From: Cellulomonas sp. JH27-2
GTDB taxonomy: Bacteria; Actinomycetota; Actinomycetes; Actinomycetales; Cellulomonadaceae
Direction: 5' to 3'
Length of the DNA stretch: 64,000 bases
Assembly (NCBI RefSeq): GCF_014837175.1
Contig: NZ_JACYFR010000002.1
Location: forward strand, 62,001 to 126,000
Each line of letters starts with the position of its first letter. Positions within the stretch are counted from its first letter, which is position 1. Below, piece after piece: positions 1-64,000 of this stretch. The notes below the pieces were generated by a model, which worked only from the letters and a program-made list of their open reading frames with translations, did no database searches and had not been told where the DNA came from. Made by a program: the position numbers and the translations under genes.

Positions 1-672
1 GCGAAGCGGTCGCGCCGCAAGCGCGGGGGAGCGGCCAAGGAGCCCGCCACCACGACGCCGCACGCGGGTGTCCCGGTCCTGCCGGAGGCCCGAGAGGCCG
101 TCAAGGCGACGCTCGCGACGATCGCGGCCGCGGCGGCGCACGCGCACGAGCACGACCATGAGCACGACCACGAGCACGGCGGCGAGGCTCACGCTGCGCC
201 GGCGACCGCCGACGTGGCTCCGCGTGACGAGAGCGCGTCGGTCGTCCAGGAGGAGGCCGTCACGGTGCTCCAGGACGAGGTCGACGGGATCGTCGTGGTC
301 GAGGACGAGACCGTCACGGTTGTCGAGGACCACGGTGCGTTCGTCGTGGACGACGACGTCGTCACGCTCGTCGACGACGGCAGCGGTGAGGTCGTCGTGG
401 ACGAGCAGGACTCGGTGGTCGTGATCGAGAGCGAGCCCGACGCGCCTCGGGCGCGGGCGACGCTCGATGTCTTCGCCGAGCTCGCGGCACGCGGGGCGCT
501 CGCCCCGTCAGCGGCGGCCGCCGACGCGGGGGCGGACGTCGAGCTCGAGCTCACGCCCGTCGCCGCCGACCTGTTCGAGGCGCACGAGGCCGACGACGCG
601 GACGGTGCCGGCGAGCAGGCCGACGAGCGGTCGGGCGACGATCCGGCGTCCGACGAGAACCCGCAGGGCTGA
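1..672 (+). CDS. rne: Ribonuclease E/G, C-terminal tail (partial)
   Basis: Open reading frame running in from the left edge and ending at TGA 670-672; 223 residues are visible. It starts with a basic stretch ([15 protein letters not shown]), then a short His-rich run at nt 139-177 (seven His alternating with Ala, Glu and Asp), then a long acidic Val/Asp/Glu-rich tail. No catalytic domain lies inside the window, so identity rests on position: in actinobacteria the gene just before rplU-rpmA-obgE is RNase E/G, whose C-terminal region is disordered and charged. RNase E cleaves single-stranded RNA in mRNA decay and rRNA processing. It could instead be another disordered protein, but the synteny is strong. 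Confidence 0.65.
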
Positions 673-741
673 CCGCCCGGGTCCCCGGCGTGGCGTTGGT
701 CACGTCGGGAACACCGGCGGCGCGGACGTGCGCTGTCAGGT

Positions 742-770
742 TTGACCCTGACGCCGTGGGTCCGTACCCT
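742..770 (+). promoter_or_regulatory. Sigma-A promoter of rplU-rpmA
   Basis: TTGACC (742-747), 17-base spacer, TACCCT (765-770). Transcription would start near 777, leaving a GC-rich leader of about 147 bases before the rplU ATG. The stretch 673-923 has no gene; its leader part could carry autogenous control of the ribosomal proteins, but I see no recognisable L21-type element. Confidence 0.6.
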
Positions 771-923
771 GGACTGTCGGCGCGTGTAGAACGTGCCGAT
801 CACTGTGCCGCCATCGCGGCGCCGATGCGAACCCCGCACACCACCGGTCCAGGCCGGCGGGTCGGGCCGTGCGCAGGCGCCGGGGCCGCACCCCCGAGAC
901 AGCAAGCAGTTCGACGAGCAGAG

Positions 924-1244
924 ATGAGCAGCAACGTGGTGTACGCGATCGTGAAGGCTGGCGGCCGCCAGGAGAAGGTCGCCGTCGGCGACGTCGTCGT
1001 CGTCGACCGCCTCGCCGCGCAGGCCGGCGCCTCGGTCGAGCTGCCGGCGCTGCTCCTCGTCGACGGTGACAAGGTCACCACCGACGCCGCGGCCCTGGCC
1101 AAGGTGACGGTGACGGCGGAGGTCGTGCGGGACGAGAAGGGCCCCAAGATCGACATCCTGAAGTACAAGAACAAGACCGGCTACCGCAAGCGCCAGGGTC
1201 ACCGTCAGCAGCTGACCCGCCTCAAGGTCACCGGCATCAAGTGA
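924..1244 (+). CDS. rplU: 50S ribosomal protein L21
   Basis: 106 residues, the normal length for L21. It begins [19 protein letters not shown] and ends in the basic RNA-binding tail with [15 protein letters not shown]21 binds 23S rRNA in the large subunit. ATG 924 is chosen over upstream in-frame codons because it gives the canonical N-terminus with [10 protein letters not shown]. It is followed after 62 bases by rpmA, the usual pair, in one transcript from the promoter at 742-770. Confidence 0.97.
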
Positions 1245-1250
1245 TGTCGC

Positions 1251-1268
1251 GGCCACGGTGACGTGGCC
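1251..1268 (+). terminator. Weak hairpin between rplU and rpmA
   Basis: 7-bp stem GGCCACG/CGTGGCC with a 4-base loop, followed by AGCCCCCCTTTT. The short T run makes it look like a weak terminator or attenuator that could set the L21:L27 ratio; it may also be only a processing structure. Confidence 0.35.
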
Positions 1269-1306
1269 AGCCCCCCTTTTCTGAGCAACTCGAGAGCAGG
1301 TTCGTC

Positions 1307-1564
1307 ATGGCACACAAGAAGGGCGCGAGCTCCTCGCGCAACGGTCGCGACTCCAACGCGCAGCGCCTGGGCGTGAAGCGCTTCGGTGGCCAGGTCGTCA
1401 AGGCCGGCGAGATCATCGTCCGCCAGCGCGGCACCCACTTCCACCCCGGCGTGAACGTCGGCCGTGGCGGCGACGACACGCTGTTCGCGCTGGCCCCCGG
1501 TGCGGTCACCTTCGGCACGCGTCGTGGCCGCAAGGTCATCGACATCGTCGGCGTGGACGCCTGA
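1307..1564 (+). CDS. rpmA: 50S ribosomal protein L27
   Basis: 85 residues with the expected start [16 protein letters not shown] and the [17 protein letters not shown] block of L27. L27 sits at the peptidyl-transferase centre. The N-terminus has no Firmicutes-type cleaved extension. It is preceded by GAGAGCAGG as a ribosome site and lies between rplU and obgE as in most bacteria. Confidence 0.98.
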
Positions 1565-1600
1565 CCTCGGGCACAGGGCCTGAGACAGCAAGATCTTCGT

Positions 1601-1635
1601 ACGAAGGGGCGCACCGGTGCGGTGCGCCCCTTCGT
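1601..1635 (+). terminator. Perfect 15-bp hairpin between rpmA and obgE
   Basis: ACGAAGGGGCGCACC (1601-1615), 5-base loop, perfect complement 1621-1635. There is no T tract, so it may be an actinobacterial I-shaped terminator or an attenuator rather than a full stop; obgE starts 40 bases later with a strong ribosome site. Confidence 0.6.
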
Positions 1636-1675
1636 CGTGTAGACCATCAGCAGGGGAACCCAAGGAGGTACAGCC

Positions 1676-3196
1676 GTGGCGACATTCGTCGACCGGGTCG
1701 TGCTGCACGCGACCGGCGGTGACGGCGGGCACGGTTGCGCCTCCATCCACCGCGAGAAGTTCAAGCCCCTGGCGGGTCCCGACGGCGGCAACGGCGGCAA
1801 CGGCGGTTCCGTGATCCTCGAGGTGGATCCCCAGGTCACCACGTTGCTCGAGTTCCACCACCTCCCGCACCGCCACGCGCCCAACGGGACGCAGGGCATG
1901 GGGGACCACCGCGCGGGCACCACGGGCGCGGACCTCGTCATCGGTGTCCCCGACGGCACGGTCGTGAAGTCGCCCGAGGGTGACGTCCTGGCCGACCTCG
2001 TGGGCCTCGGCGCCCAGTACCTCGTCGCGCCCGGTGGCCGCGGGGGCCTCGGCAACGCCGCGCTGTCGTCTCCGCGTCGCAAGGCGCCGGGGTTCGCGCT
2101 GCTCGGCGAGGAGGGCCAGTCGGCCGACGTCGTCCTCGAGCTCAAGACGATCGCCGACGTCGCTCTCGTCGGCTACCCGAGCGCCGGCAAGTCGAGCCTC
2201 GTCGCCGCGGTCTCGGCCGCCCGTCCCAAGATCGCGGACTACCCCTTCACCACGCTGGTCCCCAACCTGGGGGTCGTGCAGGCGGGGTCGGCGCGCTACA
2301 CGGTCGCCGACGTCCCCGGCCTGATCCCCGGCGCCTCGCAGGGCCGCGGCCTGGGCCTGGAGTTCCTGCGCCACATCGAGCGCTGCGCCGTGCTGGTGCA
2401 CGTGCTCGACTGCGCGACCCTCGAGCCGGACCGCGACCCGATCTCCGACCTCGACATCATCGAGGCAGAGCTCGCGCACTACGCGGGTGACGTCATCGAG
2501 GGTGGTCGCGTGCCGCTGAACGAGCGCCCGCGCATCGTCGTGCTGAACAAGATCGACGTCCCCGAGGCGCGCGACCTCGCCGAGCTGGTCCGGCCTGAGC
2601 TCGAGGCCCGCGGTCTGCGGGTGTTCGAGGTCTCCACCGCGTCGCACGAGGGTCTGCGCCCGCTGACGTTCGCCCTTGCGGAGATCGTCGAGAAGGCGCG
2701 CCGCGAGGCGCCGGTCCCGGAGGCCACGCGCGTGGTGCTGCGTCCCGTCGCGGTCGATGACCACGGCTTCACCGTCAAGCGGCGCGAGGGTGGCGGCACG
2801 GTGTGGTTCTCGGTGCGTGGTGAGAAGCCGGAGCGCTGGGTCCGTCAGACCGACTTCTCGAACGACGAGGCCGTCGGCTACCTGGCCGACCGGTTGGCGC
2901 GGCTGGGCGTCGAGGAGAAGTTGTTCGCGGCCGGTGCGGTGGCTGGCGACGAGGTCCGCATCGGACCGGACACGAACGCCGTCGTCTTCGACTGGGAGCC
3001 CACGCTGCTCACCGGGTCCGAGCTGCTGGGCGGCCCACGCGGCACGGACCAGCGCATCGAGGAGCGTCACCGCCCGACGCGTGGCGAGAAGCGCGCGGAG
3101 TACAAGGACCGCATGGATGCCAAGACGCTGGCCCGTGAGGAGCTCTGGACCGAGCGCGAGCAGGGTCACTGGGCCGACCCGGCGAAGGACGACTGA
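1676..3196 (+). CDS. obgE: GTPase Obg/CgtA
   Basis: 506 residues, the long actinobacterial form. Order: glycine-rich Obg fold (about 1-160), G domain with G1 GYPSAGKSS (166-174), G3 DVPGL (from 212) and G4 NKID (from 291), then a C-terminal OCT domain and a charged tail. Obg acts in large-subunit maturation and stress signalling. GTG 1676 is fixed by a near-perfect Shine-Dalgarno AAGGAGGT at 1662-1669. It sits downstream of rpmA behind a hairpin, so it may be read partly through that hairpin. Confidence 0.97.
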
Positions 3197-3212
3197 CGCT
3201 CCGCCACTCGGG

Positions 3213-3260
3213 CAGCGTCCGAGGAACTGGCTGCTACCGCGACCAGTTGCTCGGACGCTG
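3213..3260 (+). terminator. Hairpin after obgE
   Basis: Arms 3213-3230 and 3243-3260 pair over 18 bp with one mismatch around a 12-base loop, 16 bases after the obgE stop. There is no T tract. It separates obgE from the proB promoter. Confidence 0.6.
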
Positions 3261-3307
3261 TGGTGTCCGGGGCGTGAATAGGTGATCGGTGTCGGGGCAG
3301 CTCGGGG

Positions 3308-3313
3308 CACAAT
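3308..3313 (+). promoter_or_regulatory. -10 box of proB (leaderless)
   Basis: CACAAT lies six bases before GTG 3320, so transcription would begin at the start codon. No clear -35 hexamer. Confidence 0.45.
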
Positions 3314-3319
3314 GCCGTC

Positions 3320-4459
3320 GTGACCGCCGCCGCCCTGCTCGACCGCCAGCAGCTCCCGGACGCTGCGCGCGTCGTGGTCAAGGTGGGCTCGTCGTCCCTG
3401 ACGGACTCGGAAGGCCGGCTCGATGTCGAGCGTCTGCGCGCTCTTGTGGACGTGCTGGCTGCACGGCGGGCCGCGGGGGGGCAGGTCGTCCTCGTGTCGT
3501 CGGGTGCCATCGCGGCAGCGATCGGTCCGCTGGGTCTCCCTGCCCGGCCGCGTGACCTGGCGACGCAGCAGGCCGCCGCGTCCGTGGGGCAGGGGCTGCT
3601 GGTCGCGCACTACACGCGCGCGTTCGCGGACCACGGCCTTCGGGTGGGCCAGGTGCTGCTGACGGCCGACGACACGGTCCGGCGCGGTCACTACCGCAAC
3701 GCGCACCGCGCTCTGAACCGGCTGCTGGACCTGGGTGTCGTGCCCGTGATCAACGAGAACGACGCGGTCGCGACCGACGAGATCCGGTTCGGCGACAACG
3801 ACCGGCTCGCGGCGCTCGTCTCGCACCTCGTGCACGCCGACGCGCTGGTTCTGCTCACGGACGTCGACTCCCTGTACACGGGGCCGCCGTCACGTCCGGG
3901 TTCCCGGCGCATCGCCCGCGTGGACGGTCCGGCCGACCTCGACGGGATCGACGTCGCGTCGCGGGGGAGCGCGGTGGGGACTGGCGGCATGATCACGAAG
4001 CTCGACTCGGTCGCGATCGCGACGCAGTCGGGCATCCCCGTGGTGCTGACGTCCGCGGCGCAGGCGGCGGGCGCGCTGGCGGGGGACGACGTGGGTACCT
4101 GGTTCTCGGCGACCGGTCGGCGCACGTCGATCCGGCTGCTGTGGCTGGCGCACGCCGCGAAGGCGAACGGTCGGCTGGTCCTGGACGACGGCGCGGTGCG
4201 CGCGGTCGTGGACCGGCGGACCTCGCTCCTGCCCGCTGGCGTCACGGGGTTCGAGGGTGAGTTCGAGGCGGGGGATCCCGTGGAGCTGGTCGGCTCGGAC
4301 GGCGTCGTCGTCGGCCGTGGTCTGGTGGCCTTCGGGTCCGACGAGGTGCCGCGTCTGCTCGGTCGGTCGACGGCCGACCTGCGGGTCGAGCTCGGGGCCG
4401 GGTACGACCGCGCGCTCGTGCACCGCGACGACCTGGTCCTGGCGCGCCGCCGCCGCTGA
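3320..4459 (+). CDS. proB: Glutamate 5-kinase
   Basis: 379 residues, the usual length for the two-domain enzyme: amino-acid kinase domain (VVVKVGSSSLTD near residue 20, VSSGAIAAAIG, INENDAVATDE) and a C-terminal PUA domain from about residue 285. It phosphorylates glutamate in the first step of proline synthesis. GTG 3320 follows a -10 box by six bases and no ribosome site is seen, so the mRNA is probably leaderless. Its usual partner proA lies about 17.8 kb downstream at 22254 rather than next door. Confidence 0.96.
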   Translation: MTAAALLDRQQLPDAARVVVKVGSSSLTDSEGRLDVERLRALVDVLAARRAAGGQVVLVSSGAIAAAIGPLGLPARPRDLATQQAAASVGQGLLVAHYTRAFADHGLRVGQVLLTADDTVRRGHYRNAHRALNRLLDLGVVPVINENDAVATDEIRFGDNDRLAALVSHLVHADALVLLTDVDSLYTGPPSRPGSRRIARVDGPADLDGIDVASRGSAVGTGGMITKLDSVAIATQSGIPVVLTSAAQAAGALAGDDVGTWFSATGRRTSIRLLWLAHAAKANGRLVLDDGAVRAVVDRRTSLLPAGVTGFEGEFEAGDPVELVGSDGVVVGRGLVAFGSDEVPRLLGRSTADLRVELGAGYDRALVHRDDLVLARRRR

Positions 4460-4493
4460 TCGTGTCCACGTGGTGGGACGCCGAGTCCAATCG

Positions 4494-4522
4494 TTGACCA
4501 CAATGGTCCGGATATCTACGTT
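4494..4522 (+). promoter_or_regulatory. Promoter of the first peptide-binding protein
   Basis: TTGACC (4494-4499), 17-base spacer, TACGTT (4517-4522). The start point would fall at or just before ATG 4531, giving a leaderless or nearly leaderless message with no room for a riboswitch. Confidence 0.6.
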
Positions 4523-4530
4523 CCGGGCCC

Positions 4531-6150
4531 ATGAGAACCCTCCTTCCTTCATCTGCACGCATCCGTGCGCTCGGCGCCGCCGTCCTTGTCTCCCTGCTCG
4601 CCGCCTGCGCGGGCTCGACCGGGCAGGGCGGTGCCGCGTCGTCGTCCACCTCCGCCGAACCCGTGCACGGCGGCACCTACGTGCACGCGCTCGAGGCCGA
4701 CCCGCTCGGCTGCCTCGACGCGCCGCAGCAGCGCTTCCACGTGGCGCTCAACATCACGCGCCAGCTCGCCGACTCGCTCGTCGACCAGGACCCGAAGACC
4801 GGCAAGATCGTTCCGTGGCTCGCCAGGAGCTGGGAGATCAGCAACGACGCGAAGACGTTCACGTTCCACCTGGTCGACGGCGCGACCTTCGCCGACGGCA
4901 AGCCGGTCGACGCGGCCGCGGTGAAGGCCAACCTCGACCGCATCGTCGCGCTGGGGGCGAAGGCGGTCGGCGCCGGTCCGTGGATCCAGGGCTACCAGAG
5001 CACCGAGGTCGTCGACCCGAGCACCGCCAAGGTCACGTTCGACCGTCCCAACGTCCAGTTCCTCCAGGCGCTGTCCGGCTCCTGGTTCGGCCTCATCTCG
5101 CCCGCGGACACCGGCAAGTCTGCCGAGGAGCTGTGCAAGGGCACGTACGCCGGATCGGGTCCGTTCACGCTCGACCACTACACGCCCAACCAGGAGGCGG
5201 TGCTGGTCAAGCGGGCGGGCTACGACTGGCCCTCCAGCCTCGCGCCGCACCACGGCGAGGCGTACCTCGACAAGCTCCAGTTCACGTTCGTGCCCGAGGC
5301 GAGCGTCCGGTCCGGCTCGTTGACCTCCGGGCAGGTCCAGTCCGTCTCCCTCGTGCAATGGCAGGACGAGGAGACCCTCAAGTCGGCGGGCGACACGTTG
5401 CTCACCGCCCGCCAGCCGGGGCTCACCGAGTCGTGGGTGATCAACCAGCAGTCCTGGCTGGCCGACGACGAGCCCGTCCGGCAGGCCATCCGGTACGCGA
5501 TCAACAGCCAGGAGATCGTCGACACCGTCTACGGGCCCACGTACCGCAGCCGCACGGCACCCCTGAACAGCACGACGCCCGGCTACGTCGACCTCAGCTC
5601 CGAGCTGGCGTACGACCCGACGAAGGCCGCGCAGCTGCTCGACGACGACGGGTGGAAGCCCGGCGCCGACGGCATCCGCGTCAAGGACGGCAAGCGGCTC
5701 AGCCTGAACGTCGTCGCCTCCTACACCGACCTCGAGCTCATCCAGCAGCAGCTCAAGGCTGTCGGCATCGAGTACACGATCCGTCAGCTCGACGCCGCCG
5801 CCAACGCCAAGGCGACGCTCGCCGGCGACTACGACATCTACGCGTGGACCATGACGCGCGCCGACCCGACGGTGCTCAACGCGCTCTTCTCGTCGGACTG
5901 GACCTCGCTCGGCTACGCCAAGGCGAACCCGTCCGAGCTGGACGACCTGCTCGCGACGCAGGAGTCGACCGTTGACGTCGACGCGCGTGCCTCGGCAGCC
6001 GCCGAGGTGCAGAAGTACATCGTCGAGCACGCCTGGCTCGTCCCGATCGTCGACCGCGCCTGGACGTACGGCGCGGGCCCGACGTCGCACGGCCTGCGGC
6101 TGGACGGCGAGACGAAGCTGGTGTTCTACGACGCGTGGGTCGGCAGGTGA
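4531..6150 (+). CDS. ABC transporter substrate-binding lipoprotein, peptide/nickel family (SBP family 5)
   Basis: 539 residues. A signal peptide ends in the lipobox LLAAC at about residue 22-26, so it should be lipid-anchored on the outer face of the membrane. The mature part follows the SBP_bac_5 pattern: SLVDQDPKTGKIVPWLA near the N-terminus, FTFHLVDGATFADGKPV, GSGPFTLDHYTPNQEAVL, and a TLAGDYDIYAWTMTRADP stretch near the end. These proteins capture oligopeptides or other small solutes for an ABC importer. It is a paralogue of the minus-strand binding protein at 6534-8171 (shared EASVRSGSLTSGQVQ) and is convergent to it. It has its own promoter and no SAM aptamer. Substrate unknown; the setting suggests a sulfur compound. 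Confidence 0.88.
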   Translation: MRTLLPSSARIRALGAAVLVSLLAACAGSTGQGGAASSSTSAEPVHGGTYVHALEADPLGCLDAPQQRFHVALNITRQLADSLVDQDPKTGKIVPWLARSWEISNDAKTFTFHLVDGATFADGKPVDAAAVKANLDRIVALGAKAVGAGPWIQGYQSTEVVDPSTAKVTFDRPNVQFLQALSGSWFGLISPADTGKSAEELCKGTYAGSGPFTLDHYTPNQEAVLVKRAGYDWPSSLAPHHGEAYLDKLQFTFVPEASVRSGSLTSGQVQSVSLVQWQDEETLKSAGDTLLTARQPGLTESWVINQQSWLADDEPVRQAIRYAINSQEIVDTVYGPTYRSRTAPLNSTTPGYVDLSSELAYDPTKAAQLLDDDGWKPGADGIRVKDGKRLSLNVVASYTDLELIQQQLKAVGIEYTIRQLDAAANAKATLAGDYDIYAWTMTRADPTVLNALFSSDWTSLGYAKANPSELDDLLATQESTVDVDARASAAAEVQKYIVEHAWLVPIVDRAWTYGAGPTSHGLRLDGETKLVFYDAWVGR

Positions 6151-6172
6151 CCCGCGGCTGTGCCCCGACCGA

Positions 6173-6202
6173 GGGCCCGCGCGACACCCGTCGCGCGGGC
6201 CC
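6173..6202 (+). terminator. Terminator after the first binding protein
   Basis: Perfect 12-bp stem GGGCCCGCGCGA / TCGCGCGGGCCC with a 6-base loop, 22 bases after the stop codon. No T tract, as is common for such terminators in actinobacteria. Confidence 0.7.
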
Positions 6203-6281
6203 ACTCGCATGCCCGGCGCGGGCCGCGATGCCCGACGACGCACGTCCGTGGTCGGTCTTCGCCGCACATTCGTGCCGGCCC

Positions 6282-6352
6282 GTGGTTGCACGGATGGTTG
6301 CCTCGCTCGCGCCCTCCACGGGCACGCCCGACGCAACCATCCCTGCAACCAC
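6282..6352. repeat. Long inverted repeat with four GGTTGC half-sites
   Basis: Arms 6282-6301 and 6333-6352 match over 20 bases with one mismatch, around a 31-base centre. Each arm contains two GGTTGC copies 12 bases apart. It lies between two terminators in the convergent gap 6151-6533, where no gene is seen, so it is not needed to end either gene. It may be a regulator site, a small mobile relic or a structured RNA. Confidence 0.6.
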
Positions 6353-6470
6353 CTGACCACGCCGGTGACGTGCGCGGTGGCGTGCGGCACGGAAGGCGGG
6401 ACTGGTCGCGTGTGGTGGCTTTTCGTGTGGCGGCGCTCGCGTGGTCAGGGTCCGCGGCCGACGACGACGA

Positions 6471-6504
6471 AGGGGCGGGTCCGCGTGGATGCGGACCCGC
6501 CCCT
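6471..6504 (-). terminator. Terminator of the minus-strand dpp-like operon
   Basis: Perfect 14-bp stem AGGGGCGGGTCCGC / GCGGACCCGCCCCT with a 6-base loop, 30 bases beyond the stop of the binding-protein gene at 6534. Confidence 0.75.
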
Positions 6505-6533
6505 CGTCGGCGAGCGGTGACGGACGACCCGGG

Positions 6534-8171
6534 TCAGTCGACCCAGGCGGTGGAGAGCTGGTCGAGGCGGGAGTCCGCGCCCAGCTCGATGCCGTGCGCG
6601 TCCTTGGCCAGCCCCAGGTAGGTGGTGAGCTCGTGCACGGGGATCACGTGGTGCTGCGTGACCAGGCGCTCCTGGGCCTGCGCGAGCAGGTCCGTCCGCT
6701 TCGCCTCGTCACCGGTCGCGAGCTGTTCCTGCAGGAGCTTCTCCAACGTCGGGTCGTCGATGCGGTAGAAGTTCGTCGCCGTCGTCGAGTACTGCGTCCG
6801 CAGCACGTCGCCGTCGGCCCGCGACAGGTTGCCCCAGACCAGGTCGAACGACCCGTCCTTGAGCTTGGCCTGGAAGTCCGGCACGGCACCCGACCAGAGC
6901 GTCGCGTCGATGCCGACGGCCTTGAGCTCGGACTGGATCAGCTCGACCGACGTCTGGTTCGGCGAGAAGTTGGTGATCCACGCGAGCACCGGCGCCAGCG
7001 TGGTGCCGCCCTTCGCGTAGATGCCGTCGGCGCCCTTGCTCCAGCCGTCGGCCTCCAGGACGGAGGCGGCCTTGGCGGGGTCGGTGGTCAGGTGCGAGGA
7101 CTCGTCGGCGACGCCGGGAGTGGTGCTCGCGAGCGGGCCGACCGCCACCTGGAAACCGTCGGACAGTGCCGTGTCGCGGATCTCGGTGGGGTCGATCGCC
7201 AGCGCGATCGCCTCGCGCACGGCGGGATCCTTGCCGAGGTCGGAGGACTCGTTGAACGTCAGGCCGAACGGGATGCCGGGGTTGGCGCGCGAGACGAGCG
7301 GGAGACCGGCGTCCTGCAGGGTCGGGATGTCCGTGGGCTGGACGCCGCCGATGGCCTGGACCTGTCCCGACGTCAGGGAACCGGTCCGCACGCTGGCCTC
7401 CGGAGCCACCTGGAACGTCACCTTCGCGAGGTGGGGGGCACCGGCGCCCTTGCGGTCGGCCGGGGCCCACGCGTAGCCGTCGCGCGCGGTCAGGACCGTC
7501 TCGGTGTCCTTGGTGTAGTGGTCCAGGACGAACGGACCGGTGCCGACGACGCCCTTGCCGGACGCGCGCTCGTCGAAGGGGATCGCGAGCGTCGAGTCGG
7601 CGACGAACCCGAGCGCGACCGTGCTGGTCGCCTGGGGGAAGGCTGCGTTCGGCGACGTGAAGGCGACCTTCACCGTGTGGTCGTCGACGACGGTGGTGCC
7701 CTGGTAGCCGATGAAGTTCGCCGCGGCCGAGCTCTTGGCGCCCGCGGCGACGGTGTCGTCGAAGTTGGCCTTCACCGACGCTGCCGTGAAGGGAGTGCCG
7801 TCCGAGAACGTCACGCCGTCGCGCAGGGTGAACGTGAACTCGGTCTGGTCGGCGTTCGCCTCCCACTTCGTCGCGAGCCACGGCTTGAGCGAGCCGTCGG
7901 CCGGGTCCTGCCACGTCAGGGAGTCGACGAGCTGACGCGTGACGTAGAACGTGTCGTTGCCCGAGCCGATGCCGGTGGGGTTCAGCGAGATGGGGTCGTT
8001 GCCGATCGCGAACGTGAGGTCGCCGCCGTCGACAGGGTTCGCGGCGGACGCCGACGAGGACGACGTCGACGAGGGGGTCTCGTCCGTGCTGCACGCCGTC
8101 AGCGCCAGGCCGAGGGCGGCCAGGCCGGTGGCGATGCGCAGCGTGCGGGGGGACAGGGGTCGTGCGGACAT
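6534..8171 (-). CDS. ABC transporter substrate-binding lipoprotein, peptide/nickel family (SBP family 5)
   Basis: 545 residues. The signal peptide of MSARPLSPRTLRIATGL ends in a lipobox ALTAC, and a Ser-rich linker follows. Family 5 features: FAIGNDPISLNPTGIGSG, FTFTLRDGVTFSDGTPFTAA, GTGPFVLDHYTKDTETVL. It is the last gene of the operon permease (11938), permease (10913), ATPase (9915), binding protein (8171), so it should be the dedicated receptor of that importer. It is paralogous to the plus-strand protein at 4531-6150. The operon starts with a SAM riboswitch, so uptake is probably raised when SAM is scarce. Confidence 0.9.
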   Translation of the reverse strand: MSARPLSPRTLRIATGLAALGLALTACSTDETPSSTSSSSASAANPVDGGDLTFAIGNDPISLNPTGIGSGNDTFYVTRQLVDSLTWQDPADGSLKPWLATKWEANADQTEFTFTLRDGVTFSDGTPFTAASVKANFDDTVAAGAKSSAAANFIGYQGTTVVDDHTVKVAFTSPNAAFPQATSTVALGFVADSTLAIPFDERASGKGVVGTGPFVLDHYTKDTETVLTARDGYAWAPADRKGAGAPHLAKVTFQVAPEASVRTGSLTSGQVQAIGGVQPTDIPTLQDAGLPLVSRANPGIPFGLTFNESSDLGKDPAVREAIALAIDPTEIRDTALSDGFQVAVGPLASTTPGVADESSHLTTDPAKAASVLEADGWSKGADGIYAKGGTTLAPVLAWITNFSPNQTSVELIQSELKAVGIDATLWSGAVPDFQAKLKDGSFDLVWGNLSRADGDVLRTQYSTTATNFYRIDDPTLEKLLQEQLATGDEAKRTDLLAQAQERLVTQHHVIPVHELTTYLGLAKDAHGIELGADSRLDQLSTAWVD

Positions 8172-8253
8172 GAAGGGTCTCCAGGGTGAAGGTGAGGTGC
8201 GCGTCAGCGCGGAGCGGGGCGAGGTGACGGACAGCAGCCGGGACAACAGGCGG

Positions 8254-9915
8254 TCATCGCTCACCTCCTGCGACCAGGCCGGCCGTGGCCGGCTCGAGCG
8301 GGCGTCGTGCGCCCGGGATCGCGGCCAGCAGCTCTGCGGTGTACGCGTGCTGCGGGTCGGCGAAGACGTCCTCGACCGTGCCGCGCTCGACGACGCGGCC
8401 CTGGCGCAGGACCACCACGTCGTGCGCGACCTGCCGCACCACGGCGAGATCGTGGGAGATGAACAGGTACGTGACGCCGAGCTCGCGCTGCAGCTCGGCG
8501 AGCAGGTCCAGGATCTGGGCCTGCACCGAGACGTCGAGCGCGGAGACGGGCTCGTCGAGCACCACCAGGTCGGGTCGGACGGACAGGGCGCGGGCGATCG
8601 CGACGCGTTGGCGCTGTCCGCCGGACAGCTCGGCCGGTCGGCGCTGAGCCACAGAGACGGGCAGGGCGACGAGGTCCAGGAGCTCGGCCGTGCGCGTCGC
8701 GCGGGTGCGGCGGTCACCGACGCCGAAGGCTCGCAGCGGCTCGCCGACGATCTGCCCCACGGACCAGCGCGGGTCGAGCGACGAGTACGGGTTCTGGTAG
8801 ACGACCTGCATCTGCCGGCGCAGGGCCCGCAGCTCGGAGCCCCGCGTGTGGCTCACGTCCCGGCCGCCGACGAGCACCTGGCCCGCCGTCGGCTCGGCGA
8901 GCCGCAGCGCCAGACGTGCGGTCGTCGACTTGCCGGACCCTGACTCGCCGACGAGTGCCAGGGTGCCGCCGCGTGGCACGCGGAACGACACGTCGTCGAC
9001 GGCCCGCAGGGTCCCGCCACCGCCGGAGCGCGGCAGCGGGAAGTCCTTGACGAGCCCGCGGACCTCGAGGGCCGGCGGTGCGTCGAGGGCGACGGGAACC
9101 GAGACGGGACGCGCACCGCGCAACGACGGGGCCGCCGCGAGCAGCTGTCTCGTGTAGGCCTCGCGGGGCGAGCCGAGCACCTCGTCGGGCGTGCCCGCCT
9201 CCACGACGCGTCCCTGCGACATGACGACGATCCGGTCGGCGCGGTCGGCGGCGACGCCCAGGTCGTGCGTGATGAGCAGGACGCCCGTGCCGGTCTCGGC
9301 GGTCAGCGTGTCGAGGTGGTCGAGGATCTGACGCTGCACGGTGACGTCGAGGGCGCTCGTCGGCTCGTCGGCGACGAGCAGGCGCGGGCGCGCCACGAGC
9401 GCGATCGCGATGAGGACGCGCTGGCGCATCCCGCCCGACAGCTCGTGCGGGTACTGCCGTGCCCGCAGCTCGGGCTCGGGCAGGCCGGCGCGACGTAGCG
9501 CCTCCACCGCCTCGATCCCCGCGGCGCGGCGGTCGGCGAGCCCGTGGATGCGCAGCACCTCGGCCACCTGGTCCCCGATGCGCTTGACGGGGTTGAGCGA
9601 GACGGTGGGGTCCTGGGGGACGAGGCCGACGAGCAGGCCGCGAACCGCCTGCAGCTCGCGCGGCGAGGCCTGCACCACGTCGCGACCCAGCAGGTCGATG
9701 GTGCCGCGCTCGATGCGCGCGGCGGGCGCGAGCAGGCGGACGACGGCTGCTGCGGTGGTCGACTTGCCGGAGCCGGACTCGCCGACGACGGCCACTGTCT
9801 CGCCCTCGTCGACGTGCAGCGAGACGTCACGGACCGCGTGCACGTCGCCGTGCCGGGTGCGGTAGGAGACGGCGAGGTCGTCGACGGTGAGCAGGCGCTC
9901 GGGTGCGGTGGTCAT
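8254..9915 (-). CDS. Dual-domain peptide ABC transporter ATPase (DppD-DppF fusion)
   Basis: 553 residues, twice the size of a single ABC ATPase. First half: Walker [10 protein letters not shown] at 45-53, signature ELSGGMRQR, Walker [12 protein letters not shown]. Second half repeats them: [30 protein letters not shown]. The N-terminal half of each domain is of the oligopeptide/dipeptide type. Such fused ATPases energise both permeases of an oligopeptide-type importer. ATG 9913-9915 overlaps the TGA of the upstream permease (ATGA), so translation is coupled. ATG is preferred because it fits both the overlap and the domain start. Confidence 0.93.
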
Positions 9916-10913
9916 CGGTTCCTCCCGGGGTCGCCGTCGAGTGCGCGCGAGATCCGGCCGGCGGCCAGCACGGTCGCGACGATGGTCAGGCCCGGCAGCG
10001 TCGTCAGCCACCACGACGTGCGCAGGTAGTCGCGGCCGCCGGCCACGAGCGCTCCCCACTCGGGGGCGGGCGGCGGTTCGCCGTACCCCAGGAAGGACAG
10101 GGACGAGACGGCCAGGACTGCGGCGCCGAGCTCGAGCGCGGCGAGCACGACCACCGGCCCGATCGCGTTGGGGAGCACGTGGCGCCCGAGCGTCGTCCAC
10201 CACCGGCTGCCGCTGGCGTGCGACGCCTCGACGAACACCGAGGTGCGCACGCGCAGCACTTCCGACCGCATGATGCGGGACACGGACGCGACGTTCGCGA
10301 GGCCGACGGCGATCGCGACGTTGATCGTGCCGAAGCCGAGCACCGTGATGAGGGCGAGCGACAGGAGCAGCGCGGGGATCGAGAGCAGCACGTCGACCAC
10401 GCGCATCGCCACGTCGTCGACGACGCCTCCCACGAACCCGGCGACGAGCCCGACGAGCGCCCCGACGACGAGCCCGACGAGGACGGCGGTCAGGGCGGCC
10501 GCCAACGTCAGGTGCGTGCCGTGGACCACCCGCGAGTACAGGTCCCGGCCCAGCTGGTCGGTGCCGAACCAGTGCGCCGACGACGGTGCCTGGAGCTTGT
10601 CGGCGGGGACGCCGTCCAGCGGGTCGCCGGGGGCCAGGAGCGACGGCACGAACGCCGCGAGCAGGATGACCGCGGACCACACCAGCGCCAGGACGAGCCC
10701 GGGCTTGCGGACCAGGTCCTCGAACCGGGTCCGCCACGGGCTGCGGCGGGCCAGCGAGTCCTCGCGCTCGAGCACCGCGTCGGCGAACCGCTCGGCCGAC
10801 GTGGCCGCGAACTTGTCGGCCCGCGTGTTCGGGTCCAGGGCCGTGGGGACGAACGCCTCGGTGGGCGGCTGGGGCCCGCGCTCGCCGGCGGTCAGGGCGT
10901 CGAGGCTGCTCAT
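9912..10913 (-). CDS. ABC transporter permease, DppC type
   Basis: 333 residues. A long N-terminal cytosolic stretch (to about 70) is followed by membrane segments. It has the inner-membrane-component signature [21 protein letters not shown] (about residues 225-245), matching the EAA loop that docks on the ATPase. [18 protein letters not shown] is typical of OppC/DppC. The start overlaps the stop of the DppB-type gene (10910-10913) and the end overlaps the ATPase start, so three genes are translationally chained. Confidence 0.93.
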
Positions 10914-11938
10914 CGGGTACCTCCGGCGGTGACGGGGACGCGGTCCGCTGCGGGCTCGGGGGCGGCGTCGGCCGGCCGAGGTGGCGGTGGTGAGGTGACC
11001 CGCCGGCGGGAGCCGGTCACGATGCGCGGGTCGAGCAGCGGGTAGACGATGTCGATCAGCAGGTTGACCAGCACGTACACGGTGGCCGCGACGAGCACGA
11101 CGCCCTGCACCACCGGGATGTCCTGCGCCGAGACTGAGGTGGCCGTCAGGCGGCCCAGGCCCGCGCGGCTGAAGACCGTCTCTGTGACGACGGCCCCGGA
11201 CAGCAGCCCGCCGATCACCAGGCCGGTCACCGTCAGCGCGGGGAGCGCGGCGTTGCGCAGCGCGTGCCGCAGGTGGACGCGGGTGCGGCTCGCGCCCTTG
11301 GCGAGCGCGGTGTCGACGTACGGCTCGCGCAGCGTGTGCAGGAGGCTGCGCGAGAGCATCTGCGCGATCAGTGCCGACGTCGGCAGGGCGAGCGTCACGG
11401 CGGGCAGGACGGCGGAGGCGAACCCCTGGTTGCCCAGCGCCGGGAACAGCGGGATCTGGAACGAGAACCACTGCACGAGCGTCAGCCCGAACCAGAACGA
11501 CGGGACGGCGACGCCGAGGGGCGGGAGCGAGAGCAGGAACCCGGACAGCCGCCGGCTGCGGGTCGCGGTCGCGACGACCGCCAGGCCGCCGCCGACGACG
11601 ATCGCGAGCACGAGAGCCAGCCCTGCGATCTGCGCCGTCGGCGGCAGCGCGTCGGCGATGAGGGTGGTCACGGGCTGGCCGTTGACGACCGAGGTGCCCA
11701 GGTCGCCGCGCAGCGCGTGCCCGAGCTGCGTCACGTACTGGACGGGCAGCGGCTGGTCGAGCCCGTACTGGGCGCGCAGCGCATCGAGCTGTTCCGGGGT
11801 GACGTCGCTCGACTCGCCGCCGTACATGATGGAGACGGGGTCGCCCGGCAGCGCGTACAGCACCAGGAACGTCACCGTGTAGGCGGCCCACAGGACTCCG
11901 GCGGCCAGCAGCAACCGGCGCACCAGGTAGCGGCTCAC
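10910..11938 (-). CDS. ABC transporter permease, DppB type
   Basis: 342 residues, normal for OppB/DppB. It starts (GTG) [21 protein letters not shown], then [13 protein letters not shown], a long periplasmic loop, and the loop [20 protein letters not shown] of the EAA type. GTG 11938 is chosen because residues upstream do not resemble the family and because GTG overlaps the stop of a 10-codon upstream frame (11935-11967) that carries the good ribosome site. First structural gene of the riboswitch-controlled importer operon. Confidence 0.9.
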
Positions 11939-11967
11939 GGGTTCACCGCCTGCGGTCGTTCGTTCAT
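11935..11967 (-). CDS. Ten-residue upstream ORF in the importer leader
   Basis: Reads [10 protein letters not shown] then TGA; the stop overlaps the GTG of the permease (GTGA). The best Shine-Dalgarno of the leader (GAGGAG, plus-strand 11974-11979) sits before this ATG, and none sits before the permease GTG. It probably works as a translational coupler between the riboswitch and the permease rather than as a functional peptide. No cysteine codons. Confidence 0.5.
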   Translation of the reverse strand: MNERPQAVNP

Positions 11968-12010
11968 GGGGATCTCCTCGTTCGGGACGCGCGTGATGGC
12001 CGTCGGGCTG

Positions 12011-12116
12011 CGTGCTTGCACGACGGACGCCGTGCCTGGTCGTCACCTGGAGCACCCCGCCACGTGCGGAGGGTTGCTGCCCGACCAGCCAGGGCTTGAC
12101 GTCGGGACTCGAGACC
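12011..12116 (-). ncRNA. SAM-IV-type riboswitch, copy 1 (importer operon)
   Basis: Read on the minus strand: P1 strand GGTC, then CGAG; a P2 hairpin; the invariant CAGCAACCC; GGGGTGCTCC; P1 closing GACGACC at 12038. A 3' hairpin GCACG...CGTGC and an AAGC element follow, matching the P5 hairpin and pseudoknot strand of SAM-IV. The predicted transcription start from the promoter at 12123-12151 falls exactly on the first G of P1. Expected ligand: S-adenosylmethionine; expected output: repression when bound. Family assignment is from memory of the consensus. Confidence 0.85.
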
Positions 12117-12122
12117 GCGGCG

Positions 12123-12151
12123 AACCTAGGAAGCCGGGCGGGCCGGATCAA
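12123..12151 (-). promoter_or_regulatory. Promoter of the importer operon
   Basis: Minus strand: TTGATC (12151-12146), 17-base spacer, TAGGTT (12128-12123); start expected at about 12116, the first base of the SAM aptamer. Confidence 0.75.
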
Positions 12152-12205
12152 TGCCCGGCCGCGAACGTCTCACAATTCGGACTCAATCGGTCGGAAATAA
12201 GACGC

Positions 12206-12255
12206 GACCCGCAGGCCGCTCGCGCCGGGAACACCGGCCGAGCGGCCCACGGGTC
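12206..12255 (-). terminator. Terminator of the aminotransferase-monooxygenase operon
   Basis: Long hairpin read on the minus strand: GACCCG...CGGGTC outer, GGCCGCTCG...CGAGCGGCC middle and GCCGG...CCGGC inner pairing, followed by GCGTCTTATTT. It starts 15 bases after the monooxygenase stop and lies just upstream of the importer promoter. Confidence 0.8.
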
Positions 12256-12269
12256 ACGTGGGTGGGGGA

Positions 12270-13586
12270 TCAGGCGTCGACGAGGGCCCCGCGGTGGGGG
12301 ACCGGCGCGCGCAGGCCCAGGTGCTCGCGCAGCGACGTGCTCGTGTACGCGTCGCGGTAGGCGCCGCGCTCCTGCAGCGCCGGGACCAGGTGGTCGACGA
12401 CGTCGTCCAGCCCGGTCGGCACCAGCCACGGCGTGATGTTGAAGCCGTGGCTCGCGCCGCCCCGCACCCAGCGGACCAGCTCGTCGGCCACGGAGTCCAC
12501 GCTGCCGACGAAGCCGCGCTGCCGGTCCTGGGCAAGCACGAGCTGCCGGATCGACAGGTTCTCCGCCTCGGCCCGCTCGCGCCAGGCGCGGGCGAGGGCG
12601 CGCGGGTCCGCGCCGTGCCGGGCCGAGCCCCGCGTCTCACCGACCAGCTCGATGCGGGGGTCGTGGGCCGGCAACGGGCCGTCGGGGTCGTACGACGACA
12701 GGTCCTCGCCCCACACCTGACCGAGCAGCGAGAGCGCGGTGGCCGGCGTGACCTGCTGCTCCTTGACCCAGTGCGCCTTCTCGCGGGCCTCGGCACCGGT
12801 CGCGGCGAGGATGAACTGCGTGCCCGGCAGGATCTTGAGGTCGTCCTCGGGGCGGCCGGCTCGCACGGTGCGGGCGCGGACGTCGTCGGCGAACGCGAGC
12901 GCGTCGTCGTAGTCCGTGCCGTGCGCCGAGAAGATGACCTCCGCGTGGCGGGCGGCGAAGTCGCGTCCGTCGGGCGAGTCGCCGGCCTGGAAGAGCACCG
13001 GGTGGTCGCTCAGCGCGACGGTCGGGGAGACCCTCAGGTCGACCGTGCTGCCCGTGTAGGACACGCTGCGGCCGAACCCGTCCCAGATGGCCTGCGCGGC
13101 CTCGACGAACTCGCCCGCGCGCTCGTACCGCTGCGAGTGGTCCAGCCACCCGCCCCGGCGGAAGTTCTCGCCGGTCCAGGCGTTGTCGGTCGTGACGATG
13201 TTCCACGCGGCCCGGCCGCCGGACAGCGCGTGCAGGCTCGCGAGGCGGCGGGCCAGGTCGGCCGGGTCGTTGTAGGTGACGTTCTGCGTCGCTGCCAGCC
13301 CGATGTGGGTGGTCACGGCCGCCAGCGCCGCGAGCTGCGTGATCGCGTCGGGGCGGCCGACGACGTCGAGGTCGTGCAGGAGCCCGTTCTGCTCGCGCAG
13401 CCGCAGGCCCTCGCCCAGGAAGAACGCGTCGAACAGCCCGCGCTCGGCGGTCTGCGCCACCTGGCGGAACGTCTCGAAGTCGATCTGCGAGCCGCTGGCG
13501 GGGTCGGTCCAGATCGTCGAGTGGTTGACGCCTTGGAAGAAGACGCCCAGGTGGACGTGGGCGTTCGGGTAACGGTCGTCGGACAC
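12270..13586 (-). CDS. FMN-dependent monooxygenase, NtaA/SnaA/DszA (CmoJ-like) family
   Basis: 438 residues, normal for this class of two-component flavin monooxygenases. Hallmarks: HVHLGVFFQGVNHSTIW at the N-terminus, AQTAERGLFDAFFLGEG, NVTYNDPADLARRLASL, GRAAWNIVTTDNAWTGENF and HPVLFQAGDSPDGRDFAA. The family uses reduced FMN and oxygen to cleave C-S or C-N bonds (dimethyl sulfide, dibenzothiophene sulfone, N-acetyl-S-alkylcysteine). GTG 13586 has GAAGGAG upstream. It lies 11 bases after the second monooxygenase and in the same SAM-controlled operon as the aminotransferase. The flavoprotein at 16381 could supply the reduced flavin. Substrate is inferred. Confidence 0.88.
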   Translation of the reverse strand: MSDDRYPNAHVHLGVFFQGVNHSTIWTDPASGSQIDFETFRQVAQTAERGLFDAFFLGEGLRLREQNGLLHDLDVVGRPDAITQLAALAAVTTHIGLAATQNVTYNDPADLARRLASLHALSGGRAAWNIVTTDNAWTGENFRRGGWLDHSQRYERAGEFVEAAQAIWDGFGRSVSYTGSTVDLRVSPTVALSDHPVLFQAGDSPDGRDFAARHAEVIFSAHGTDYDDALAFADDVRARTVRAGRPEDDLKILPGTQFILAATGAEAREKAHWVKEQQVTPATALSLLGQVWGEDLSSYDPDGPLPAHDPRIELVGETRGSARHGADPRALARAWRERAEAENLSIRQLVLAQDRQRGFVGSVDSVADELVRWVRGGASHGFNITPWLVPTGLDDVVDHLVPALQERGAYRDAYTSTSLREHLGLRAPVPHRGALVDA

Positions 13587-13597
13587 GGTCGTCTCCT

Positions 13598-14728
13598 TCA
13601 GGCGGTCGCGGCGAAGCGCGAGGTGGGTCGGGGCAGGCCGAGCGTGTCGCGCAGGGTCGCGCCGGGGCGCGGGGTCGGCAACGCGCGGGCCACGCGCAGC
13701 GCGGGAAGCACGTCGCGGACCAGCACGGGCACGTCGTCGTCGATCACCGAGGGCAGGATCCGGACGCCGTCGACGACGCCGCGCAGCGAGGTGAGCAGCG
13801 CGACGAGCCCGGCGGCCGAGCCCGTGAAGACGACGGCGTCGGGGGTGTGCGCGGCGCTCCGGTCCAGTGCTTCCAGACGTTGTGCGCCCGTGGCGGTGTC
13901 GGTGTCCAGGGTCACGGCGACGTCGACGAGCACGAGCGGGGCACCCGTTCCCTGCGCCTGCCCGAGGGAGGAGACGAGCGCGATGTCGAGCAGCTCGCCC
14001 GGCACGGCGCCGGCACGGCCGACGACGACGGACTGGCCCTGCGGGCCCCGCGGCACGATGAGCGGTCCCTTGACCGTGAAGGGAGCCCGTCGGCCGTCCG
14101 GTGCGGAGCGCAGCGCGGGGGAGGCGGCTGGGCCGTCGCCGCCGCTGGCGAAGTCGACGTAGTGCAACCGGTCGCGGTCGATGTACCGGCCCGTGGCGGT
14201 GTCCCGGATCACGGCGTCGTCGTCCCACGAGTCCCACAGGTCGCGCACCACCGTGACGACGTCGGCGGTCTCGTCGGCCAGGTCCTGGCCGTCTGCGACC
14301 GGTCGGTCCAGCGCGGCGCGTGCCCCGGGGACCGCACCTGCGCCGACGAGCCAGCCGGACCGGCCGGTGCTCGCGTGGTCGAGAGCCGCGAGCTGGCTCG
14401 CGAGGTGGAACGGCTCGGTGACGGCGGGGTGGACGAGCGGGACCAGACCGATCCGGGACGTGAGAGGCGCAGCGAACGCCGCCCGCGTCACGGCGTCGAC
14501 CCGGTGCGGGTCGCGGCCTGCGACCGGGACGAGCGAGTCGTCGAACGTCACGAACGTGACCCCGGCGTTCTCGGCGGCGGCGACCACCGTGCGCAGGCGG
14601 TGGGCGTCGGGCGTGACGCCCGGTCGGGCGGCCGGGGTCGCGAAGGTCGTGTGCGGTTCGACGAGGTGGGCGGCCGGGTGCTGGCCGGCGCCGTCCACCT
14701 CGAGGGCGATGTGCAGGACGGAGGTCAT
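13598..14728 (-). CDS. Luciferase-like (LLM class) flavin-dependent oxidoreductase
   Basis: 376 residues. Luciferase-like barrel features: TVVAAAENAGVTFVTFDDS, TSRIGLVPLVHPAVTEPFHLA and ASTGRSGWLVGAGAVPGARA. It is more divergent than its neighbours and shows an unusual middle part (about 200-260) with no long signature I recognise. It sits between the aminotransferase (20 bases upstream) and the NtaA-type monooxygenase (11 bases downstream), so the three are one transcript from the riboswitch at 16011-16089. Probably a second oxygenase or partner in the same organosulfur route. Confidence 0.75.
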   Translation of the reverse strand: MTSVLHIALEVDGAGQHPAAHLVEPHTTFATPAARPGVTPDAHRLRTVVAAAENAGVTFVTFDDSLVPVAGRDPHRVDAVTRAAFAAPLTSRIGLVPLVHPAVTEPFHLASQLAALDHASTGRSGWLVGAGAVPGARAALDRPVADGQDLADETADVVTVVRDLWDSWDDDAVIRDTATGRYIDRDRLHYVDFASGGDGPAASPALRSAPDGRRAPFTVKGPLIVPRGPQGQSVVVGRAGAVPGELLDIALVSSLGQAQGTGAPLVLVDVAVTLDTDTATGAQRLEALDRSAAHTPDAVVFTGSAAGLVALLTSLRGVVDGVRILPSVIDDDVPVLVRDVLPALRVARALPTPRPGATLRDTLGLPRPTSRFAATA

Positions 14729-14748
14729 CGAGTTCCTTCGATCGGGGT

Positions 14749-15957
14749 TCAGCGGACGGAGTCGTAGGCGTCGCCGAGCCGGTCGACGAACGCGAGCAGC
14801 GTCTCGACCGGGTGGTTGCCGTAGGCCAGGCGCAGGTGGTCGGCGAACTCGCGGCGACCGCTCGAGGCGAAGAACTCGCCCCGCTGGTAGGAGGCGCCGC
14901 GCTCGGCGGCGGCCTCGTACAGGCGCGTCGGATCGATCGTGGGGTCCGTCAGGCGCGGCCACAGGAAGAAGCCGCCGTCGGGTCGGCGCGTCTCGATCAG
15001 GTCGCCGAACCGCTCCGTCAACGCGTCGACCACGGCGTCGGCGCGCTCGCGGTACAGCGCGCGGGCGCCGACGAGCGTGCGGTCGAACCACGTCGCGTCA
15101 TGCGTCAGCAGGTCGATCACGATGCGCTGCTCGAGCGTGGACGTGTGCGAGTCCTGCCTGTTGCGCAGGCGCACGAACGCCTGGGCCAGCCGCGGGGGAG
15201 CCACGACCCAGCCGAGGCGCAGGCCGGGGCCCAGGGTCTTCGAGAACGTGTTGACGTGCACCACGTGCTCGGAGGAGTTGAAGGCGCCGAAGTCCTCGTC
15301 GGCGCCGCGGAACCGCAGCTCGCGGTACGGGTTGTCCGCGATGACGACGACGTTGTACCGCTCGGCGAGCTCGACCAGGCGCACCCGGGCCTCGGCCGGC
15401 AGCGTGCCCTGGCTCGGGTTGTGGAAGTCGGGCACGGTGTAGACGGCCGACGGGCGCGCGCCCCCCACCAGGTGGGCCTCGAGCTCGTCCACGTCCAGGC
15501 CGTCGGGTCCCACGCTGACCGGGAGCGTGGCGGCCTGGGACAGCTCGAGCGCGCGCAGGAACAGCGGGAACACCGGGTTGTCGACCGCGACGAGCCCGCC
15601 GCGCTCGACCAGGGTCAGCACGGCGAGGGACAGGCCGTGGAACCCGCCGTTCGTGACGATGACCCGGTCGGCGTCGACACCTTCGCGTGCCGCGATCCAC
15701 GCGCGCAGCTCGTCGAGCCCCGCAGACTGCGAGTACTGGAACGAGCCGGGGCCGGACACGGTCCCGGTCAGCACCCGCTCGGTGGCGGCGAGGACCTCGT
15801 GCACCGGCAGCGCCGAGTCGTCGGGGATGCCTCCGAGCAGCTCGATGTCGCCGGGCCTGCGGCGACGCAGGCTCGCGTCCCCGAAGCCGTGCGGTTCGGG
15901 CAGGCCGAGCGAGAGGGCGGTCAGCGCGGGCAGTGCGAGTTCGGCGGTGGTTGTCAT
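14749..15957 (-). CDS. PLP-dependent aminotransferase, class I/II fold
   Basis: 402 residues. Fold-type I aminotransferase: VIVTNGGFHGLSLAVLTLVE (cofactor loop), VPDFHNPSQGTLP, VVIADNPYRELRF (Asp and Tyr contacting PLP), Schiff-base lysine in NTFSKTLGPGLRLGW, and RRPDGGFFLWPRL near the C-terminus. This is the 2-aminoadipate/MocR-like aminotransferase group without a DNA-binding domain. First gene of the minus-strand operon; ATG 15957 has GGGAGAAG upstream. It could transaminate a sulfur amino acid or its keto acid (methionine or S-alkylcysteine); a C-S lyase role is also possible. Confidence 0.87.
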   Translation of the reverse strand: MTTTAELALPALTALSLGLPEPHGFGDASLRRRRPGDIELLGGIPDDSALPVHEVLAATERVLTGTVSGPGSFQYSQSAGLDELRAWIAAREGVDADRVIVTNGGFHGLSLAVLTLVERGGLVAVDNPVFPLFLRALELSQAATLPVSVGPDGLDVDELEAHLVGGARPSAVYTVPDFHNPSQGTLPAEARVRLVELAERYNVVVIADNPYRELRFRGADEDFGAFNSSEHVVHVNTFSKTLGPGLRLGWVVAPPRLAQAFVRLRNRQDSHTSTLEQRIVIDLLTHDATWFDRTLVGARALYRERADAVVDALTERFGDLIETRRPDGGFFLWPRLTDPTIDPTRLYEAAAERGASYQRGEFFASSGRREFADHLRLAYGNHPVETLLAFVDRLGDAYDSVR

Positions 15958-15988
15958 GGCACGTCTTCTCCCTGGTGGGACATCGCTT

Positions 15989-16089
15989 GCGACCGCGGTC
16001 GCGGACGCCAGGTCGTGCTCGGGAGCACCCCGCCGGTGTCGTGGGGGTTGCTGTTCCGCCTGCCGAGCCAGACGGCGGAACTCGGGACC
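15989..16089 (-). ncRNA. SAM-IV-type riboswitch, copy 2 (aminotransferase operon)
   Basis: Minus strand: GGTC (16089-16086), CCGAG, a P2 hairpin, CAGCAACCCCC, GGGGTGCTCCCGAG, closing GACC (16014-16011). A hairpin GCGAC/GTCGC (16002-15989) and AAGC follow. The aptamer core is very close to copy 3 on the other strand (same GCCGTCTGGC..CGGCAGGCGG and CCCCCACGACACCG runs), so the two divergent copies probably arose by inverted duplication. It begins at the predicted transcription start of the promoter at 16097-16125. Confidence 0.87.
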
Positions 16090-16096
16090 GCCGCGC

Positions 16097-16125
16097 AAGT
16101 TAGGTCGCGGACAGGGACGCGTCAA
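16097..16125 (-). promoter_or_regulatory. Promoter of the aminotransferase operon
   Basis: Minus strand: TTGACG (16125-16120), 17-base spacer, TAACTT (16102-16097). Start expected at about 16090, one base before P1 of the SAM aptamer. Confidence 0.8.
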
Positions 16126-16220
16126 GGGTTCGTCCCGGTCGTCTCACGAACGCGTTCTTCGGGCGATCGTGCAGGTAAGAGCGTTGCGTCCCGCGATGCA
16201 AGACGGTCCGGAGCGACCGT

Positions 16221-16249
16221 TGACATGGCCGTGTGGGACGCGGATTCTC
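16221..16249 (+). promoter_or_regulatory. Promoter of the nitroreductase-to-monooxygenase operon
   Basis: Consensus TTGACA (16221-16226), 17-base spacer, GATTCT (16244-16249). Start expected at about 16256, two bases before the SAM aptamer. Confidence 0.8.
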
Positions 16250-16257
16250 CCCGCCAG

Positions 16258-16360
16258 GTCACGAGCCCCGCCGTCTGGCCCGGCAGGCGGGGCAGCAACC
16301 CCCACGACACCGCGGGGTGCTCCCGGGCAAGACCGGGCCCGTCGCACGACGGGCAAGGAG
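16258..16360 (+). ncRNA. SAM-IV-type riboswitch, copy 3 (plus-strand operon)
   Basis: GGTCACGAG (16258-16266), a P2 hairpin CCCCGCC...GGCGGGG, CAGCAACCCCC, GGGGTGCTCCCGGGC, closing GACC (16332-16335), then hairpin CCCGTC/GACGGG (16339-16354) and GCAAGGAG. Nothing resembling a terminator with a T tract lies between the aptamer and ATG 16381, so control is probably at translation. GGGAGCACC just before the ATG (16372-16380) is an exact 9-base complement of GGTGCTCCC inside the aptamer (16317-16325), a possible alternative pairing. Confidence 0.88.
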
Positions 16361-16380
16361 TGTCACGAAAGGGAGCACCC

Positions 16381-17103
16381 ATGTCTGTCTCGAGCACAGC
16401 CGAGCTGCGCACGGCGTCCGTCGACGAGCTCGTCCGCAGCCGTTACGGCGACGAGCCCACGGGAGACCTGCCGGTGACCGAGGTGATCGTCCAGCAGCTC
16501 GGCCACCGGTCGGTGCGTCGCTACCTGCCCGACGAGGTCACCGACGCCGAGCTCACCGCGATCGTGGCCGCGGCGCAGTCGGCCGCCACGAGCTCCAACC
16601 TGCAGCTCTGGAGCGTCGTGGCGGTCCGCGACCCGGGCTCGCGCACCACGCTGTCGGCGCTGGCGGGCGGCCAGCGGCACATCGTCGACGCCGCGCTCGC
16701 GGCCCAGAACGCGACGCTCGCCGCCGAGTCGCTCGGGCTCGGCACGGTTGACATCGGCGCGCTGCGCAACCGCCCCGAGCAGGTCGCCGAGCTGCTCGGA
16801 CTGCCGCCCCACGTCTTCGCGGCGTTCGGGCTGGTCGTCGGGCACCCCGACCCGGACGAGGCGCCGCGCGTCAAGCCGCGCCTCGCCCAGGCCGCGGTCC
16901 TGCACCACGAGACGTACGACGCCGACGTCCACCTGCCGCAGGTCGCCGCCTACGAGGGCCGCATCGCCGCCTTCTACGCCGACGAGGGCCTCGAGCACTC
17001 CTGGACGTCGCGCGTCCTGGCGCGACTGTCCGGACCCGACGCGCTGAGCGGACGCGACCGGCTCGGCGAGGCGCTCCGCGCGCAGGGCTTCGAGCTGCGC
17101 TGA
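16381..17103 (+). CDS. Nitroreductase-family FMN/NADPH oxidoreductase (NfsA-like)
   Basis: 240 residues, typical for NfsA/FRP-type flavin reductases. Markers: HRSVRRYLPDEVTDAEL near residue 40 (FMN contact), AAAQSAATSSNLQLWSVVAV, GLGTVDIGALRNRPEQVAEL and the family-typical VKPRLAQAAVLHHETYD stretch. Such enzymes reduce FMN or nitro/quinone compounds with NADPH. First gene after SAM riboswitch copy 3, ATG 16381 with GGGAG ten bases upstream. The most economical role is supplying reduced FMN to the three monooxygenases of the island; it is not a typical FRP/CmoI-type partner, so this is inference. Confidence 0.85.
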   Translation: MSVSSTAELRTASVDELVRSRYGDEPTGDLPVTEVIVQQLGHRSVRRYLPDEVTDAELTAIVAAAQSAATSSNLQLWSVVAVRDPGSRTTLSALAGGQRHIVDAALAAQNATLAAESLGLGTVDIGALRNRPEQVAELLGLPPHVFAAFGLVVGHPDPDEAPRVKPRLAQAAVLHHETYDADVHLPQVAAYEGRIAAFYADEGLEHSWTSRVLARLSGPDALSGRDRLGEALRAQGFELR

Positions 17104-17106
17104 ACC

Positions 17107-18594
17107 GTGAGCACAGCCGAACCCGTGCGCCTCGCCGCCACGCCCGTCGAGGCGCCGGCGTCGCGCACGCAGAACCGGGTGCTGGCGGTCTGTCTGGTCG
17201 TTGGCTTCGCGACCCTCGTCGACCAGTCGATCCTGACCGTCGCGATCCCGTCGCTGCGCGCGTCCCTGGGCGCCGGCACGGCGCAGGTGCAGTGGATCGT
17301 CGCGGCCTACTCGCTCGGCTTCGCCGTCGCGCTGGTCCCTGCCGGGCGCCTCGGGGACGCGTTCGGGCGGCGCGGTCTGCTCGTGGCCGGCGTCGCCACG
17401 TTCTCCGCGTTGAGCATCGTGGCGGCGACGGCGACGAGCGCCGACGTGGTCGTCGTCTGCCGCCTGCTGCAGGGCGTGGCCGCAGGCACGGCGAACCCGC
17501 AGGTCATCGGCCTGATCCAGGAGCACTTCACGGGGTGGCGGCGGACTCGCGCGCTGGGTGCGTACGCGACGGTGGCGGCCTTCGCCGGCGTCGTCGCGCC
17601 CCTTCTCGGCGGGGCGGTCGTCGGCCTCGCCGGGGAGGCCGGCGGTGCGTGGCGCTGGGTGGTGGTGCTGAACGTGCCGTTCGGGCTCGCGGTGGCGGTC
17701 CTCGGCGTGGCGTGGTTGCCCGGGCGTGCCGGCCGCGCCGCCGGGCCGGGACGCGTGCGGCTCGACGCCGTCGGAGCCGTGCTGCTCGGTGCCACGACGC
17801 TCGCCCTCCTGGTCCCGGCTGTGAGGCTCAGCGGCGGGGGTTCGGCGGGCTGGGGGAGCGTGGTGGTCGTCGTCGTCCTGGTGGCACTGCTCCTGCTGTG
17901 GGAGCGGCGGTGCGCCCGACGAGGAGGACTCCCGATCCTGGCACCCGACCTGCTCCGGCTGCGCGGCTTCGCCACCGGGACGCTCGTCGCGACCTTCGCG
18001 TTCGGTTCCGCGTTGGGCACGTCGCTCGTCCTCGTGCTGTTCCTCCAGGAAGGCCTGGGGCTCAGTGCGTGGGAGGCGGGGCTCGTCGGTGCTCCCGGGG
18101 CGGTGGTCGGGGCCATCTGCTCCGCGTACGCCTGGCGCGTCTCCTCCCGGTACGGGCGACCGGCCGTGACGCTCGCGCTGGCGGCCGTCGCGACCTCGCT
18201 GCTCGTCGGCGCGGCGCTCGTCGCGTGGGCCCCGCCCGCGGTGCTCGTGGGTGGCCTGATCGTCACGCAGGTCGTCACGGGAGCGGGCGGCGGGCTCGTG
18301 CACGCACCCAACCAGGCGCTCACGCTCGAGGCAGTCCCGCTGCGGTCGGCCGGGCTCGCTGCCGGGTTCCTCCAGGTCGCGCAGCGCATCTCGGCCGTGC
18401 TCGCGCTCGCCGTCCTGGGCGGCCTCGTCCTCGCGTCGGCAACAGTCGGCGACCTCGACTCGTACCGGCGGGCCACGGTCGTCGCGCTCGGCGTCACGTC
18501 GGCGCTCGTCGTCGCGGCGGCGGTCGCCTCGAGCACGGACCGGCGGGCGTCGACCACCCCCGGCGTCGTGGCGCTCGAGTGTGCCGCCACCTGA
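17107..18594 (+). CDS. MFS transporter, DHA2 (14-helix) drug/efflux type
   Basis: 495 residues with about 14 hydrophobic segments. DHA2 markers: VDQSILTVAIPSLRASLG (motif D1-like), WIVAAYSLGFAVALVPAGRLGDAFGRR (motif A), CRLLQGVAAGTANPQ and the proline-glycine motif C in GVVAPLLGGAVVG. GTG 17107 starts three bases after the nitroreductase stop. Second gene of the SAM-controlled operon; it may export a toxic by-product of sulfur scavenging (an aldehyde, sulfinate or thiol) or move the substrate. Direction and substrate unknown. Confidence 0.88.
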   Translation: MSTAEPVRLAATPVEAPASRTQNRVLAVCLVVGFATLVDQSILTVAIPSLRASLGAGTAQVQWIVAAYSLGFAVALVPAGRLGDAFGRRGLLVAGVATFSALSIVAATATSADVVVVCRLLQGVAAGTANPQVIGLIQEHFTGWRRTRALGAYATVAAFAGVVAPLLGGAVVGLAGEAGGAWRWVVVLNVPFGLAVAVLGVAWLPGRAGRAAGPGRVRLDAVGAVLLGATTLALLVPAVRLSGGGSAGWGSVVVVVVLVALLLLWERRCARRGGLPILAPDLLRLRGFATGTLVATFAFGSALGTSLVLVLFLQEGLGLSAWEAGLVGAPGAVVGAICSAYAWRVSSRYGRPAVTLALAAVATSLLVGAALVAWAPPAVLVGGLIVTQVVTGAGGGLVHAPNQALTLEAVPLRSAGLAAGFLQVAQRISAVLALAVLGGLVLASATVGDLDSYRRATVVALGVTSALVVAAAVASSTDRRASTTPGVVALECAAT

Positions 18595-18676
18595 GCACGT
18601 CCGGACCAGACCTGATCCGCCTCATCGACCACACACCGCACCGACCACACACCGCACCGTGAAGGAGAAGGAAGCC

Positions 18677-19102
18677 ATGACCAGCACCGCACCGACCAGC
18701 ACGGCACCCGCCCAGGACCTGACCCTCGAGGAGGCGACGGCGCTCGCGCCGGCGCTCGACGCCGTCCGCGCCGCCGCCCGCGTGGCCGAGGGCGCGGTCC
18801 TCGTCGACGTGCGCAGCGCGGCCGGACGCGCGTCCGTGGGAGAGATCCCCGGCGCGACGGTCGTCGACCGGTGCACCGTGGACGAGACCTTCGACCTGAC
18901 GTCGGCGACCCGGCTGGCTCCCGTCGTCTCGCTCGACACCCCGGTCGTCGTCGTGTGCGGGTCGGTGCGCGGCTCCGGCCCGGTCGCCGCCGCGCTCATC
19001 GCCAGGGGCTACACGAACGTCGTGCACGTCGAGGGCGGTGCGGGCGCCTGGCGGGACGCGGGCCTGCCGTTCGAGCCCGGCGCGCAGGACGCCGCGCAGT
19101 GA
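18677..19102 (+). CDS. Rhodanese-like domain protein
   Basis: 141 residues, one rhodanese domain. VLVDVRSAAGRASVGEIPGA is the CH2A-like start. The active-site loop is CGSVRGSG after VVVV, with Cys at about residue 94 followed by a six-residue loop, the size used for sulfur rather than phosphate. VVHVEGGAGAWRDAGLP is the usual end. It would transfer or handle sulfane sulfur. ATG 18677 follows GAAGGAGAAGG. The stop overlaps the next gene's GTG (GTGA at 19099), so it is coupled to the amidohydrolase. Fits release of sulfur from an organic donor. Confidence 0.88.
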   Translation: MTSTAPTSTAPAQDLTLEEATALAPALDAVRAAARVAEGAVLVDVRSAAGRASVGEIPGATVVDRCTVDETFDLTSATRLAPVVSLDTPVVVVCGSVRGSGPVAAALIARGYTNVVHVEGGAGAWRDAGLPFEPGAQDAAQ

Positions 19103-20460
19103 CGACGACCGACGCGCCGTCGAACCGGGTGAGCACGGCGTTCCTCGACGAGCTCCGCGAGCTCACCGAGCGTCGCCGCGCGGCCTTCGTCCCGCTCTCG
19201 TCGCCGTTCGCTGGTGCGCGTCCCGACGACGTCGCCCGCGTGCGCGCCGCGGCGGCACTCGGCGAGAGGGAGGCGCTCACCCTGGCCCGCGACGTGCACG
19301 GCTACGCGGAGGAGGCATACCGCGAGGTCCGGTCCGTCGCTGCCGTCGCCGACCTGCTGCGCGCGCACGGTGTCCCCGCGTCGGTCGGCACGCACGGTGT
19401 CGCGACGGCGTTGCGTGCCGGCCTGACGGCTGACGGGCCCGACGACGGCAGCAGCACGGACGGGCCGACCATCGCGATCCTCGCCGAGTACGACGCGCTC
19501 CCCGACGTGGGACATGCCTGCGGGCACCACCTGATCGCGGCCGCCGCCACGGGCGCGTTCCTGGCGCTGCGGCGCGCGGTCGCGGACGGGCTCACTCTCG
19601 CGGGCCGCGTGCTGCTCCTCGGCACACCTGCCGAGGAGGGCGCATCCGGCAAGGAGGTCCTGGCGCGAGCCGGGTTCTTCGAGGGTGTCGATGCGGCGAT
19701 CATGGTGCACCCGTTCGGCTACGACGTGGTCGACCACCCGTTCCTGGGGCGCCGCCAGCTGCGCGTCACGTACCAGGGAGTCGCCGCGCACGCGTCGGCG
19801 AGCCCGTTCATGGGGCGCAACGCGCTCGACGCCGCGACGCTGAACTACCAGGCGGTGGCGCTGCTGCGCCAGCACATCCCGCCGAGCGACCGGGTCCACG
19901 GCGTGATACGGGAGGGCGGTCAGCGACCCAGCGTGGTCCCCGAGCGCGCGAGCGTCGAGTACTACGTCCGCTCCGCGAGCCCGGCCACGCTGAAGGATCT
20001 GAGCCGGCGCCTCGAGGACGTCGCGCACGGTGTCGCGCTCGCCACGGGCACGACGGCCCACCTGGACTGGGACGCCGCGCCGTTCACGCTGCCCGTCCGC
20101 ACCAACGGCCCGCTCGCGGCGCGCTGGGCGACCCATCAGGCGGCGCAGGGACGTACCGCGCTCGCGGGTGGCGTGGTGCCGGAGATCCTGGCGGCGTCGA
20201 CCGACTTCGGGAACCTCAGCGTCCGGCTGCCGGGCATCCACCCGATGATCGCGGTCGGTGACCCGGACGTCGCACTGCACACGCGCGAGTTCGCCGAGGT
20301 CGCGGCCGGGCCGCGGGGCGACGCGGCGGTCGTCGACGGGGGCCTCGGGCTCGCCCTCACGGCGCTGGACTGGTTGGCCGACCCGGTCCTTCGTGAGGCC
20401 GTGCAGAGCGACTTCGAGGCCGCCGGCGGTGTGCTCGACGTGGCGGGGTACTTCGCATGA
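19099..20460 (+). CDS. M20-family amidohydrolase/deacylase (SndA-like)
   Basis: 453 residues. Metal-site motifs: ILAEYDALPDVGHACGHHL with Asp132 and the metal ligands in GHACGHH (138-144), then LLLGTPAEEGASGKEVL, and a late VAAHASASPFMGRNALDA dimerisation-domain start. It is a metallo-amidase of the HipO/AbgB/SndA group that removes an acyl group from an amino acid. GTG 19099 overlaps the rhodanese stop; its own stop overlaps the acetyltransferase start. Next to an acetyltransferase and a luciferase-like oxygenase, the likeliest job is deacetylating an N-acetyl-cysteine derivative, as Bacillus SndA does. Specificity is inferred. Confidence 0.87.
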   Translation: MTTTDAPSNRVSTAFLDELRELTERRRAAFVPLSSPFAGARPDDVARVRAAAALGEREALTLARDVHGYAEEAYREVRSVAAVADLLRAHGVPASVGTHGVATALRAGLTADGPDDGSSTDGPTIAILAEYDALPDVGHACGHHLIAAAATGAFLALRRAVADGLTLAGRVLLLGTPAEEGASGKEVLARAGFFEGVDAAIMVHPFGYDVVDHPFLGRRQLRVTYQGVAAHASASPFMGRNALDAATLNYQAVALLRQHIPPSDRVHGVIREGGQRPSVVPERASVEYYVRSASPATLKDLSRRLEDVAHGVALATGTTAHLDWDAAPFTLPVRTNGPLAARWATHQAAQGRTALAGGVVPEILAASTDFGNLSVRLPGIHPMIAVGDPDVALHTREFAEVAAGPRGDAAVVDGGLGLALTALDWLADPVLREAVQSDFEAAGGVLDVAGYFA

Positions 20461-21011
20461 GCGGGGGCCCGGAGGTCGTCGTCCGCCTCGTCGAGCCGCA
20501 CGAGATCGACGACGTCAGCCGCCTGTCCGTCGAGGCGTACGCGCACGACTACACGTTGAGCGAGGGCTACCGCGCGTCGGTCGCCGACGTCGCCGGCCGA
20601 GCCCGCGAGCACGAGGTGTGGGTCGCCCAGGAGGTCGCGACCGGCGAGCTCGTCGGGACGGTCGCGACCCCACGGGTCGGTGGTCGCCTCTCGGAGCTGG
20701 CGCGTGACGACGAGGTCGACTTCCGGCTCCTCGCCGTCGCACCGCACGCCCGGGGCCGAGGCATCGGCGAGCTCCTCACCCGGCACGTGATCGCGCTGGC
20801 ACGCGCACGCGGTGCGCGGCGCGTCGTCATGAACTCCGGCCCGCGGATGGTCGGTGCCCACCGCCTCTACCAGCGGCTCGGCTTCGTCCGCCTGCCGGAA
20901 CGCGAGACCCGGTTCGTCGACGGCGCGACCCTGCTCGCGTTCGGCTACGACCTCGAACCCGCCATCACCACGACCACCGTCCCACCCCTCACCCAAGGAG
21001 CACCCGCATGA
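20457..21011 (+). CDS. GNAT-family N-acetyltransferase (SnaA-like)
   Basis: 184 residues with the acetyl-CoA loop VAPHARGRGIGELLTRHV (about 97-114) and the closing LYQRLGFVRLPERET. ATG 20457 overlaps the stop of the M20 gene (ATGA), and its stop overlaps the next monooxygenase start (ATGA at 21008). Co-occurrence with an M20 deacetylase and flavin monooxygenase matches the Bacillus S-alkyl/2-succinocysteine operon, in which acetylation precedes oxidative C-S cleavage. It could instead detoxify an amine. Confidence 0.85.
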   Translation: MSGGPEVVVRLVEPHEIDDVSRLSVEAYAHDYTLSEGYRASVADVAGRAREHEVWVAQEVATGELVGTVATPRVGGRLSELARDDEVDFRLLAVAPHARGRGIGELLTRHVIALARARGARRVVMNSGPRMVGAHRLYQRLGFVRLPERETRFVDGATLLAFGYDLEPAITTTTVPPLTQGAPA

Positions 21012-22168
21012 GGTTCCAGGTCCTCGACATCGTCCCCCACGCCGCCCACCCCGTGACCGGTGAGCAGCTCGACCCCTCGACCCGGCTGGAGCGCGTCGTC
21101 GAGACCGCGGTGCTGGCCGAGGAGCTGGGCATCGACGCCTTCGCGGTGGGGGAGCGGCACGCGGGCGACTTCCTGTCCTCGTCGCCCACAGTCCTGCTCG
21201 GCGCGCTCGCCCAGGCCACCGACCGCATCCTGCTCAGCACGGGCGTCACCGTCCTCTCGCTGCTGGACCCGGTCCGCGTCGCCGAGGACTACGCGACGAT
21301 CGACCTGCTGTCCCGGGGGCGCCTCGAGATCGTCATCGGCAAGGGCAACGAGGACAAGCACTTCCCGCTGTTCGGCCTCGACATCGACCACCAGTACGAC
21401 TACCTCGAGGAGAACTACGGCCTGCTTCGGCGCCTGCTCTCCGAGGAGCACGTCGACTGGCAGGGAACGTTCCACGCACCGCTGACCGACGCGACCACGC
21501 TGCCGCGGCCGTTCGACGGTCCGTTCCGGATCTGGCACGGCTCGGCGACCAGCCGCTTCGCGGTCGAGCTCGCGGCCAGGAACGGGGACCCCATCGTCTC
21601 GGCGAACGCCCTGCAGCCGCGCGAGGCCTACCAGGTCCTCGTCGACCACTACCGCGAGCAGCTCGAGGTCCACGGCCACGACCCGGCGGTCGGGTACGTG
21701 GGCGCCGGCTCGGGCGGTCTCTTCCTCGCGGACACCACGGACGAGGCGACGCGGGAGTACCGCGCGGTGTACGAGGCGTTCGCGGCGCGCAGCATCGCCA
21801 AGCACGCGGGCGACGCGCGGCCGGGCAAGTCGTCGTCGTTCGCGAGCATCGAGGACGCCGTCGAGCGCGGGCCGGCGCTGGTGGGGTCCTCGGAGCGGGT
21901 GGCCGAGAAGATCGTCGACTACCACCGGTCCTTCGGTCACGACTTCCAGTCGGTCTCGCTCAACCCGGTCCTGCCCTACGAGCAGCAGCACGACGTCCTG
22001 CGCCGGTTCGCCGAGGAGGTCGTGCCGCTGGTGCGCCGCGAGGTGTCCACGACCTTGTGGGGTCCGCGGGACCCGGGCCGCGCCCGGGGGATCGCGGCGG
22101 CACGGCAGGCGGCCGGACTGCCCGACGACGACCTGGTCCCGCAGCGCACAGCGGGAACGGGCGCGTGA
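21008..22168 (+). CDS. Luciferase-like flavin-dependent monooxygenase (CmoO-like)
   Basis: 386 residues, bacterial-luciferase fold. Features: VVETAVLAEELGIDAFAVGERH, LLSTGVTVLSLLDPVRVAEDY, LLSRGRLEIVIGKGNEDKHF, FRIWHGSATSRFAVELAARNGDPI and SERVAEKIVDYHRSFGHDF. This is the longer LLM group related to luciferase alpha chains and YtmO/CmoO. Last gene of the plus-strand SAM-controlled operon, coupled by ATGA to the acetyltransferase. Probably oxidises the sulfur compound with FMNH2 from the flavoprotein at 16381. Confidence 0.87.
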   Translation: MRFQVLDIVPHAAHPVTGEQLDPSTRLERVVETAVLAEELGIDAFAVGERHAGDFLSSSPTVLLGALAQATDRILLSTGVTVLSLLDPVRVAEDYATIDLLSRGRLEIVIGKGNEDKHFPLFGLDIDHQYDYLEENYGLLRRLLSEEHVDWQGTFHAPLTDATTLPRPFDGPFRIWHGSATSRFAVELAARNGDPIVSANALQPREAYQVLVDHYREQLEVHGHDPAVGYVGAGSGGLFLADTTDEATREYRAVYEAFAARSIAKHAGDARPGKSSSFASIEDAVERGPALVGSSERVAEKIVDYHRSFGHDFQSVSLNPVLPYEQQHDVLRRFAEEVVPLVRREVSTTLWGPRDPGRARGIAAARQAAGLPDDDLVPQRTAGTGA

Positions 22169-22241
22169 CAGGAGCGACGAGCAGGACGACGGTCGCGGCG
22201 CTGACGGGCGGACGCCCGCCCCGACGCCGTGACCGGCGGAC

Positions 22242-22247
22242 TACGCT
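22242..22247 (+). promoter_or_regulatory. -10 box of proA (leaderless)
   Basis: TACGCT ends six bases before ATG 22254; the same hexamer and spacing recur at 45470. No convincing -35. It gives proA its own transcription despite separation from proB. Confidence 0.55.
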
Positions 22248-22253
22248 GGCCCG

Positions 22254-23588
22254 ATGACCACCTCGCTGGACACCGCGCAGGCTGCCGCCGCGGGCTCGGA
22301 CACGGGCCCGCAGGAGGGGCTGGCTGACGTCGCCGGGCAGGTCGAGCAGGTCGCCCGACGAGCCCAGCGCGCCTCGCGTCGTCTGGCGACGGCCAACCGC
22401 AGCACCAAGGACGCGGCCCTGCACGCGATGGCTGACGCGCTGGTCGCGGCCACGGACCGGGTGGTCGCGGCGAACATCGAGGATCTCGACCGGGCGCGCG
22501 CCGGCGGCATGGCCGCGGGGCTCGTCGACCGGTTGGCGCTGACGCCCGAGCGGATCGTCGCGATCTCCGACGCGCTGCGCGAGCTGGCCGGCCTGCCGGA
22601 CCCGGTGGGCGAGGTCGTGCGCGGGTCCACACTGCCGAACGGCCTGCGGCTGCGCCAGGTGCGCGTGCCGATGGGCGTGGTCGGGATGATCTATGAGGCG
22701 CGCCCCAACGTGACCGTCGACGCCGCGGGCCTCGCGCTCAAGAGCGGCAACGCCGTGATCCTGCGCGGCGGCTCGGCGGCGGCGTCCAGCAACTCCGTCA
22801 TCGTCGACGTGCTGGCGCAGGCGCTCGAGTCCCAGCACCTGCCCGGTGAACTCGTGCAGTCCATCGACGCCTGGGGGCGCGAGGGCGCCGTCGCGCTCAT
22901 GCGGGCGCGCGGGCTCGTCGATGTCCTGGTGCCCCGCGGCGGCGCGGACCTGATCCGGACCGTCGTGCGCGAGTCGATCGTCCCCGTCATCGAGACCGGC
23001 GTGGGCAACGTGCACGTCTACGTCGACGAGAGCGCCGACCTGGGCGACGCGCTGCCGATCCTTCTCAATGCGAAGACGCAGCGCGTCGGCGTGTGCAACG
23101 CGGCGGAGACGCTGCTGGTGCACCGCGCGATCGCGGACGAGTTCCTCCCGACGGCCATCGCGATGCTGGCCGACGCCGGCGTGACGATCCACGGCGACGA
23201 GACGACGCTGGCACTCGCGCCGGAGGAGGCGGACGTCGTCCCGGCCACCGACGAGGACTGGGGGACGGAGTACCTGTCGCTCGACCTGGCCGTCCGCGTG
23301 GTCGAGGACCTCGACGAGGCCATCGAGCACATCCGCACCTGGAGCTCGGGCCACACCGAGGCGATCCTGACGCGCGACCTCGCGGCCTCCGAGCGGTTCG
23401 TCGCCGAGGTCGACTCGGCCGCCGTGATGGTCAACGCGTCCACGCGCTTCACCGACGGCGGGCAGCTGGGCCTGGGCGCCGAGATCGGCATCTCGACCCA
23501 GAAGCTCCACGCCCGCGGGCCCATGGGCCTGGCCGAGCTGACGACCACCAAGTGGATCGTGCACGGCGACGGCCACGTCCGCCCCTGA
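22254..23588 (+). CDS. proA: Gamma-glutamyl phosphate reductase
   Basis: 444 residues, including an N-terminal extension of about 25 residues over the E. coli enzyme. Aldehyde-dehydrogenase fold with [33 protein letters not shown] and the catalytic Cys281 in [27 protein letters not shown] and [20 protein letters not shown] close the protein. It reduces glutamyl-5-phosphate to the semialdehyde in proline synthesis. ATG 22254 sits six bases after TACGCT, so the message is probably leaderless. It is separated from proB (3320-4459) by the sulfur island. Confidence 0.97.
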
Positions 23589-23647
23589 CCCCACAGACCC
23601 ACGTGCGACACTGAACGTCAACCCCCACGAGCACAGGAGGAATCACC

Positions 23648-23791
23648 GTGCACGCTGCTGTGATCGCTGCCGAAGAGGTAGTGAACGAACTGCCGGTCGA
23701 CCCGATCATCTACGGGCTCACCGCCTTCGGGACCCTGATGGTGCTGCTCTTCGTCACGTACGCCTTCCGCAGCGTCGGTTCCAAGCACTGA
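23648..23791 (+). CDS. Small single-pass membrane protein (47 aa)
   Basis: [20 protein letters not shown] is the N-terminal half; one hydrophobic segment (about 20-40, [18 protein letters not shown]) and a short basic end RSVGSKH follow. GTG 23648 is preceded by AGGAGG at 7 bases, one of the best ribosome sites in the window, so it is very likely translated. It lies between proA and nadD, where actinobacteria commonly carry a tiny unannotated membrane protein. Function unknown. Confidence 0.75.
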
Positions 23792-23814
23792 CCGCGCCGG
23801 CTGGTCCAGGCGCG

Positions 23815-24414
23815 ATGACGAACCGGCGACCCCGGCTGGGGGTGATGGGCGGCACGTTCGACCCCATCCACCACGGCCACCTGGTCGCCGCGTCGGAAGC
23901 GGCTGCTACCTACGGGCTCGACGAGGTCGTGTTCGTCCCGACGGGGCGTCCCACGTTCAAGCTGGACCAGCAGGTCACGCTCGCGGAGCATCGCTACCTG
24001 ATGGCTGTGGTCGCCACGGCGGCCAACCCGCGCTTCACCGTGAGCCGGGTGGACATCGACCGCGACGGTGTGACGTACACCGTGGACACCCTGCGCGACC
24101 TCAAGGAGTCGCGTCCCGACGCCGACCTCTTCTTCATCACGGGTGCGGACGCGATCGAGCAGATCCTCACGTGGAAGGATGCTGCCGAGCTCTTCTCGAT
24201 GGCGCAGTTCGTGGCGGTCACCCGCCCGGGGCACGCGCTGTCGGTGGACGGGCTGCCGCAGGACCGGGTGCACGTGCTCGAGATCCCGGCCCTGGCCATC
24301 TCGTCGACCGACGTCCGCGCGCGCGCCCAGGCGGGCAAGCCCGTGTGGTACCTCGTCCCGGACGGGGTCGTCCAGTACATCGCCAAGCACAGGTTGTATC
24401 GAGGTTTGTCATGA
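23815..24414 (+). CDS. nadD: Nicotinate-nucleotide adenylyltransferase
   Basis: 199 residues. Nucleotidyltransferase motifs [11 protein letters not shown] (12-22) and ISSTDVR (162-168), plus [20 protein letters not shown]. It adenylates nicotinate mononucleotide in NAD synthesis. It lies downstream of proA and the small membrane protein and overlaps the next start (ATGA at 24411), the usual actinobacterial order toward rsfS. Confidence 0.96.
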
Positions 24415-26117
24415 GTGAACCGGGAGAGCGGCGCAGGCGTCGCGACCTCCATCGCGGACCCGACACGGGAGCCGTCGAGCAGGCGACCCCTGCCACGACG
24501 CCCCCCGCCGCCCCGTCGGCGGATGCGTCCACGGGTTCGACGGGCGCCGTCCCGTCGCCCGGCTCGCGGCGCGCGCGCCGCGTGAGCGAGGACACCGGGG
24601 CTGCGCCGGTTGCCGGCGGATGGGGTGCACCGCAGTCGGCGGCCCAGTCGTCGGCGCCACAGTCGTCGGCGCCACGGTCCGCGCCCCAGACGGCGCCTCA
24701 GACGGCGTGGCCGCACGCGGGCAGCCCGGTTGCGTCGGGGGCGCCGGATGCTCGTCCTGCGCCGCGTACCGCCTGGGGAGCGCCGACGGCGCACGCCGGC
24801 CCCGCGGGGTCTCGCCCGGACCAGCCCGCGTCCCAGCCATCGGCTCAGCCGCAGGCCTCGGGCGCCGCGGCGCCGACCTCTCGTCAGGCGCCGCCGCCGG
24901 CGCGTTCCCAGGACGACGAGGCGAGGTCGCGCCGCTCCTACCGCGACCTGACGCTCGACCCGACGCGATCGTCCCGTCCCGCGACCGGGTGGTCCGCGGC
25001 GTCGGCGGGCGCCACGACCGCCGCGAGCCCGTCGCCCGCGAACGGTGCGTCGGCCCCGACGACGGCCCGGCCGGCCAGCCACGGGACACCGTCCTGGTCG
25101 GCGCCCACCCCCCGCACGGCACCGGCGAGCGAGACTCCGAGCCACGCACCCGCGCGCCAGGCACCCGCCCGCCAGGCACCCGCGAGCCCGGCGCCACCCG
25201 CATGGGGTGCGGCGGCGAGCGCGCAGCCGGGTGGTGCGCCGTCGTCGGCCCAGTCGGTCCGTCGCACCGCGACGTCGGCAGCGGGACGCACGGGCCAGCC
25301 CGGCCAGCAGCCCGCACAGCAGCAGCCCGCACAGCCGCAGCTCGGTCAGCAGCACCCGGCCCAGCCGCAGACGCAGCAGGGTCAGCCCGGCTGGCCTCAC
25401 GCCTCCCAACCGCAGGCCGGGGCTCCCGGAGGGCAGACGTGGTCCCCGACCCGTCCGACGTCCGGGCCGGCTCCGAGGCAGGGCACGGCGTCCGCATGGT
25501 CGCCGACCGTCGCGGGCCAGGCCACCACGCACGCCGCAGGCCAGCAGTCCGTGCAGCCGTCCGCGGGCGCACCCGCCCACGCGACCGGCTGGCCCGCAGC
25601 ACCGGCCGCCGGAGCAGCGACCGCCGCCGCCGCGTCCGCGACCGGGGCGCACGGTCCGGCCTCGCCCTCCTCCTTCGCCCCGGCGACGCCCGGGAACGCG
25701 CCGAGCGCGCCCGAGGCGGATGTCGACGACGCCGTGCTCACGCCCGCGTGGCCGTCCCCGACCCAGGAGGCCCCCGGCCAGCCCGCGGCCTCGCCGGCGA
25801 TGGGGTGGACCGCGCAGCCCGACGAGCGTCCGGTACCCCGCTCGGCGCAGGCGGCACCGGACCCGGTCGGCGCCGGGGGCGCCTTCGGTCCGACGGGAGC
25901 GGACGACGAGGACGACGACCTCGACCTGGAGGACCAGCGGCCGCGACACCCGTACACGTGGCTGCACCTGCTGGTGCTCGCCCTGGTGGCGTTCGTGCTC
26001 GGCTTCCTCATCATGCTGCTCGTCGTGAACGGCCGCGGCGACAAGGACGGCGCGAACAAGGGGGCGGCGACCACGTCGGCATCCGCGTCCGTGGCCACCG
26101 TCGTGCACACCACCTGA
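24411..26117 (+). CDS. Long Ala/Pro/Gln-rich membrane-anchored protein of unknown function
   Basis: 568 residues. It starts [20 protein letters not shown], then about 450 residues of low-complexity Ala, Pro, Gln, Ser and Thr with short imperfect repeats ([42 protein letters not shown]), an acidic [14 protein letters not shown] patch, one membrane segment (about 520-543, [20 protein letters not shown]) and a short tail. No catalytic motif. It overlaps the nadD stop and lies 72 bases before rsfS, a place where actinobacteria often encode a poorly conserved membrane protein. Probably an intrinsically disordered cytoplasmic domain on a C-terminal anchor. Confidence 0.75.
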
Positions 26118-26189
26118 CCAACCTGCCTGTCCGACCTGCTTTGCACCGGCGTGCCTGACCGGCCCGCTCGAACCAGTCCGAGGAGAACC

Positions 26190-26594
26190 GTGCCCGCCAC
26201 CGAGAGAGCCATCGAGCTCGCCGTCGCCGCCGCCCGCGCGGCTGCCGACCGCAAGGCCGAGGAGATCATCGCGCTCGACGTGAGCGAGCAGCTCGTCCTG
26301 ACGGACGTCTTCCTCATCGCGTCCGGGAGCAACGAGCGCCAGGTCGGCGCCATCGTGGACGCCGTCGAGGAGGCGCTGTTCCACCTCGGCGCCAAGCCGG
26401 TGCGCCGGGAGGGCAAGTCGGCGGGCCGTTGGGTGCTGGTGGACTTCGGCGACGTCGTCGTGCACGTCCAGCACGCGGAGGACCGCGTGTACTACGCGCT
26501 CGAGCGGCTGTGGAAGGACTGCCCGGTGATCGACCTGCCGCAGGACGCGCGGCCGGGCGAGGCGTCGGACGACGAGACGGACGCCACCGCGTGA
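26190..26594 (+). CDS. rsfS: Ribosomal silencing factor RsfS
   Basis: 134 residues from GTG 26190, which has GAGGAG upstream; an earlier ATG at 26151 would only add non-conserved residues. Core: ALDVSEQLVLTDVFLIASGS, RQVGAIVDAVEEALF, GRWVLVDFGDVVVHVQHAED and YYALERLWKDCPVIDL. RsfS binds L14 and blocks subunit joining when nutrients fall. Its stop overlaps the phosphatase GTG (GTGA at 26591). Confidence 0.95.
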   Translation: MPATERAIELAVAAARAAADRKAEEIIALDVSEQLVLTDVFLIASGSNERQVGAIVDAVEEALFHLGAKPVRREGKSAGRWVLVDFGDVVVHVQHAEDRVYYALERLWKDCPVIDLPQDARPGEASDDETDATA

Positions 26595-27289
26595 CGGCCC
26601 GTCGCCTGCTGCTGTGGCGCCACGGGCGCACCGCCTACAACGCGGAGGCCCGTCTGCAGGGCCAGGTCGACATCCCTCTCGACGACATCGGGCGCTGGCA
26701 GGCCCGCACCGCGGCCGCGCGCATGCTGGAGCGGCACGAGCCCACGCGCATCGTCAGCTCCGACCTCAGCCGTGCGGCCCAGACGGCCCAGTACCTGGCC
26801 CGTGCCGCGGAGGTCGAGCTGGAGACCGACGTGCGGGTGCGGGAGCGCGCGTTCGGCGACTGGGAGGGCCTGACGGGCGACGAGATCGAGGCCCGCTGGC
26901 CGCAGGAGTTTGCGGTGTGGCGCGCGGGTGGGGAGCCGGCGCGCGTCGGCGCGGAGTCGCGGGCCGTGGTGGCCGAGCGGACCGCGGTGGCCGTCAACGA
27001 GCTGGCGGCGACACTGGGGCGCGACGACACGCTCGTGGTGGTCTCCCACGGCGCGGCCATCAGCTCCGCGGTCGGGGCATTGCTCGGGATGCCCGCCGAC
27101 TGGCGGGGGATCGCCGGCATGCACAACGCGCACTGGGCGGAGCTCGTGTCGTCGTCGGCCTCCGACCAGGCACCGTGGCGCCTGACGGGCTACAACCTGG
27201 GTCCCACGGACGCCTCGTCGGACTGGAACGCCGGACCCGACAAGGCCCATGATTCCGAGGCCGACGAGCAGACGAGGGACCCCGCCTGA
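26591..27289 (+). CDS. Histidine phosphatase (phosphoglycerate-mutase-like)
   Basis: 232 residues. Branch-1 histidine phosphatase: catalytic WRHGRTAYNAE (His11), RIVSSDLSRAAQTAQYLA, ERAFGDWEGLTG (general-acid Glu) and VVVSHGAAI with the second His. Likely a phosphomonoesterase such as the 3-phosphoglycerate or glucosyl-3-phosphoglycerate phosphatases of actinobacteria rather than glycolytic mutase. GTG 26591 overlaps rsfS by 4 bases; the last 40 residues are acidic and variable. Confidence 0.9.
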   Translation: MTARRLLLWRHGRTAYNAEARLQGQVDIPLDDIGRWQARTAAARMLERHEPTRIVSSDLSRAAQTAQYLARAAEVELETDVRVRERAFGDWEGLTGDEIEARWPQEFAVWRAGGEPARVGAESRAVVAERTAVAVNELAATLGRDDTLVVVSHGAAISSAVGALLGMPADWRGIAGMHNAHWAELVSSSASDQAPWRLTGYNLGPTDASSDWNAGPDKAHDSEADEQTRDPA

Positions 27290-27320
27290 GCCCGATTGGC
27301 TTTTGGGGCCGCGATCGGCC

Positions 27321-27326
27321 TAAACT
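27321..27326 (+). promoter_or_regulatory. -10 box of tRNA-Ala
   Basis: TAAACT, with TTGGCT 19 bases upstream as a poor -35. Start near 27333, about 39 bases before the mature tRNA. Confidence 0.45.
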
Positions 27327-27371
27327 TTCCGAGCGCCCGCAAGGGTGTGGTGGCCCGCTCCGGTGGGTCGC

Positions 27372-27447
27372 GGGGCTGTGGCGCAGCTGGTAGCGCACCT
27401 GCATGGCATGCAGGGGGTCAGGGGTTCGAGTCCCCTCAGCTCCACCA
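27372..27447 (+). tRNA. tRNA-Ala (anticodon GGC)
   Basis: 76-base cloverleaf. Acceptor GGGGCTG pairs with CAGCTCC through the G3-U70 wobble that marks alanine tRNAs. D arm GCGCAGCTGGTAGCGC; anticodon stem CCTGC/GCAGG with loop ATGGCAT (anticodon GGC, reads GCC and GCU); T arm AGGGGTTCGAGTCCCCT; encoded CCA end. Confidence 0.97.
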
Positions 27448-27453
27448 TGTGAT

Positions 27454-27486
27454 GACGCGGGACATCGTTCATGGATGTCCCGCGTC
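27454..27486 (+). terminator. Terminator of tRNA-Ala
   Basis: Perfect 12-bp stem GACGCGGGACAT / ATGTCCCGCGTC with a 9-base loop, followed by GTCGTTTCTTATG. It begins seven bases after the CCA end. Confidence 0.75.
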
Positions 27487-27494
27487 GTCGTTTC

Positions 27495-27980
27495 TTATGT
27501 AGAGCCCGGCCGTCGGCCGGGCTCTTGTTCAGCCAGTGGCGGGGCGAGTCGCATCTGGGTCGACGTAGCGCGCTCGTCCTCGACGACGAATCCCAGCCTT
27601 TCGTACAGCGCCCGAGCACGCGGATTGACGTGCAGGACCCGCAGCGAGACGGACTGGCCGGTGATCGCGGCCCTGGCAGCGATCACCTCGATGGCGGCGC
27701 TCCCGATGCCGCGCCCTTGCGCCGCGGGCAGGACCTCGAGATGCCGGATGGTCAGCTCGTCGCCGTCATCGGTCACTTCGGCCAGCCCGACGCGCCGGCC
27801 GCTGTCGACGATCGCCGTGAACGAGCCGCCCCTGAGCCCTGCGAGTCGCTCCGCCCACTGGTGCTCCGGGGTCCAGTCGGTGACCGGCTCGACATGCTCG
27901 CGAGTCGTCGCCTCGTAGACGTCCCAGGCCCAGTCGATGTCGGCCTCGGTCAACGGCTCGAACGTCAGGCTGCAGGTCAT
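27495..27980 (-). CDS. GNAT-family N-acetyltransferase
   Basis: 161 residues. Acetyl-CoA loop LPAAQGRGIGSAAIEVIAAR (about 85-104) and VNPRARALYERLGF. It starts MTCSLTFEPLTEADIDWAW; ATG 27980 gives the canonical beta-strand start. Its 3' end (TAA at 27495) overlaps a 10-bp hairpin 27502-27524 that would serve as a second stop for tRNA transcription. Substrate unknown. Confidence 0.85.
   Translation of the reverse strand: MTCSLTFEPLTEADIDWAWDVYEATTREHVEPVTDWTPEHQWAERLAGLRGGSFTAIVDSGRRVGLAEVTDDGDELTIRHLEVLPAAQGRGIGSAAIEVIAARAAITGQSVSLRVLHVNPRARALYERLGFVVEDERATSTQMRLAPPLAEQEPGRRPGST
27502..27524 (+). terminator. Second hairpin behind tRNA-Ala, inside the acetyltransferase 3' end
   Basis: 10-bp perfect stem GAGCCCGGCC/GGCCGGGCTC with 3-base loop, followed on the plus strand by TTGTTC. 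It is part of the last codons of the convergent gene. Confidence 0.45.
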
Positions 27981-28032
27981 GGCGCAGACCCTATGGCCGC
28001 GCGGAGACATCAGAGCACGTCGGGCCGTGCTG

Positions 28033-29076
28033 TCAGCAGGTGACCGCGAGGCGGCGTGCTCTCGGGTCCACGAGCACGTCCACGTTGTCGGTGCGCTGCT
28101 CGACGGATCCACGCCCCCGCGGAAGCCCGCGGACCTCGGGGTCCGCGACACCGTCGATGAGCTGGGCTGCGATCGCCGGGTCCGGGTGCAGGTAGGGGCG
28201 GTCCCAGAAGGGGATCAGAGCGTCCCCCACATTCGTGAGCCCGAGCGCGTTCTGTCTCTCGAGCAGGGCCCCGAGAGCGTCGCCAAGAGCACATTGCCTC
28301 GCGGCTGCGGAGCTCTCGCCCAGGAGCGCGGCCACCGACGGACCCACGGATCTCGCGCACTCCAGCCCCGCGAAGCGCGTGCCGAGCCATTTCGCGTACG
28401 GCGGCCACTGGCGCTCGAGGATGAGTGCCAGGTGCAGCACGACATGGGCCAGGCGCGCAGCGATGATGCGCGCCCCGATCTCGTCGCCGACATCTGCGGC
28501 ACGGCCCATCAGGGGGAGCTCCTGGCTGATGCGGTTCCAGTCGCAGGCGAGCACGTAACGCCAGACGTCGTCGGGGTACCACGCAAGCGCGTCGCGCGCC
28601 GCCCCGAGCTCGCCCGCCAGATCGGTGAACACGGGCCCGGCCGCCACTTCGAGGACGGCCTGCCCTGACAGCGACAACCAGTCATACGCATCCAAGCCGG
28701 TACGCGGATCGAACCCGAGCCGCCCGACGACGAACTCGGCGGTCGTGGTCACCTCGACGTGGTGCCGCGGCTCGCTCTCACCCGTGAAGGCGAACCGCGT
28801 GGGATGCCCCTGGAACGTTCGCGGGAGACCGCGCTCGAGCTCGGCGCGAACTGCCGAGACCGCATCGTCGGGCACGAACAGGTTGAGCCGGAGCCCCCAG
28901 TCGTGATCGCGGGAGACGTCGTCGTCGAGGCGCAGGACGTCCGAGCCGGATCCGAGCCGCCCGGCTGCATAGCGAAGGCCAGGAAGCCTCGACGAGACGA
29001 TCGGCTCGATCACGTCCGTGAAGTAGGCCTGCGACAGCTCGATCCCGTTCACGACATGATGAGGCACGCGACACAT
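28033..29076 (-). CDS. DUF4037-like nucleotidyltransferase-fold protein
   Basis: 347 residues from ATG 29076; a GTG nine bases in (29067) has better ribosome-site spacing (AGCAGG) and is an equally good start. The N-terminus has the nucleotidyltransferase pattern AAGRLGSGSDVLRLDDDVSRDHDWG, with the G-S and paired acidic residues expected for metal binding, followed by a helical DUF4037 part containing WPPYAKWLGTRFAGL. The family is uncharacterised; a role with a small-molecule or aminoglycoside-type adenylyl transfer is only suggested by the fold. Confidence 0.7.
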   Translation of the reverse strand: MCRVPHHVVNGIELSQAYFTDVIEPIVSSRLPGLRYAAGRLGSGSDVLRLDDDVSRDHDWGLRLNLFVPDDAVSAVRAELERGLPRTFQGHPTRFAFTGESEPRHHVEVTTTAEFVVGRLGFDPRTGLDAYDWLSLSGQAVLEVAAGPVFTDLAGELGAARDALAWYPDDVWRYVLACDWNRISQELPLMGRAADVGDEIGARIIAARLAHVVLHLALILERQWPPYAKWLGTRFAGLECARSVGPSVAALLGESSAAARQCALGDALGALLERQNALGLTNVGDALIPFWDRPYLHPDPAIAAQLIDGVADPEVRGLPRGRGSVEQRTDNVDVLVDPRARRLAVTC

Positions 29077-29202
29077 CCTGCTGTGACGCGAACCCACGCG
29101 TCGAGCAGAATCGGTGGTTCTCGCTCCGTGCCAGTTCGGTGGAGCAACGGGCGAGCGGATCGGAGGGTGCTGCATGTGTCCTCATGTCGCCGCGGAGGTC
29201 CC

Positions 29203-29568
29203 GTGACGCGCCCCGCGTTCGTGCTGCACGACCATCGGGTCCCGAGACCGCACCAGGACCTGCGCCTGGAGGAGGGCGGGGTCCTGCGCTCGTGGGCCGT
29301 GCCCCGTGGCCTGCCGACGGAGGTCGGCCACCCGCGGCTCGCGATCGCGGTCCCGGACCACGACCTCGATCACCTCACCTACAGCGACGACACCAAGCTC
29401 ATCGCCGACACCGGCTGGTGGGAGCTGCTCGACCGGGACGAGCGCCGCACGGTGTTCGTGCTCCATGGTCGTGCGGGCGCCGTGCAGTACGCGCTCGTCG
29501 CTACCGAACGCGGGCTCCTCCTCAGCCGGACCAAGGACCAGCCCAGCCCCCGGACGGACAGGTCGTGA
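29203..29568 (+). CDS. Stand-alone LigD-type 3'-phosphoesterase domain (short)
   Basis: 121 residues, shorter than the usual 150-180. Motifs: FVLHDHRVPRPHQDLRLEEG and LRSWAVPRGLPTE, followed by PDHDLDHLTY. These line up with the catalytic His, HxDxR and second His of the LigD phosphoesterase domain that trims 3' ends in end joining. The Tyr that normally follows four residues after that last His reads as His here, and the C-terminal strand is reduced. GTG 29203 has GGAGG upstream. Probably an orphan repair accessory, possibly weak in catalysis. Confidence 0.7.
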   Translation: MTRPAFVLHDHRVPRPHQDLRLEEGGVLRSWAVPRGLPTEVGHPRLAIAVPDHDLDHLTYSDDTKLIADTGWWELLDRDERRTVFVLHGRAGAVQYALVATERGLLLSRTKDQPSPRTDRS

Positions 29569-29601
29569 GGCCCCCCGGCGCCCACGGCTGCGCGCGCCGC
29601 C

Positions 29602-30039
29602 TCAGACCAGCTTCTCCAGCAGGTCGACGAGCTGCCGTCGCTGCTCGGGCGTCAGCGGTGCGAGCACGTCGCCCTGGATGTCCGCGATGACCACGTCGAG
29701 GCGTTGCAGCGCCCGCTGACCGTCGGCCGTGATCGTCACGATGTTGCGCCGCCGGTGGCCGGGGTCCACGCGCCGCTCGACGAGTGCCTCGTCCTCCAGC
29801 TGCCGGAGCGCGGCGGTCACGTCGCTCCGGTCGATCCCGGTGTCGCGGCCCAGGTCGGCCTGGCTGGCAGGACCCCACTGCTCCAGGGCGGCCAGGAGGC
29901 GGTAGTGATACCCCCGCAGCCCGTCGCCGTGCGCCTCGAAGCCGGCATGCAGCAGCGCGAGAGCCCTGCCGTGGGCGCGGGCGAGCAGCCACGTCGGACG
30001 CGACCGGACGCGGTCGGGGGTGCGGTCGTCGGTCGGCAT
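29602..30039 (-). CDS. MarR-family transcriptional regulator
   Basis: 145 residues. Winged helix: YHYRLLAALEQWGPASQADL, recognition helix region DRSDVTAALRQLEDEALVERR, and wing DPGHRRRNIVTITADG, then a C-terminal dimer helix. It is divergent from the gene at 30144, and two TTGG-N5-CCAA palindromes lie between them, so it probably represses itself and the reductase in response to a phenolic or redox signal. Confidence 0.9.
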   Translation of the reverse strand: MPTDDRTPDRVRSRPTWLLARAHGRALALLHAGFEAHGDGLRGYHYRLLAALEQWGPASQADLGRDTGIDRSDVTAALRQLEDEALVERRVDPGHRRRNIVTITADGQRALQRLDVVIADIQGDVLAPLTPEQRRQLVDLLEKLV

Positions 30040-30056
30040 GCGGCGAGCCTACCCAT

Positions 30057-30073
30057 TGTTGGGTGCGCCAACA
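30057..30073. promoter_or_regulatory. MarR operator 1
   Basis: Palindrome TGTTGG-GTGCG-CCAACA; core TTGG-N5-CCAA. It overlaps the putative -35 (TTGTTG, 30056-30061) of the divergent reductase gene, whose -10 is TACGCT (30079-30084), 17 bases on. Confidence 0.65.
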
Positions 30074-30090
30074 TCGCCTACGCTGAGAAC

Positions 30091-30105
30091 GTTGGCGTGG
30101 CCAAC
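30091..30105. promoter_or_regulatory. MarR operator 2
   Basis: Palindrome GTTGGC-GTG-GCCAAC; same TTGG-N5-CCAA core as operator 1, 33 bases (about three helix turns) away, placed at the expected transcription start. Two sites on the same face suit cooperative binding of two MarR dimers. Confidence 0.65.
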
Positions 30106-30143
30106 AAGGAAGACGGCGGATGTCGGCACGGCAAGGAGGAGCC

Positions 30144-30617
30144 ATGAGCGATGCGAGACGTCAGCCGCGGACCATGCGCGGGCAGAAGGCGGTCAACGTG
30201 CTGGTGCGCGGCCTGCTGCGCACGCCCGGGATCTCGCGCGGGATCGGGCGCAAGCTGGTGACGGTCTACGTCGTCGGTCGTACGTCTGGGCGCCGCTACG
30301 CGATACCGGTGGCCTACGAGCGCGACGGCAACGACCTGCTGGTCGGGACGCCGTTCGCGTGGGCGAAGAACCTCCGCACCGGCTCGCCGGTCGACGTGCG
30401 GCTCCTCGGGCGTCGCCGAACGTGCGACGTCGTCGTCTGCACCGAGGAGGCCGACGTCGTGGCGGCATACGCCACGATGGCGCGCGCCAACCCGGCGTTC
30501 GCGAGCTTCAACGGCGTCCGGCGCGGGGAGGGTGGAGAACCCGACCCGGACGACCTCGCGGCGGCCTGGCGCGGGGGAGCGCGGGCGATCCGGTTGTCTC
30601 CGCGACCCGGCGGCTGA
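30144..30617 (+). CDS. Deazaflavin (F420)-dependent nitroreductase-family protein
   Basis: 157 residues. Split-barrel flavin fold: [39 protein letters not shown] and [18 protein letters not shown], as in the DUF385/Ddn group that uses F420H2 to reduce quinones or nitro compounds. ATG 30144 is set by AAGGAGGA at 30133-30140. It is under the divergent MarR regulator, consistent with a stress-inducible detoxifying reductase. Cofactor is by family, not by sequence proof. Confidence 0.78.
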
Positions 30618-30717
30618 GCACGACCCGGAGCGTGGACGTCCGCGCAGCACGGGGCGGCGCACGGATCGCGCGGCGGGCATGATGGGTGCGTCGCCTCCGA
30701 GGAAGGACCCGACGCCG

Positions 30718-31983
30718 ATGGTCCAGCGTCAGCTGCCCAATCCCGCCGAGCTGCTCGAGCTCGTCCGGTTCAAGAAGCCCCAGCTCGACGGTCGTCGTCG
30801 CCGGCTGGAGGCCTCGCTGACGATCGCCGACCTGCGGCTGATCGCGAAGCGGCGCACGCCCCGCGCGGCGTTCGACTACACCGACGGGGCCGCGGAGGGG
30901 GAGATCTCGCTCGCGCGGGCCCGGCAGGCGTTCCGCGACATCGAGCTGCACCCCGGCATCCTGCGGCCTGCGCCGGACGTCGACACGTCGGTGCAGATCC
31001 TGGGCGGCAGGTCCGCGCTGCCCTTCGGGATCGCACCGACGGGTTTCACGCGGCTCATGCAGACCGAGGGCGAGATCGCGGGCGCGTCGGCGGCCGGGGC
31101 CGCGGGAATCCCGTTCACGCTCTCGACGCTGGGCACCACGTCGATCGAGGACGTCCAGGCAGCCAATCCCCACGGGCGCAACTGGTTCCAGCTCTACGTG
31201 ATGCGCGACCGCGAGATCTCCTACGCGCTGACCCGCCGGGCCGCCGCGGCCGGGTTCGACACCCTGATGTTCACCGTCGACACGCCCGTGGCCGGCGCGC
31301 GGCTGCGGGACAAGCGCAACGGGTTCTCGATCCCGCCGCAGCTCACGCTGCGGACCGTCGCCAACGCTATCCCGCGGCCCTGGTGGTGGTACGACTTCCT
31401 GACGACGCCCAAGCTCGAGTTCGCCTCGCTCTCGAGCACAGGCGGCACGGTGGGCGAGCTGCTCGACGCCGCGATGGACCCCACCATCAGCTACGACGAC
31501 CTGGCCGTGATCCGCGACCTGTGGCCGGGCAGGATCGTGGTGAAGGGCGTGCAGAACGTCGCGGACTCGGTGCGGCTGGTCGACGCTGGGGTGGACGGGA
31601 TCATCCTGTCCAACCACGGCGGCCGCCAGCTCGACCGCGCGCCGGTCCCGTTCCACCTGCTGCCTCAGGTGGTGCGCGAGGTCGGTGCCGACGCGACCGT
31701 CATGGTCGACACCGGGATCATGAACGGCGCCGACATCGTCGCCTCGATGGCGCTCGGCGCGAAGTTCACGTTGATCGGGCGCGCGTACCTCTACGGGCTC
31801 ATGGCAGGCGGCCGCGAGGGCGTCGACCGGACCATCGAGATCCTGCGCAGCGAGATCGTGCGCACCATGAAGCTGCTGGGTGTCGCGTCGCTGGCCGAGC
31901 TCCGGCCCGGCCACGTCACGCAGCTGCGCCGCCTCGTACCCATCGCGGAGGCGGAGCGGACCACGGGCGCGATCCGACCCTGA
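30718..31983 (+). CDS. FMN-dependent alpha-hydroxy-acid oxidase/dehydrogenase (LldD-like)
   Basis: 421 residues. TIM-barrel FMN enzyme: [66 protein letters not shown] Lys in [12 protein letters not shown], catalytic [15 protein letters not shown] and [19 protein letters not shown]. It oxidises L-lactate or another 2-hydroxyacid, probably passing electrons to the membrane or oxygen. Start ATG 30718 is preferred by GAGGAAGGA about 10 bases upstream over ATGs at 30679 and 30682. Convergent with the rhodanese-like gene 21 bases on. Confidence 0.88.
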
Positions 31984-32004
31984 CGATCGGACCGCTCGAC
32001 ACCG

Positions 32005-32448
32005 TCACGCCGGGAGGTGCACCGAACGGTACTCGGCCCGGGTCGTCGGTGGGGTCGTCGGCAGGCCGGCCGCGCGCCAGGCGTGGAAGCCACCCACGAC
32101 GTCCGTGGCGCGCACGAGGCCCAAGTCGATGAGCGCCGCCGCGGCCAGGCTCGAGGTGTAGCCCTCGGAGCACAGGACGACGGGCCGCAGGTCGTAGGCC
32201 GCCTGCGGGATGCGGGCGTCGCTCGCCGGGTCCAGGCGCCACTCGAGCACGTTGCGCTCGATGACGATCGCGCCGGGCACGCCACCTTCCGCGGCGCGCT
32301 GCGCGGCGGGCCGGATGTCGATGAGCAGCGCACCGTCGCGGACGTCGGCCGCGGCGTCGACGGGGGACAGGCGCACGAGCCGGGCCCGGGCGTCGGCGAG
32401 CAGCTCGGCGATGGTGCGTCGGGTCGTGACGCCGTCGGCGACGCTCAC
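32005..32448 (-). CDS. Rhodanese-like domain protein
   Basis: 147 residues, one rhodanese domain. LLIDIRPAAQRAAEGGVPGA, active-site loop VVLCSEGYTSSLAA with Cys in a CSEGYTS loop, and ATDVVGGFHAWRAAGLP. GTG 32448 overlaps the stop of cysteine dioxygenase (GTGA), so the pair is translated together. It probably handles persulfide or sulfite-linked sulfur released during cysteine oxidation. Confidence 0.88.
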   Translation of the reverse strand: MSVADGVTTRRTIAELLADARARLVRLSPVDAAADVRDGALLIDIRPAAQRAAEGGVPGAIVIERNVLEWRLDPASDARIPQAAYDLRPVVLCSEGYTSSLAAAALIDLGLVRATDVVGGFHAWRAAGLPTTPPTTRAEYRSVHLPA

Positions 32449-32924
32449 TCCTCCGGCTCCGTCGTCTCGACCGTGCGGGACGGCACCAGGCCGTGCTCGC
32501 CACGCCGGTAGTAGGTCATCTGCTCGAGCGGGGGCGAGTAGGCGTGGATGCTCACGGCTGGTTCGTGGCCGACGTTCACGACGTCGTGGATCTGGCCCAC
32601 GTCCACGGTCCGCGTGCGGCCGGCGTCGAACGGTGTCGCGACCAGGTCCCCTGCCGCGTCGGGTCGCAGCTCGGTGAGCGTGCCGGCGACGACCGTGAAG
32701 GCCGCGTTCGAGCGGCCGTGGTCGTGCGGCTCGGTGCCCTGGGCCGGCAGCCACGACAGGAGCCAGACGTCGACGCCCTCAGGGCCCTCGAGGCGGGTCC
32801 ACCAGCGTTCGGCCTGCGTGAAGCGGACGATGGGGCGCCACAGGTCGGGCTGGTCGGCGATGGAGCGGACGAGCGCACTGAGCTCGTCGGTGGTCAAGGG
32901 AGCGGGGGCGGTGGTGACGGTCAT
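32445..32924 (-). CDS. Cysteine dioxygenase family protein
   Basis: 159 residues, a small cupin of the bacterial thiol-dioxygenase group. Iron ligands are in EPHDHGRSNAAFTV (HxH) and SIHAYSPPL; WRPIVRFTQAERWWTRLEG and QIHDVVNVGHEPA are typical. It adds oxygen to cysteine thiol to make cysteine sulfinate. It is followed by a coupled rhodanese and preceded by a leader peptide with adjacent Cys codons at 33044-33094, suggesting cysteine-dependent attenuation. Confidence 0.88.
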   Translation of the reverse strand: MTVTTAPAPLTTDELSALVRSIADQPDLWRPIVRFTQAERWWTRLEGPEGVDVWLLSWLPAQGTEPHDHGRSNAAFTVVAGTLTELRPDAAGDLVATPFDAGRTRTVDVGQIHDVVNVGHEPAVSIHAYSPPLEQMTYYRRGEHGLVPSRTVETTEPEE

Positions 32925-33043
32925 CGGAATGCCTGTCCAGGAGGGCGCACGTCGGGTGCGCGGTGGTGTCGGGGTGAGGCCGCGGGGTCGTGGGACGGAC
33001 CGGCGGCGGCTGGCTCTGCGAGTCGGCGTGGGCCGACGAGACC

Positions 33044-33094
33044 TCAGCGGACCCGACAACAGGACGAGGCGGGGCGAGGGCGCATGACATTCAT
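33044..33094 (-). CDS. Cysteine leader peptide (attenuator)
   Basis: 16 residues, MNVMRPRPASSCCRVR, with consecutive TGT TGT codons and its own ribosome site GCAGGAGG six bases before the ATG. It lies 119 bases upstream of cysteine dioxygenase. After its stop come two hairpins on the minus strand: GTCGGC/GCCGAC at once, and GCGCAC/GTGCGC just before the gene's weak ribosome site. Actinobacterial sulfur genes are known to use polycysteine leader ORFs as cysteine-responsive attenuators. The remaining 33095-33335 stretch holds no clear gene. Confidence 0.7.
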   Translation of the reverse strand: MNVMRPRPASSCCRVR

Positions 33095-33335
33095 GGCCGA
33101 CCTCCTGCTCTCGTCGTCGGCGCACCGGGTGCAGCCGAGCCCGGGACCCCTCCCGGACGGCATCAGGGCACCACGTCACGTCGGGCGCCGTCAACGGGGG
33201 GCGGCTGTGATCTCGAATACTGGACTGACTCGATCGGATTAACGCGCGCGGCTGTGCCGACGAGACTGCGAACGCTTTCCGCACGCCCGTCCTCGAGCGC
33301 TAGTGCGACGCGATCGTCGGACCGTGAGCCGTTCG

Positions 33336-33355
33336 TGTCGAAAACGTTATCGACA
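33336..33355. promoter_or_regulatory. LacI-family operator
   Basis: Near-perfect 20-bp palindrome TGTCGAAAACGTTATCGACA (18 of 20 symmetrical, centred on AACGTT), five bases upstream of TTGACA. The form is typical of LacI-type sugar repressors. No LacI gene lies in the window. Confidence 0.65.
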
Positions 33356-33359
33356 ACGA

Positions 33360-33389
33360 TTGACACGTGCACCACCAAGCCCGCAAGAT
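33360..33389 (+). promoter_or_regulatory. Promoter of the sugar ABC operon
   Basis: TTGACA (33360-33365), 18-base spacer, CAAGAT (33384-33389). It is next to the palindromic operator, so a repressor there would block RNA polymerase. Confidence 0.6.
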
Positions 33390-33443
33390 CGGACACGCCA
33401 GGCTTCGACCTACCCGTCAACGATGACAGAGGAGTTCCTTTTC

Positions 33444-34757
33444 ATGGCCAGGATGAATCGAGGAGCGGCGCTCGCCGCACTGGGTGCGAGCATCGCGCTG
33501 GTGGTGTCGGGCTGTTCCAGCTCCGACGGCGGCAGCAGTGACGACACGACGGCGGACGCGAACAACCCCGTCACCATGACGCTGTGGACCAACGCGACCA
33601 CCGGTCCCGGTGCGCAGTTCTTCACCGACACGGTCAAGAGCTTCGACGAGGCCAACCCCGGCGTCACCATCAAGATCCAGACGGTCCAGAACGAGGACCT
33701 CGACGGCAAGCTCCAGACGGCCCTCAACTCGGGCGACGCGCCGGACATCTTCCTGCAGCGCGGCGGCGGCAAGATGGCCGCGATGGTCGAGGCCGGCCAG
33801 CTGATGGACATCACGGACTCGGTCTCGGACGAGACGAAGGCCGGCGTCGGGGAGGGCTCGTTCAAGGCCGAGTCGATCGACGACAAGGTCTACGCGATGC
33901 CGGTCTCGGTGCTCCCGGGCGGCTTCTTCTACAGCAAGGACCTGTACAAGGACGCGGGCATCACGGAGACGCCCACCACGCTCGACCAGCTCAACGCGGC
34001 CAACACCAAGCTCAAGGCGTCGGGCGTCGAGGCGATCGCGCTCGGCGGCAAGGACGCCTGGCCCGCGGCGCACTGGTACTACTGGTTCGCGCTGCGCGAG
34101 TGCAGCGAGGACACGCTGAACTCGACCGCCAAGTCCCTCCAGTTCGAGGACGACTGCTGGACCAAGGCCGGCGACGACCTCAAGGCGTTCAAGGACACCG
34201 GCGCGTTCAACAAGGGCTTCCTCACCACGGCGGCCCAGCAGGGCGCCGGCTCGTCGGCCGGTCTGGTCGCCAACCACAAGGCCGGCGCCGAGCTCATGGG
34301 TGCGTGGGACCCGGGCGTGATCGCCTCTCTCACGCCCGACGAGAAGCCGCTGCCGGACCTGGGCTTCTACCCGTTCATCTCCGTCCCGGGCGGCCAGGGT
34401 GACCCGAAGGCGATCATGGGTGGCGTCGACGGCTACTCGTGCTCGGCCAAGGCTCCCAAGAAGGCGTGCACCGACTTCCTGAACTACCTCGCCTCGAAGG
34501 ACGTCCAGGAGGCGTACTACAAGGCCTTCAACGCGCCGCCGGTCAACAAGGACGCGCAGGCAGTCGTGACCGAGGACTACCTCAAGGCGGTCATCGCGGC
34601 CTTCAACGAGGCGCCGTACGTGTCGCAGTGGCTGGACACGCTGTACGGGCAGAACGTCGGGAACGCGCTCAACACGGCCGTCGTCAACCTCCTGGCCGAC
34701 AAGGGCTCGGTGGCGGACATCATCACCGCCGTGAACAACGCATCGGCAAAGGGATAG
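33444..34757 (+). CDS. Sugar ABC transporter substrate-binding lipoprotein (SBP family 1)
   Basis: 437 residues with a lipoprotein signal ending VVSGC (about 20-24) and a Ser/Asp-rich linker. Mature core: TMTLWTNATTGPGAQFF, SGDAPDIFLQRGGGKMA, VYAMPVSVLPGGFFYSKDL and NYLASKDVQEAYYKAFN. It binds an oligosaccharide at the cell surface. ATG 33444 is preferred (AGAGGAG at 33428-33434) over ATG 33423. First gene of a CUT1 operon with two permeases and a GH3 enzyme. Confidence 0.93.
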   Translation: MARMNRGAALAALGASIALVVSGCSSSDGGSSDDTTADANNPVTMTLWTNATTGPGAQFFTDTVKSFDEANPGVTIKIQTVQNEDLDGKLQTALNSGDAPDIFLQRGGGKMAAMVEAGQLMDITDSVSDETKAGVGEGSFKAESIDDKVYAMPVSVLPGGFFYSKDLYKDAGITETPTTLDQLNAANTKLKASGVEAIALGGKDAWPAAHWYYWFALRECSEDTLNSTAKSLQFEDDCWTKAGDDLKAFKDTGAFNKGFLTTAAQQGAGSSAGLVANHKAGAELMGAWDPGVIASLTPDEKPLPDLGFYPFISVPGGQGDPKAIMGGVDGYSCSAKAPKKACTDFLNYLASKDVQEAYYKAFNAPPVNKDAQAVVTEDYLKAVIAAFNEAPYVSQWLDTLYGQNVGNALNTAVVNLLADKGSVADIITAVNNASAKG

Positions 34758-34767
34758 TTCCAACCTC

Positions 34768-35790
34768 ATGAGCGATTCACCGGTCAACCCGTTGGCCGTG
34801 AAGAACTCGCAGGACGACCGCTCCGTGGTCGGGGCCGGCAGCACGCCGGCCCCGGCCCCGGCCGCCCTCCCGCGCCGTCGCGGCGTGGGCTGGCGGACGC
34901 GGTTCGAGATCGCGGTTCTTTCCGGGCCAGCAGTCCTGATGTTCGTCGGGTTCGTGATCTTCCCGGTCTTCCTGGCGGCCTACTACGGCTTCTTCCGCTG
35001 GAAGGGCTACGGCAAGCCGACCGACTTCGTCGGGCTGAACAACTACAAGATCATCCTGACGGACCCTGAGTTCCACGCGGCGCTGGGGCACAACCTCTTC
35101 ATCGTCGTCGCCTCGCTGGTGCTGCAGGGGCCGATCGCCATCGGGCTCGCGCTGCTGCTCAACCGGCCCATGCGGGGCCGCTCGCTCATCCGCGTGCTGA
35201 TCTTCGTCCCCTACGTCATCTCCGAGGTCATCGTCGGGACGGGCTTCAGCCTCATGCTCGCGACGAACGGCGCGGCCAACGGCTTCCTGGACAAGGTCGG
35301 CCTCGGCTCGCTGGCCCACGACTGGCTGTCCGACCCGGACATCGCCATCTGGACCTTGATGGCGATCATCTCGTGGAAGTACATCGGCTTCGCCGTGATC
35401 CTGTTCATGGCGGCGCTGCAGAACATCCCCGACGAGCTGTTCGAGGCCGCCGCGATCGACGGCGCGAGCTACTGGCAGATCCAGCGCAGCATCACGCTCC
35501 CGCTCCTCGGTCCGACCCTGCGCATCTGGGCGTTCCTGTCGATCATCGGGTCCCTGCAGCTCTTCGACCTCGTGTACATCGTCTGGGGCCAGTACGTCGC
35601 GGGCACCGCGGGCGTCTCGACGATGGCGACCTACATGGTCCAGTACGGCCGGACGGCCGGGAACTTCGGCTACGGCAGCGCCGTCGCGGTCGTCCTGTTC
35701 GTCATCTCCCTGACCATCGCGCTCGTCTACCAGCGCTTCGTCCTGCGTCGCGACACCGCCGGCGCACTCACGGATAAGGCAGCACGGTGA
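34768..35790 (+). CDS. Sugar ABC transporter permease (MalF/UgpA type)
   Basis: 340 residues, about six membrane segments after a 40-residue cytosolic start. The EAA loop PDELFEAAAIDGASYWQIQR (about 214-233) marks the ATPase contact. It pairs with the following MalG-type permease, whose GTG overlaps its stop. No sugar ATPase is encoded here; such systems in actinobacteria usually share a distant MsiK-like ATPase. Confidence 0.94.
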   Translation: MSDSPVNPLAVKNSQDDRSVVGAGSTPAPAPAALPRRRGVGWRTRFEIAVLSGPAVLMFVGFVIFPVFLAAYYGFFRWKGYGKPTDFVGLNNYKIILTDPEFHAALGHNLFIVVASLVLQGPIAIGLALLLNRPMRGRSLIRVLIFVPYVISEVIVGTGFSLMLATNGAANGFLDKVGLGSLAHDWLSDPDIAIWTLMAIISWKYIGFAVILFMAALQNIPDELFEAAAIDGASYWQIQRSITLPLLGPTLRIWAFLSIIGSLQLFDLVYIVWGQYVAGTAGVSTMATYMVQYGRTAGNFGYGSAVAVVLFVISLTIALVYQRFVLRRDTAGALTDKAAR

Positions 35791-36665
35791 CCGCCTCGAC
35801 CATCCAGCTCCAGACCCACCGGCCGCGCTCGCGTGCGACGTCCAAGGCGCGCGGCGGCGCCGGACCCGCGACCTACTTCGTCGCGCTCGTGCTCGTCGGC
35901 CTGCTGCTCGTGCCGGTGGTGTACATCATCCTGGGCGGCTTCCGGACGAACAGCCAGATCACGACGGACCCCGCCGGGCTCCCGTCGCCGTGGAAGGTGT
36001 CGAACTACGTCGACGTGCTGGCCAACGGCACGTTCTGGCGCGAGGTCGCCAACTCGACGGTCGTCGCGCTCGTCACCTCGGCCGCGGTGGTCGGAGCGGG
36101 GCTCATGGTGAGCTTCGTGCTCGCGCGGTACAGCTTCCGCGGGCGTGGCGCGCTGTACGCCCTGTTCGCGGCGGGCCTGATGTTCCCCGTCACCGTCGCC
36201 ATCACGCCGCTGTACATCGTGGTGCGTGACCTCGGTCTCGTGAACCACCTGGCGGGCGTGATCCTGCCGCAGATCGGGTTCGCGCTTCCGACCACGATCA
36301 TCATCCTGGTCCCGTTCCTGCGCGCGATCCCGGAGGAGATCGAGGAGGCCGCCTCGATCGACGGAGCCGGCAAGCTCGGATTCTTCTTCCGGATGGTGCT
36401 GCCGCTGTCGCTGCCCGGCGTGATCACCACGGGGATCCTGGTGTTCGTCGGCAGCTGGAACAGCTACCTGCTGCCCCTGTTCATCCTCAACGACGAGGGA
36501 TCGTTCACCCTGCCGCTCGGGGTCCAGGCGTTCTCGTCGCAGTACTCCACCGACACCGCCAAGGTGCTCGCGTTCACCTCACTGTCCATGCTGCCCGCCC
36601 TGATCTTCTTCTCGCTCTTCGAGCGACGGATCGTGGGCGGCCTGCAGGGCGCGGTCAAGGGCTGA
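35787..36665 (+). CDS. Sugar ABC transporter permease (MalG type)
   Basis: 292 residues, six membrane segments. EAA loop PEEIEEAASIDGAGKLGFF (about 180-198), the closing FSLFERRIVGGLQGAVKG is usual for MalG-type subunits. GTG 35787 overlaps the MalF-type stop. It is followed 12 bases later by the GH3 glycosidase, giving an uptake-and-hydrolysis operon. Confidence 0.94.
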   Translation: MTASTIQLQTHRPRSRATSKARGGAGPATYFVALVLVGLLLVPVVYIILGGFRTNSQITTDPAGLPSPWKVSNYVDVLANGTFWREVANSTVVALVTSAAVVGAGLMVSFVLARYSFRGRGALYALFAAGLMFPVTVAITPLYIVVRDLGLVNHLAGVILPQIGFALPTTIIILVPFLRAIPEEIEEAASIDGAGKLGFFFRMVLPLSLPGVITTGILVFVGSWNSYLLPLFILNDEGSFTLPLGVQAFSSQYSTDTAKVLAFTSLSMLPALIFFSLFERRIVGGLQGAVKG

Positions 36666-36677
36666 GGGGGCCTACCC

Positions 36678-38987
36678 ATGACTGACACGCACATCTCCCG
36701 GCCGGCCGGCGTCGAAGCGGTTCACCGCGACCGGGGCGTCGACGAGGTCCGCGTCCTGGAGCTCCTGGGGCGCATGACCATCGAGGAGAAGATCGGCCAG
36801 ATCGTCGGCTTCTGGGACAAGGGCGACGGGGAGTCCGTCGCGCCGCTGCAGGGCGAGTTCGCCGAGCCGACAGGTCTCGCGGAGTTCGCGCGGCACGGTC
36901 TCGGACACCTGACCCGGCCTTACGGCACCCGGCCGGTCGACGGCGCCGAGCGTGCCGCGTGGCTGTGGGACTTCCAGCGCAGCCTCGTGCGGGGTACGCG
37001 GCTGGGGATCCCGGCGCTCGTCCACGAGGAGGTCCTGACGGGCCTGTCCGCGTGGCGGGCCGCGACGTTCCCGACTCCGCTGGCGTGGGGTGCGGCCTTC
37101 GACCCGGAGCTGGTCGAGCAGATGGCCGCCACGATCGGCGAGTCCATGCGCACGCTCGGCATCCACCAGGGGCTCGCCCCGGTGCTCGACGTCGTGCGGG
37201 ACCCGCGCTGGGGTCGGGTCGAGGAGTGCATCGGGGAGGACCCGTACCTCGTCGGGACCGTGGGCACGTCCTACGTGCGCGGCCTGCAGTCCGCCGGCGT
37301 GCACGCGACCCTCAAGCACTTCGTCGGGTACTCGGCGTCGCAGTCGGGCCGCAACTTCGGTCCCGTGCACGCCGGCCCGCGCGAGATCGCCGACGTCCTG
37401 CTGATCCCGTTCGAGATGGCGCTGCTCGACGGCGACGCGCGCTCGGTCATGCACGCCTACACGGAGATCGACGGCGTGCCCGTCGCCGCCGACCCGACGG
37501 TCCTGACCGGGATCCTGCGCGACCGGTGGGGTTTCGACGGCACCGTCGTGGCCGACTACTTCGGGATCGCCTTCCTGCATCTGCTCCACCACGTCGCGGG
37601 CGACCTCGGCGAGGCCGCCGCGCTGGCCCTCGGGGCCGGGATCGACATCGAGCTGCCGACCGGCGACGCGTTCGTCGGACCCCTGCTCGAGCGGCTTCGG
37701 GACGGCACGGTCGACGAGGCGCTCGTCGACCGCGCAGTGCTGCGGGCGCTGCGGCAGAAGGACGAGCTGGGGCTGCTCGACGCGACCTTCGAGGACGCGC
37801 CGCCCGCGCAGGTCGACCTCGACACCCCCGAGCAGCGCGAGCTGGCGCGGCGGATCGCCGAGGAGTCGGTGGTGCTCGTCGCCAACGACGGCACACTGCC
37901 TCTGGCGGCAACGCCGCGGATCGCCGTGATCGGCCCGAACGCCGACCGGACGGCGGCGCTGTACGGGTGCTACTCGTTCGTCAACCACGTGCTGGCGCAG
38001 AACCCCGGCGTCGAGGACGGCCTGCACGCGCCGACAATCCTCGAGGCCGTCCGGGCCGAGCTGCCTGATGCCGTCGTCGATGCCGCGGCTGGCTGCGCGG
38101 TCGACGACGACGACCGCAGCAGCTTCGGCGAGGCGGTCGCGACCGCGACGGCGGCCGACGTGGCCGTCCTCGTGGTCGGCGACCACGCCGGGCTCTTCGG
38201 CCGCGGGACGTCGGGCGAGGGCTGCGACCGCGACCACCTCGAACTGCCGGGCGTGCAGCGGGCGCTCGTCGAGGCCGTGCTGGAGACCGGCACGCCCGTG
38301 GTCCTGGTCCTCGTCACGGGTCGCCCGTACGCGGTGGACTGGGCGATCGAGCGGTGCGCCGCGGTGGTGCAGGCGTTCTTCCCCGGTGAGGAGGGGGCCG
38401 GCGCCGTCGCCGGTGTCCTGTCCGGGCGCATCAACCCCTCCGGGCGGCTGCCCGTCAGCATGCCGCGCTCCGCCGGGGCCCAGCCCTACTCCTACCTGCA
38501 CCCCGCCCTGGGGGCCGGTCGGGAGGTCACCAACCTGGACTCGACGCCTGCCGCGCCGTTCGGGCACGGGCTGTCGTACACGACGTTCGAGCGCTCCGAC
38601 CTGACGGTGGCTGCGCAGGTGCCGACCGGCGGCTCGATCCGGGCCGAGGTCACGGTCGCCAACACCGGCGACGTCGCCGGCGACGACGTGGTCCAGCTCT
38701 ACGGGCGCGACCTCGTCGGGTCCGTGACCAGGCCGGTCGCCCAGCTGCTCGGGTACGCACGCGTGCACCTGGCGCCGGGGGAGCGCACGGTCGTGCGCTT
38801 CGACGTCCCGACCACGCGGCTCGCGTTCTCCGACCGCACCATGCGGCGCGTGGTCGAGCCCGGGGACGTCGACCTGTGGGTCGGCACGAGCGCCGAGCGC
38901 GAGACCACCGCACGCACGACGCTGGTCGGCGACGTGCACCTCGTCGGTGCCGACTCGCCGCGCTGGACCACGACAGAGACCCGCTGA
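36678..38987 (+). CDS. Glycoside hydrolase family 3 (beta-glucosidase/beta-xylosidase)
   Basis: 769 residues, no signal peptide, so it acts on imported oligosaccharides in the cytoplasm. Order: TIM barrel (KHFVGYSAS, nucleophile Asp293 in VVADYFGI), alpha/beta sandwich (VLVVGDHAGLFGRG, then the acid/base Glu514 in TSGEGCDRDHLELPG), and a fibronectin-III-like end (VTVANTGDVAGDDVVQLYGRD). Both key acids are present. Last gene of the LacI-type operator-controlled importer operon. Whether glucose or xylose is released cannot be read from these motifs. Confidence 0.93.
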   Translation: MTDTHISRPAGVEAVHRDRGVDEVRVLELLGRMTIEEKIGQIVGFWDKGDGESVAPLQGEFAEPTGLAEFARHGLGHLTRPYGTRPVDGAERAAWLWDFQRSLVRGTRLGIPALVHEEVLTGLSAWRAATFPTPLAWGAAFDPELVEQMAATIGESMRTLGIHQGLAPVLDVVRDPRWGRVEECIGEDPYLVGTVGTSYVRGLQSAGVHATLKHFVGYSASQSGRNFGPVHAGPREIADVLLIPFEMALLDGDARSVMHAYTEIDGVPVAADPTVLTGILRDRWGFDGTVVADYFGIAFLHLLHHVAGDLGEAAALALGAGIDIELPTGDAFVGPLLERLRDGTVDEALVDRAVLRALRQKDELGLLDATFEDAPPAQVDLDTPEQRELARRIAEESVVLVANDGTLPLAATPRIAVIGPNADRTAALYGCYSFVNHVLAQNPGVEDGLHAPTILEAVRAELPDAVVDAAAGCAVDDDDRSSFGEAVATATAADVAVLVVGDHAGLFGRGTSGEGCDRDHLELPGVQRALVEAVLETGTPVVLVLVTGRPYAVDWAIERCAAVVQAFFPGEEGAGAVAGVLSGRINPSGRLPVSMPRSAGAQPYSYLHPALGAGREVTNLDSTPAAPFGHGLSYTTFERSDLTVAAQVPTGGSIRAEVTVANTGDVAGDDVVQLYGRDLVGSVTRPVAQLLGYARVHLAPGERTVVRFDVPTTRLAFSDRTMRRVVEPGDVDLWVGTSAERETTARTTLVGDVHLVGADSPRWTTTETR

Positions 38988-39069
38988 CGCGCCGACGTGA
39001 CTCCGCAGGGCAGGCATCGCCTAGCCTTGCGGGGCACGTCTGCACGTCCGCACGCCTGGAGGAGCCGCA

Positions 39070-39645
39070 GTGGCCGACATCATCGTCTTTCATCATGCCC
39101 AGGGTCTGACCGACGGCGTCCGGGCCTTCGCGGACACCCTGCGGGAGGCCGGCCACCGGGTCACGGTGCCGGACCTGTACGACGGCGCCACGTTCGCGAC
39201 GCTCGAGGAGGGCATCGACCACGCGGACGAGGTGGGGTTCGGCGTGGTCATCGAGCGGGCGCTGGCAGCCGTCGACGAGCTGCCCAGCGCGCTCGTCTAC
39301 GTCGGGTTCTCCCTCGGCGTGCTGCCCGCGCAGTCGCTCGTCCAGAACCGGCCGGGCGCGCGCGGCGGCGTGTTCTTCCACTCCGCCGTCTCGCCCGCGG
39401 ACATGGGCGAGCCGTGGCCCGCCGGTGTCCCCGCACAGATCCACGCCATGGAGGACGACGAGCTGTTCGTCGAGGAGGGCGACCTGGACGCCGCGCGCGA
39501 GCTGGCCCGGATCGACGGCGTCGAGCTCTACCTCTACGACGGGGACGCGCACCTGTTCATGGACGCCAGCCTGGCGGAGTACGACGAGACGGCGGCGGCG
39601 CTCGCCACGCAGCGAGTCCTGGACTTCGTCGCGAGCCTGGGCTAA
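39070..39645 (+). CDS. Dienelactone-hydrolase-like alpha/beta hydrolase
   Basis: 191 residues. It starts ADIIVFHHAQGLTDGVRAFA; nucleophile elbow YVGFSLGV with Ser in GFSLG, acid Asp near AMEDDELF, and the His in DAHLFMD. GTG 39070 has GGAGGAG upstream. A small single-domain hydrolase of unknown ester substrate. TAGCCT (39022-39027) is a possible -10 about 40 bases upstream. Confidence 0.85.
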   Translation: MADIIVFHHAQGLTDGVRAFADTLREAGHRVTVPDLYDGATFATLEEGIDHADEVGFGVVIERALAAVDELPSALVYVGFSLGVLPAQSLVQNRPGARGGVFFHSAVSPADMGEPWPAGVPAQIHAMEDDELFVEEGDLDAARELARIDGVELYLYDGDAHLFMDASLAEYDETAAALATQRVLDFVASLG

Positions 39646-39685
39646 GTCACCCGTAGAACGGCCCACGCGACGGGGACGTCATGAC

Positions 39686-39691
39686 TACGAT
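39686..39691 (+). promoter_or_regulatory. -10 box for a leaderless start at 39699
   Basis: TACGAT followed after seven bases by ATG 39699, in frame with the earlier ATG 39681. This argues that the real start of the next gene is 39699. Confidence 0.4.
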
Positions 39692-39698
39692 CCCGACA

Positions 39699-40241
39699 AT
39701 GGGGTCAAAGCTGACGGCCGGCGTCCTGGTGGGCGCGCTCGTCGTCGTGGGTGCGGGCACCTACGTGGCGACGACGGTGCTCGGGTCCGACTCGGTGAGC
39801 GAGGGCAATGCCGCGGCCGATCGTCTCGCGGCCGGTCGCAGCACCGACGTGGCTCGCGCGCTGACCCCGCCCGACACCGAGAAGTACTCCGGCGCGCAGC
39901 TCGTGGCTGCGGCGCTGGCCGCGGCGTCCTCGAAGACCGACCTGCTCCCGGCCGCGCCGTCGGACGGCACGGGGACGGTCACGGCCGTCGCCGTCGCCTG
40001 GAACGGCAGCACGGCGGTCACCGGCGGTGCCCGGGTGACGGTCCGGATCGATGCGCACGTGGTCGCGCACTCCGGCGGTCTGCTGGGGCTCGAGAGCACG
40101 TCGGACGGGAAGGGGCAGCGCTGCTTCGTCTACGCGCTGCGCGACGGGGCCGTGAGCGCGGTCCGTGTGATCCGGTGCCCGCCCGCGTCCGAGGCGATGA
40201 AGCTGCCGAAGCCGGCGGCGCTGTCCAGGGCCAGCACCTGA
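39699..40241 (+). CDS. Hypothetical membrane-anchored or exported protein
   Basis: 180 residues from ATG 39699 (186 from ATG 39681). MGSKLTAGVLVGALVVVGAG is a signal-anchor or signal peptide; the rest is an Ala/Ser/Val-rich extracytoplasmic domain with two Cys. TACGAT seven bases before 39699 suggests a leaderless message, so the first six residues of the longer form are probably not made. No family recognised. Its stop lies three bases from that of the convergent hydrolase. Confidence 0.65.
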   Translation: MGSKLTAGVLVGALVVVGAGTYVATTVLGSDSVSEGNAAADRLAAGRSTDVARALTPPDTEKYSGAQLVAAALAAASSKTDLLPAAPSDGTGTVTAVAVAWNGSTAVTGGARVTVRIDAHVVAHSGGLLGLESTSDGKGQRCFVYALRDGAVSAVRVIRCPPASEAMKLPKPAALSRAST

Positions 40242-40244
40242 GGG

Positions 40245-40877
40245 CTACCGGTCGCGCAGCTGCCACATCGCGTCGAGCAGCACCCGGTTGAAAGCGACGG
40301 GCGCGTGCGAGTTCACGTCGTGCCCCGCCCCGCGCACCACCGTGAGCCGGCTGGCGGGCAGGGCGCGTCGGTAGCGCCGCTCATCGAGCCGCAGCGGGTC
40401 GCGGCGGCCGTTGACGAGCCAGACGGGCACCTCGAGGCGACGCACCTCGTCGAGCGACGAGTAGCCGGCGAGGGCGTCGAGCATGTCCGTCACGACGTGC
40501 CACGTCCCGCCCGTCCCGGCGACGAGACGCGACACGTGACCGTACGCGCGCAGCGGCTTGCCGCGGAGCTGCGTCGAGCAGCCGGCCAGCACGACACCCG
40601 CCACGGCCTCGCGGCGGCTCCCCGTGTAGGCGAGACTCACGTAGCCGCCGAGGGACAGCCCGACGAGCAGCGGGCGCTCGTCGCAGTCGTCGACCGCCCG
40701 GTCGATCGTGTCGAGCGCGCCCGGCAGCGTGAAGCGTTCGTCGGCCCGGGTGCCGTGGCCCGGGAGGTCGAGGGCCAGCGTGCGATGCCCGGCCCGGCGC
40801 AGTGCCGCGACCTGCGGCGCCCAGATGGTCCCGGACGTGCGCGTGCCGTGGACCAGCACGATCGGACGACGGTTCAC
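40245..40877 (-). CDS. Alpha/beta-fold hydrolase
   Basis: 210 residues from GTG 40877 (VNRRPIVLVHGTRTSG). Motifs: oxyanion HGTRTSG, nucleophile in VGLSLGGYVSL, WLVNGRRDPLR, and catalytic His in VVRGAGHDVNSH. A general esterase/lipase-like hydrolase. Upstream in-frame codons to 44054 are antisense shadow of ppc and helicase, so this is the first plausible start; no strong ribosome site is seen. Confidence 0.82.
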   Translation of the reverse strand: MNRRPIVLVHGTRTSGTIWAPQVAALRRAGHRTLALDLPGHGTRADERFTLPGALDTIDRAVDDCDERPLLVGLSLGGYVSLAYTGSRREAVAGVVLAGCSTQLRGKPLRAYGHVSRLVAGTGGTWHVVTDMLDALAGYSSLDEVRRLEVPVWLVNGRRDPLRLDERRYRRALPASRLTVVRGAGHDVNSHAPVAFNRVLLDAMWQLRDR

Positions 40878-41015
40878 GGCACGCTCCAGCGGGACGGGGG
40901 AGACCGGAACAGTAGGCCGCGAACCTGTGCCGCGCCCGCCGGGCGTGGTGGTGACGAGACGTGCATCACACCGCCCAACGACTGGACCACCTGACGCACA
41001 CAGGCATCCGTGGCC

Positions 41016-41021
41016 TAGTTT
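41016..41021 (+). promoter_or_regulatory. -10 box of ppc (leaderless)
   Basis: TAGTTT, six bases before GTG 41028; CTGACG about 19 bases upstream is a possible -35. Confidence 0.5.
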
Positions 41022-41027
41022 GAGCGC

Positions 41028-43703
41028 GTGACAGCACCGCTTCCCCCCCGCGACTTCCCTCGGGTCCGCGCGAGCCACGAGGTCCCCGAGCCGCTGCGCA
41101 ACGATGTGCGTGCCCTGGGCGAGTTCCTGGGCCGCGTCCTGGCCGAGGCGGGCGGCGACGATCTGCTCGCCGACGTCGAGGCCCTGCGCGAGCTCGCCAT
41201 CCACGCCCACTCCGACCCGACGAGCGACGCGCTCGCGCAGGCCGAGGAGCTGGTGTCCGGCTTCAGCCTGGAGCGTGCCGAGCAGGTGGCGCGGGCCTTC
41301 ACCTGCTACTTCCACCTGGCGAACATCGCCGAGGAGAACCACCGGATCCGCGTCCTGCGGGACCGCGAGGCCCACGTCGAGCCCCTCGCTCTTGCGCCCG
41401 ACGACTCCCTGCCGGCTGCTGTGCTCAAGGTGACCGAGGAGCTGGGCCAGGACGAGGCGCGTCGGCGCCTCCAGGAGGTCGAGTTCCGGCCCGTGCTGAC
41501 CGCGCACCCGACCGAGGCCCGTCGTCGTGCCGTCTCGCGCTCGATCCGGCGGATCGCCGAGCTGCTGGCCGAGCGCGACGCCGAGACGATCGGCGGCATG
41601 TCGCTCGCCGAGAACGAGCGGCGTCTGCTGTCGGAGATCGAGACCCTGTGGCGCACGGCGCCGCTGCGCCAGTCCAAGCCGACCGTGCTCGACGAGGTCC
41701 GCACCGTCCTCGCCGTGTTCGAGTCCACGCTCTCCGACGTGTTCCCGGCGGTCTACCGCCGCCTGGACGACTGGGTCCTGGGCGAGGCGGCCGGCACCGA
41801 GGCACCGGCCGTGCGGCCGTTCGCGCGCCTCGGCTCGTGGATCGGTGGTGACCGCGACGGCAACCCGAACGTGACCGCCGAGGTCACGCGAGCCAGTGCC
41901 CTGCTGCTCTCGGACCAGGTGCTCACGGCGCTCGAGGCGTCGGCCGTGCGGACGGCGCAGGGCCTCACGCTCGACGCGTCCGGCACCCCCGCGTCCGCCG
42001 AGCTGGGCTCGCTGTGGCAGCGTCAGCGCACGCTGTCCGAGGAGATCACGGCCCGCATCGCGGCCGACGCCCCCAACGAACCCCACCGCCGCGTCGTCCT
42101 CGTGATCGCCGCGCGCATCGCCGCCACCCGCACCCGGGACGCTGACCTCGCGTACAGCGGGCCCGACGAGCTCGAGGCCGACCTGCGCGTGGTGCAGTCC
42201 TCGCTCGAGGCAGCCGGCGCACGCCGCTCCGCGTTCGGTGACGTGCAGCGCCTGCTGTGGCAGGTCGAGTCGTTCGGCTTCCACCTGGCCGAGCTCGAGA
42301 TCCGTCAGCACTCGCAGGTCCACGAGGCCGCGCTGGCAGACCTCGAGAAGAACGGCGTGGACGGCAAGCTCGAGGAGCGCACGATCGAGGTGCTCGACAC
42401 GTTCCGGGCGCTCGGTCACGTGCAGCGCCGGTTCGGCCTGCGCGCCGCGCGCCGCTACATCGTGTCGTTCACGCAGAAGCCGGAGCACCTGGCGGCCGTC
42501 TACCAGCTGGCCGAGTACGCGTTCGCGGGAACCGACGACGCGCCCGTCATCGACGCGATCCCGTTGTTCGAGACCTTCGCGGACCTCGAGGCGAGCGTGG
42601 AGATCCTCGAGGCCATGCTCGAGCTCGACATCGTGCAGCGCCGGTTGGCCGAGAACGGTCGTCGGGTCGAGGTCATGCTCGGCTACTCGGACTCGTCGAA
42701 GGACGTCGGCCCGGTCTCGGCGACGCTCGCGCTCGACACGGCCCAGGCGCGCATCACGGACTGGGCCCGGCGTCACGACATCGTGCTCACGCTCTTCCAC
42801 GGCCGTGGTGGCGCGCTCGGGCGCGGCGGCGGCCCCGCCAACCGTGCCGTCCTGGCGCAGCCGCCGGGTTCGGTGGACGGACGCTTCAAGCTCACCGAGC
42901 AGGGCGAGGTCATCTTCGCCCGCTACGGCGACCCCGTCATCGCGGCCCGCCACATCGAGCAGGTCGTCGCCGCGACGCTGCTCGCGGGCACGCCGTCGGT
43001 CGAGAAGCGCAACGCGGACGCGACCGCCCGGTTCGCCGAGCTCGCGTCCCGCCTCGACGAGGCGTCGCGCACACGGTTCCACGAGCTGGTGCGTGCCGAC
43101 GGCTTCCCGCAGTGGTTCGCCGAGGTCACGCCGATGGAGGAGATCGGGCTGCTGCACATCGGGTCGCGGCCCGCGCGCCGCGGCCTGTCGGTGTCGTCTC
43201 TCGACGACCTGCGCGCGATCCCGTGGGTGTTCTCCTGGACCCAGGCGCGCATCAACCTGGCCGGCTGGTACGGCCTGGGCACCGCGCTGGAGAAGGTCGG
43301 CGACCTGGTCGAGCTGCGCGCGGCGTACGAGCAGTGGCCGCTGTTCGCGACCATGATCGACAACGTCGAGATGTCGCTGGCCAAGACGGACGAGCGGATC
43401 GCGGCGCGCTACCTGGCGCTCGGTGACCGCGACGACCTGGCCGACGCCGTCCTCACCGAGCTGCGGCTGACGCGGCGCTGGGTGCTGGCGATCACGGACT
43501 CCGACGCCGTGCTGTCCCGCAAGCGGATCCTGGGCCGTGCCGTGCAGCTGCGCAGCCCGTACGTCGACGCGCTCTCCCTCCTGCAGCTGCGCGCGCTGCG
43601 CGGCCTGCGCACGGGGGAGGCGCCGGAGCAGGACGACGACCTGCGCCGGCTGCTCCTTCTCACCGTCAACGGCGTCGCGGCCGGCCTGCAGAACACGGGC
43701 TGA
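41028..43703 (+). CDS. ppc: Phosphoenolpyruvate carboxylase
   Basis: 891 residues, full length. Signature blocks: VLTAHPTEARRR with the catalytic His, SWIGGDRDGNPNVTAEV, GYSDSSKDVGPVSATLAL, LFHGRGGALGRGGGPANRA and the C-terminal allosteric end LLLTVNGVAAGLQNTG. It carboxylates PEP to oxaloacetate to refill the TCA cycle. GTG 41028 sits six bases from a -10 box. It is followed by a 17-bp perfect hairpin. Confidence 0.97.
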   Translation: MTAPLPPRDFPRVRASHEVPEPLRNDVRALGEFLGRVLAEAGGDDLLADVEALRELAIHAHSDPTSDALAQAEELVSGFSLERAEQVARAFTCYFHLANIAEENHRIRVLRDREAHVEPLALAPDDSLPAAVLKVTEELGQDEARRRLQEVEFRPVLTAHPTEARRRAVSRSIRRIAELLAERDAETIGGMSLAENERRLLSEIETLWRTAPLRQSKPTVLDEVRTVLAVFESTLSDVFPAVYRRLDDWVLGEAAGTEAPAVRPFARLGSWIGGDRDGNPNVTAEVTRASALLLSDQVLTALEASAVRTAQGLTLDASGTPASAELGSLWQRQRTLSEEITARIAADAPNEPHRRVVLVIAARIAATRTRDADLAYSGPDELEADLRVVQSSLEAAGARRSAFGDVQRLLWQVESFGFHLAELEIRQHSQVHEAALADLEKNGVDGKLEERTIEVLDTFRALGHVQRRFGLRAARRYIVSFTQKPEHLAAVYQLAEYAFAGTDDAPVIDAIPLFETFADLEASVEILEAMLELDIVQRRLAENGRRVEVMLGYSDSSKDVGPVSATLALDTAQARITDWARRHDIVLTLFHGRGGALGRGGGPANRAVLAQPPGSVDGRFKLTEQGEVIFARYGDPVIAARHIEQVVAATLLAGTPSVEKRNADATARFAELASRLDEASRTRFHELVRADGFPQWFAEVTPMEEIGLLHIGSRPARRGLSVSSLDDLRAIPWVFSWTQARINLAGWYGLGTALEKVGDLVELRAAYEQWPLFATMIDNVEMSLAKTDERIAARYLALGDRDDLADAVLTELRLTRRWVLAITDSDAVLSRKRILGRAVQLRSPYVDALSLLQLRALRGLRTGEAPEQDDDLRRLLLLTVNGVAAGLQNTG

Positions 43704-43717
43704 TCCAGCGCCGACAC

Positions 43718-43757
43718 GCACGAGGGCGCCCACCGGAATCGGTGGGCGCCCTCGTGC
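43718..43757 (+). terminator. Terminator of ppc (bidirectional)
   Basis: 17-bp perfect stem (43718-43734 with 43741-43757) and 6-base loop, the strongest hairpin seen after ppc. It also lies 34 bases beyond the helicase stop on the minus strand, so it can serve both convergent genes. Confidence 0.8.
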
Positions 43758-43791
43758 TGTCCGGCCCGGAGCCGGCGACCGGGTCAGGGCG

Positions 43792-45297
43792 TCAGCGGGA
43801 CGAATCCGAGGTGTAGCGCACCTGGCTGCGGGCGCCGCTCGGTGCACCGCTCGGCCGCCCGGCGCGACGTCCGGTGCCCCCGCGACGCGGCGAGCCGGCC
43901 GGCTGGGCCGTGCGCCCCTGCGCCTGGTCGCCGCGACCGCCACGGGTCTGACCGGCGGCCGCGGGCTGCCCGCCCCGTGCCTGGCGCGTGCTGGGCTGTC
44001 CCGTGCGCGTCTGGCCGGTCGTGGCCGGGGTCGTGCCGGTGGTCGAACCGCCACGACGGCGGCTGCGGCTGCGACCCGAACCGGCAGGCTTGCCGGCGGC
44101 TGCTGCCGGCGCGGGTGCGGCCGGAGCCACGTACGGGGCGACCTCGCCGACGAGGGCCGAGAGCGCCGCGTCGTCGGGCCGCACGGAGCGCGGCTGCGCG
44201 GTGATCTTCGCGGCGCGCGTCAGGGCGCGGACGTCGCCGCGCTGCTCGGGCAGGACGAGCGTGACGACGTCGCCGCCGGACCCTGCACGCGCGGTGCGGC
44301 CCGAGCGGTGCAGGTACGCCTTGTGCTCGGCCGGCGGGTCGACGTGCACGACCAGCTCGACCTCGTCGACGTGGATGCCGCGTGCGGCGATGTCGGTGGC
44401 GACCAGCACCTTCGCGGCGCCGGTCGAGAACGCCTCGAGGTTGCGCTCGCGCGCGCCCTGACCCAGGTTGCCGTGCAGGTCCACGGCGGGGATGCCGTCG
44501 GCCGTCAACTGCTTGGCCAGCTTCTTGGCCTGGTGCTTGGTCCGCATGAACAGCACCCGGCGGCCTGTGCCGGAGGCGAGGTGGTGGACGATGCGCTTCT
44601 TGTCCTCGACGTCGCGGACCTCGAAGAAGTGGTGCGTCATGGTCTGCACCGGCGACGCGGCGCTGTCCACCGAGTGCGTCACGGGGGAGTGCAGGTAGCG
44701 CTTGACCAGCTGGTCGACCCCGTTGTCGAGGGTCGCGGAGAACAGCATGCGCTGGCCGACCTTCGGGGTCTTGTCCATGATCCGCTTGACGCCGGGCAGG
44801 AAGCCCAGGTCGGCCATGTGGTCGGCCTCGTCGAGCACGGTGATCTCGACGCCGTCGAGCGTCAGCAGCTTCTGGTTGAGCAGGTCCTCGAGGCGGCCGG
44901 GGCAGGCGACGACGATGTCGACGCCCTTGTCGAGCGCGGTGACCTGGCGGGACTGGGCGACCCCGCCGAAGATCGTCGTGGTGCTCAGGCCCATGGCCGC
45001 GGCCAGCGGCGCGACGGTCGCGTCGATCTGGTTGGCGAGCTCACGCGTCGGGCACAGCACGAGCGCGCGGGGTCGTCGGCTCGCCGTCCGGGTGCGTGAC
45101 GCCGCGAGGCGCGCGACGAGGGGGAGGGCGAAGGCGATGGTCTTGCCGGAGCCGGTCCGGCCGCGGCCGAGCACGTCGGTGCCGGCCAGCGAGTCGGGCA
45201 GGGTCGCGGTCTGGATGGGGAAGGGGGCCGTGATGCCCTGGTCCGTCAGGGTGCGGACGAGGGCAGCGGGCACGCCGAGATCGGCGAAGGTGGTCAC
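43792..45297 (-). CDS. DEAD-box ATP-dependent RNA helicase
   Basis: 501 residues from GTG 45297 (VTTFADLGVPAALVRTL, the usual Q-motif start). Walker A GRGRTGSGKT, DEADHM in place of the third motif, SATL, VLVATDIAARGIHVDEVE, HRSGRTARAG. After about residue 390 a Gly/Arg/Thr-rich basic tail (SRSRRRGGST, GGRGDQAQGR) probably binds RNA. It remodels rRNA or mRNA structure, for instance in cold growth or ribosome assembly. The upstream 120-base divergent gap carries no clear promoter box for it. Confidence 0.93.
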   Translation of the reverse strand: MTTFADLGVPAALVRTLTDQGITAPFPIQTATLPDSLAGTDVLGRGRTGSGKTIAFALPLVARLAASRTRTASRRPRALVLCPTRELANQIDATVAPLAAAMGLSTTTIFGGVAQSRQVTALDKGVDIVVACPGRLEDLLNQKLLTLDGVEITVLDEADHMADLGFLPGVKRIMDKTPKVGQRMLFSATLDNGVDQLVKRYLHSPVTHSVDSAASPVQTMTHHFFEVRDVEDKKRIVHHLASGTGRRVLFMRTKHQAKKLAKQLTADGIPAVDLHGNLGQGARERNLEAFSTGAAKVLVATDIAARGIHVDEVELVVHVDPPAEHKAYLHRSGRTARAGSGGDVVTLVLPEQRGDVRALTRAAKITAQPRSVRPDDAALSALVGEVAPYVAPAAPAPAAAAGKPAGSGRSRSRRRGGSTTGTTPATTGQTRTGQPSTRQARGGQPAAAGQTRGGRGDQAQGRTAQPAGSPRRGGTGRRAGRPSGAPSGARSQVRYTSDSSR

Positions 45298-45469
45298 GAA
45301 GGGGCCTCTCGGGGCTGGGGATGGATCGCCGCGCAAGCTTCCGAGACGGGCTCGGGCGATCTCCACGACGCGGGGCGCTCGCGTGGTCGCGGCACTCCCG
45401 GACCTCCACCTTCTCACATTGGCCGGTGCGTCCGGCCTCAAGGTGAGCAACGACACGACCCCGCGCGCC

Positions 45470-45475
45470 TACGCT
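45470..45475 (+). promoter_or_regulatory. -10 box of the CYTH-like gene (leaderless)
   Basis: TACGCT, six bases before GTG 45482; identical hexamer and spacing to proA. Confidence 0.5.
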
Positions 45476-45481
45476 GGGTGG

Positions 45482-46126
45482 GTGAGCGACACCGGCTACG
45501 GCGACTTCGAGTTCGAGCGGCGCTTCTGGGTGCGCGAGCTCCCGGTCGACCTCCTCGACGGGGCGCCCACCCTCATCGTGCAGAGCTACTACCTGGCCGA
45601 CGAGGGCTTCGCGATCCGGCTGCGTGCGCAGACGTCCGGCGGGTCACCCGCGCTGGACCCGACGCTCGAACCGCTGGCGGTGCTCGACGCCTACGCGGAC
45701 CTGGTCGACTTCTGCGCGATCACGCTCAAGGGACCCATGAACGCCGGGACCCGCTACGAGGCCGAGCGCGAGGTCGACGTCGCGGTCGGCATCGAGATGA
45801 TCCGCCGCGGCGGGTCGCGGATCGTCAAGACGCGGCACTCGTCATGGCTCGGGTCCGACGGCTGGGTGATCGACACGTTCGGCGGCGCCAACGCCCCCCT
45901 CGTCGTCGCCGAGGTGGAGCGTGGGGGACCGGTCACCGACCTGCAGATCCCGGCGTTCTGCGTCACCGAGCTCACCGAGGACCCACGGTTCTCCAACGAC
46001 GCGCTCGCCCGCACCCCCTACGGCGGCTGGGCGCGGCAGTTCGAGGACGAGCTCACGGCGCGCGGGCCGCGCTTCCTGCACGGGCTGGGCCACAACCACC
46101 TCGAGGGGCGCACCGACCCACGGTGA
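45482..46126 (+). CDS. CYTH-like domain protein
   Basis: 214 residues. The N-terminus GDFEFERRFWVRELP resembles the ExExK-type strand that opens CYTH (thiamine triphosphatase/adenylate cyclase) barrels, followed by LIVQSYYLADEGFAIRLRAQ, ITLKGPM and RYEAEREVDVAVGIEM with alternating acidic and basic residues suited to a triphosphate tunnel. The first motif is not a perfect ExExK, so activity is uncertain. GTG 45482 is leaderless by its -10 spacing. No operon partner; the helicase is divergent. Confidence 0.68.
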   Translation: MSDTGYGDFEFERRFWVRELPVDLLDGAPTLIVQSYYLADEGFAIRLRAQTSGGSPALDPTLEPLAVLDAYADLVDFCAITLKGPMNAGTRYEAEREVDVAVGIEMIRRGGSRIVKTRHSSWLGSDGWVIDTFGGANAPLVVAEVERGGPVTDLQIPAFCVTELTEDPRFSNDALARTPYGGWARQFEDELTARGPRFLHGLGHNHLEGRTDPR

Positions 46127-46240
46127 CCGCGTGCCGGACGGAGGTGCCGGGCTCGATCTGCCGGTGCCGCGACCAGGCGGTTTCGCCGTCGGTGCGCCAC
46201 CTGCCTACAGTGGCCTGCCCGCGAGCCCTGGGGAGGACCC

Positions 46241-47920
46241 GTGCGACCTGTTCGACGCCTGCTGCCCGGTCGTCCGCCCGTCTGTCGACCCGGCCGGTCG
46301 CCCGCGAGGAGCGCGGTGGCCGCGGTGGCGATCGCCCTGCTGGCCGGATGCACCGCGGGGTCCGGGCCTGACCCGACGGACAGCGCTCTGGCCGGTGCGT
46401 CCTCGGAGTCGTCGACGACCGGCGTGCCGCGGCCGGAGGCGTCGCCGGCGGCTCCGAGCTCGTCGAGCAGCCCGTCCACGAGCCCGTCGCCCAGCCCGTC
46501 CGGCCCGCCCCGCGCGGTCACGCGGGCCCCGCAGGCGTCCGCGACTGTCCTGCCTGCGAGTCCCGGCGCGGCCGCGCTCGCCGCGTCGCGGGCGGTGTTC
46601 GCGTCGTCACCCGTCGTGGTGGTCGTCGGCGCGGACGACGCTGCGGGCCAGCTCACCGCGGCGAGTGTCGCGGCGGGTCTGGGCGCGCCCGTCCTGCTGA
46701 CCGGCACGGGCGTCCCCGACGCGGCGGGAGAGATCGCGCGGCTGGGTGCGACGAGCGTGGTGCGGGTCGGCGACGCGGACGTCGACGGTCTCGGCGTCGG
46801 CGTCGTCGACGTGCCGGTCGGGGCGGACGCGACCCGGCTCGAGGCGGCGACGGGCGCACTGGCGGTCAGGCCGTCCCCGGCCGAGGGCACGGTGGCGCTC
46901 GTCGGAGCCGGCACGGTCCCGTTGGCGGCGCTCGCGACGCTGCGGGCGGCCGGGGTGGCGACCATCGCCTGCCCGAGCGGCGACCCGCGGACCACGGCAG
47001 CGTCGGTCGCGGCTCTCGCGGACGCGTCCCCGAACGCCGTCGTCGCGCTCGGCAAGGGCTTCGGCAGCGCAGGTCTGCTCGCAGGTCGCGTGGCCTCGGC
47101 GAAGACCGGGGCGCAGCTGCCGGGCGGCGGTCAGCTGATCTTCCCCGAGGGCACCGGAGTGCGCGGCAAGCGGTACGTCGCCCTCTACGGGACGCCCGGC
47201 AGCAAGGCGTTGGGCGTGCTGGGCGAGCAGTCGGTGCCGAAGACGATGACGCGCGCGGCGTCGACCGCGAAGAAGTACCGCCCGCTCACGTCGGACACCG
47301 TCGTGCCGATGGTCGAGGCCATCGCGACGATCGCCGCGGGCTCGAAGGGCGAGGACGGCGACTACTCGCGCGAGCGCTCGGTGGCCGAGCTGCGCCCGCT
47401 CGTCGAGGCGGCGCGCGCCAAGGGCGTGGCCGTCGTGCTCGACCTGCAGCCGGGCCGGGCCGACTTCCGCGACCAGGCCAAGCGCTACGCACCGCTGCTG
47501 GCGCTGCCGAACGTGGGGCTCGCCCTGGACCCGGAGTGGCGGCTGACCAAGAAGCAGAAGCCGCTGCACCAGATCGGGTCCGTGAGGATCGGCGAGGTGA
47601 ACGGCGTCGTCGACTGGCTCGCCGACTTCACCGCACAGCGGCACCTTCCGCAGAAGATGCTGGTGCTGCACCAGTTCTCGACGTCGATGATCGCGGGGCG
47701 CAGCAAGCTGGACACGACGCGCGACGAGCTGGCGATGGTGATCCACGTCGACGGCCAGGGCTCCCAGCCCGCGAAGGCCGGCACGTGGGCGACGATCCGC
47801 AAGGACGCTCCCGACGTGCACTGGGGCTGGAAGAACTTCTACGACGAGGACAAGCCGATGCTCTCGCCGAAGAAGACCTACGCCGTCCACCCCCGACCCG
47901 ACCTGGTCAGCTACCAGTGA
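46241..47920 (+). CDS. Secreted lipoprotein with cell-wall-binding-repeat-like region
   Basis: 559 residues. The signal peptide (AVAAVAIALLAGC) ends in a lipobox LLAGC at about 35-38, followed by a Ser/Pro-rich linker (about 50-95). Residues 115-270 contain Rossmann-like repeats (VVVVVGADDAAGQLTAASVA, GAPVLLTGTGVPDAAGEIAR) resembling the cell-wall-binding repeat 2 group. The C-terminal half (about 360-555) has a TIM-barrel-like pattern with GVAVVLDLQPGRADF and NVGLALDPEWRL. GTG 46241 follows GGGGAGGA. Probably a surface protein; enzymatic role not recognised. Confidence 0.7.
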   Translation: MRPVRRLLPGRPPVCRPGRSPARSAVAAVAIALLAGCTAGSGPDPTDSALAGASSESSTTGVPRPEASPAAPSSSSSPSTSPSPSPSGPPRAVTRAPQASATVLPASPGAAALAASRAVFASSPVVVVVGADDAAGQLTAASVAAGLGAPVLLTGTGVPDAAGEIARLGATSVVRVGDADVDGLGVGVVDVPVGADATRLEAATGALAVRPSPAEGTVALVGAGTVPLAALATLRAAGVATIACPSGDPRTTAASVAALADASPNAVVALGKGFGSAGLLAGRVASAKTGAQLPGGGQLIFPEGTGVRGKRYVALYGTPGSKALGVLGEQSVPKTMTRAASTAKKYRPLTSDTVVPMVEAIATIAAGSKGEDGDYSRERSVAELRPLVEAARAKGVAVVLDLQPGRADFRDQAKRYAPLLALPNVGLALDPEWRLTKKQKPLHQIGSVRIGEVNGVVDWLADFTAQRHLPQKMLVLHQFSTSMIAGRSKLDTTRDELAMVIHVDGQGSQPAKAGTWATIRKDAPDVHWGWKNFYDEDKPMLSPKKTYAVHPRPDLVSYQ

Positions 47921-47957
47921 CGGTGCGTTCGGAGCGCGAGCGGACTCTACGGGCGCT

Positions 47958-47963
47958 TAGGGT
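47958..47963 (+). promoter_or_regulatory. -10 box of the F420-type oxidoreductase (leaderless)
   Basis: TAGGGT, six bases before GTG 47970. Confidence 0.45.
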
Positions 47964-47969
47964 CGTGTC

Positions 47970-48746
47970 GTGACCTTTCCTGTGCGCATCGGTGTCCAGC
48001 TCCAGCCCCAGCACGCCGACTACGGCCAGATCCGGGACGCGGTGCGCCGCGCCGAGGACGCCGGTGTCGACGTGATCTTCAACTGGGACCACTTCTTCCC
48101 GCTCTCGGGCGACCCGGACGGTAAGCACTTCGAGTGCTGGACCATGCTCGGCGCGTGGGCGGAGCAGACCGAGCGCGTACAGATCGGTGCGCTCGTCAGC
48201 TGCAACTCCTACCGCAACCCCGAGCTGCTGGCCGACATGGCGCGGACCGTCGACCACATCAGCGGCGGTCGCCTGATCCTCGGCATCGGGGCCGGCTGGT
48301 TCGAGAAGGACTACGACCAGTTCGGTTACGAGTTCGGCACCGCCGGCTCGCGCATCGCGGACCTCGCGCAGGCGATGCCGCGGATCCGCGCGCGCTGGGC
48401 CGCGTCGAACCCGGTCCCGACGCGCGAGATCCCCGTGATGATCGGCGGCGGCGGTGAGCGCAAGACCCTGCGCGTCGTCGCCGAGCACGCCGACGTGTGG
48501 CACTCGTTCGGGGACGTCGACACGCTCGTCCGCAAGAGCGGCATCCTCGATGAGCACGGCTCCGACGTGGGCCGGGACACGGCGAGCCTCGTCGAGCGCT
48601 CGGTCGGGGTCTCGCGGCCTCCGGCCGAGGTCGCCGACGACCTGATCGCCGCCGGTGCGACGCTCTTCACGATCGGCACCTCCGGCCCGGACTACGACCT
48701 GAGCCTCGTGGAGCAGTGGGTGGCCTGGCGGGACGAGCGCGCGTAG
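47970..48746 (+). CDS. LLM-class oxidoreductase, F420-dependent type
   Basis: 258 residues, shorter than the FMN monooxygenases in the island. Luciferase-like barrel with AVRRAEDAGVDVIFNWDHFF, VQIGALVSCNSYRNPELLADM, SGGRLILGIGAGWFEKDYDQ and IPVMIGGGGERKTLR, as in actinobacterial F420-dependent LLM enzymes. It is not part of the sulfur island and has its own promoter. The next gene starts directly after its TAG stop. Confidence 0.85.
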   Translation: MTFPVRIGVQLQPQHADYGQIRDAVRRAEDAGVDVIFNWDHFFPLSGDPDGKHFECWTMLGAWAEQTERVQIGALVSCNSYRNPELLADMARTVDHISGGRLILGIGAGWFEKDYDQFGYEFGTAGSRIADLAQAMPRIRARWAASNPVPTREIPVMIGGGGERKTLRVVAEHADVWHSFGDVDTLVRKSGILDEHGSDVGRDTASLVERSVGVSRPPAEVADDLIAAGATLFTIGTSGPDYDLSLVEQWVAWRDERA

Positions 48747-50489
48747 GTGCATTCCCGCAAGGAGCGACGCACCGCGACCGATGGTGCGACGAGCACGCAG
48801 ACGCCCCCCGCCGCGCGACGGCGGTGGTGGCCTCGCGTGCTGCTCGTCGTCGTCGGCGTGCTGGCCAGCATCGTGTTCGGCGTCGTCACGGCGTCCGTCG
48901 AGAGCAGCCTGGGGCCGCACGAGGCACGCTACGACGTGACCGCGGACTCGACCGTGACCGTCGATCTGGGACCGCTCGGCGAGCTCCTCATCGACTCGCC
49001 CCTGCCCCTGGGCCTCGGCGTCACCATCACGGTGCACGAGATCCCCGCGAGCTTCGTCCAGCTCGACCAGGCCACGACACTCAGCGGACTCTCGGAGGAC
49101 CTCGACCGGTACGTCCAGTTCTTCTCCGCGCCCCAGACGACGATCTCCGACGTCACGCGGGCGCTCCTGATCGACGCAGGTGTCCGGGCCGTCACGGCGT
49201 TCGCGCTGCTGGTCGTCGCGTGGTCGCTGCTCGTCGTGCTGCTCGGGCGCGCGCGACGGGAGGAGCTCGCCCACCGGCTGCGCCCCCACGAGCGGCAGGT
49301 CGCACTGGGTTCCGTGCTCGCCCTCCTCCTCCTGGTGGTGGTCGCGCCGCAGGTGGACGAGGGGGAGGACTCCACGGCGGTCGCGTCGCCGGTGTTCGAC
49401 GGCACGCCGCTCGAAGGCGCCCAGGTCACCGGGCGTCTGGGCGGTGTCATCGACACGTACGGTGCCTCGGCGCTCGCGACGTACCGCGACTCGCAGGCGT
49501 TCTACGAGAAGGCCGACACCGCGTTGAAGGAGCAGTGGGACGCGACGTCGTCGGCCGTGGCGCTGGCGGGCCGGCTCGCCGCGCCCGGCGGCGGCGCGCC
49601 CACCGGCGTCGCGGCGTCCGCACCCGACCTCCTGACGGTCGTCGTCATGTCCGACCTGCACTGCAACGTCGGCATGGCCCCGCTCGTCACGACGCTCGTG
49701 AAGCGCTCCGGCGCGTCGCTCGTGCTCGACGCCGGTGACACGACGATGAACGGCACGGCCGTCGAGCAGTACTGCGTGAGCACCTTCGCGAAGGCCGTCC
49801 CGAAGGGCGTCGACCTCGTCGTGTCGCCCGGCAACCACGACTCCGCGGACACGTCGGCCAAGTACGCCAAGGCCGGCGCCCGCGTGCTGCACGGCGAGGT
49901 CACGACCGTCGACGGCCTGCGGATCCTGGGCGACCGCGATCCCAACGAGACGCGCGCCGGGCAGGGGACGAGCGCGGGGCAGCGCACGGAGGCCGAGGAA
50001 GGTGCGGACCTCGCCGCCACCGCGTGCGACGACGACGACGGCGTCGACCTGCTGCTGATCCACACCCCGTGGGTGGGCGACCCGACGCTGGACCAGGGGT
50101 GCGCCCCCGCCCAGATCTCTGGCCACCTGCACAAGCGTGTCGGCCCCGCCCAGGTGGGTCAGGGCATCCGGTACGTGAGCTCGAGCAGTGCGGGCGCCAC
50201 GCTGGGTCAGCCGACCGTGGGCAAGCTGCACGGGACCGCCGAGCTGACCGTGCTGCACTGGAACCCGCAGACGCGCCGGTTCGTCGACTACCAGGTGGTG
50301 CAGATCGACACCGACGCCACCGCCCACGTGCTGTGGCCCCGCCCCTGGCCCGTCGCCGTGCCCGTCGTCGAGCCCGACGTGCTGGCGCCGGGCGTGCTGG
50401 GTCCGCAGCCGACGGTGGGACCAACCAGCCCTACGACGCCCAGCCCGACCCCGTCAGCCGCCCCGAGCGACCTCGCGACCGCGGACTGA
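48747..50489 (+). CDS. Membrane-anchored metallophosphoesterase
   Basis: 580 residues, GTG 48747 adjoining the previous stop. One N-terminal membrane segment (about 28-48), an extracytoplasmic stretch, a second membrane segment pair (about 150-205), then the calcineurin-like domain: MSDLHCN, LDAGDTTMNG, VVSPGNHDSA and ISGHLHKRVG. The tail is Pro/Thr/Ser-rich. The metal-site motifs look complete. Substrate unknown; the family cleaves phosphoesters, often outside the membrane. Confidence 0.85.
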   Translation: MHSRKERRTATDGATSTQTPPAARRRWWPRVLLVVVGVLASIVFGVVTASVESSLGPHEARYDVTADSTVTVDLGPLGELLIDSPLPLGLGVTITVHEIPASFVQLDQATTLSGLSEDLDRYVQFFSAPQTTISDVTRALLIDAGVRAVTAFALLVVAWSLLVVLLGRARREELAHRLRPHERQVALGSVLALLLLVVVAPQVDEGEDSTAVASPVFDGTPLEGAQVTGRLGGVIDTYGASALATYRDSQAFYEKADTALKEQWDATSSAVALAGRLAAPGGGAPTGVAASAPDLLTVVVMSDLHCNVGMAPLVTTLVKRSGASLVLDAGDTTMNGTAVEQYCVSTFAKAVPKGVDLVVSPGNHDSADTSAKYAKAGARVLHGEVTTVDGLRILGDRDPNETRAGQGTSAGQRTEAEEGADLAATACDDDDGVDLLLIHTPWVGDPTLDQGCAPAQISGHLHKRVGPAQVGQGIRYVSSSSAGATLGQPTVGKLHGTAELTVLHWNPQTRRFVDYQVVQIDTDATAHVLWPRPWPVAVPVVEPDVLAPGVLGPQPTVGPTSPTTPSPTPSAAPSDLATAD

Positions 50490-50600
50490 GGCAGGGAATC
50501 TCGGCTTCACCCGTGTGAATCCGGCGAACCGGGTTTACGGTGATGAAGCGCGCACACCGGGCACGGTTCGCCCGCGTGCGCCGCAGGCTGGGGGGTCAGC

Positions 50601-52124
50601 GTGAAGCAAGGGTCGGTGCGGGTCCGCGGTGCGGTCGCGCTCGCGCTCGCGGCGGTGCTGTCCGGAGCGGGGCTGGCAGCCTCGCCCGCGCAGGCGGCGG
50701 CCGACGACGACGAGCTCACCGCGGGTCAGCAGCTGAAACCCTCGCAGTCCCTGGTCTCGGCGGACGGCGGCCAGGTGGCCGTGGTTCAGAAGACCGGAGA
50801 GCTCGCCCTGTACGAGGTGGGCGGCGACCTGCGCTGGACCAGCGGCCCCGGGGTGAAGGGATCGCGCCTCGTCGTGCGCTCGACGGGTGACGTCGCGCTC
50901 GTCGCGCCCGACGGGACCGTCGGCTGGCACACGGGGACGAAGGGCATCAAGGGCGCGCGGCTGGTGGTGCAGGACGACGGGGACCTCGTCGTGCGGGACA
51001 CGAAGGGCACGGTGCAGTGGTCCGCGGGCACGGCGACGCCGCCCACGATGCTGAACGCGGGGGAGAAGCTCGAGCCGGGCAAGGTGCTGTCCTCGCAGGA
51101 CGGGCGCAGCACGCTCGTCATGGGCGAGGACGGCGACCTGCAGCTCCTGGGTCCGGACGCGCGGCCGCGCTGGTCGACGGACACCGACCGCGCGGGCTCG
51201 TCGCTGGTGCTCTCGGAGCAGGGCGACCTCGCGGTGCGGACGGAGGCAGGGTACGTCCGCTGGCACACCGGGACGTGGGGGCACGAGGACGCGACCCTCG
51301 TGCTCCAGGACGACGGCGACCTGCAGCTCCTGGACCCTGACGGGACCGTGCTGTGGAGCACGGGCACAGCGCTGGGTGAGCCGGAGCTGGCGGCCGGCAA
51401 GCGGCTGGTCGCCGGGGAGCGGCTCGACTCGCCGGACGGCCGCGTGAGCCTGCTGGTCGACGAGGACGGTCTACGGCTCGAGATCGACGGGCGGGCGGTG
51501 TGGGCCGTGCTGCCCGCCTACCCGGACGCCGAGCTGCGGCTGTCGCTCGGGAAGTCGGGGAACCTGGTGCTCAAGGGCACCGACGGTGCCATCTACTGGA
51601 CCTCGGAGACGGTGAGCAAGGGGGCGACGCTCGCGGTGGACGCCGGCGGGCTGGTGCTGCGGGCTGCGAACGGCGAGGAGCTCTGGCGCGCCGACGTGCC
51701 GCCGGGCGCGCTCGGCGCCCCCGTCACGAGCGACTGCTCGACGGTCGTCGCGCCGGTCCCGCTCGAGGCGACCGCGCTGACGAGCACCGGGATCCGCCTG
51801 AACCCGTGCCTGGTGACGGCCGTCGAGGCCCTGCAGGCGGCGGCGAAGGCCGACGGCATCGACCTGAGCGGCTGGGGCTGGCGCAGCAACGAGCAGCAGC
51901 GCGCGCTGCGGGCGCGCAACTGCACCGCGTCGGGCTGCCGTCCGGCGACCGCCACGCCGGGCACGTCCCGGCACGAGCGCGGGCTCGCGATCGACTTCAC
52001 CGTGAACGGGCACGTCATCACCGCAGGGTCGGCGGCGTGGACGTGGATGGTGCGCAACGCCCCGACGTACGGGCTGAAGAACCTGCCCGGTGAGCCGTGG
52101 CACTGGAGCGTCGACGGTTGGTGA
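50601..52124 (+). CDS. Exported bulb-lectin repeat protein with D,D-/L,D-carboxypeptidase (VanY-like) domain
   Basis: 507 residues. Signal peptide to about residue 33 (ASPAQA-AAD). Residues 40-370 carry bulb-type (B) lectin repeats with the repeating GDLVV/GDLQLL...W.TGT pattern (DDGDLVVRDTKGTVQWS, DDGDLQLLDPDGTVLWS). The C-terminal domain (about 400-507) has SRHERGLAIDF (SxHxxGxAxD) and EPWHWS, the zinc-peptidase signature of VanY/DacB-type carboxypeptidases. It probably anchors on a mannose-like cell-wall glycan while trimming peptidoglycan. GTG 50601 has GGGGGG upstream. A palindrome TTCACCCGTGTGAA (50506-50519) lies in its promoter region. Confidence 0.88.
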   Translation: MKQGSVRVRGAVALALAAVLSGAGLAASPAQAAADDDELTAGQQLKPSQSLVSADGGQVAVVQKTGELALYEVGGDLRWTSGPGVKGSRLVVRSTGDVALVAPDGTVGWHTGTKGIKGARLVVQDDGDLVVRDTKGTVQWSAGTATPPTMLNAGEKLEPGKVLSSQDGRSTLVMGEDGDLQLLGPDARPRWSTDTDRAGSSLVLSEQGDLAVRTEAGYVRWHTGTWGHEDATLVLQDDGDLQLLDPDGTVLWSTGTALGEPELAAGKRLVAGERLDSPDGRVSLLVDEDGLRLEIDGRAVWAVLPAYPDAELRLSLGKSGNLVLKGTDGAIYWTSETVSKGATLAVDAGGLVLRAANGEELWRADVPPGALGAPVTSDCSTVVAPVPLEATALTSTGIRLNPCLVTAVEALQAAAKADGIDLSGWGWRSNEQQRALRARNCTASGCRPATATPGTSRHERGLAIDFTVNGHVITAGSAAWTWMVRNAPTYGLKNLPGEPWHWSVDGW

Positions 52125-52135
52125 GCGCGGGCCTC

Positions 52136-52141
52136 TAGGCT
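52136..52141 (+). promoter_or_regulatory. -10 box of the MntR-like gene (leaderless)
   Basis: TAGGCT, seven bases before GTG 52149. Confidence 0.45.
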
Positions 52142-52148
52142 GGGCGCC

Positions 52149-52877
52149 GTGAGTGCTGACGACGTGACCGCCGGGCCCGCGGGCTCCGCGGCCGCCTCCT
52201 TCGGCGGCGCCGACGCACTGAGCGCGGTGAGCCAGGACTACCTCAAGGTCATCTGGGCGGCGACCGAGTGGGAGGACCGGCCGGTCACCACCAAGCTGCT
52301 CGCGGGCCGGCTGGGCGTGGGGGCGTCGACGGTGTCCGAGACGGTGCGCCGTCTGGCTGACTCGGGGCTCGTCACGCACGAGCCGTACGGTGCCGTCGGC
52401 CTGACGGAGCACGGACGGCTGCTCGCACTCGCGATGGTGCGTCGGCACCGGTTGGTCGAGACCTTCCTGGTCCAGGTCCTGGGCTACGGGTGGGACGAGG
52501 TGCACGACGAGGCGGAGGTGCTCGAGCACGCGGTGTCCGACGTGTTCGTCGAGCGGCTCGCGGCGCACCTGGGCCACCCGACGCGGGACCCGCACGGCGA
52601 TCCCATCCCCGGGGTGGACGGCACGTTCGCCCCGCCGCCCGCGACCTCCCTGTGGCAGGCGTCGGCGGGGCACTGGCAGGTGGCGCGGATCTCCGACGCC
52701 GATCCCGAGCTGCTGCGGCACGTCGAGGCCGTGGGCCTGGTGCTCGACGCACCGGTCGAGGTCGTGGCCCGCCGCGAGGCGATCGGCCTGGTCTCGCTGC
52801 TCGTCGGGCCGGAGCGTGCGTCGACGGAGCTCGGCGAGGTCGCGGCGCGCTCGATCTGGCTCGTCGCGGCGGACTGA
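52149..52877 (+). CDS. mntR: DtxR/MntR-family metal-dependent regulator (manganese type)
   Basis: 242 residues: winged helix (VTTKLLAGRLGVGASTVSET), dimer domain and a C-terminal SH3-like part (DGTFAPPPATSLW onward). Metal site by comparison with DtxR: RRHRLVETF and VHDEAEVLEHAVSD keep the His and Glu ligands, but the DtxR Cys is Glu here and the N-terminal ligand is Asp30 (SQDYLK) rather than Met, the pattern of manganese-responsive MntR. Its start is leaderless. Target genes are not identifiable in the window. Confidence 0.8.
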   Translation: MSADDVTAGPAGSAAASFGGADALSAVSQDYLKVIWAATEWEDRPVTTKLLAGRLGVGASTVSETVRRLADSGLVTHEPYGAVGLTEHGRLLALAMVRRHRLVETFLVQVLGYGWDEVHDEAEVLEHAVSDVFVERLAAHLGHPTRDPHGDPIPGVDGTFAPPPATSLWQASAGHWQVARISDADPELLRHVEAVGLVLDAPVEVVARREAIGLVSLLVGPERASTELGEVAARSIWLVAAD

Positions 52878-52957
52878 CCTAGGCTGAGCCCATCCACCGG
52901 AGTCCACACCGTCGTCCTCCGCCGCCGGATCGAATCGATACGACCTTGGAGAGACGC

Positions 52958-54211
52958 ATGCTTCCGCTGCCCGCCGGCAAGGCCCGCGCCGCGCTGTTCG
53001 CGCTCGCGCTGGGCGGCTTCGGCATCGGCACCACCGAGTTCGCGACCATGGGTCTGCTGCCGGAGATCGCCGACGACCTCGGCATCTCGATCCCGGTGGC
53101 CGGGTACGCCATCACGGCCTACGCGCTCGGTGTCGTCGTCGGTGCGCCCACGCTTGCCGCGCTGGGTGCCCGCATGGACCGCCGCCGCCTGCTGATCTGG
53201 CTCATGGTGGCATTCACCTGCGCGAACGTGCTCTCTGCGTTCGCCCCCAGCGCGTCGACCCTCGTCGCCGCGCGCTTCCTGGCCGGTCTGCCGCACGGTG
53301 CCTTCTTCGGCGTCGGGGCGGTGATGGGGACCGCGGTCGTCGGGCAGGCGCGCCGTGGCCGGGCGGTCTCGTCGATGATGGCCGGCCTGACCATCGCGTG
53401 CGCCATCGGCGTGCCGCTCACCGCGATCGTCGGGCACGCCGCCGGGTGGCGGTGGTCGTTCGTCGGCGTGGGTGTCATCGGGCTCGCGACCCTGCTGGCG
53501 CTGCGCGCCTGGACGCCGCCGCTCTCCCCGCACGAGGGCGCCACCGTACGCACCGAGCTGGCGGCACTGCGCAACCGCCGCCTGTGGATCGCGTTCGGCG
53601 CGGGCGCGATCGGGTTCGGCGGGATGTTCGCCGTCTACTCCTACGTCAAGCCGCTGCTCACCGACGCGGCCGGCGTCGACGTCGCCGTGGTCCCCGTCGT
53701 CCTGGCGCTGTACGGGCTTGGCATGACGGCGGGCACGCTCATCGGCGGCCGGCTCGCCGACCGGTCCGTCTACCGCACCGTCATCGTCGGCATGGTGTCG
53801 ACCATCGCCGTGCTCGTCGCGATCGGCGTCGTGGGCCACCAACCGGTGGCCGTCGTCGTCGCGCTCGTGCTGCTGGGCGTGACCTCGCAGATCCTGGGTC
53901 TGTCCCTGCAGACGCGGCTCATGGACGTCTCGCCCGCGGCGCCGTCACTCGGCGCCGCGCTGTGCCACTCCGCCCTCAACCTGGGCAACGCGACGGGTGC
54001 GTTCCTGGGCGGGCTGGTGATCGAGGCAGGCCTGGGCTACCTCGCGCCCGCGTGGGTCGGGGCGGGGCTGACCGCGCTGGGGCTGCTGGCCATGCTCACG
54101 GTGGGCCGCGCCGGGCCCGAGCCGGTCGCCCCCGCCGCCGTCCCGGAGCACGTCGACGACGTGCCCGACCGTCCTGGCGACCTCACGGCGGCCGGTAAAC
54201 TCGGCAGGTGA
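52958..54211 (+). CDS. MFS transporter (DHA1 family)
   Basis: 417 residues, twelve membrane segments. [20 protein letters not shown] (the opening of drug:H+ antiporter-1 carriers), [13 protein letters not shown] (motif A) and [18 protein letters not shown] 52958 has GGAGAG upstream; a TTG 12 bases earlier is less likely. Its last codons contain the -10 box and overlap the start of leuS. Exported drug or metabolite unknown. Confidence 0.88.
54196..54201 (+). promoter_or_regulatory. -10 box of leuS (leaderless)
   Basis: TAAACT inside the MFS gene, six bases before GTG 54208. Confidence 0.55.
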
Positions 54212-57141
54212 CTTCGCAGGACACCCCCGCCCCCGCCCACGCCGGACCCCCGACGGCCTCGGACGACGTGCCGTTCCGGTACACGGCCGCGCTCGCGCAG
54301 GACATCGAGCTGCGCTGGCAGGACGCGTGGCAGGAGCGCGGCACGTTCTACGCCGCCAACCCGACGGGTGCGCTCACGGACGGCGACGGGCGGCACGCGC
54401 AGCCGTCGGCCAAGCCCTTCTTCGTGATGGACATGTTCCCGTACCCGTCGGGCGCGGGTCTGCACATCGGTCACCCGCTCGGGTACATCGCCACCGACGT
54501 GGTCGCGCGCTTCCGCCGCATGCAGGGCGACAACGTGCTGCACGCGCTCGGGTTCGACGCGTTCGGCCTGCCCGCCGAGCAGTACGCCGTGCAGACGGGG
54601 CAGCACCCGCGCACCACCACCGAGGCCAACATCGCGATCATGCAGCGCCAGCTGCGTCGCCTGGGGCTGGCGCACGACCCGCGCCGGTCGTTCGCGACGA
54701 TCGACCCCGAGTACGTGCGCTGGACGCAGTGGATCTTCCTGCAGATCTTCGACTCCTGGTACGACGAGGACGCGGTGCGGGCCGACGGCGGCCGTGGTGC
54801 CGCACGCCCCGTCGCGGAGCTCGAGGCCGCCTACGCCGCGGGCCGCGCGCTGCCGGAGGTCGACGGGATCGCAGCCGGGTCCGCGTGGGCGGACCTGGAC
54901 GCCGTCCAGCGTCGCCGCGTCGTCGACTCCCAGCGCCTCGCCTACGTCTCCGAGACGCCCGTGAACTGGTGCCCGGGCCTGGGCACGGTGCTGGCCAACG
55001 AGGAGGTCACGTCGGAAGGGCGCTCCGAGCGTGGCAACTTCCCGGTCTTCCAGCGCAGCCTGCGCCAGTGGAACATGCGGATCACGGCCTACGCGGACCG
55101 GCTGACCGACGACCTGGAGCACATCGACTGGCCCGAGAAGGTCAAGTCGATGCAGCGGCACTGGATCGGCCGCTCGTCAGGCGCCCGCGTGCGCTTCGCG
55201 GTGGTGGGCGGCGACGCCGTCGAGGTCTTCACCACCCGTCCGGACACGCTGTTCGGCGCCACGTTCATGGTGGTCGCCCCCGAGCACCCGCTGCTCGACG
55301 AGGTGCCCGCGGCCTGGCCCGACGGCACGCGCGACGCCTGGACCGGTGGCCACGCAACCCCGTCCGAGGCGGTCGCCGCGTACCGGGCCGAGGCCGGCGC
55401 CAAGACCGCCGTCGAGCGTCAGGCCGACGCGGGCCGCAAGACCGGCGTCTTCACCGGCCACCTGGCCGCCAACCCCGTCAACGGCGACCTGCTGCCCGTG
55501 TTCACCGCGGACTACGTCCTCATGGGCTACGGCACGGGCGCCATCATGGCCGTCCCCGGCGGCGACGAGCGCGACTTCGCGTTCGCGCAGGCCTACGAGC
55601 TGCCCGTGGTCTACACGGTCGACGCGCCGGACGGCGCGCCCGAGGGTGCCCGCACGGGAGCCGGTCCTGTCATCAACTCGTCGAACGACGCCCTGAGCCT
55701 GGACGGGCTGGCCGTGCCGGAGGCGAAGACCGCGATGATCGCGTGGCTGGCCGAGCGTGGCGTGGGCGAGGAGACCATCACCTACCGCCTGCGCGACTGG
55801 CTGTTCAGCCGGCAGCGCTACTGGGGCGAGCCGTTCCCGATCGTCTACGACGAGAACGACCTGCCCATCGCGCTGCCCGCGGACGCGCTGCCTGTCAACC
55901 TGCCCGACGTGCCGGACTACTCGCCGCGCACGTTCGACCCGCAGGACGCCCACTCGTCGCCCGAGCCGCCGCTGGGCCGCAACGAGGACTGGGTCAACGT
56001 CACCCTGGACCTGGGCGAAGGCCCGAAGGTCTACCGGCGCGACACCAACACCATGCCCAACTGGGCCGGGTCGTGCTGGTACTACCTGCGCTACCTCGAC
56101 CCGACCAGCGACGTCACCCTCGTCGACCCGGCACTCGAGCAGTACTGGATGGGCCCGGGCCACGGCTCGCAGCCCGAGGGCTCGATCGGCGGCGTCGACC
56201 TGTACGTGGGCGGCGTCGAGCACGCCGTGCTGCACCTGCTGTACGCGCGCTTCTGGCACAAGGTGCTGTTCGACCTGGGCCACGTGTCCTCCGGCGAGCC
56301 CTTCCACAAGCTCTTCAACCAGGGCTACATCCAGGCGTACGCCTACACGGACGCCCGCGGTGTGCACGTGCCGGCGGCCGAGGTGGTCGAGGACGAGTCG
56401 TCGGCGACCGGGTTCAGCTGGAACGGCGAGGCCGTCAACCGTGAGTACGGCAAGATGGGCAAGTCGCTGAAGAACATGGTGACCCCCGACGAGATGTACG
56501 CGGAGTACGGCGCGGACACCCTGCGCGTGTACGAGATGTCGATGGGCCCGCTGGACCTGTCGCGTCCGTGGGAGACGCGGGCCGTGGTCGGGTCGCAGCG
56601 CTTCCTGCAGCGGCTGTGGCGCAACGTCGTCTCCGAGACCGACGGCTCGCTGGTCGTCACGGACGACGCGCCCGACGACGCGACGCTGCGCGTGCTGCAC
56701 CGCACCATCGCCGACGTGGGTGTCGACATGGCCGCGATGCGCGTCAACACCGCGATCGCCAAGCTCATCGTGCTGAACAACCACCTGACGACGTTGCCGG
56801 CGGCGCCGCGCTCGGCCGTCGAGGCGCTGGTCCTGATGACGTCTCCCGTCGCGCCGCACGTCGCCGAGGAGCTGTGGTCGCGGCTGGGCCACGAGCGTTC
56901 GCTCGCGCACGAGCCGTTCCCGGTGGCCGACGAGGCGTACCTCGTCGAGGAGACCGTGACCTGCGTGCTCCAGGTGCAGGGCAAGGTGCGCGGCCGCGTC
57001 GAGGTCGCGCCCGACGTCAGCGACGATGCGCTGCGTGAGCTCGCGCTCGCCGACGCCGGTGTGCAGCGCGCCCTGGACGGCCGGGACGTGCGGACCGTGA
57101 TCGTGCGCGCGCCCAAGCTCGTCAACGTGGTGCCGGCCTGA
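54208..57141 (+). CDS. leuS: Leucyl-tRNA synthetase
   Basis: 977 residues, full-length class I enzyme. HIGH-type motif [13 protein letters not shown] (about 82-94), WGEPFPI, an editing domain with [11 protein letters not shown] and [13 protein letters not shown], the KMSKS-type loop KMGKSLKN (about 750), and the anticodon domain at the end. It charges tRNA-Leu. GTG 54208 overlaps the MFS stop and is leaderless by its -10 spacing. Leads the leuS-degV-comEA-comEC-holA run. Confidence 0.97.
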
Positions 57142-58112
57142 GCCGCGACCGCGGGTCCGCGGCCGCCTCGCCGGCGGTCGCGATCGTCACCGACTCGACG
57201 GCGTCCTTCCCTCCCGGCGTCGCCGAGCGCTGGGGGATCGGCGTGGTGCCGCTCGACGTCGTGGTGGACGGCGAGCGGTTCGCCGAGGGCGTCGACCTGT
57301 CTCCCGAGGGGCTGCTCGACGCGCTCACGGGCAACGCGGACGTGAGCACGTCCCAGCCGTCGCCCGCCGCGTTCGACGCCGCCTACGCGCGCGCCGCCGC
57401 GAGCGGGGCGACCGCCGTCGTCTCCGTGCACCTGTCCGGCCAGATGTCGGGGACGGTGCAGGCCGCGCGGCTCGCCGCGACCACCGCGCCCGTGCCGGTG
57501 CACGTGGTGGACTCCGGCACGGTCGGCATGGCGCTCGGCTTCGCGGTTCTCGAGGCCGCGCGCGTCGCGTCCGGCGGTCTCCCGGTGCCCGCGACGCTCG
57601 TCGCCCCGGTCCCGCCCGCCCCGCCCGCGGAGGGCAGGCGGTGGTTCCGACGCCGCGTCGAGGCGGCCCCGCTGCCACCGGTCGACGACGTCGTCGCGGC
57701 CGCCGACCGTGGCGCGGCCGCGTCGCGCGCGTGGTTCCTCGTCGACTCGCTCGACCACCTGCGCCGCGGTGGCCGGCTCAGTGCGCCGGCCGCGGCGCTC
57801 GGGATCGTCCTGGGGCTGCGCCCGCTGCTGACGATCGCGGACGGGTCCGTGGTCGTCGCCGAGAAGGTGCGCACCCGTCGGGCCGCTCGTGACCGCCTGC
57901 AGGCCGTGGTGCTGGACGACATCAAGGCACGCCCCGCCGCGCGGGCCGCGGTCCACCACCTGGGCCAGCCCGACCTCGCCCGCACGATGGCCGACCAGCT
58001 GGCCGCCTGGGCGGGGGAGCGACTCGTCGAGGTCGTGGTCTGCGAGTCGAGCGCCGTGCTCGCCGCGCACGCCGGACCGGGGCTCCTGGCCGTCGTCGTC
58101 ACCGACGCCTGA
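57138..58112 (+). CDS. DegV-family fatty-acid-binding protein
   Basis: About 324 residues. The essential N-terminal block [14 protein letters not shown] begins at codon 57177, upstream of every in-frame ATG, GTG or TTG. The only plausible initiator in the frame is CTG 57138, whose last bases overlap the leuS TGA (CTGA). The rest shows [11 protein letters not shown]-type loop ([18 protein letters not shown]), [18 protein letters not shown] and [15 protein letters not shown]. DegV proteins (FakB) bind a fatty acid and present it to the FakA kinase. The start is unusual or the region needs resequencing. Confidence 0.85.
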
Positions 58113-58216
58113 CGGAGGCGTCGCCGCAGGCGGGCCGAGCCGACCACAGGCACGTGCCGCGGACGGGCGGTCCACAGTCCCGTGCCCCGGCGCGACGGGC
58201 TCCGGGAGGACGCACC

Positions 58217-58222
58217 TAACGT
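58217..58222 (+). promoter_or_regulatory. -10 box of comEA (leaderless)
   Basis: TAACGT, six bases before GTG 58229. Confidence 0.45.
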
Positions 58223-58228
58223 CGCGGG

Positions 58229-59404
58229 GTGCCCCGTCGACCTGTCCCGCCGACCAGCGACAGTGCACGGCTCGACGCGCTGCTCGCGCAGCGGACCGGG
58301 CCCGCCGCGCCCCCTCGGTCGCAGTCGGCGAGATCCTGGGTTCCTGCGCCGCCCGAGCCGAGCGTCCCGCCCGGTCCCGACGAGCCCCCCGACGACGACT
58401 GGCGCGTCCCCGACTGGATCCGGCAGGCCGGCGCCGCGCGTACAGCGCCTCCCGCAGCGCCTCCGGCTGCGTTGCCTGCCGTGCCGCCTGCTGCGTCGCC
58501 CGTGGTGTCGACGGCGCGCCCACCCTCCGCTGGACCACCCGCCCCCGAGCCTCCGGTGGTGCCGAGCAGCACGGGCCCTCGGGATGGTCGCGTCGCGACC
58601 GCCGACGCCATGGGGACCGTGCGCGACGGCTACGTGGCGGTGCACGGCGACCCGCTGGCGCGGAGCGCGGCGCCGCGGCGTCGTGTGCGATGGAGGGTCT
58701 CGTGGCGAGCCGCGGCGGCCGGGGCGCTCGCGTTGGCGCTGGTGGGCGGCGCGGTGGCGGTCCGCGCGGCGTCCGTGCGGGCCGGGGAGGCCGTCACCCT
58801 GCCCGTCCCGGCACCCGAGGGCACACCGGCGTCCATGTCCACCGTGGCGCCGGTCGTCGATGCGACCGCGGGCGCGAGCGCCGGACCGGCTGGCGGTGCG
58901 ACCCCCGTCCCGCGGACCGCCGCCGGGCAACCGCCCGTGGTCGTCCACGTGGTCGGCGCCGTCCGTCACGAAGGGCTCCAGCGGATGCCGCCCGGGAGCC
59001 GCGTCGCCGACGCGATCGACGCCGCCGGAGGTGCGACGTCGTCGGCGGACCTCGACGCGGTGAACCTCGCCCGGGTCCTGGTCGACGGCGAGCAGGTGGT
59101 GGTCCCACGCAAGGGCGAGAGCGAGCAGGGTGCTGGGTCCGACGAGCAGGGGGCGGCGCCGAGCACCCCAGGGGCACCCCCCGGGACCACCGCCGGCTCG
59201 GGTGCTGGAACGGCCGCCGTGGTGGACCTCAACACCGCGGACGCTGCGACCCTGGACGGGTTGCCGGGTGTCGGACCGGTCCTGGCGGGCCGCATCGTCG
59301 ACTACCGCCGCGAGCACCCGTTCGCGAGCATCGACCAGCTCGAGGACGTCCCGGGGATCGGTCCCGCGACGATGACCAGGCTGCGCGACCTGGTGCGGGT
59401 GTGA
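58229..59404 (+). CDS. comEA: ComEA-like DNA-binding competence protein
   Basis: 391 residues, long for ComEA because of a Pro/Ala-rich N-terminal 120 residues. Then a membrane segment (about 160-180), a SLBB domain (VVVHVVGAVRHEGLQRMPP, residues about 230-290) and C-terminal helix-hairpin-helix motifs (VVDLNTADAATLDGLPGVGP, residues about 330-391). It binds double-stranded DNA outside the membrane for uptake. The stop overlaps comEC (GTGA at 59401). Confidence 0.92.
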   Translation: MPRRPVPPTSDSARLDALLAQRTGPAAPPRSQSARSWVPAPPEPSVPPGPDEPPDDDWRVPDWIRQAGAARTAPPAAPPAALPAVPPAASPVVSTARPPSAGPPAPEPPVVPSSTGPRDGRVATADAMGTVRDGYVAVHGDPLARSAAPRRRVRWRVSWRAAAAGALALALVGGAVAVRAASVRAGEAVTLPVPAPEGTPASMSTVAPVVDATAGASAGPAGGATPVPRTAAGQPPVVVHVVGAVRHEGLQRMPPGSRVADAIDAAGGATSSADLDAVNLARVLVDGEQVVVPRKGESEQGAGSDEQGAAPSTPGAPPGTTAGSGAGTAAVVDLNTADAATLDGLPGVGPVLAGRIVDYRREHPFASIDQLEDVPGIGPATMTRLRDLVRV

Positions 59405-60924
59405 ACCTCCCGGGGGTGCGCGGCGCGGGGGAGAGCGACCTGTCATCGCCGCCCGAGCGAGGACTCGAGGTGCTCGACCTGCGCCTGGCACCGTCTGCGG
59501 CCGTCGCCTGGCTCGCAGCGATGCTCGTGGTGCGCGTCCCGGCGCCGTGCGGGCTGGTCGCGGCGCTCGTGTGTGCGTCGACGGCGGGCGTGGTGCTGGG
59601 GGTCAGAGCCCGCACGTCGACGATCACGCCCACGGTGGCGCTCGCGCTGCTGGTCGCGGCGATCACCGCCGGCACCGGTGCGGCGCAGGTCGCCTCGCGC
59701 GAGTCCGGTCGCTGGGCGGACCGGGTCGGCGCCGAGGTGGCGGTCACGGGCGTCGTCAGCGGTGACCCGACGGCCCTGCCTGCCGCCTGGCCCGGCGCGC
59801 CCGCGCGTGCGTCGTGGCTGCTCACGGTGGAGTCGGTGGCGCCGGTCCAGGACACGGCCGCAGCGCAGCGGGCCCACGCTCCGGTGCGGGTCCTGGGACC
59901 GGCGGGCGGCGGCGCGTTCCTCGGCGCCCGGGTCGCGCTGGTCGGGGTGCTGCGTGACACCCCGCGAGGAGAACGGGCGGTCGCCCTGCTGATCGCGGAC
60001 CGCCCGGTGCGCGTCCTGGCCCGCGCCGGACCCTGGTGGCGGGCCGGTGAGCCGATCCGCACGGCCGAGCAGCGCCTGGCGCAGTCGCTGACGGGCGACG
60101 CACGCGCGCTGCTCCCCGGCGTGACCGTGGGCGACACGTCGAGCGTGCCGCCGGACCTGACGGACGCCTTGCGGGTCGCCGGGCTCACCCACCTGACCGC
60201 GGTGTCCGGCGCCCACTTCTCCCTCGTGGCGATGCTCGCGCTCGCCGGTGCGGGCCTGGCGCGGGTGCCACGCCGCGCCCGGGCACCGGTCGTCCTCGCC
60301 GCGATGGTGGCCATGGTGCTCGTCGTGCACCCGTCGCCCAGCGTGCTCCGCGCGGCCGTGATGGGCCTCGTCGGTGTGTGGGCGCTGCTGCTCGACCGGC
60401 CCGCGCGGGCTCCTGCCGCGCTGGCAGCGTCGGTCGTCGTGCTGCTGGTGATCGACCCGTGGCTGGCGGGGGAGGTGGGGTTCGCGCTGTCGGTGCTGGC
60501 CACGGCCGGGATCGTCGTCGTCGCGCAACCGCTCGCGGTCCGCTGGTCGCGCTGGGGCCGGCGGACGGCCACGGTCCTGGCGGTCCCCGTCGCCGCGCAG
60601 CTCCTGTGCGCGCCGGTGATCGTGCTGCTGAACCCGACGCTGTCGCTCTACGCGGTCCCCGCGAACCTCGTCGCGGGGCCCGCCGTCGCACCGGCGACCG
60701 TCCTCGGCCTCGGCGCGGGTGTCGTGGAGCCCTGGTGCCACCCGCTCGCTCAGGCGCTGGCCTGGGCTGCGGGTGGGGCGTGCTGGTGGATCGGTGCGGT
60801 CGCCCGGTGCGCTGCGGCGCTGCCCGGCGCCAGGACGGCGTGGCTGCCCGGCGTGGTGGGTGCGGCGGTCCTCGCGATCGCCGGGGTCTGCGTCGCTCGC
60901 CTGCTGCTGCGGCCGCGTCGATGA
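59401..60924 (+). CDS. comEC: ComEC/Rec2 competence membrane channel, without the metallo-beta-lactamase domain
   Basis: 507 residues, short against roughly 700-800 for full ComEC. An N-terminal OB-like region (DUF4131), then the multi-helix Competence domain with GLTHLTAVSGAHFSLVAMLA, PSVLRAAVMGLVGVWALL and PWLAGEVGFALSVLATAGIV. The ORF ends at TGA 60922 with RLLLRPRR directly after the last membrane helix; no HxHxDH metallo-beta-lactamase motif follows. The start overlaps comEA (GTGA). The nuclease-like domain is either absent in this lineage or encoded elsewhere. Confidence 0.9.
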   Translation: MNLPGVRGAGESDLSSPPERGLEVLDLRLAPSAAVAWLAAMLVVRVPAPCGLVAALVCASTAGVVLGVRARTSTITPTVALALLVAAITAGTGAAQVASRESGRWADRVGAEVAVTGVVSGDPTALPAAWPGAPARASWLLTVESVAPVQDTAAAQRAHAPVRVLGPAGGGAFLGARVALVGVLRDTPRGERAVALLIADRPVRVLARAGPWWRAGEPIRTAEQRLAQSLTGDARALLPGVTVGDTSSVPPDLTDALRVAGLTHLTAVSGAHFSLVAMLALAGAGLARVPRRARAPVVLAAMVAMVLVVHPSPSVLRAAVMGLVGVWALLLDRPARAPAALAASVVVLLVIDPWLAGEVGFALSVLATAGIVVVAQPLAVRWSRWGRRTATVLAVPVAAQLLCAPVIVLLNPTLSLYAVPANLVAGPAVAPATVLGLGAGVVEPWCHPLAQALAWAAGGACWWIGAVARCAAALPGARTAWLPGVVGAAVLAIAGVCVARLLLRPRR

Positions 60925-60975
60925 TCGCGGCACGGCCCACGGGCCCGGGCGGTCGATGGTGTCGGTGGCGTCGGG

Positions 60976-60981
60976 CAGACT
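60976..60981 (+). promoter_or_regulatory. -10 box of holA (leaderless)
   Basis: CAGACT, six bases before GTG 60988, which argues for that GTG over the in-frame GTG at 60982. Confidence 0.4.
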
Positions 60982-60987
60982 GTGCGG

Positions 60988-62013
60988 GTGCCTCCCGCTC
61001 CTCGCCGCTCATCCGCCCGCTCCGGCCGCAGCGTGGGCACGGAGGGGGTCTCGTGGGAGCAGGCCGAGCTCGAGCCGGTCGTGCTCGTGCGCGGAGCTGA
61101 AGGTCTGCTCGCGGACCGGGCGGTCGAGCGCCTCGTCGGGCTCGCGCGTCAGGGCGACCCGGCCGTCGAGGTGACCCGCCTGGACGCGGCCGAGTACACC
61201 GCGGGGGAGCTCGGGGTCCTGACCAGCCCGTCGCTGTTCGCCGAGGACAAGGTCGTGGTCGTCGACGGCGTCGAACGCGGCACGGAGGAGCTGATGGCCG
61301 ACGCGATCGCCTACGTGGCGTCGCCGGCCGACGGCGTCGTCGTGATCCTGCGCCACGCCTCGGGCCAGCGTGGCAAGAAGCTGCTCGACACGCTCAAGGC
61401 CGCCAAGGTGCCCACGGTGGCGTGCGACCCCGTGACGTCGGACTCGGACAAGACGTCGTTCGCGAGCGCTGAGCTGCGGCGGGCGGGCCGTCGTGCGGAC
61501 GCCGCGGCGATCCGCGCGCTGGTCGACGCGGTGGGGAGCGACCTGCGCGAGCTGGCATCCGCCTGCGCGCAGCTCGTCGCCGACACGACCGGCGTGATCG
61601 GCCCGGACGTCGTCGAGCGGTACTACGGCGGTCGCATCGAGGCCACCGGCTTCCGGGTGGCCGACGCCGCCGTGGCCGGCCAGGCAGGGCAGGCCGTCGC
61701 GCTCCTGCGGCACGCCATGGCGACGGGGGTCGATCCCGTGCCCGTCGTCGCAGCGCTCGCGATGAAGCTGCGCACTCTGGCCAAGGTGGGCGCGGTCCGC
61801 AGCCGTGGTCAGGGCGCGCTGCGCGAGCTGGGCCTGGCGCCGTGGCAGGTGGACCGTGCGATGTCCGAGCTGCGGCGCTGGACGCCGGAGGGGCTCGCGA
61901 CGGCCATCAACGCCGTCGCTCAGGCGGACGCGGAGGTCAAGGGCGAGAGCCGCGACGCGCAGTTCGCGGTGGAGCGTGCCGTGCTGCGGGTGGCGCAGGC
62001 CTCGGGCGTCTGA
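60988..62013 (+). CDS. holA: DNA polymerase III delta subunit
   Basis: 341 residues. Clamp-loader delta fold: VVLVRGAEGLLADRAVERLV near the N-terminus, SPSLFAEDKVVVVDGVERG, TVACDPVTSDSDKTSF, DLRELASACAQLVADTTG, ATGFRVADAAVAGQAGQAVA and WQVDRAMSELRRWTPEGL. It opens the beta clamp in the clamp loader. It has the usual place after comEC and before rpsT. GTG 60988 is chosen by the -10 spacing. Confidence 0.92.
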   Translation: MPPAPRRSSARSGRSVGTEGVSWEQAELEPVVLVRGAEGLLADRAVERLVGLARQGDPAVEVTRLDAAEYTAGELGVLTSPSLFAEDKVVVVDGVERGTEELMADAIAYVASPADGVVVILRHASGQRGKKLLDTLKAAKVPTVACDPVTSDSDKTSFASAELRRAGRRADAAAIRALVDAVGSDLRELASACAQLVADTTGVIGPDVVERYYGGRIEATGFRVADAAVAGQAGQAVALLRHAMATGVDPVPVVAALAMKLRTLAKVGAVRSRGQGALRELGLAPWQVDRAMSELRRWTPEGLATAINAVAQADAEVKGESRDAQFAVERAVLRVAQASGV

Positions 62014-62019
62014 CGGGGG

Positions 62020-62652
62020 CTATCGATCGGTCGGTTGGAGCGTCGTCGCCGGTCCCAGGGCGTCGCCCTGCAGCAGGTCGAAGCCCAGGTCGAGGCAGGT
62101 CTCGACGAGACGGGCGTCGCTGACCCGCTCCGCCACCAGCAGCGCGTCGTGCTGCCGGGCCATGTCGATGAGCGCGGACCCGTGCCGCACGAGCTCGCGG
62201 CAGTCGATCTTGACGAAGTCGGCGTAGGGGAGCATCGCGACCTGGTGGGCCTCGGCCGCGAAGTCGTCGACCGCCAGCTGATAGCCCTGGGCCCGGAGCG
62301 CGTGCAGCCCCGACAGCACGCCCGCGTCGGCCGGCACGCTCTCGACGACCTCGAGCACCAGGTCGTCGCCCGGCTCCGGCAACGGCAGGTCGTGGACGAC
62401 GAAGGCACGGGTCACGTTGACGAACGCGCGCCCCTCCCGCAGGTACGGGGCGCCGTCGGCCAGTGCGCGCAGGACCGAGGCCGTCGCGCGGTCCTGCCGA
62501 TCCTCGTGCCAGAGGTCGACCCCGACGGCGCTGCCGTCGTGGGCGCGGTACAGGAGCTCGTGCGCGAACAACTCACCGTCGCGGGTCCAGATCGGCTGGC
62601 GCGCGACCGGTGGCGGCGCGGAGAGCCGGTGCCGGCTGGTGGAGGAGCTCAC
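62020..62652 (-). CDS. EAL-type phosphodiesterase-like protein (residues intact)
   Basis: 210 residues, an EAL domain alone, shorter than the roughly 240-residue canonical domain, with no HD-like part. Positions expected for c-di-GMP cleavage are present: Glu32 in HELLYR, FVNVT Asn, LVLEVVES Glu, AVDDF double Asp, VKID Lys, VAERV Glu and LLQG Gln. It resembles the YuxH-type short EAL. GTG 62652 has no clear ribosome site. Next to a degenerate paralogue at 62697-63425. Confidence 0.75.
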   Translation of the reverse strand: MSSSTSRHRLSAPPPVARQPIWTRDGELFAHELLYRAHDGSAVGVDLWHEDRQDRATASVLRALADGAPYLREGRAFVNVTRAFVVHDLPLPEPGDDLVLEVVESVPADAGVLSGLHALRAQGYQLAVDDFAAEAHQVAMLPYADFVKIDCRELVRHGSALIDMARQHDALLVAERVSDARLVETCLDLGFDLLQGDALGPATTLQPTDR

Positions 62653-62696
62653 GATGACTGAGAGCGTCGCCCGGCGTGGGCATGACGCCACTTCCC

Positions 62697-63425
62697 TCAA
62701 CCAGTCACCGGGCGGGAGCTCGCGCGATCCAGGACGCTCGCCGGCTCCAGCAGGTTGCCCTGGAAGAGACGGAACCCGAGCTCGCGCGCGTGCGCGTTGA
62801 GATCGGCCGACTCGACGTACTCGGCGACCAGCGTCGCCCCGTAGGAACGGGCCATCGTGACGACCGGGTGCCCCTCGACGTCGAGGTCGCGCACGTCGAT
62901 CTTCACGAAGTTGGCGTGCGGCAGCAGCATGCGCTGGTGGGCGGTGCTGACGAAGGAGGGGACGGCGATCCGGAACCCGGCGTCGCGCAGACGACGTACT
63001 CCGGTGACGATCTCCCGGTCGACGTCCACCCAGTGCGGCACCTCGATGACCAGCCGGTCCGGGCGTGCCGGGACCGAGAGGTCGCCGACCAGGTACGGGC
63101 GCGTGCACCGGACGAAGAGGGGCCGTCCCTGGGCGACGAGATCCAGGTCGGTGCGCCCGAAGGTTGCCGCCAGGACGTGCGCGGTGGCCTCGTCGTGCTG
63201 CTTGAGGCTCCAGGAGGACGGGGCCGGCGCCATCTCGTCGCCCGTGCGGTAGGAGAACTGGTACGCCGTCGTCTCGCCCGCCGCGTTGAAGATGCCCTGA
63301 CGCGCCACGAGCACCGCGTCCGTCGTGGAACGGCGCTCCCACTCACGACGCAGCGCGTCGGGGATGGCGTCCTCGACGGCCGCGGCCAGGCGTCGCAGGC
63401 GCCCGTCGGCATCGTCCGGGTTCAT
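62697..63425 (-). CDS. Degenerate EAL-domain protein
   Basis: 242 residues from ATG 63425, a paralogue of 62020-62652 with the same layout (AYQFSYR, VPSFVST, VKIDVRDLDVEGHP, LFQGNLLEPAS). The catalytic pattern is broken: Gln for the first Glu, Arg for the Asn, and no paired Asp. It likely binds a nucleotide or protein rather than cleaving. It lies 44 bases upstream of its intact partner on the same strand, so the two are probably co-transcribed. Confidence 0.72.
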   Translation of the reverse strand: MNPDDADGRLRRLAAAVEDAIPDALRREWERRSTTDAVLVARQGIFNAAGETTAYQFSYRTGDEMAPAPSSWSLKQHDEATAHVLAATFGRTDLDLVAQGRPLFVRCTRPYLVGDLSVPARPDRLVIEVPHWVDVDREIVTGVRRLRDAGFRIAVPSFVSTAHQRMLLPHANFVKIDVRDLDVEGHPVVTMARSYGATLVAEYVESADLNAHARELGFRLFQGNLLEPASVLDRASSRPVTG

Positions 63426-63467
63426 ACGTTCAATGACACCACACGTCGGGCCCGGTCAGCCACGGGG

Positions 63468-63486
63468 TGCGGAGGATTTCTCCGCA
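63468..63486. repeat. Short palindrome upstream of the EAL pair
   Basis: TGCGGAG-GATTT-CTCCGCA, 7-bp arms, 43 bases before ATG 63425 on the divergent side. It could be an operator of the EAL genes or an end structure; unresolved. Confidence 0.35.
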
Positions 63487-63560
63487 ACCGCTTCGACCTC
63501 CCAGGGAATCGCTCTCCGCGCGGGCGGAAACTTCACCCGTGGGCGCGGGGCCGAGAACGG

Positions 63561-63596
63561 CGAAGGCGCCGCTCCCGACGGGGAGCGGCGCCTTCG
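63561..63596 (-). terminator. Terminator of rpsT
   Basis: Perfect 16-bp stem CGAAGGCGCCGCTCCC / GGGAGCGGCGCCTTCG with a 4-base loop, 22 bases after the rpsT stop (minus strand). Confidence 0.8.
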
Positions 63597-63618
63597 AGAT
63601 CCGCGAAGCGGTGCCGAC

Positions 63619-63879
63619 TCAGAGAGCGGCGACCGACTTGGCGAGCGCCGACTTCTTGTTGGCGGCCTGGTTCGAGTGGATGACACCCTTCGAGACAGCC
63701 TTGTCGAGCTTCTTCGAGGCGACGACCAGCGCGGACTGCGCGGCGTCCTTGTCGCCACCGGCGACGGCCTCACGGACGCGACGGACGTGCGTCTTCAGCT
63801 CCGACTTGACGGCCTTGTTACGCAGGCGCGCCTTCTCGTTCGTGGTGATGCGCTTGATCTGGGACTTGATGTTTGCCAC
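63619..63879 (-). CDS. rpsT: 30S ribosomal protein S20
   Basis: 86 residues, exactly the length of S20. [19 protein letters not shown] at the start and the closing [19 protein letters not shown]. It binds 16S rRNA. GTG 63879 has GAGAG upstream. Placed after holA as usual; the 63880-64000 edge region before it holds no clear promoter that I can name. Confidence 0.97.
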
Positions 63880-64000
63880 GTGTGGACTCTCTTGTGCGTT
63901 CGCCGAGACGGCGATCTGACAGGTCGTAGAGGGCGCGCGCAGATCCGGGACTGGGGCGTGGGGACACCCTCGGAGAGGATCTGGGCGAGTGCCCGCCGAC

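Follow-up and report, generated by a model that had tools for sequence, protein, structure and literature searches.

S-alkylated cysteines are products of detoxified electrophiles and, in the portion of the literature available, their recovery has been worked out mainly in Bacillus. Acetylation, a monooxygenase and M20 deacetylation make up the pattern of three B. subtilis clusters (PMC12757645), and the chemistry of CmoO and CmoJ has been described (PMC10863075). A group of genes at 4531-22168 of a 64,000-nucleotide stretch from Cellulomonas sp. JH27-2, the whole of which is called the window here, raises the question of whether an actinobacterium encodes the same kind of salvage and, if so, with which enzymes; in the open-access literature, we found no actinobacterial variant of the route.

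Operons, aptamers and gene calls

The features of this island are as follows; positions are those of the window.

4531..6150, + strand: SBP1, peptide/nickel-type ABC substrate-binding lipoprotein (TIGR04028-like, 327 bits, below the cutoff of 468.5)
6534..8171, - strand: SBP2, second TIGR04028-like substrate-binding protein (331 bits, below cutoff)
8254..9915, - strand: OppDF, fused double ABC ATPase (two ABC_tran stretches)
9912..10913, - strand: OppC-type permease (Opp2C/NikC families, below cutoffs)
10910..11938, - strand: OppB-type permease (BPD_transp_1; Opp2B below cutoff)
12116-12007, - strand: SAM-IV aptamer upstream of oppB (93.8 bits)
12270..13586, - strand: LLM1, NtaA/DmoA-family FMN monooxygenase of the LLMb clade (330.5 bits)
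13598..14728, - strand: LLM2, LLMa-clade partner of LLM1 with a degenerate flavin site (all four residues gone)
14749..15957, - strand: PLP fold-I aminotransferase, aminoadipate-aminotransferase-like (Aminotran_1_2; best PDB match 2egy, 163 bits)
16089-15978, - strand: SAM-IV aptamer, 20 nt upstream of the start of the aminotransferase (62.6 bits)
16257-16365, + strand: SAM-IV aptamer, 15 nt upstream of the start of the nitroreductase (61.5 bits)
16381..17103, + strand: NfsA-like nitroreductase (PF00881; NfsA-family model 149 bits, below the cutoff of 223)
17107..18594, + strand: MFS transporter, DHA2/EmrB-like (MFS_1 135 bits; EmrB model 141 bits, below the cutoff of 230)
18677..19102, + strand: rhodanese-domain protein, Cys in the active loop (rhodanese-type families, below cutoffs)
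19099..20460, + strand: M20 amidohydrolase, PM20D2/HmrA side, HACGHH motif (PDB matches, tree, residues)
20457..21011, + strand: GNAT acyltransferase, RGRGIG motif (Acetyltransf_1)
21008..22168, + strand: LLM3, Atu2307/CE1758-like luciferase-family monooxygenase (PF00296 239.5 bits; CE1758/Atu2307 models 240/221, below cutoffs)

The plus-strand operon (16381-22168) runs from the nitroreductase through the MFS transporter, rhodanese, M20 and GNAT to LLM3, and the divergent minus-strand operon (15957-12270) comprises the aminotransferase, LLM2 and LLM1. The 4-base overlaps of M20 with GNAT and of GNAT with LLM3, described in an initial annotation, are borne out by the coordinates, and rhodanese and M20 likewise share 4 bases. 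The NtaA-type monooxygenase placed there in the divergent operon is LLM1, which scores above the NtaA/DmoA cutoff of 279.7. That annotation mentioned neither the nitroreductase, which is probably an FMN reductase, nor the Opp-type ABC transporter with two substrate-binding proteins (4531-11938) behind the third SAM-IV aptamer.

The genes are real, as seen from family matches, from codon-position GC for many of them and from same-genus loci, where counterparts occur at 60-91% identity. Composition gives no foreign signal, with 73.4% GC in the island and 72.9% in the rest of the window. A Cys-rich leader peptide was sought near the operons and two short ORFs were found, without clear meaning; the annotated leader of a Streptomyces plasmid cluster has no Cys run.

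SAM-IV control, also claimed earlier, is supported: one predicted aptamer precedes each of the three operons, all score above the gathering score of 38 of the covariance model RF00634, and all match along the full model with no difference seen. Open-access papers on SAM-IV genomic contexts offered nothing useful for the island.

The M20 enzyme and the gene that follows it

The M20 matches PM20D2 best among PDB chains (198.5 bits), then HmrA (175), with YxeP at 43; against SndA it reaches 24.5% and 70 bits. In a tree of 22 relatives of the window's M20 plus PDB chains it splits from SndA/ScmP with 100/100 support, and this, together with HACGHH versus HACGHD, rules it out as an N-acetylcysteine deacetylase of the SndA/ScmP type. 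The island enzyme and SndA do have the broad amidohydrolase model TIGR01891 in common, with 228.9 and 428.8 bits against a cutoff of 153.75. Like the PM20D2/HmrA peptidases, on whose side of the tree it falls, it keeps the metal ligands; unlike them it has HACGHH for HACGHN and stands in an operon with monooxygenases. Its clade of nine carries HACGHH (7/9) or HACGHQ (2/9), and this H or Q in all nine, where PM20D2, HmrA and other relatives have N, suggests a changed substrate.

Neighbourhoods were counted for the best 15 of 30 LLM3 rows, the 11 best GNAT rows and the 68 best M20 rows; counts over related genomes, here and below, are not made up of independent cases. Every member of the M20 clade lies within 20 kb of an LLM1 or LLM3 homologue (9/9, against 1/59 for other M20 relatives, in related genomes whose cases are not independent), and given this proximity the gene arrangement is not chance. 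M20 relatives at 49-61% are mostly outside such clusters. Among genomes of the order with an LLM1 homologue, this M20 stands beside it in 7 of 45 genomes and 8 of 56 places; most thus lack it there and the deacylation step is not universal, which counts against the salvage reading.

The GNAT gives no BLASTP match to SnaA at E ≤ 10 and nothing beyond chance by tblastn, which excludes it as a SnaA orthologue; in a multiple alignment the two stand at 21%. A weak link of 27-31% connects it with GNATs of Paenibacillus and Psychrobacillus CmoJ loci, which, as many genomes of the order have GNATs at 31-49%, is too little to unite it with the GNATs of Bacillota CmoJ loci in one subfamily; the GNATs of loci L132 and L133 are SnaA-like. 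The gene after the nine closest M20s is a RimK-like ATP-grasp in six and a GNAT in three, so the amide-forming enzyme in this slot changes between loci. One of three scanned ATP-grasps falls below the Pfam RimK cutoff.

The nearest solved relatives of the M20, named as a dipeptidase or HmrA and not as an N-acetylcysteine deacetylase, count against a salvage reading. They would suit a scheme in which the M20, as a dipeptidase, takes the first step by cleaving imported S-substituted cysteinyl dipeptides from glutathione or mycothiol breakdown, while the GNAT does not make its substrate. PM20D2 is an Xaa-Arg dipeptidase, the transporter, which has two binding proteins, belongs to the Opp/peptide kind, and the six loci with an ATP-grasp instead of a GNAT point the same way; the GNAT, however, overlaps the M20 or lies within 50 bp after it in all three same-genus loci, and the H or Q of the clade fits a substrate that has changed. 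We regard this order of events as rather unlikely.

A speculative extension of the salvage reading, to which we give similarly little credence, is that the N-cap is exchangeable. In relatives a RimK-like ATP-grasp would attach an amino acid to the S-substituted cysteine, the GNAT would replace it in this genus, one PM20D2-type amidase would remove either cap, and an obligate LLM pair with one flavin-less subunit would open the C-S bond, giving a dipeptide-capped branch of S-alkylcysteine salvage. Within 20 kb of M20 or LLM1 lie 15 of 43 ATP-grasp homologues (nine near M20, 11 near LLM1); such homologues thus also occur away from both, which counts against the cap reading, as do the ATP-grasp below the RimK cutoff and the M20 relatives outside such clusters. 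If the island does carry out S-alkylcysteine salvage, it would also allow a test of whether a single amidase works with both types of capping enzyme.

Three luciferase-like genes

LLM1 has 7e36_B as its nearest PDB chain and keeps the flavin-site residues T, H, Y and Q. LLM2 aligns with 7e36_A over residues 44-373 (78 bits); 3SDO scores higher against it (118 bits), mostly over the first half. The two clades differ sharply at the flavin site, LLMb rows having T, Y and Q in 34/34 and H in 25/34, and LLMa rows Q in 0/31, H in 0/31, Y in 1/31 and T in 5/31. One script placed LLMa upstream of LLMb in 28 of 33 rows, the other five having a shorter or weaker LLMa in front, and LLM2 is thus the regular partner gene of LLM1. 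The initial annotation had counted LLM2 as a third monooxygenase; with all four flavin-site residues gone, it is by its residues no working, independent monooxygenase.

In NtfO1-NtfO2 (PDB 7E36, PMC8027225) a flavin-site-degenerate small subunit is likewise joined to an NtaA-like subunit that keeps T133/H151/Y155/Q203, and by analogy we infer that LLM1 and LLM2 form a heterodimer. A single-chain AlphaFold model of LLM2 from nine sequences reached pLDDT 39.7 and was set aside. NtfO1-NtfO2 serves polyketide tailoring, whereas LLM1 and LLM2 lie in a sulfur cluster. The origin of this nearest solved pair, and the DHA2-like MFS transporter, would fit detoxification or natural-product tailoring, with GNAT, MFS and monooxygenases working on an antibiotic. 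This seems highly improbable to us, as the three SAM-IV switches point to sulfur supply and the LLM pair is repeatedly found next to ABC importers, both in actinobacteria and in two Alphaproteobacteria. If the salvage reading is true, a partner subunit with a degenerate flavin site would also have a place in catabolism, its gene lying here next to importers in Actinomycetota and Alphaproteobacteria.

LLM1 is 32% identical to CmoJ and shares TIGR03860 with it, but falls outside the CmoJ clade and is rejected as its orthologue: after 14 near-identical rows were dropped, a quick tree with long branches separates the LLMb clade (34 rows, SH-aLRT 100) from the CmoJ clade (7 rows, SH-aLRT 99). LLM3, nearest in the PDB to 2i7g, reaches 72 bits with the MsnO8 model (TIGR03558, cutoff 167), against 349 for CmoO, and is thus no CmoO-type sulfoxidase.

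It is the company of LLM3 that connects the island with known salvage. LLM3 and the Opp unit share loci with CmoJ (61-64% identity) in Niallia taxi, Paenibacillus cellulosilyticus and Paenibacillus sp. BSR1-1 (loci L024, L133 and L135), part of which also hold CmoO, CmoI, SnaA or SndA homologues; in Niallia taxi the matches run CmoO-CmoI-CmoJ-OppB-OppC-two ATPases-SBP-LLM3-SnaA. In locus L132, LLM3 stands beside a SnaA-like GNAT, and SBP1 homologues adjoin LLM3/CmoJ in Bacillota. A search with LLM3 only, at 1e-60 against 72,556 plasmid records, gave seven records, and in 7/7 the homologue lies near a CmoJ, SnaA-like or LLM1-type (LLMb) gene, CmoJ-type genes being present in 568 records of this set (1e-90). 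Of the three from Bacillota, two have CmoJ (61% and 64%) at distances of 5.6 and 7.2 kb and the third adjoins a SnaA-like GNAT (41%); the four from Actinomycetota have an LLMb gene adjoining or 1.2 kb away. Because LLM3 and the Opp transporter keep company in Bacillota with CmoJ and with SnaA-like genes, the island can be linked to the S-alkylcysteine guild.

The same company bears on another reading, desulfurisation of other organosulfur compounds (sulfonates, sulfones, thioethers) with GNAT and M20 on a side task. NtaA-family relatives include DszA and DmoA, related loci hold SsuD-like LLMs and SsuE-like FMN reductases (all below model cutoffs), and the PLP enzyme, MFS transporter and rhodanese have no place in the Bacillus route. 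Since CmoJ/SnaA accompany LLM3 and the Opp unit in Bacillota, and a related cluster elsewhere in this genome contains a GNAT together with amino-acid ABC genes, we consider this reading improbable.

A candidate salvage route and its Bacillus counterparts

We are inclined, with some reservation, to see the island as a variant of acylate-oxidise-deacylate salvage of S-substituted cysteine. The genes, riboswitch matches, conserved neighbourhood, flavin-site loss and family placement are computed observations; the substrate, the order of steps, the cap chemistry, the heterodimer and the roles of the PLP enzyme, MFS transporter and rhodanese are those that would follow from such a route. Low S-adenosylmethionine would switch the island on through the three aptamers, and the Opp-type transporter would bring in an S-substituted cysteine, either as such or as a small peptide or acyl derivative. 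Its amino group would be capped by the GNAT, and the nitroreductase would supply FMNH2 to LLM3 and to the LLM1/LLM2 pair, in which LLM1 would be the catalytic subunit and LLM2 the partner lacking a flavin site. One monooxygenase, LLM3 or the pair in unassigned order, would oxidise the thioether and the other open the C-S bond, and the PM20D2/HmrA-type M20 would take the cap off to give free cysteine. The rhodanese may handle sulfenic or sulfane sulfur, replacing CmoI.

The likeness to snaA-cmoO-cmoJ-sndA proposed in the initial annotation thus survives as a pathway type, through the LLM3/Opp loci, but not as enzyme identity: judged by sequence, GNAT, M20, LLM1 and LLM3 are orthologous to none of SnaA, SndA, CmoO and CmoJ, which counts against the salvage reading. 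They largely group elsewhere, one of the two outcomes that the annotation had named as together refuting its proposal; the distinct actinobacterial version also proposed there is supported. The B. subtilis ytm/ytn route (SnaA-CmoO-CmoI-CmoJ-SndA) likewise combines a GNAT, LLM-type oxygenation, an M20, an ABC importer and sulfur control. It differs in having CmoI, for which tblastn gave no match at E ≤ 1 in the window, a CmoO-family enzyme, also absent from the window, and a Tcy-type instead of an Opp-type importer. The island adds SAM-IV control, the PLP enzyme, the rhodanese and the MFS transporter, pairs its non-CmoJ LLM1 with a flavin-site-degenerate partner and draws its M20 from another branch. 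The B. subtilis scm (yxe) and yha clusters share the logic of acetyltransferase, monooxygenase and M20 deacetylase (PMC12757645), but in the M20 tree ScmP falls among the HACGHD enzymes and the island M20 does not. If true, acylate-oxidise-deacylate logic would be built in actinobacteria from different enzymes, and searches for CmoJ or SndA orthologues would thus miss the island.

CmoO-family and amino-acid-importer parts on another contig (C3) count against the salvage reading of the island. There a second SAM-IV cluster combines a CmoO-family enzyme (MsnO8 family, 273 bits, cutoff 167) with an amino-acid transporter. A further point against it is that the genome has two SndA-like M20s at other places, C3:707036 (35%) and C1:932947 (39%), which could deacetylate N-acetylcysteine in trans instead.

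Island layout, SAM-IV aptamers and a possible insertion site

The window (G000:C2:62001-126000; 73% GC) lies in the 3.73-Mb host genome G000, and its island is situated between proB (3320-4459) and proA (22254-23588). The island comprises three transcription units and a separate substrate-binding protein (SBP) gene, for which the gene coordinates and the 4-base gene overlaps in the initial annotation proved correct.

Units and genes of the island
Plus unit, + strand: NfsA-like nitroreductase, MFS, rhodanese, M20 amidohydrolase, GNAT acyltransferase, LLM3 monooxygenase
First minus unit, - strand: PLP aminotransferase, luciferase-family proteins LLM2 and LLM1
Second minus unit, - strand: transporter parts OppB, OppC, OppDF, and SBP2
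SBP1, 4531-6150, + strand: alone, after proB

Every unit starts with a SAM-IV aptamer, SBP1 being excepted, and a laxer search of 4300-9900 returned no further riboswitch. The three aptamers lie 15, 20 and 68 nt from their start codons, a spacing that suits translational control, which is therefore plausible. SAM-IV is also present in loci L074, L075, L110 and L111 of two same-genus genomes and in L094 of one same-family genome, and was not found in the stretches of up to 20 kb at L076-L080, L090, L095, L096, L100 and L128. Since it is confined to same-genus and same-family loci among those examined, SAM-IV regulation of such clusters looks lineage-specific. At L111 (4744-5077), SAM-IV and SAM-I (S box) aptamers are arranged back to back with about 120 bp between them.

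The island splits proBA (4459-22254). The matches to proB and proA are separated by 43-152 bp in six of ten relatives, by 14.6 and 22 kb in same-genus G060 and G242, both of which hold the cluster there, by 5.0 kb in same-genus G144, where the intervening genes, named by eye, are presumably arsenic-type, and by 3.1 kb in G088. The junction appears to be a site at which alternative cargo inserts.

Comparison with the Bacillus enzymes and the monooxygenase pair

A salvage pathway of the SnaA/SndA/Cmo type had been proposed for the window, and none of the enzymes SnaA, SndA, CmoO and CmoJ has an orthologue there. Our reference set, in which we take YtmI, YtmO, YtnI, YtnJ and YtnL to be SnaA, CmoO, CmoI, CmoJ and SndA, came from one scan of named genomes with YtnJ, which yielded the B. 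inaquosorum operon (L021) together with Paenibacillus, Psychrobacillus, Brachybacterium and other loci. By BLASTP, the window GNAT has no match to SnaA, M20 matches SndA at 24.5% (70 bits), LLM3 matches CmoO with 63 bits across 114 residues, and LLM1 matches CmoJ at 32% (192 bits). Searching the window in all six frames with six Bacillus proteins gave nothing better and no CmoI. Family models score CmoO at 349 bits and LLM3 at 72 (MsnO8), SndA at 429 and M20 at 229 (broad amidohydrolase), and CmoJ at 543 and LLM1 at 330 (NtaA/DmoA), both proteins passing the cutoff in the latter two. In a quick tree with several long branches, the LLM1-type clade LLMb (34 rows, SH-aLRT 100) is separate from the CmoJ clade (7 rows including 3SDO, SH-aLRT 99).

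The nearest PDB chain to LLM1 is 7e36_B. LLM2 aligns to 7e36_A with 78 bits over residues 44-373 and to 3SDO with a higher 118 bits, mostly in the first half. 7E36 is NtfO1-NtfO2, described as a heterodimer both in crystal and in solution, in which FMN was docked, not seen, in NtfO2 at T133, H151, Y155 and Q203 (PMC8027225); chain B has these residues at exactly those numbers. Across 82 aligned sequences, all 34 LLM1-type rows retain T, Y and Q and 25 of them retain H; of the 31 LLM2-type rows none has Q or H, one has Y and five have T, a degenerate flavin site that the NtfO1 chain shares. Plasmid-borne pairs occur in Streptomyces (two), Tsukamurella, Rhizobium and Paracoccus, and in all five LLMb has T, Y and Q and the LLM2-type partner, LLMa, lacks H, Y and Q; one gene separates the pair in Tsukamurella, and the order is reversed in one Streptomyces plasmid. 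A strict script places LLMa upstream of LLMb for 28 of 33 rows; in the remaining five (four Brachybacterium-type loci and L105) a shorter or weaker LLMa comes first. The LLM1 homologue of L105, from same-order genome G222, is nearly identical to a Brachybacterium one, a kinship by which the host is placed among the actinobacteria. No LLMa-type partner accompanies CmoJ in the five rows from Bacillus, Paenibacillus and Psychrobacillus that lie nearest to the reference.

The M20 amidase and proposed alternating capping enzymes

M20, proposed as the SndA-type deacetylase, splits from SndA/ScmP with 100/100 support in a 30-row tree; PM20D2, HmrA and one host M20 sit on long branches there, so that their precise positions are uncertain. 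Against the PDB it scores 198.5 bits with PM20D2, 175 with HmrA and 43 with YxeP/ScmP. It has the metal ligands. Following the CGH motif, the SndA/ScmP rows carry D, whereas N is found in PM20D2, HmrA and the other relatives of the tree, and H (seven) or Q (two) in a nine-row clade that includes the window's M20. Each of these nine has an LLM1 or LLM3 homologue no more than 20 kb away, as does one of 59 relatives outside the clade (best 68 M20 rows, 248 genomes).

The gene following M20 is a RimK-like ATP-grasp in six of the nine clade loci (L076-L080, L096; for example, L079 10506-11519), possibly an amino-acid ligase, and a GNAT in the window and, in double form, in two same-genus relatives. 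No such ATP-grasp was found in the window's genome or two same-genus genomes (1e-30). Three ATP-grasps were scanned against Pfam RimK (cutoff 21): the two from the M20 clade reach 21.8 and 27.8 bits, and the one beside LLM1 in L102 stays under the cutoff with 15.1. Because an amide-forming ligase and an N-acyltransferase alternate beside one amidase, this arrangement is the best sequence evidence for what may be a capping/uncapping cycle; in the ATP-grasp-bearing relatives the cap would be aminoacyl. Six further genomes also have an ATP-grasp no more than 20 kb from LLM1. M20 relatives in G137, G041 and G099 have an ATP-grasp within 6 kb and neither LLM1 nor LLM3 homologues up to 20 kb away. 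We count against the cycle that 28 of the 43 ATP-grasp sites are separate from both M20 and LLM1. Plasmid records hold no close M20 relative (1e-80). A GNAT of about double length replaces the single one at L074 8617-9669 (two Pfam domains), L075 10714-11712 and L090 3994-5178 (two matches each).

LLM3 neighbourhoods and further SAM-IV loci

The island's link to S-ALKYLCYSTEINE comes from the neighbourhoods of LLM3, which alone retrieved seven of 72,556 plasmid records at 1e-60. One stretch of Niallia taxi holds CmoO (57%), CmoI (52%), CmoJ (61%), OppB, OppC, two ATPases, an SBP, LLM3 and SnaA (65%), and P. cellulosilyticus has CmoJ-type genes (61% and 64%), an SndA-like gene (32%), SBP-Opp, MFS and LLM3. 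In Paenibacillus sp. IHB B 3084, LLM3 adjoins a SnaA-like GNAT (41%), and the 29 kb examined contain no match to CmoJ; in the four Actinomycetota records LLMb adjoins LLM3 or lies 1.2 kb off. CmoJ-type genes occur in only 568 of the 72,556 records (1e-90), so chance co-occurrence is unlikely. Paenibacillus sp. BSR1-1 (L024) carries CmoJ, SBP-Opp, LLM3, a CmoJ-like gene, CmoJ, CmoI, Tcy genes, GNAT and SndA, and is not independent because it was found with YtnJ. Among the best 15 of 30 LLM3 rows in the order's genomes, ten have LLM1 within 20 kb, and 13 have LLM1, M20 or GNAT within that distance (best 11 rows for GNAT).

Second SAM-IV cluster of the host genome
G000:C3:104648-114357 (L017): cluster with SAM-IV aptamer at 104648-104761

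This cluster encodes LLMa, LLMb (52% to LLM1), DUF1684, GNAT, amino-acid-type ABC parts, a DAO-type oxidase and an MsnO8-family monooxygenase (43% to CmoO across 132 residues). By its importer type and its CmoO-family enzyme, the cluster is nearer to the Bacillus route than the window. Because window-type and C3-type genes mix in single loci of relatives (L094 of G220, L090 of G054, L074 of G242), we read the two clusters as halves of one sulfur-salvage repertoire, in which the CmoO-family enzyme that the window lacks would come from the C3 cluster. On two alphaproteobacterial plasmids, LLMa-LLMb is likewise accompanied by MsnO8, GNAT and ABC genes. DUF1684 proteins recur in LLM-pair clusters (L090 6327-7313, L017 12661-13479, L094 4578-5357).

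Salvage of S-substituted cysteine by acylation, oxidation and deacylation is already known: CmoO is described as forming the sulfoxide and CmoJ as opening the C-S bond, before reduction and deacetylation (PMC10863075), three B. subtilis clusters are reported to share an acetyltransferase, a monooxygenase and an M20 deacetylase (PMC12757645), and the yxe route is reported to lead to N-acetylcysteine (PMC9706529). What is new is the island's enzyme set as a variant of this salvage, of which we found no description in open-access papers. Counted against the salvage reading are the four named enzymes without an orthologue in the window, the presence of this M20 type within 20 kb of an LLM1 homologue in only seven of the order's 45 LLM1-bearing genomes, the seemingly lineage-specific SAM-IV regulation, and the PLP enzyme, MFS and rhodanese, which have no firm role.

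The genome's strongest SAM-IV (115.9 bits; C1:323747-323861, minus; L018 9320-10862) lies upstream of a SufS-like class V PLP gene, which is divergent from a metZ-like O-succinylhomoserine sulfhydrylase gene; the strand rules out the latter as target. A report on S. clavuligerus likewise predicts SAM-IV ahead of a class V aminotransferase-fold gene (PMC8269248). A sixth, weak SAM-IV (48.4 bits; C1:1042118-1042230; L019 7119-7231) lies ahead of a 174-aa reading frame.
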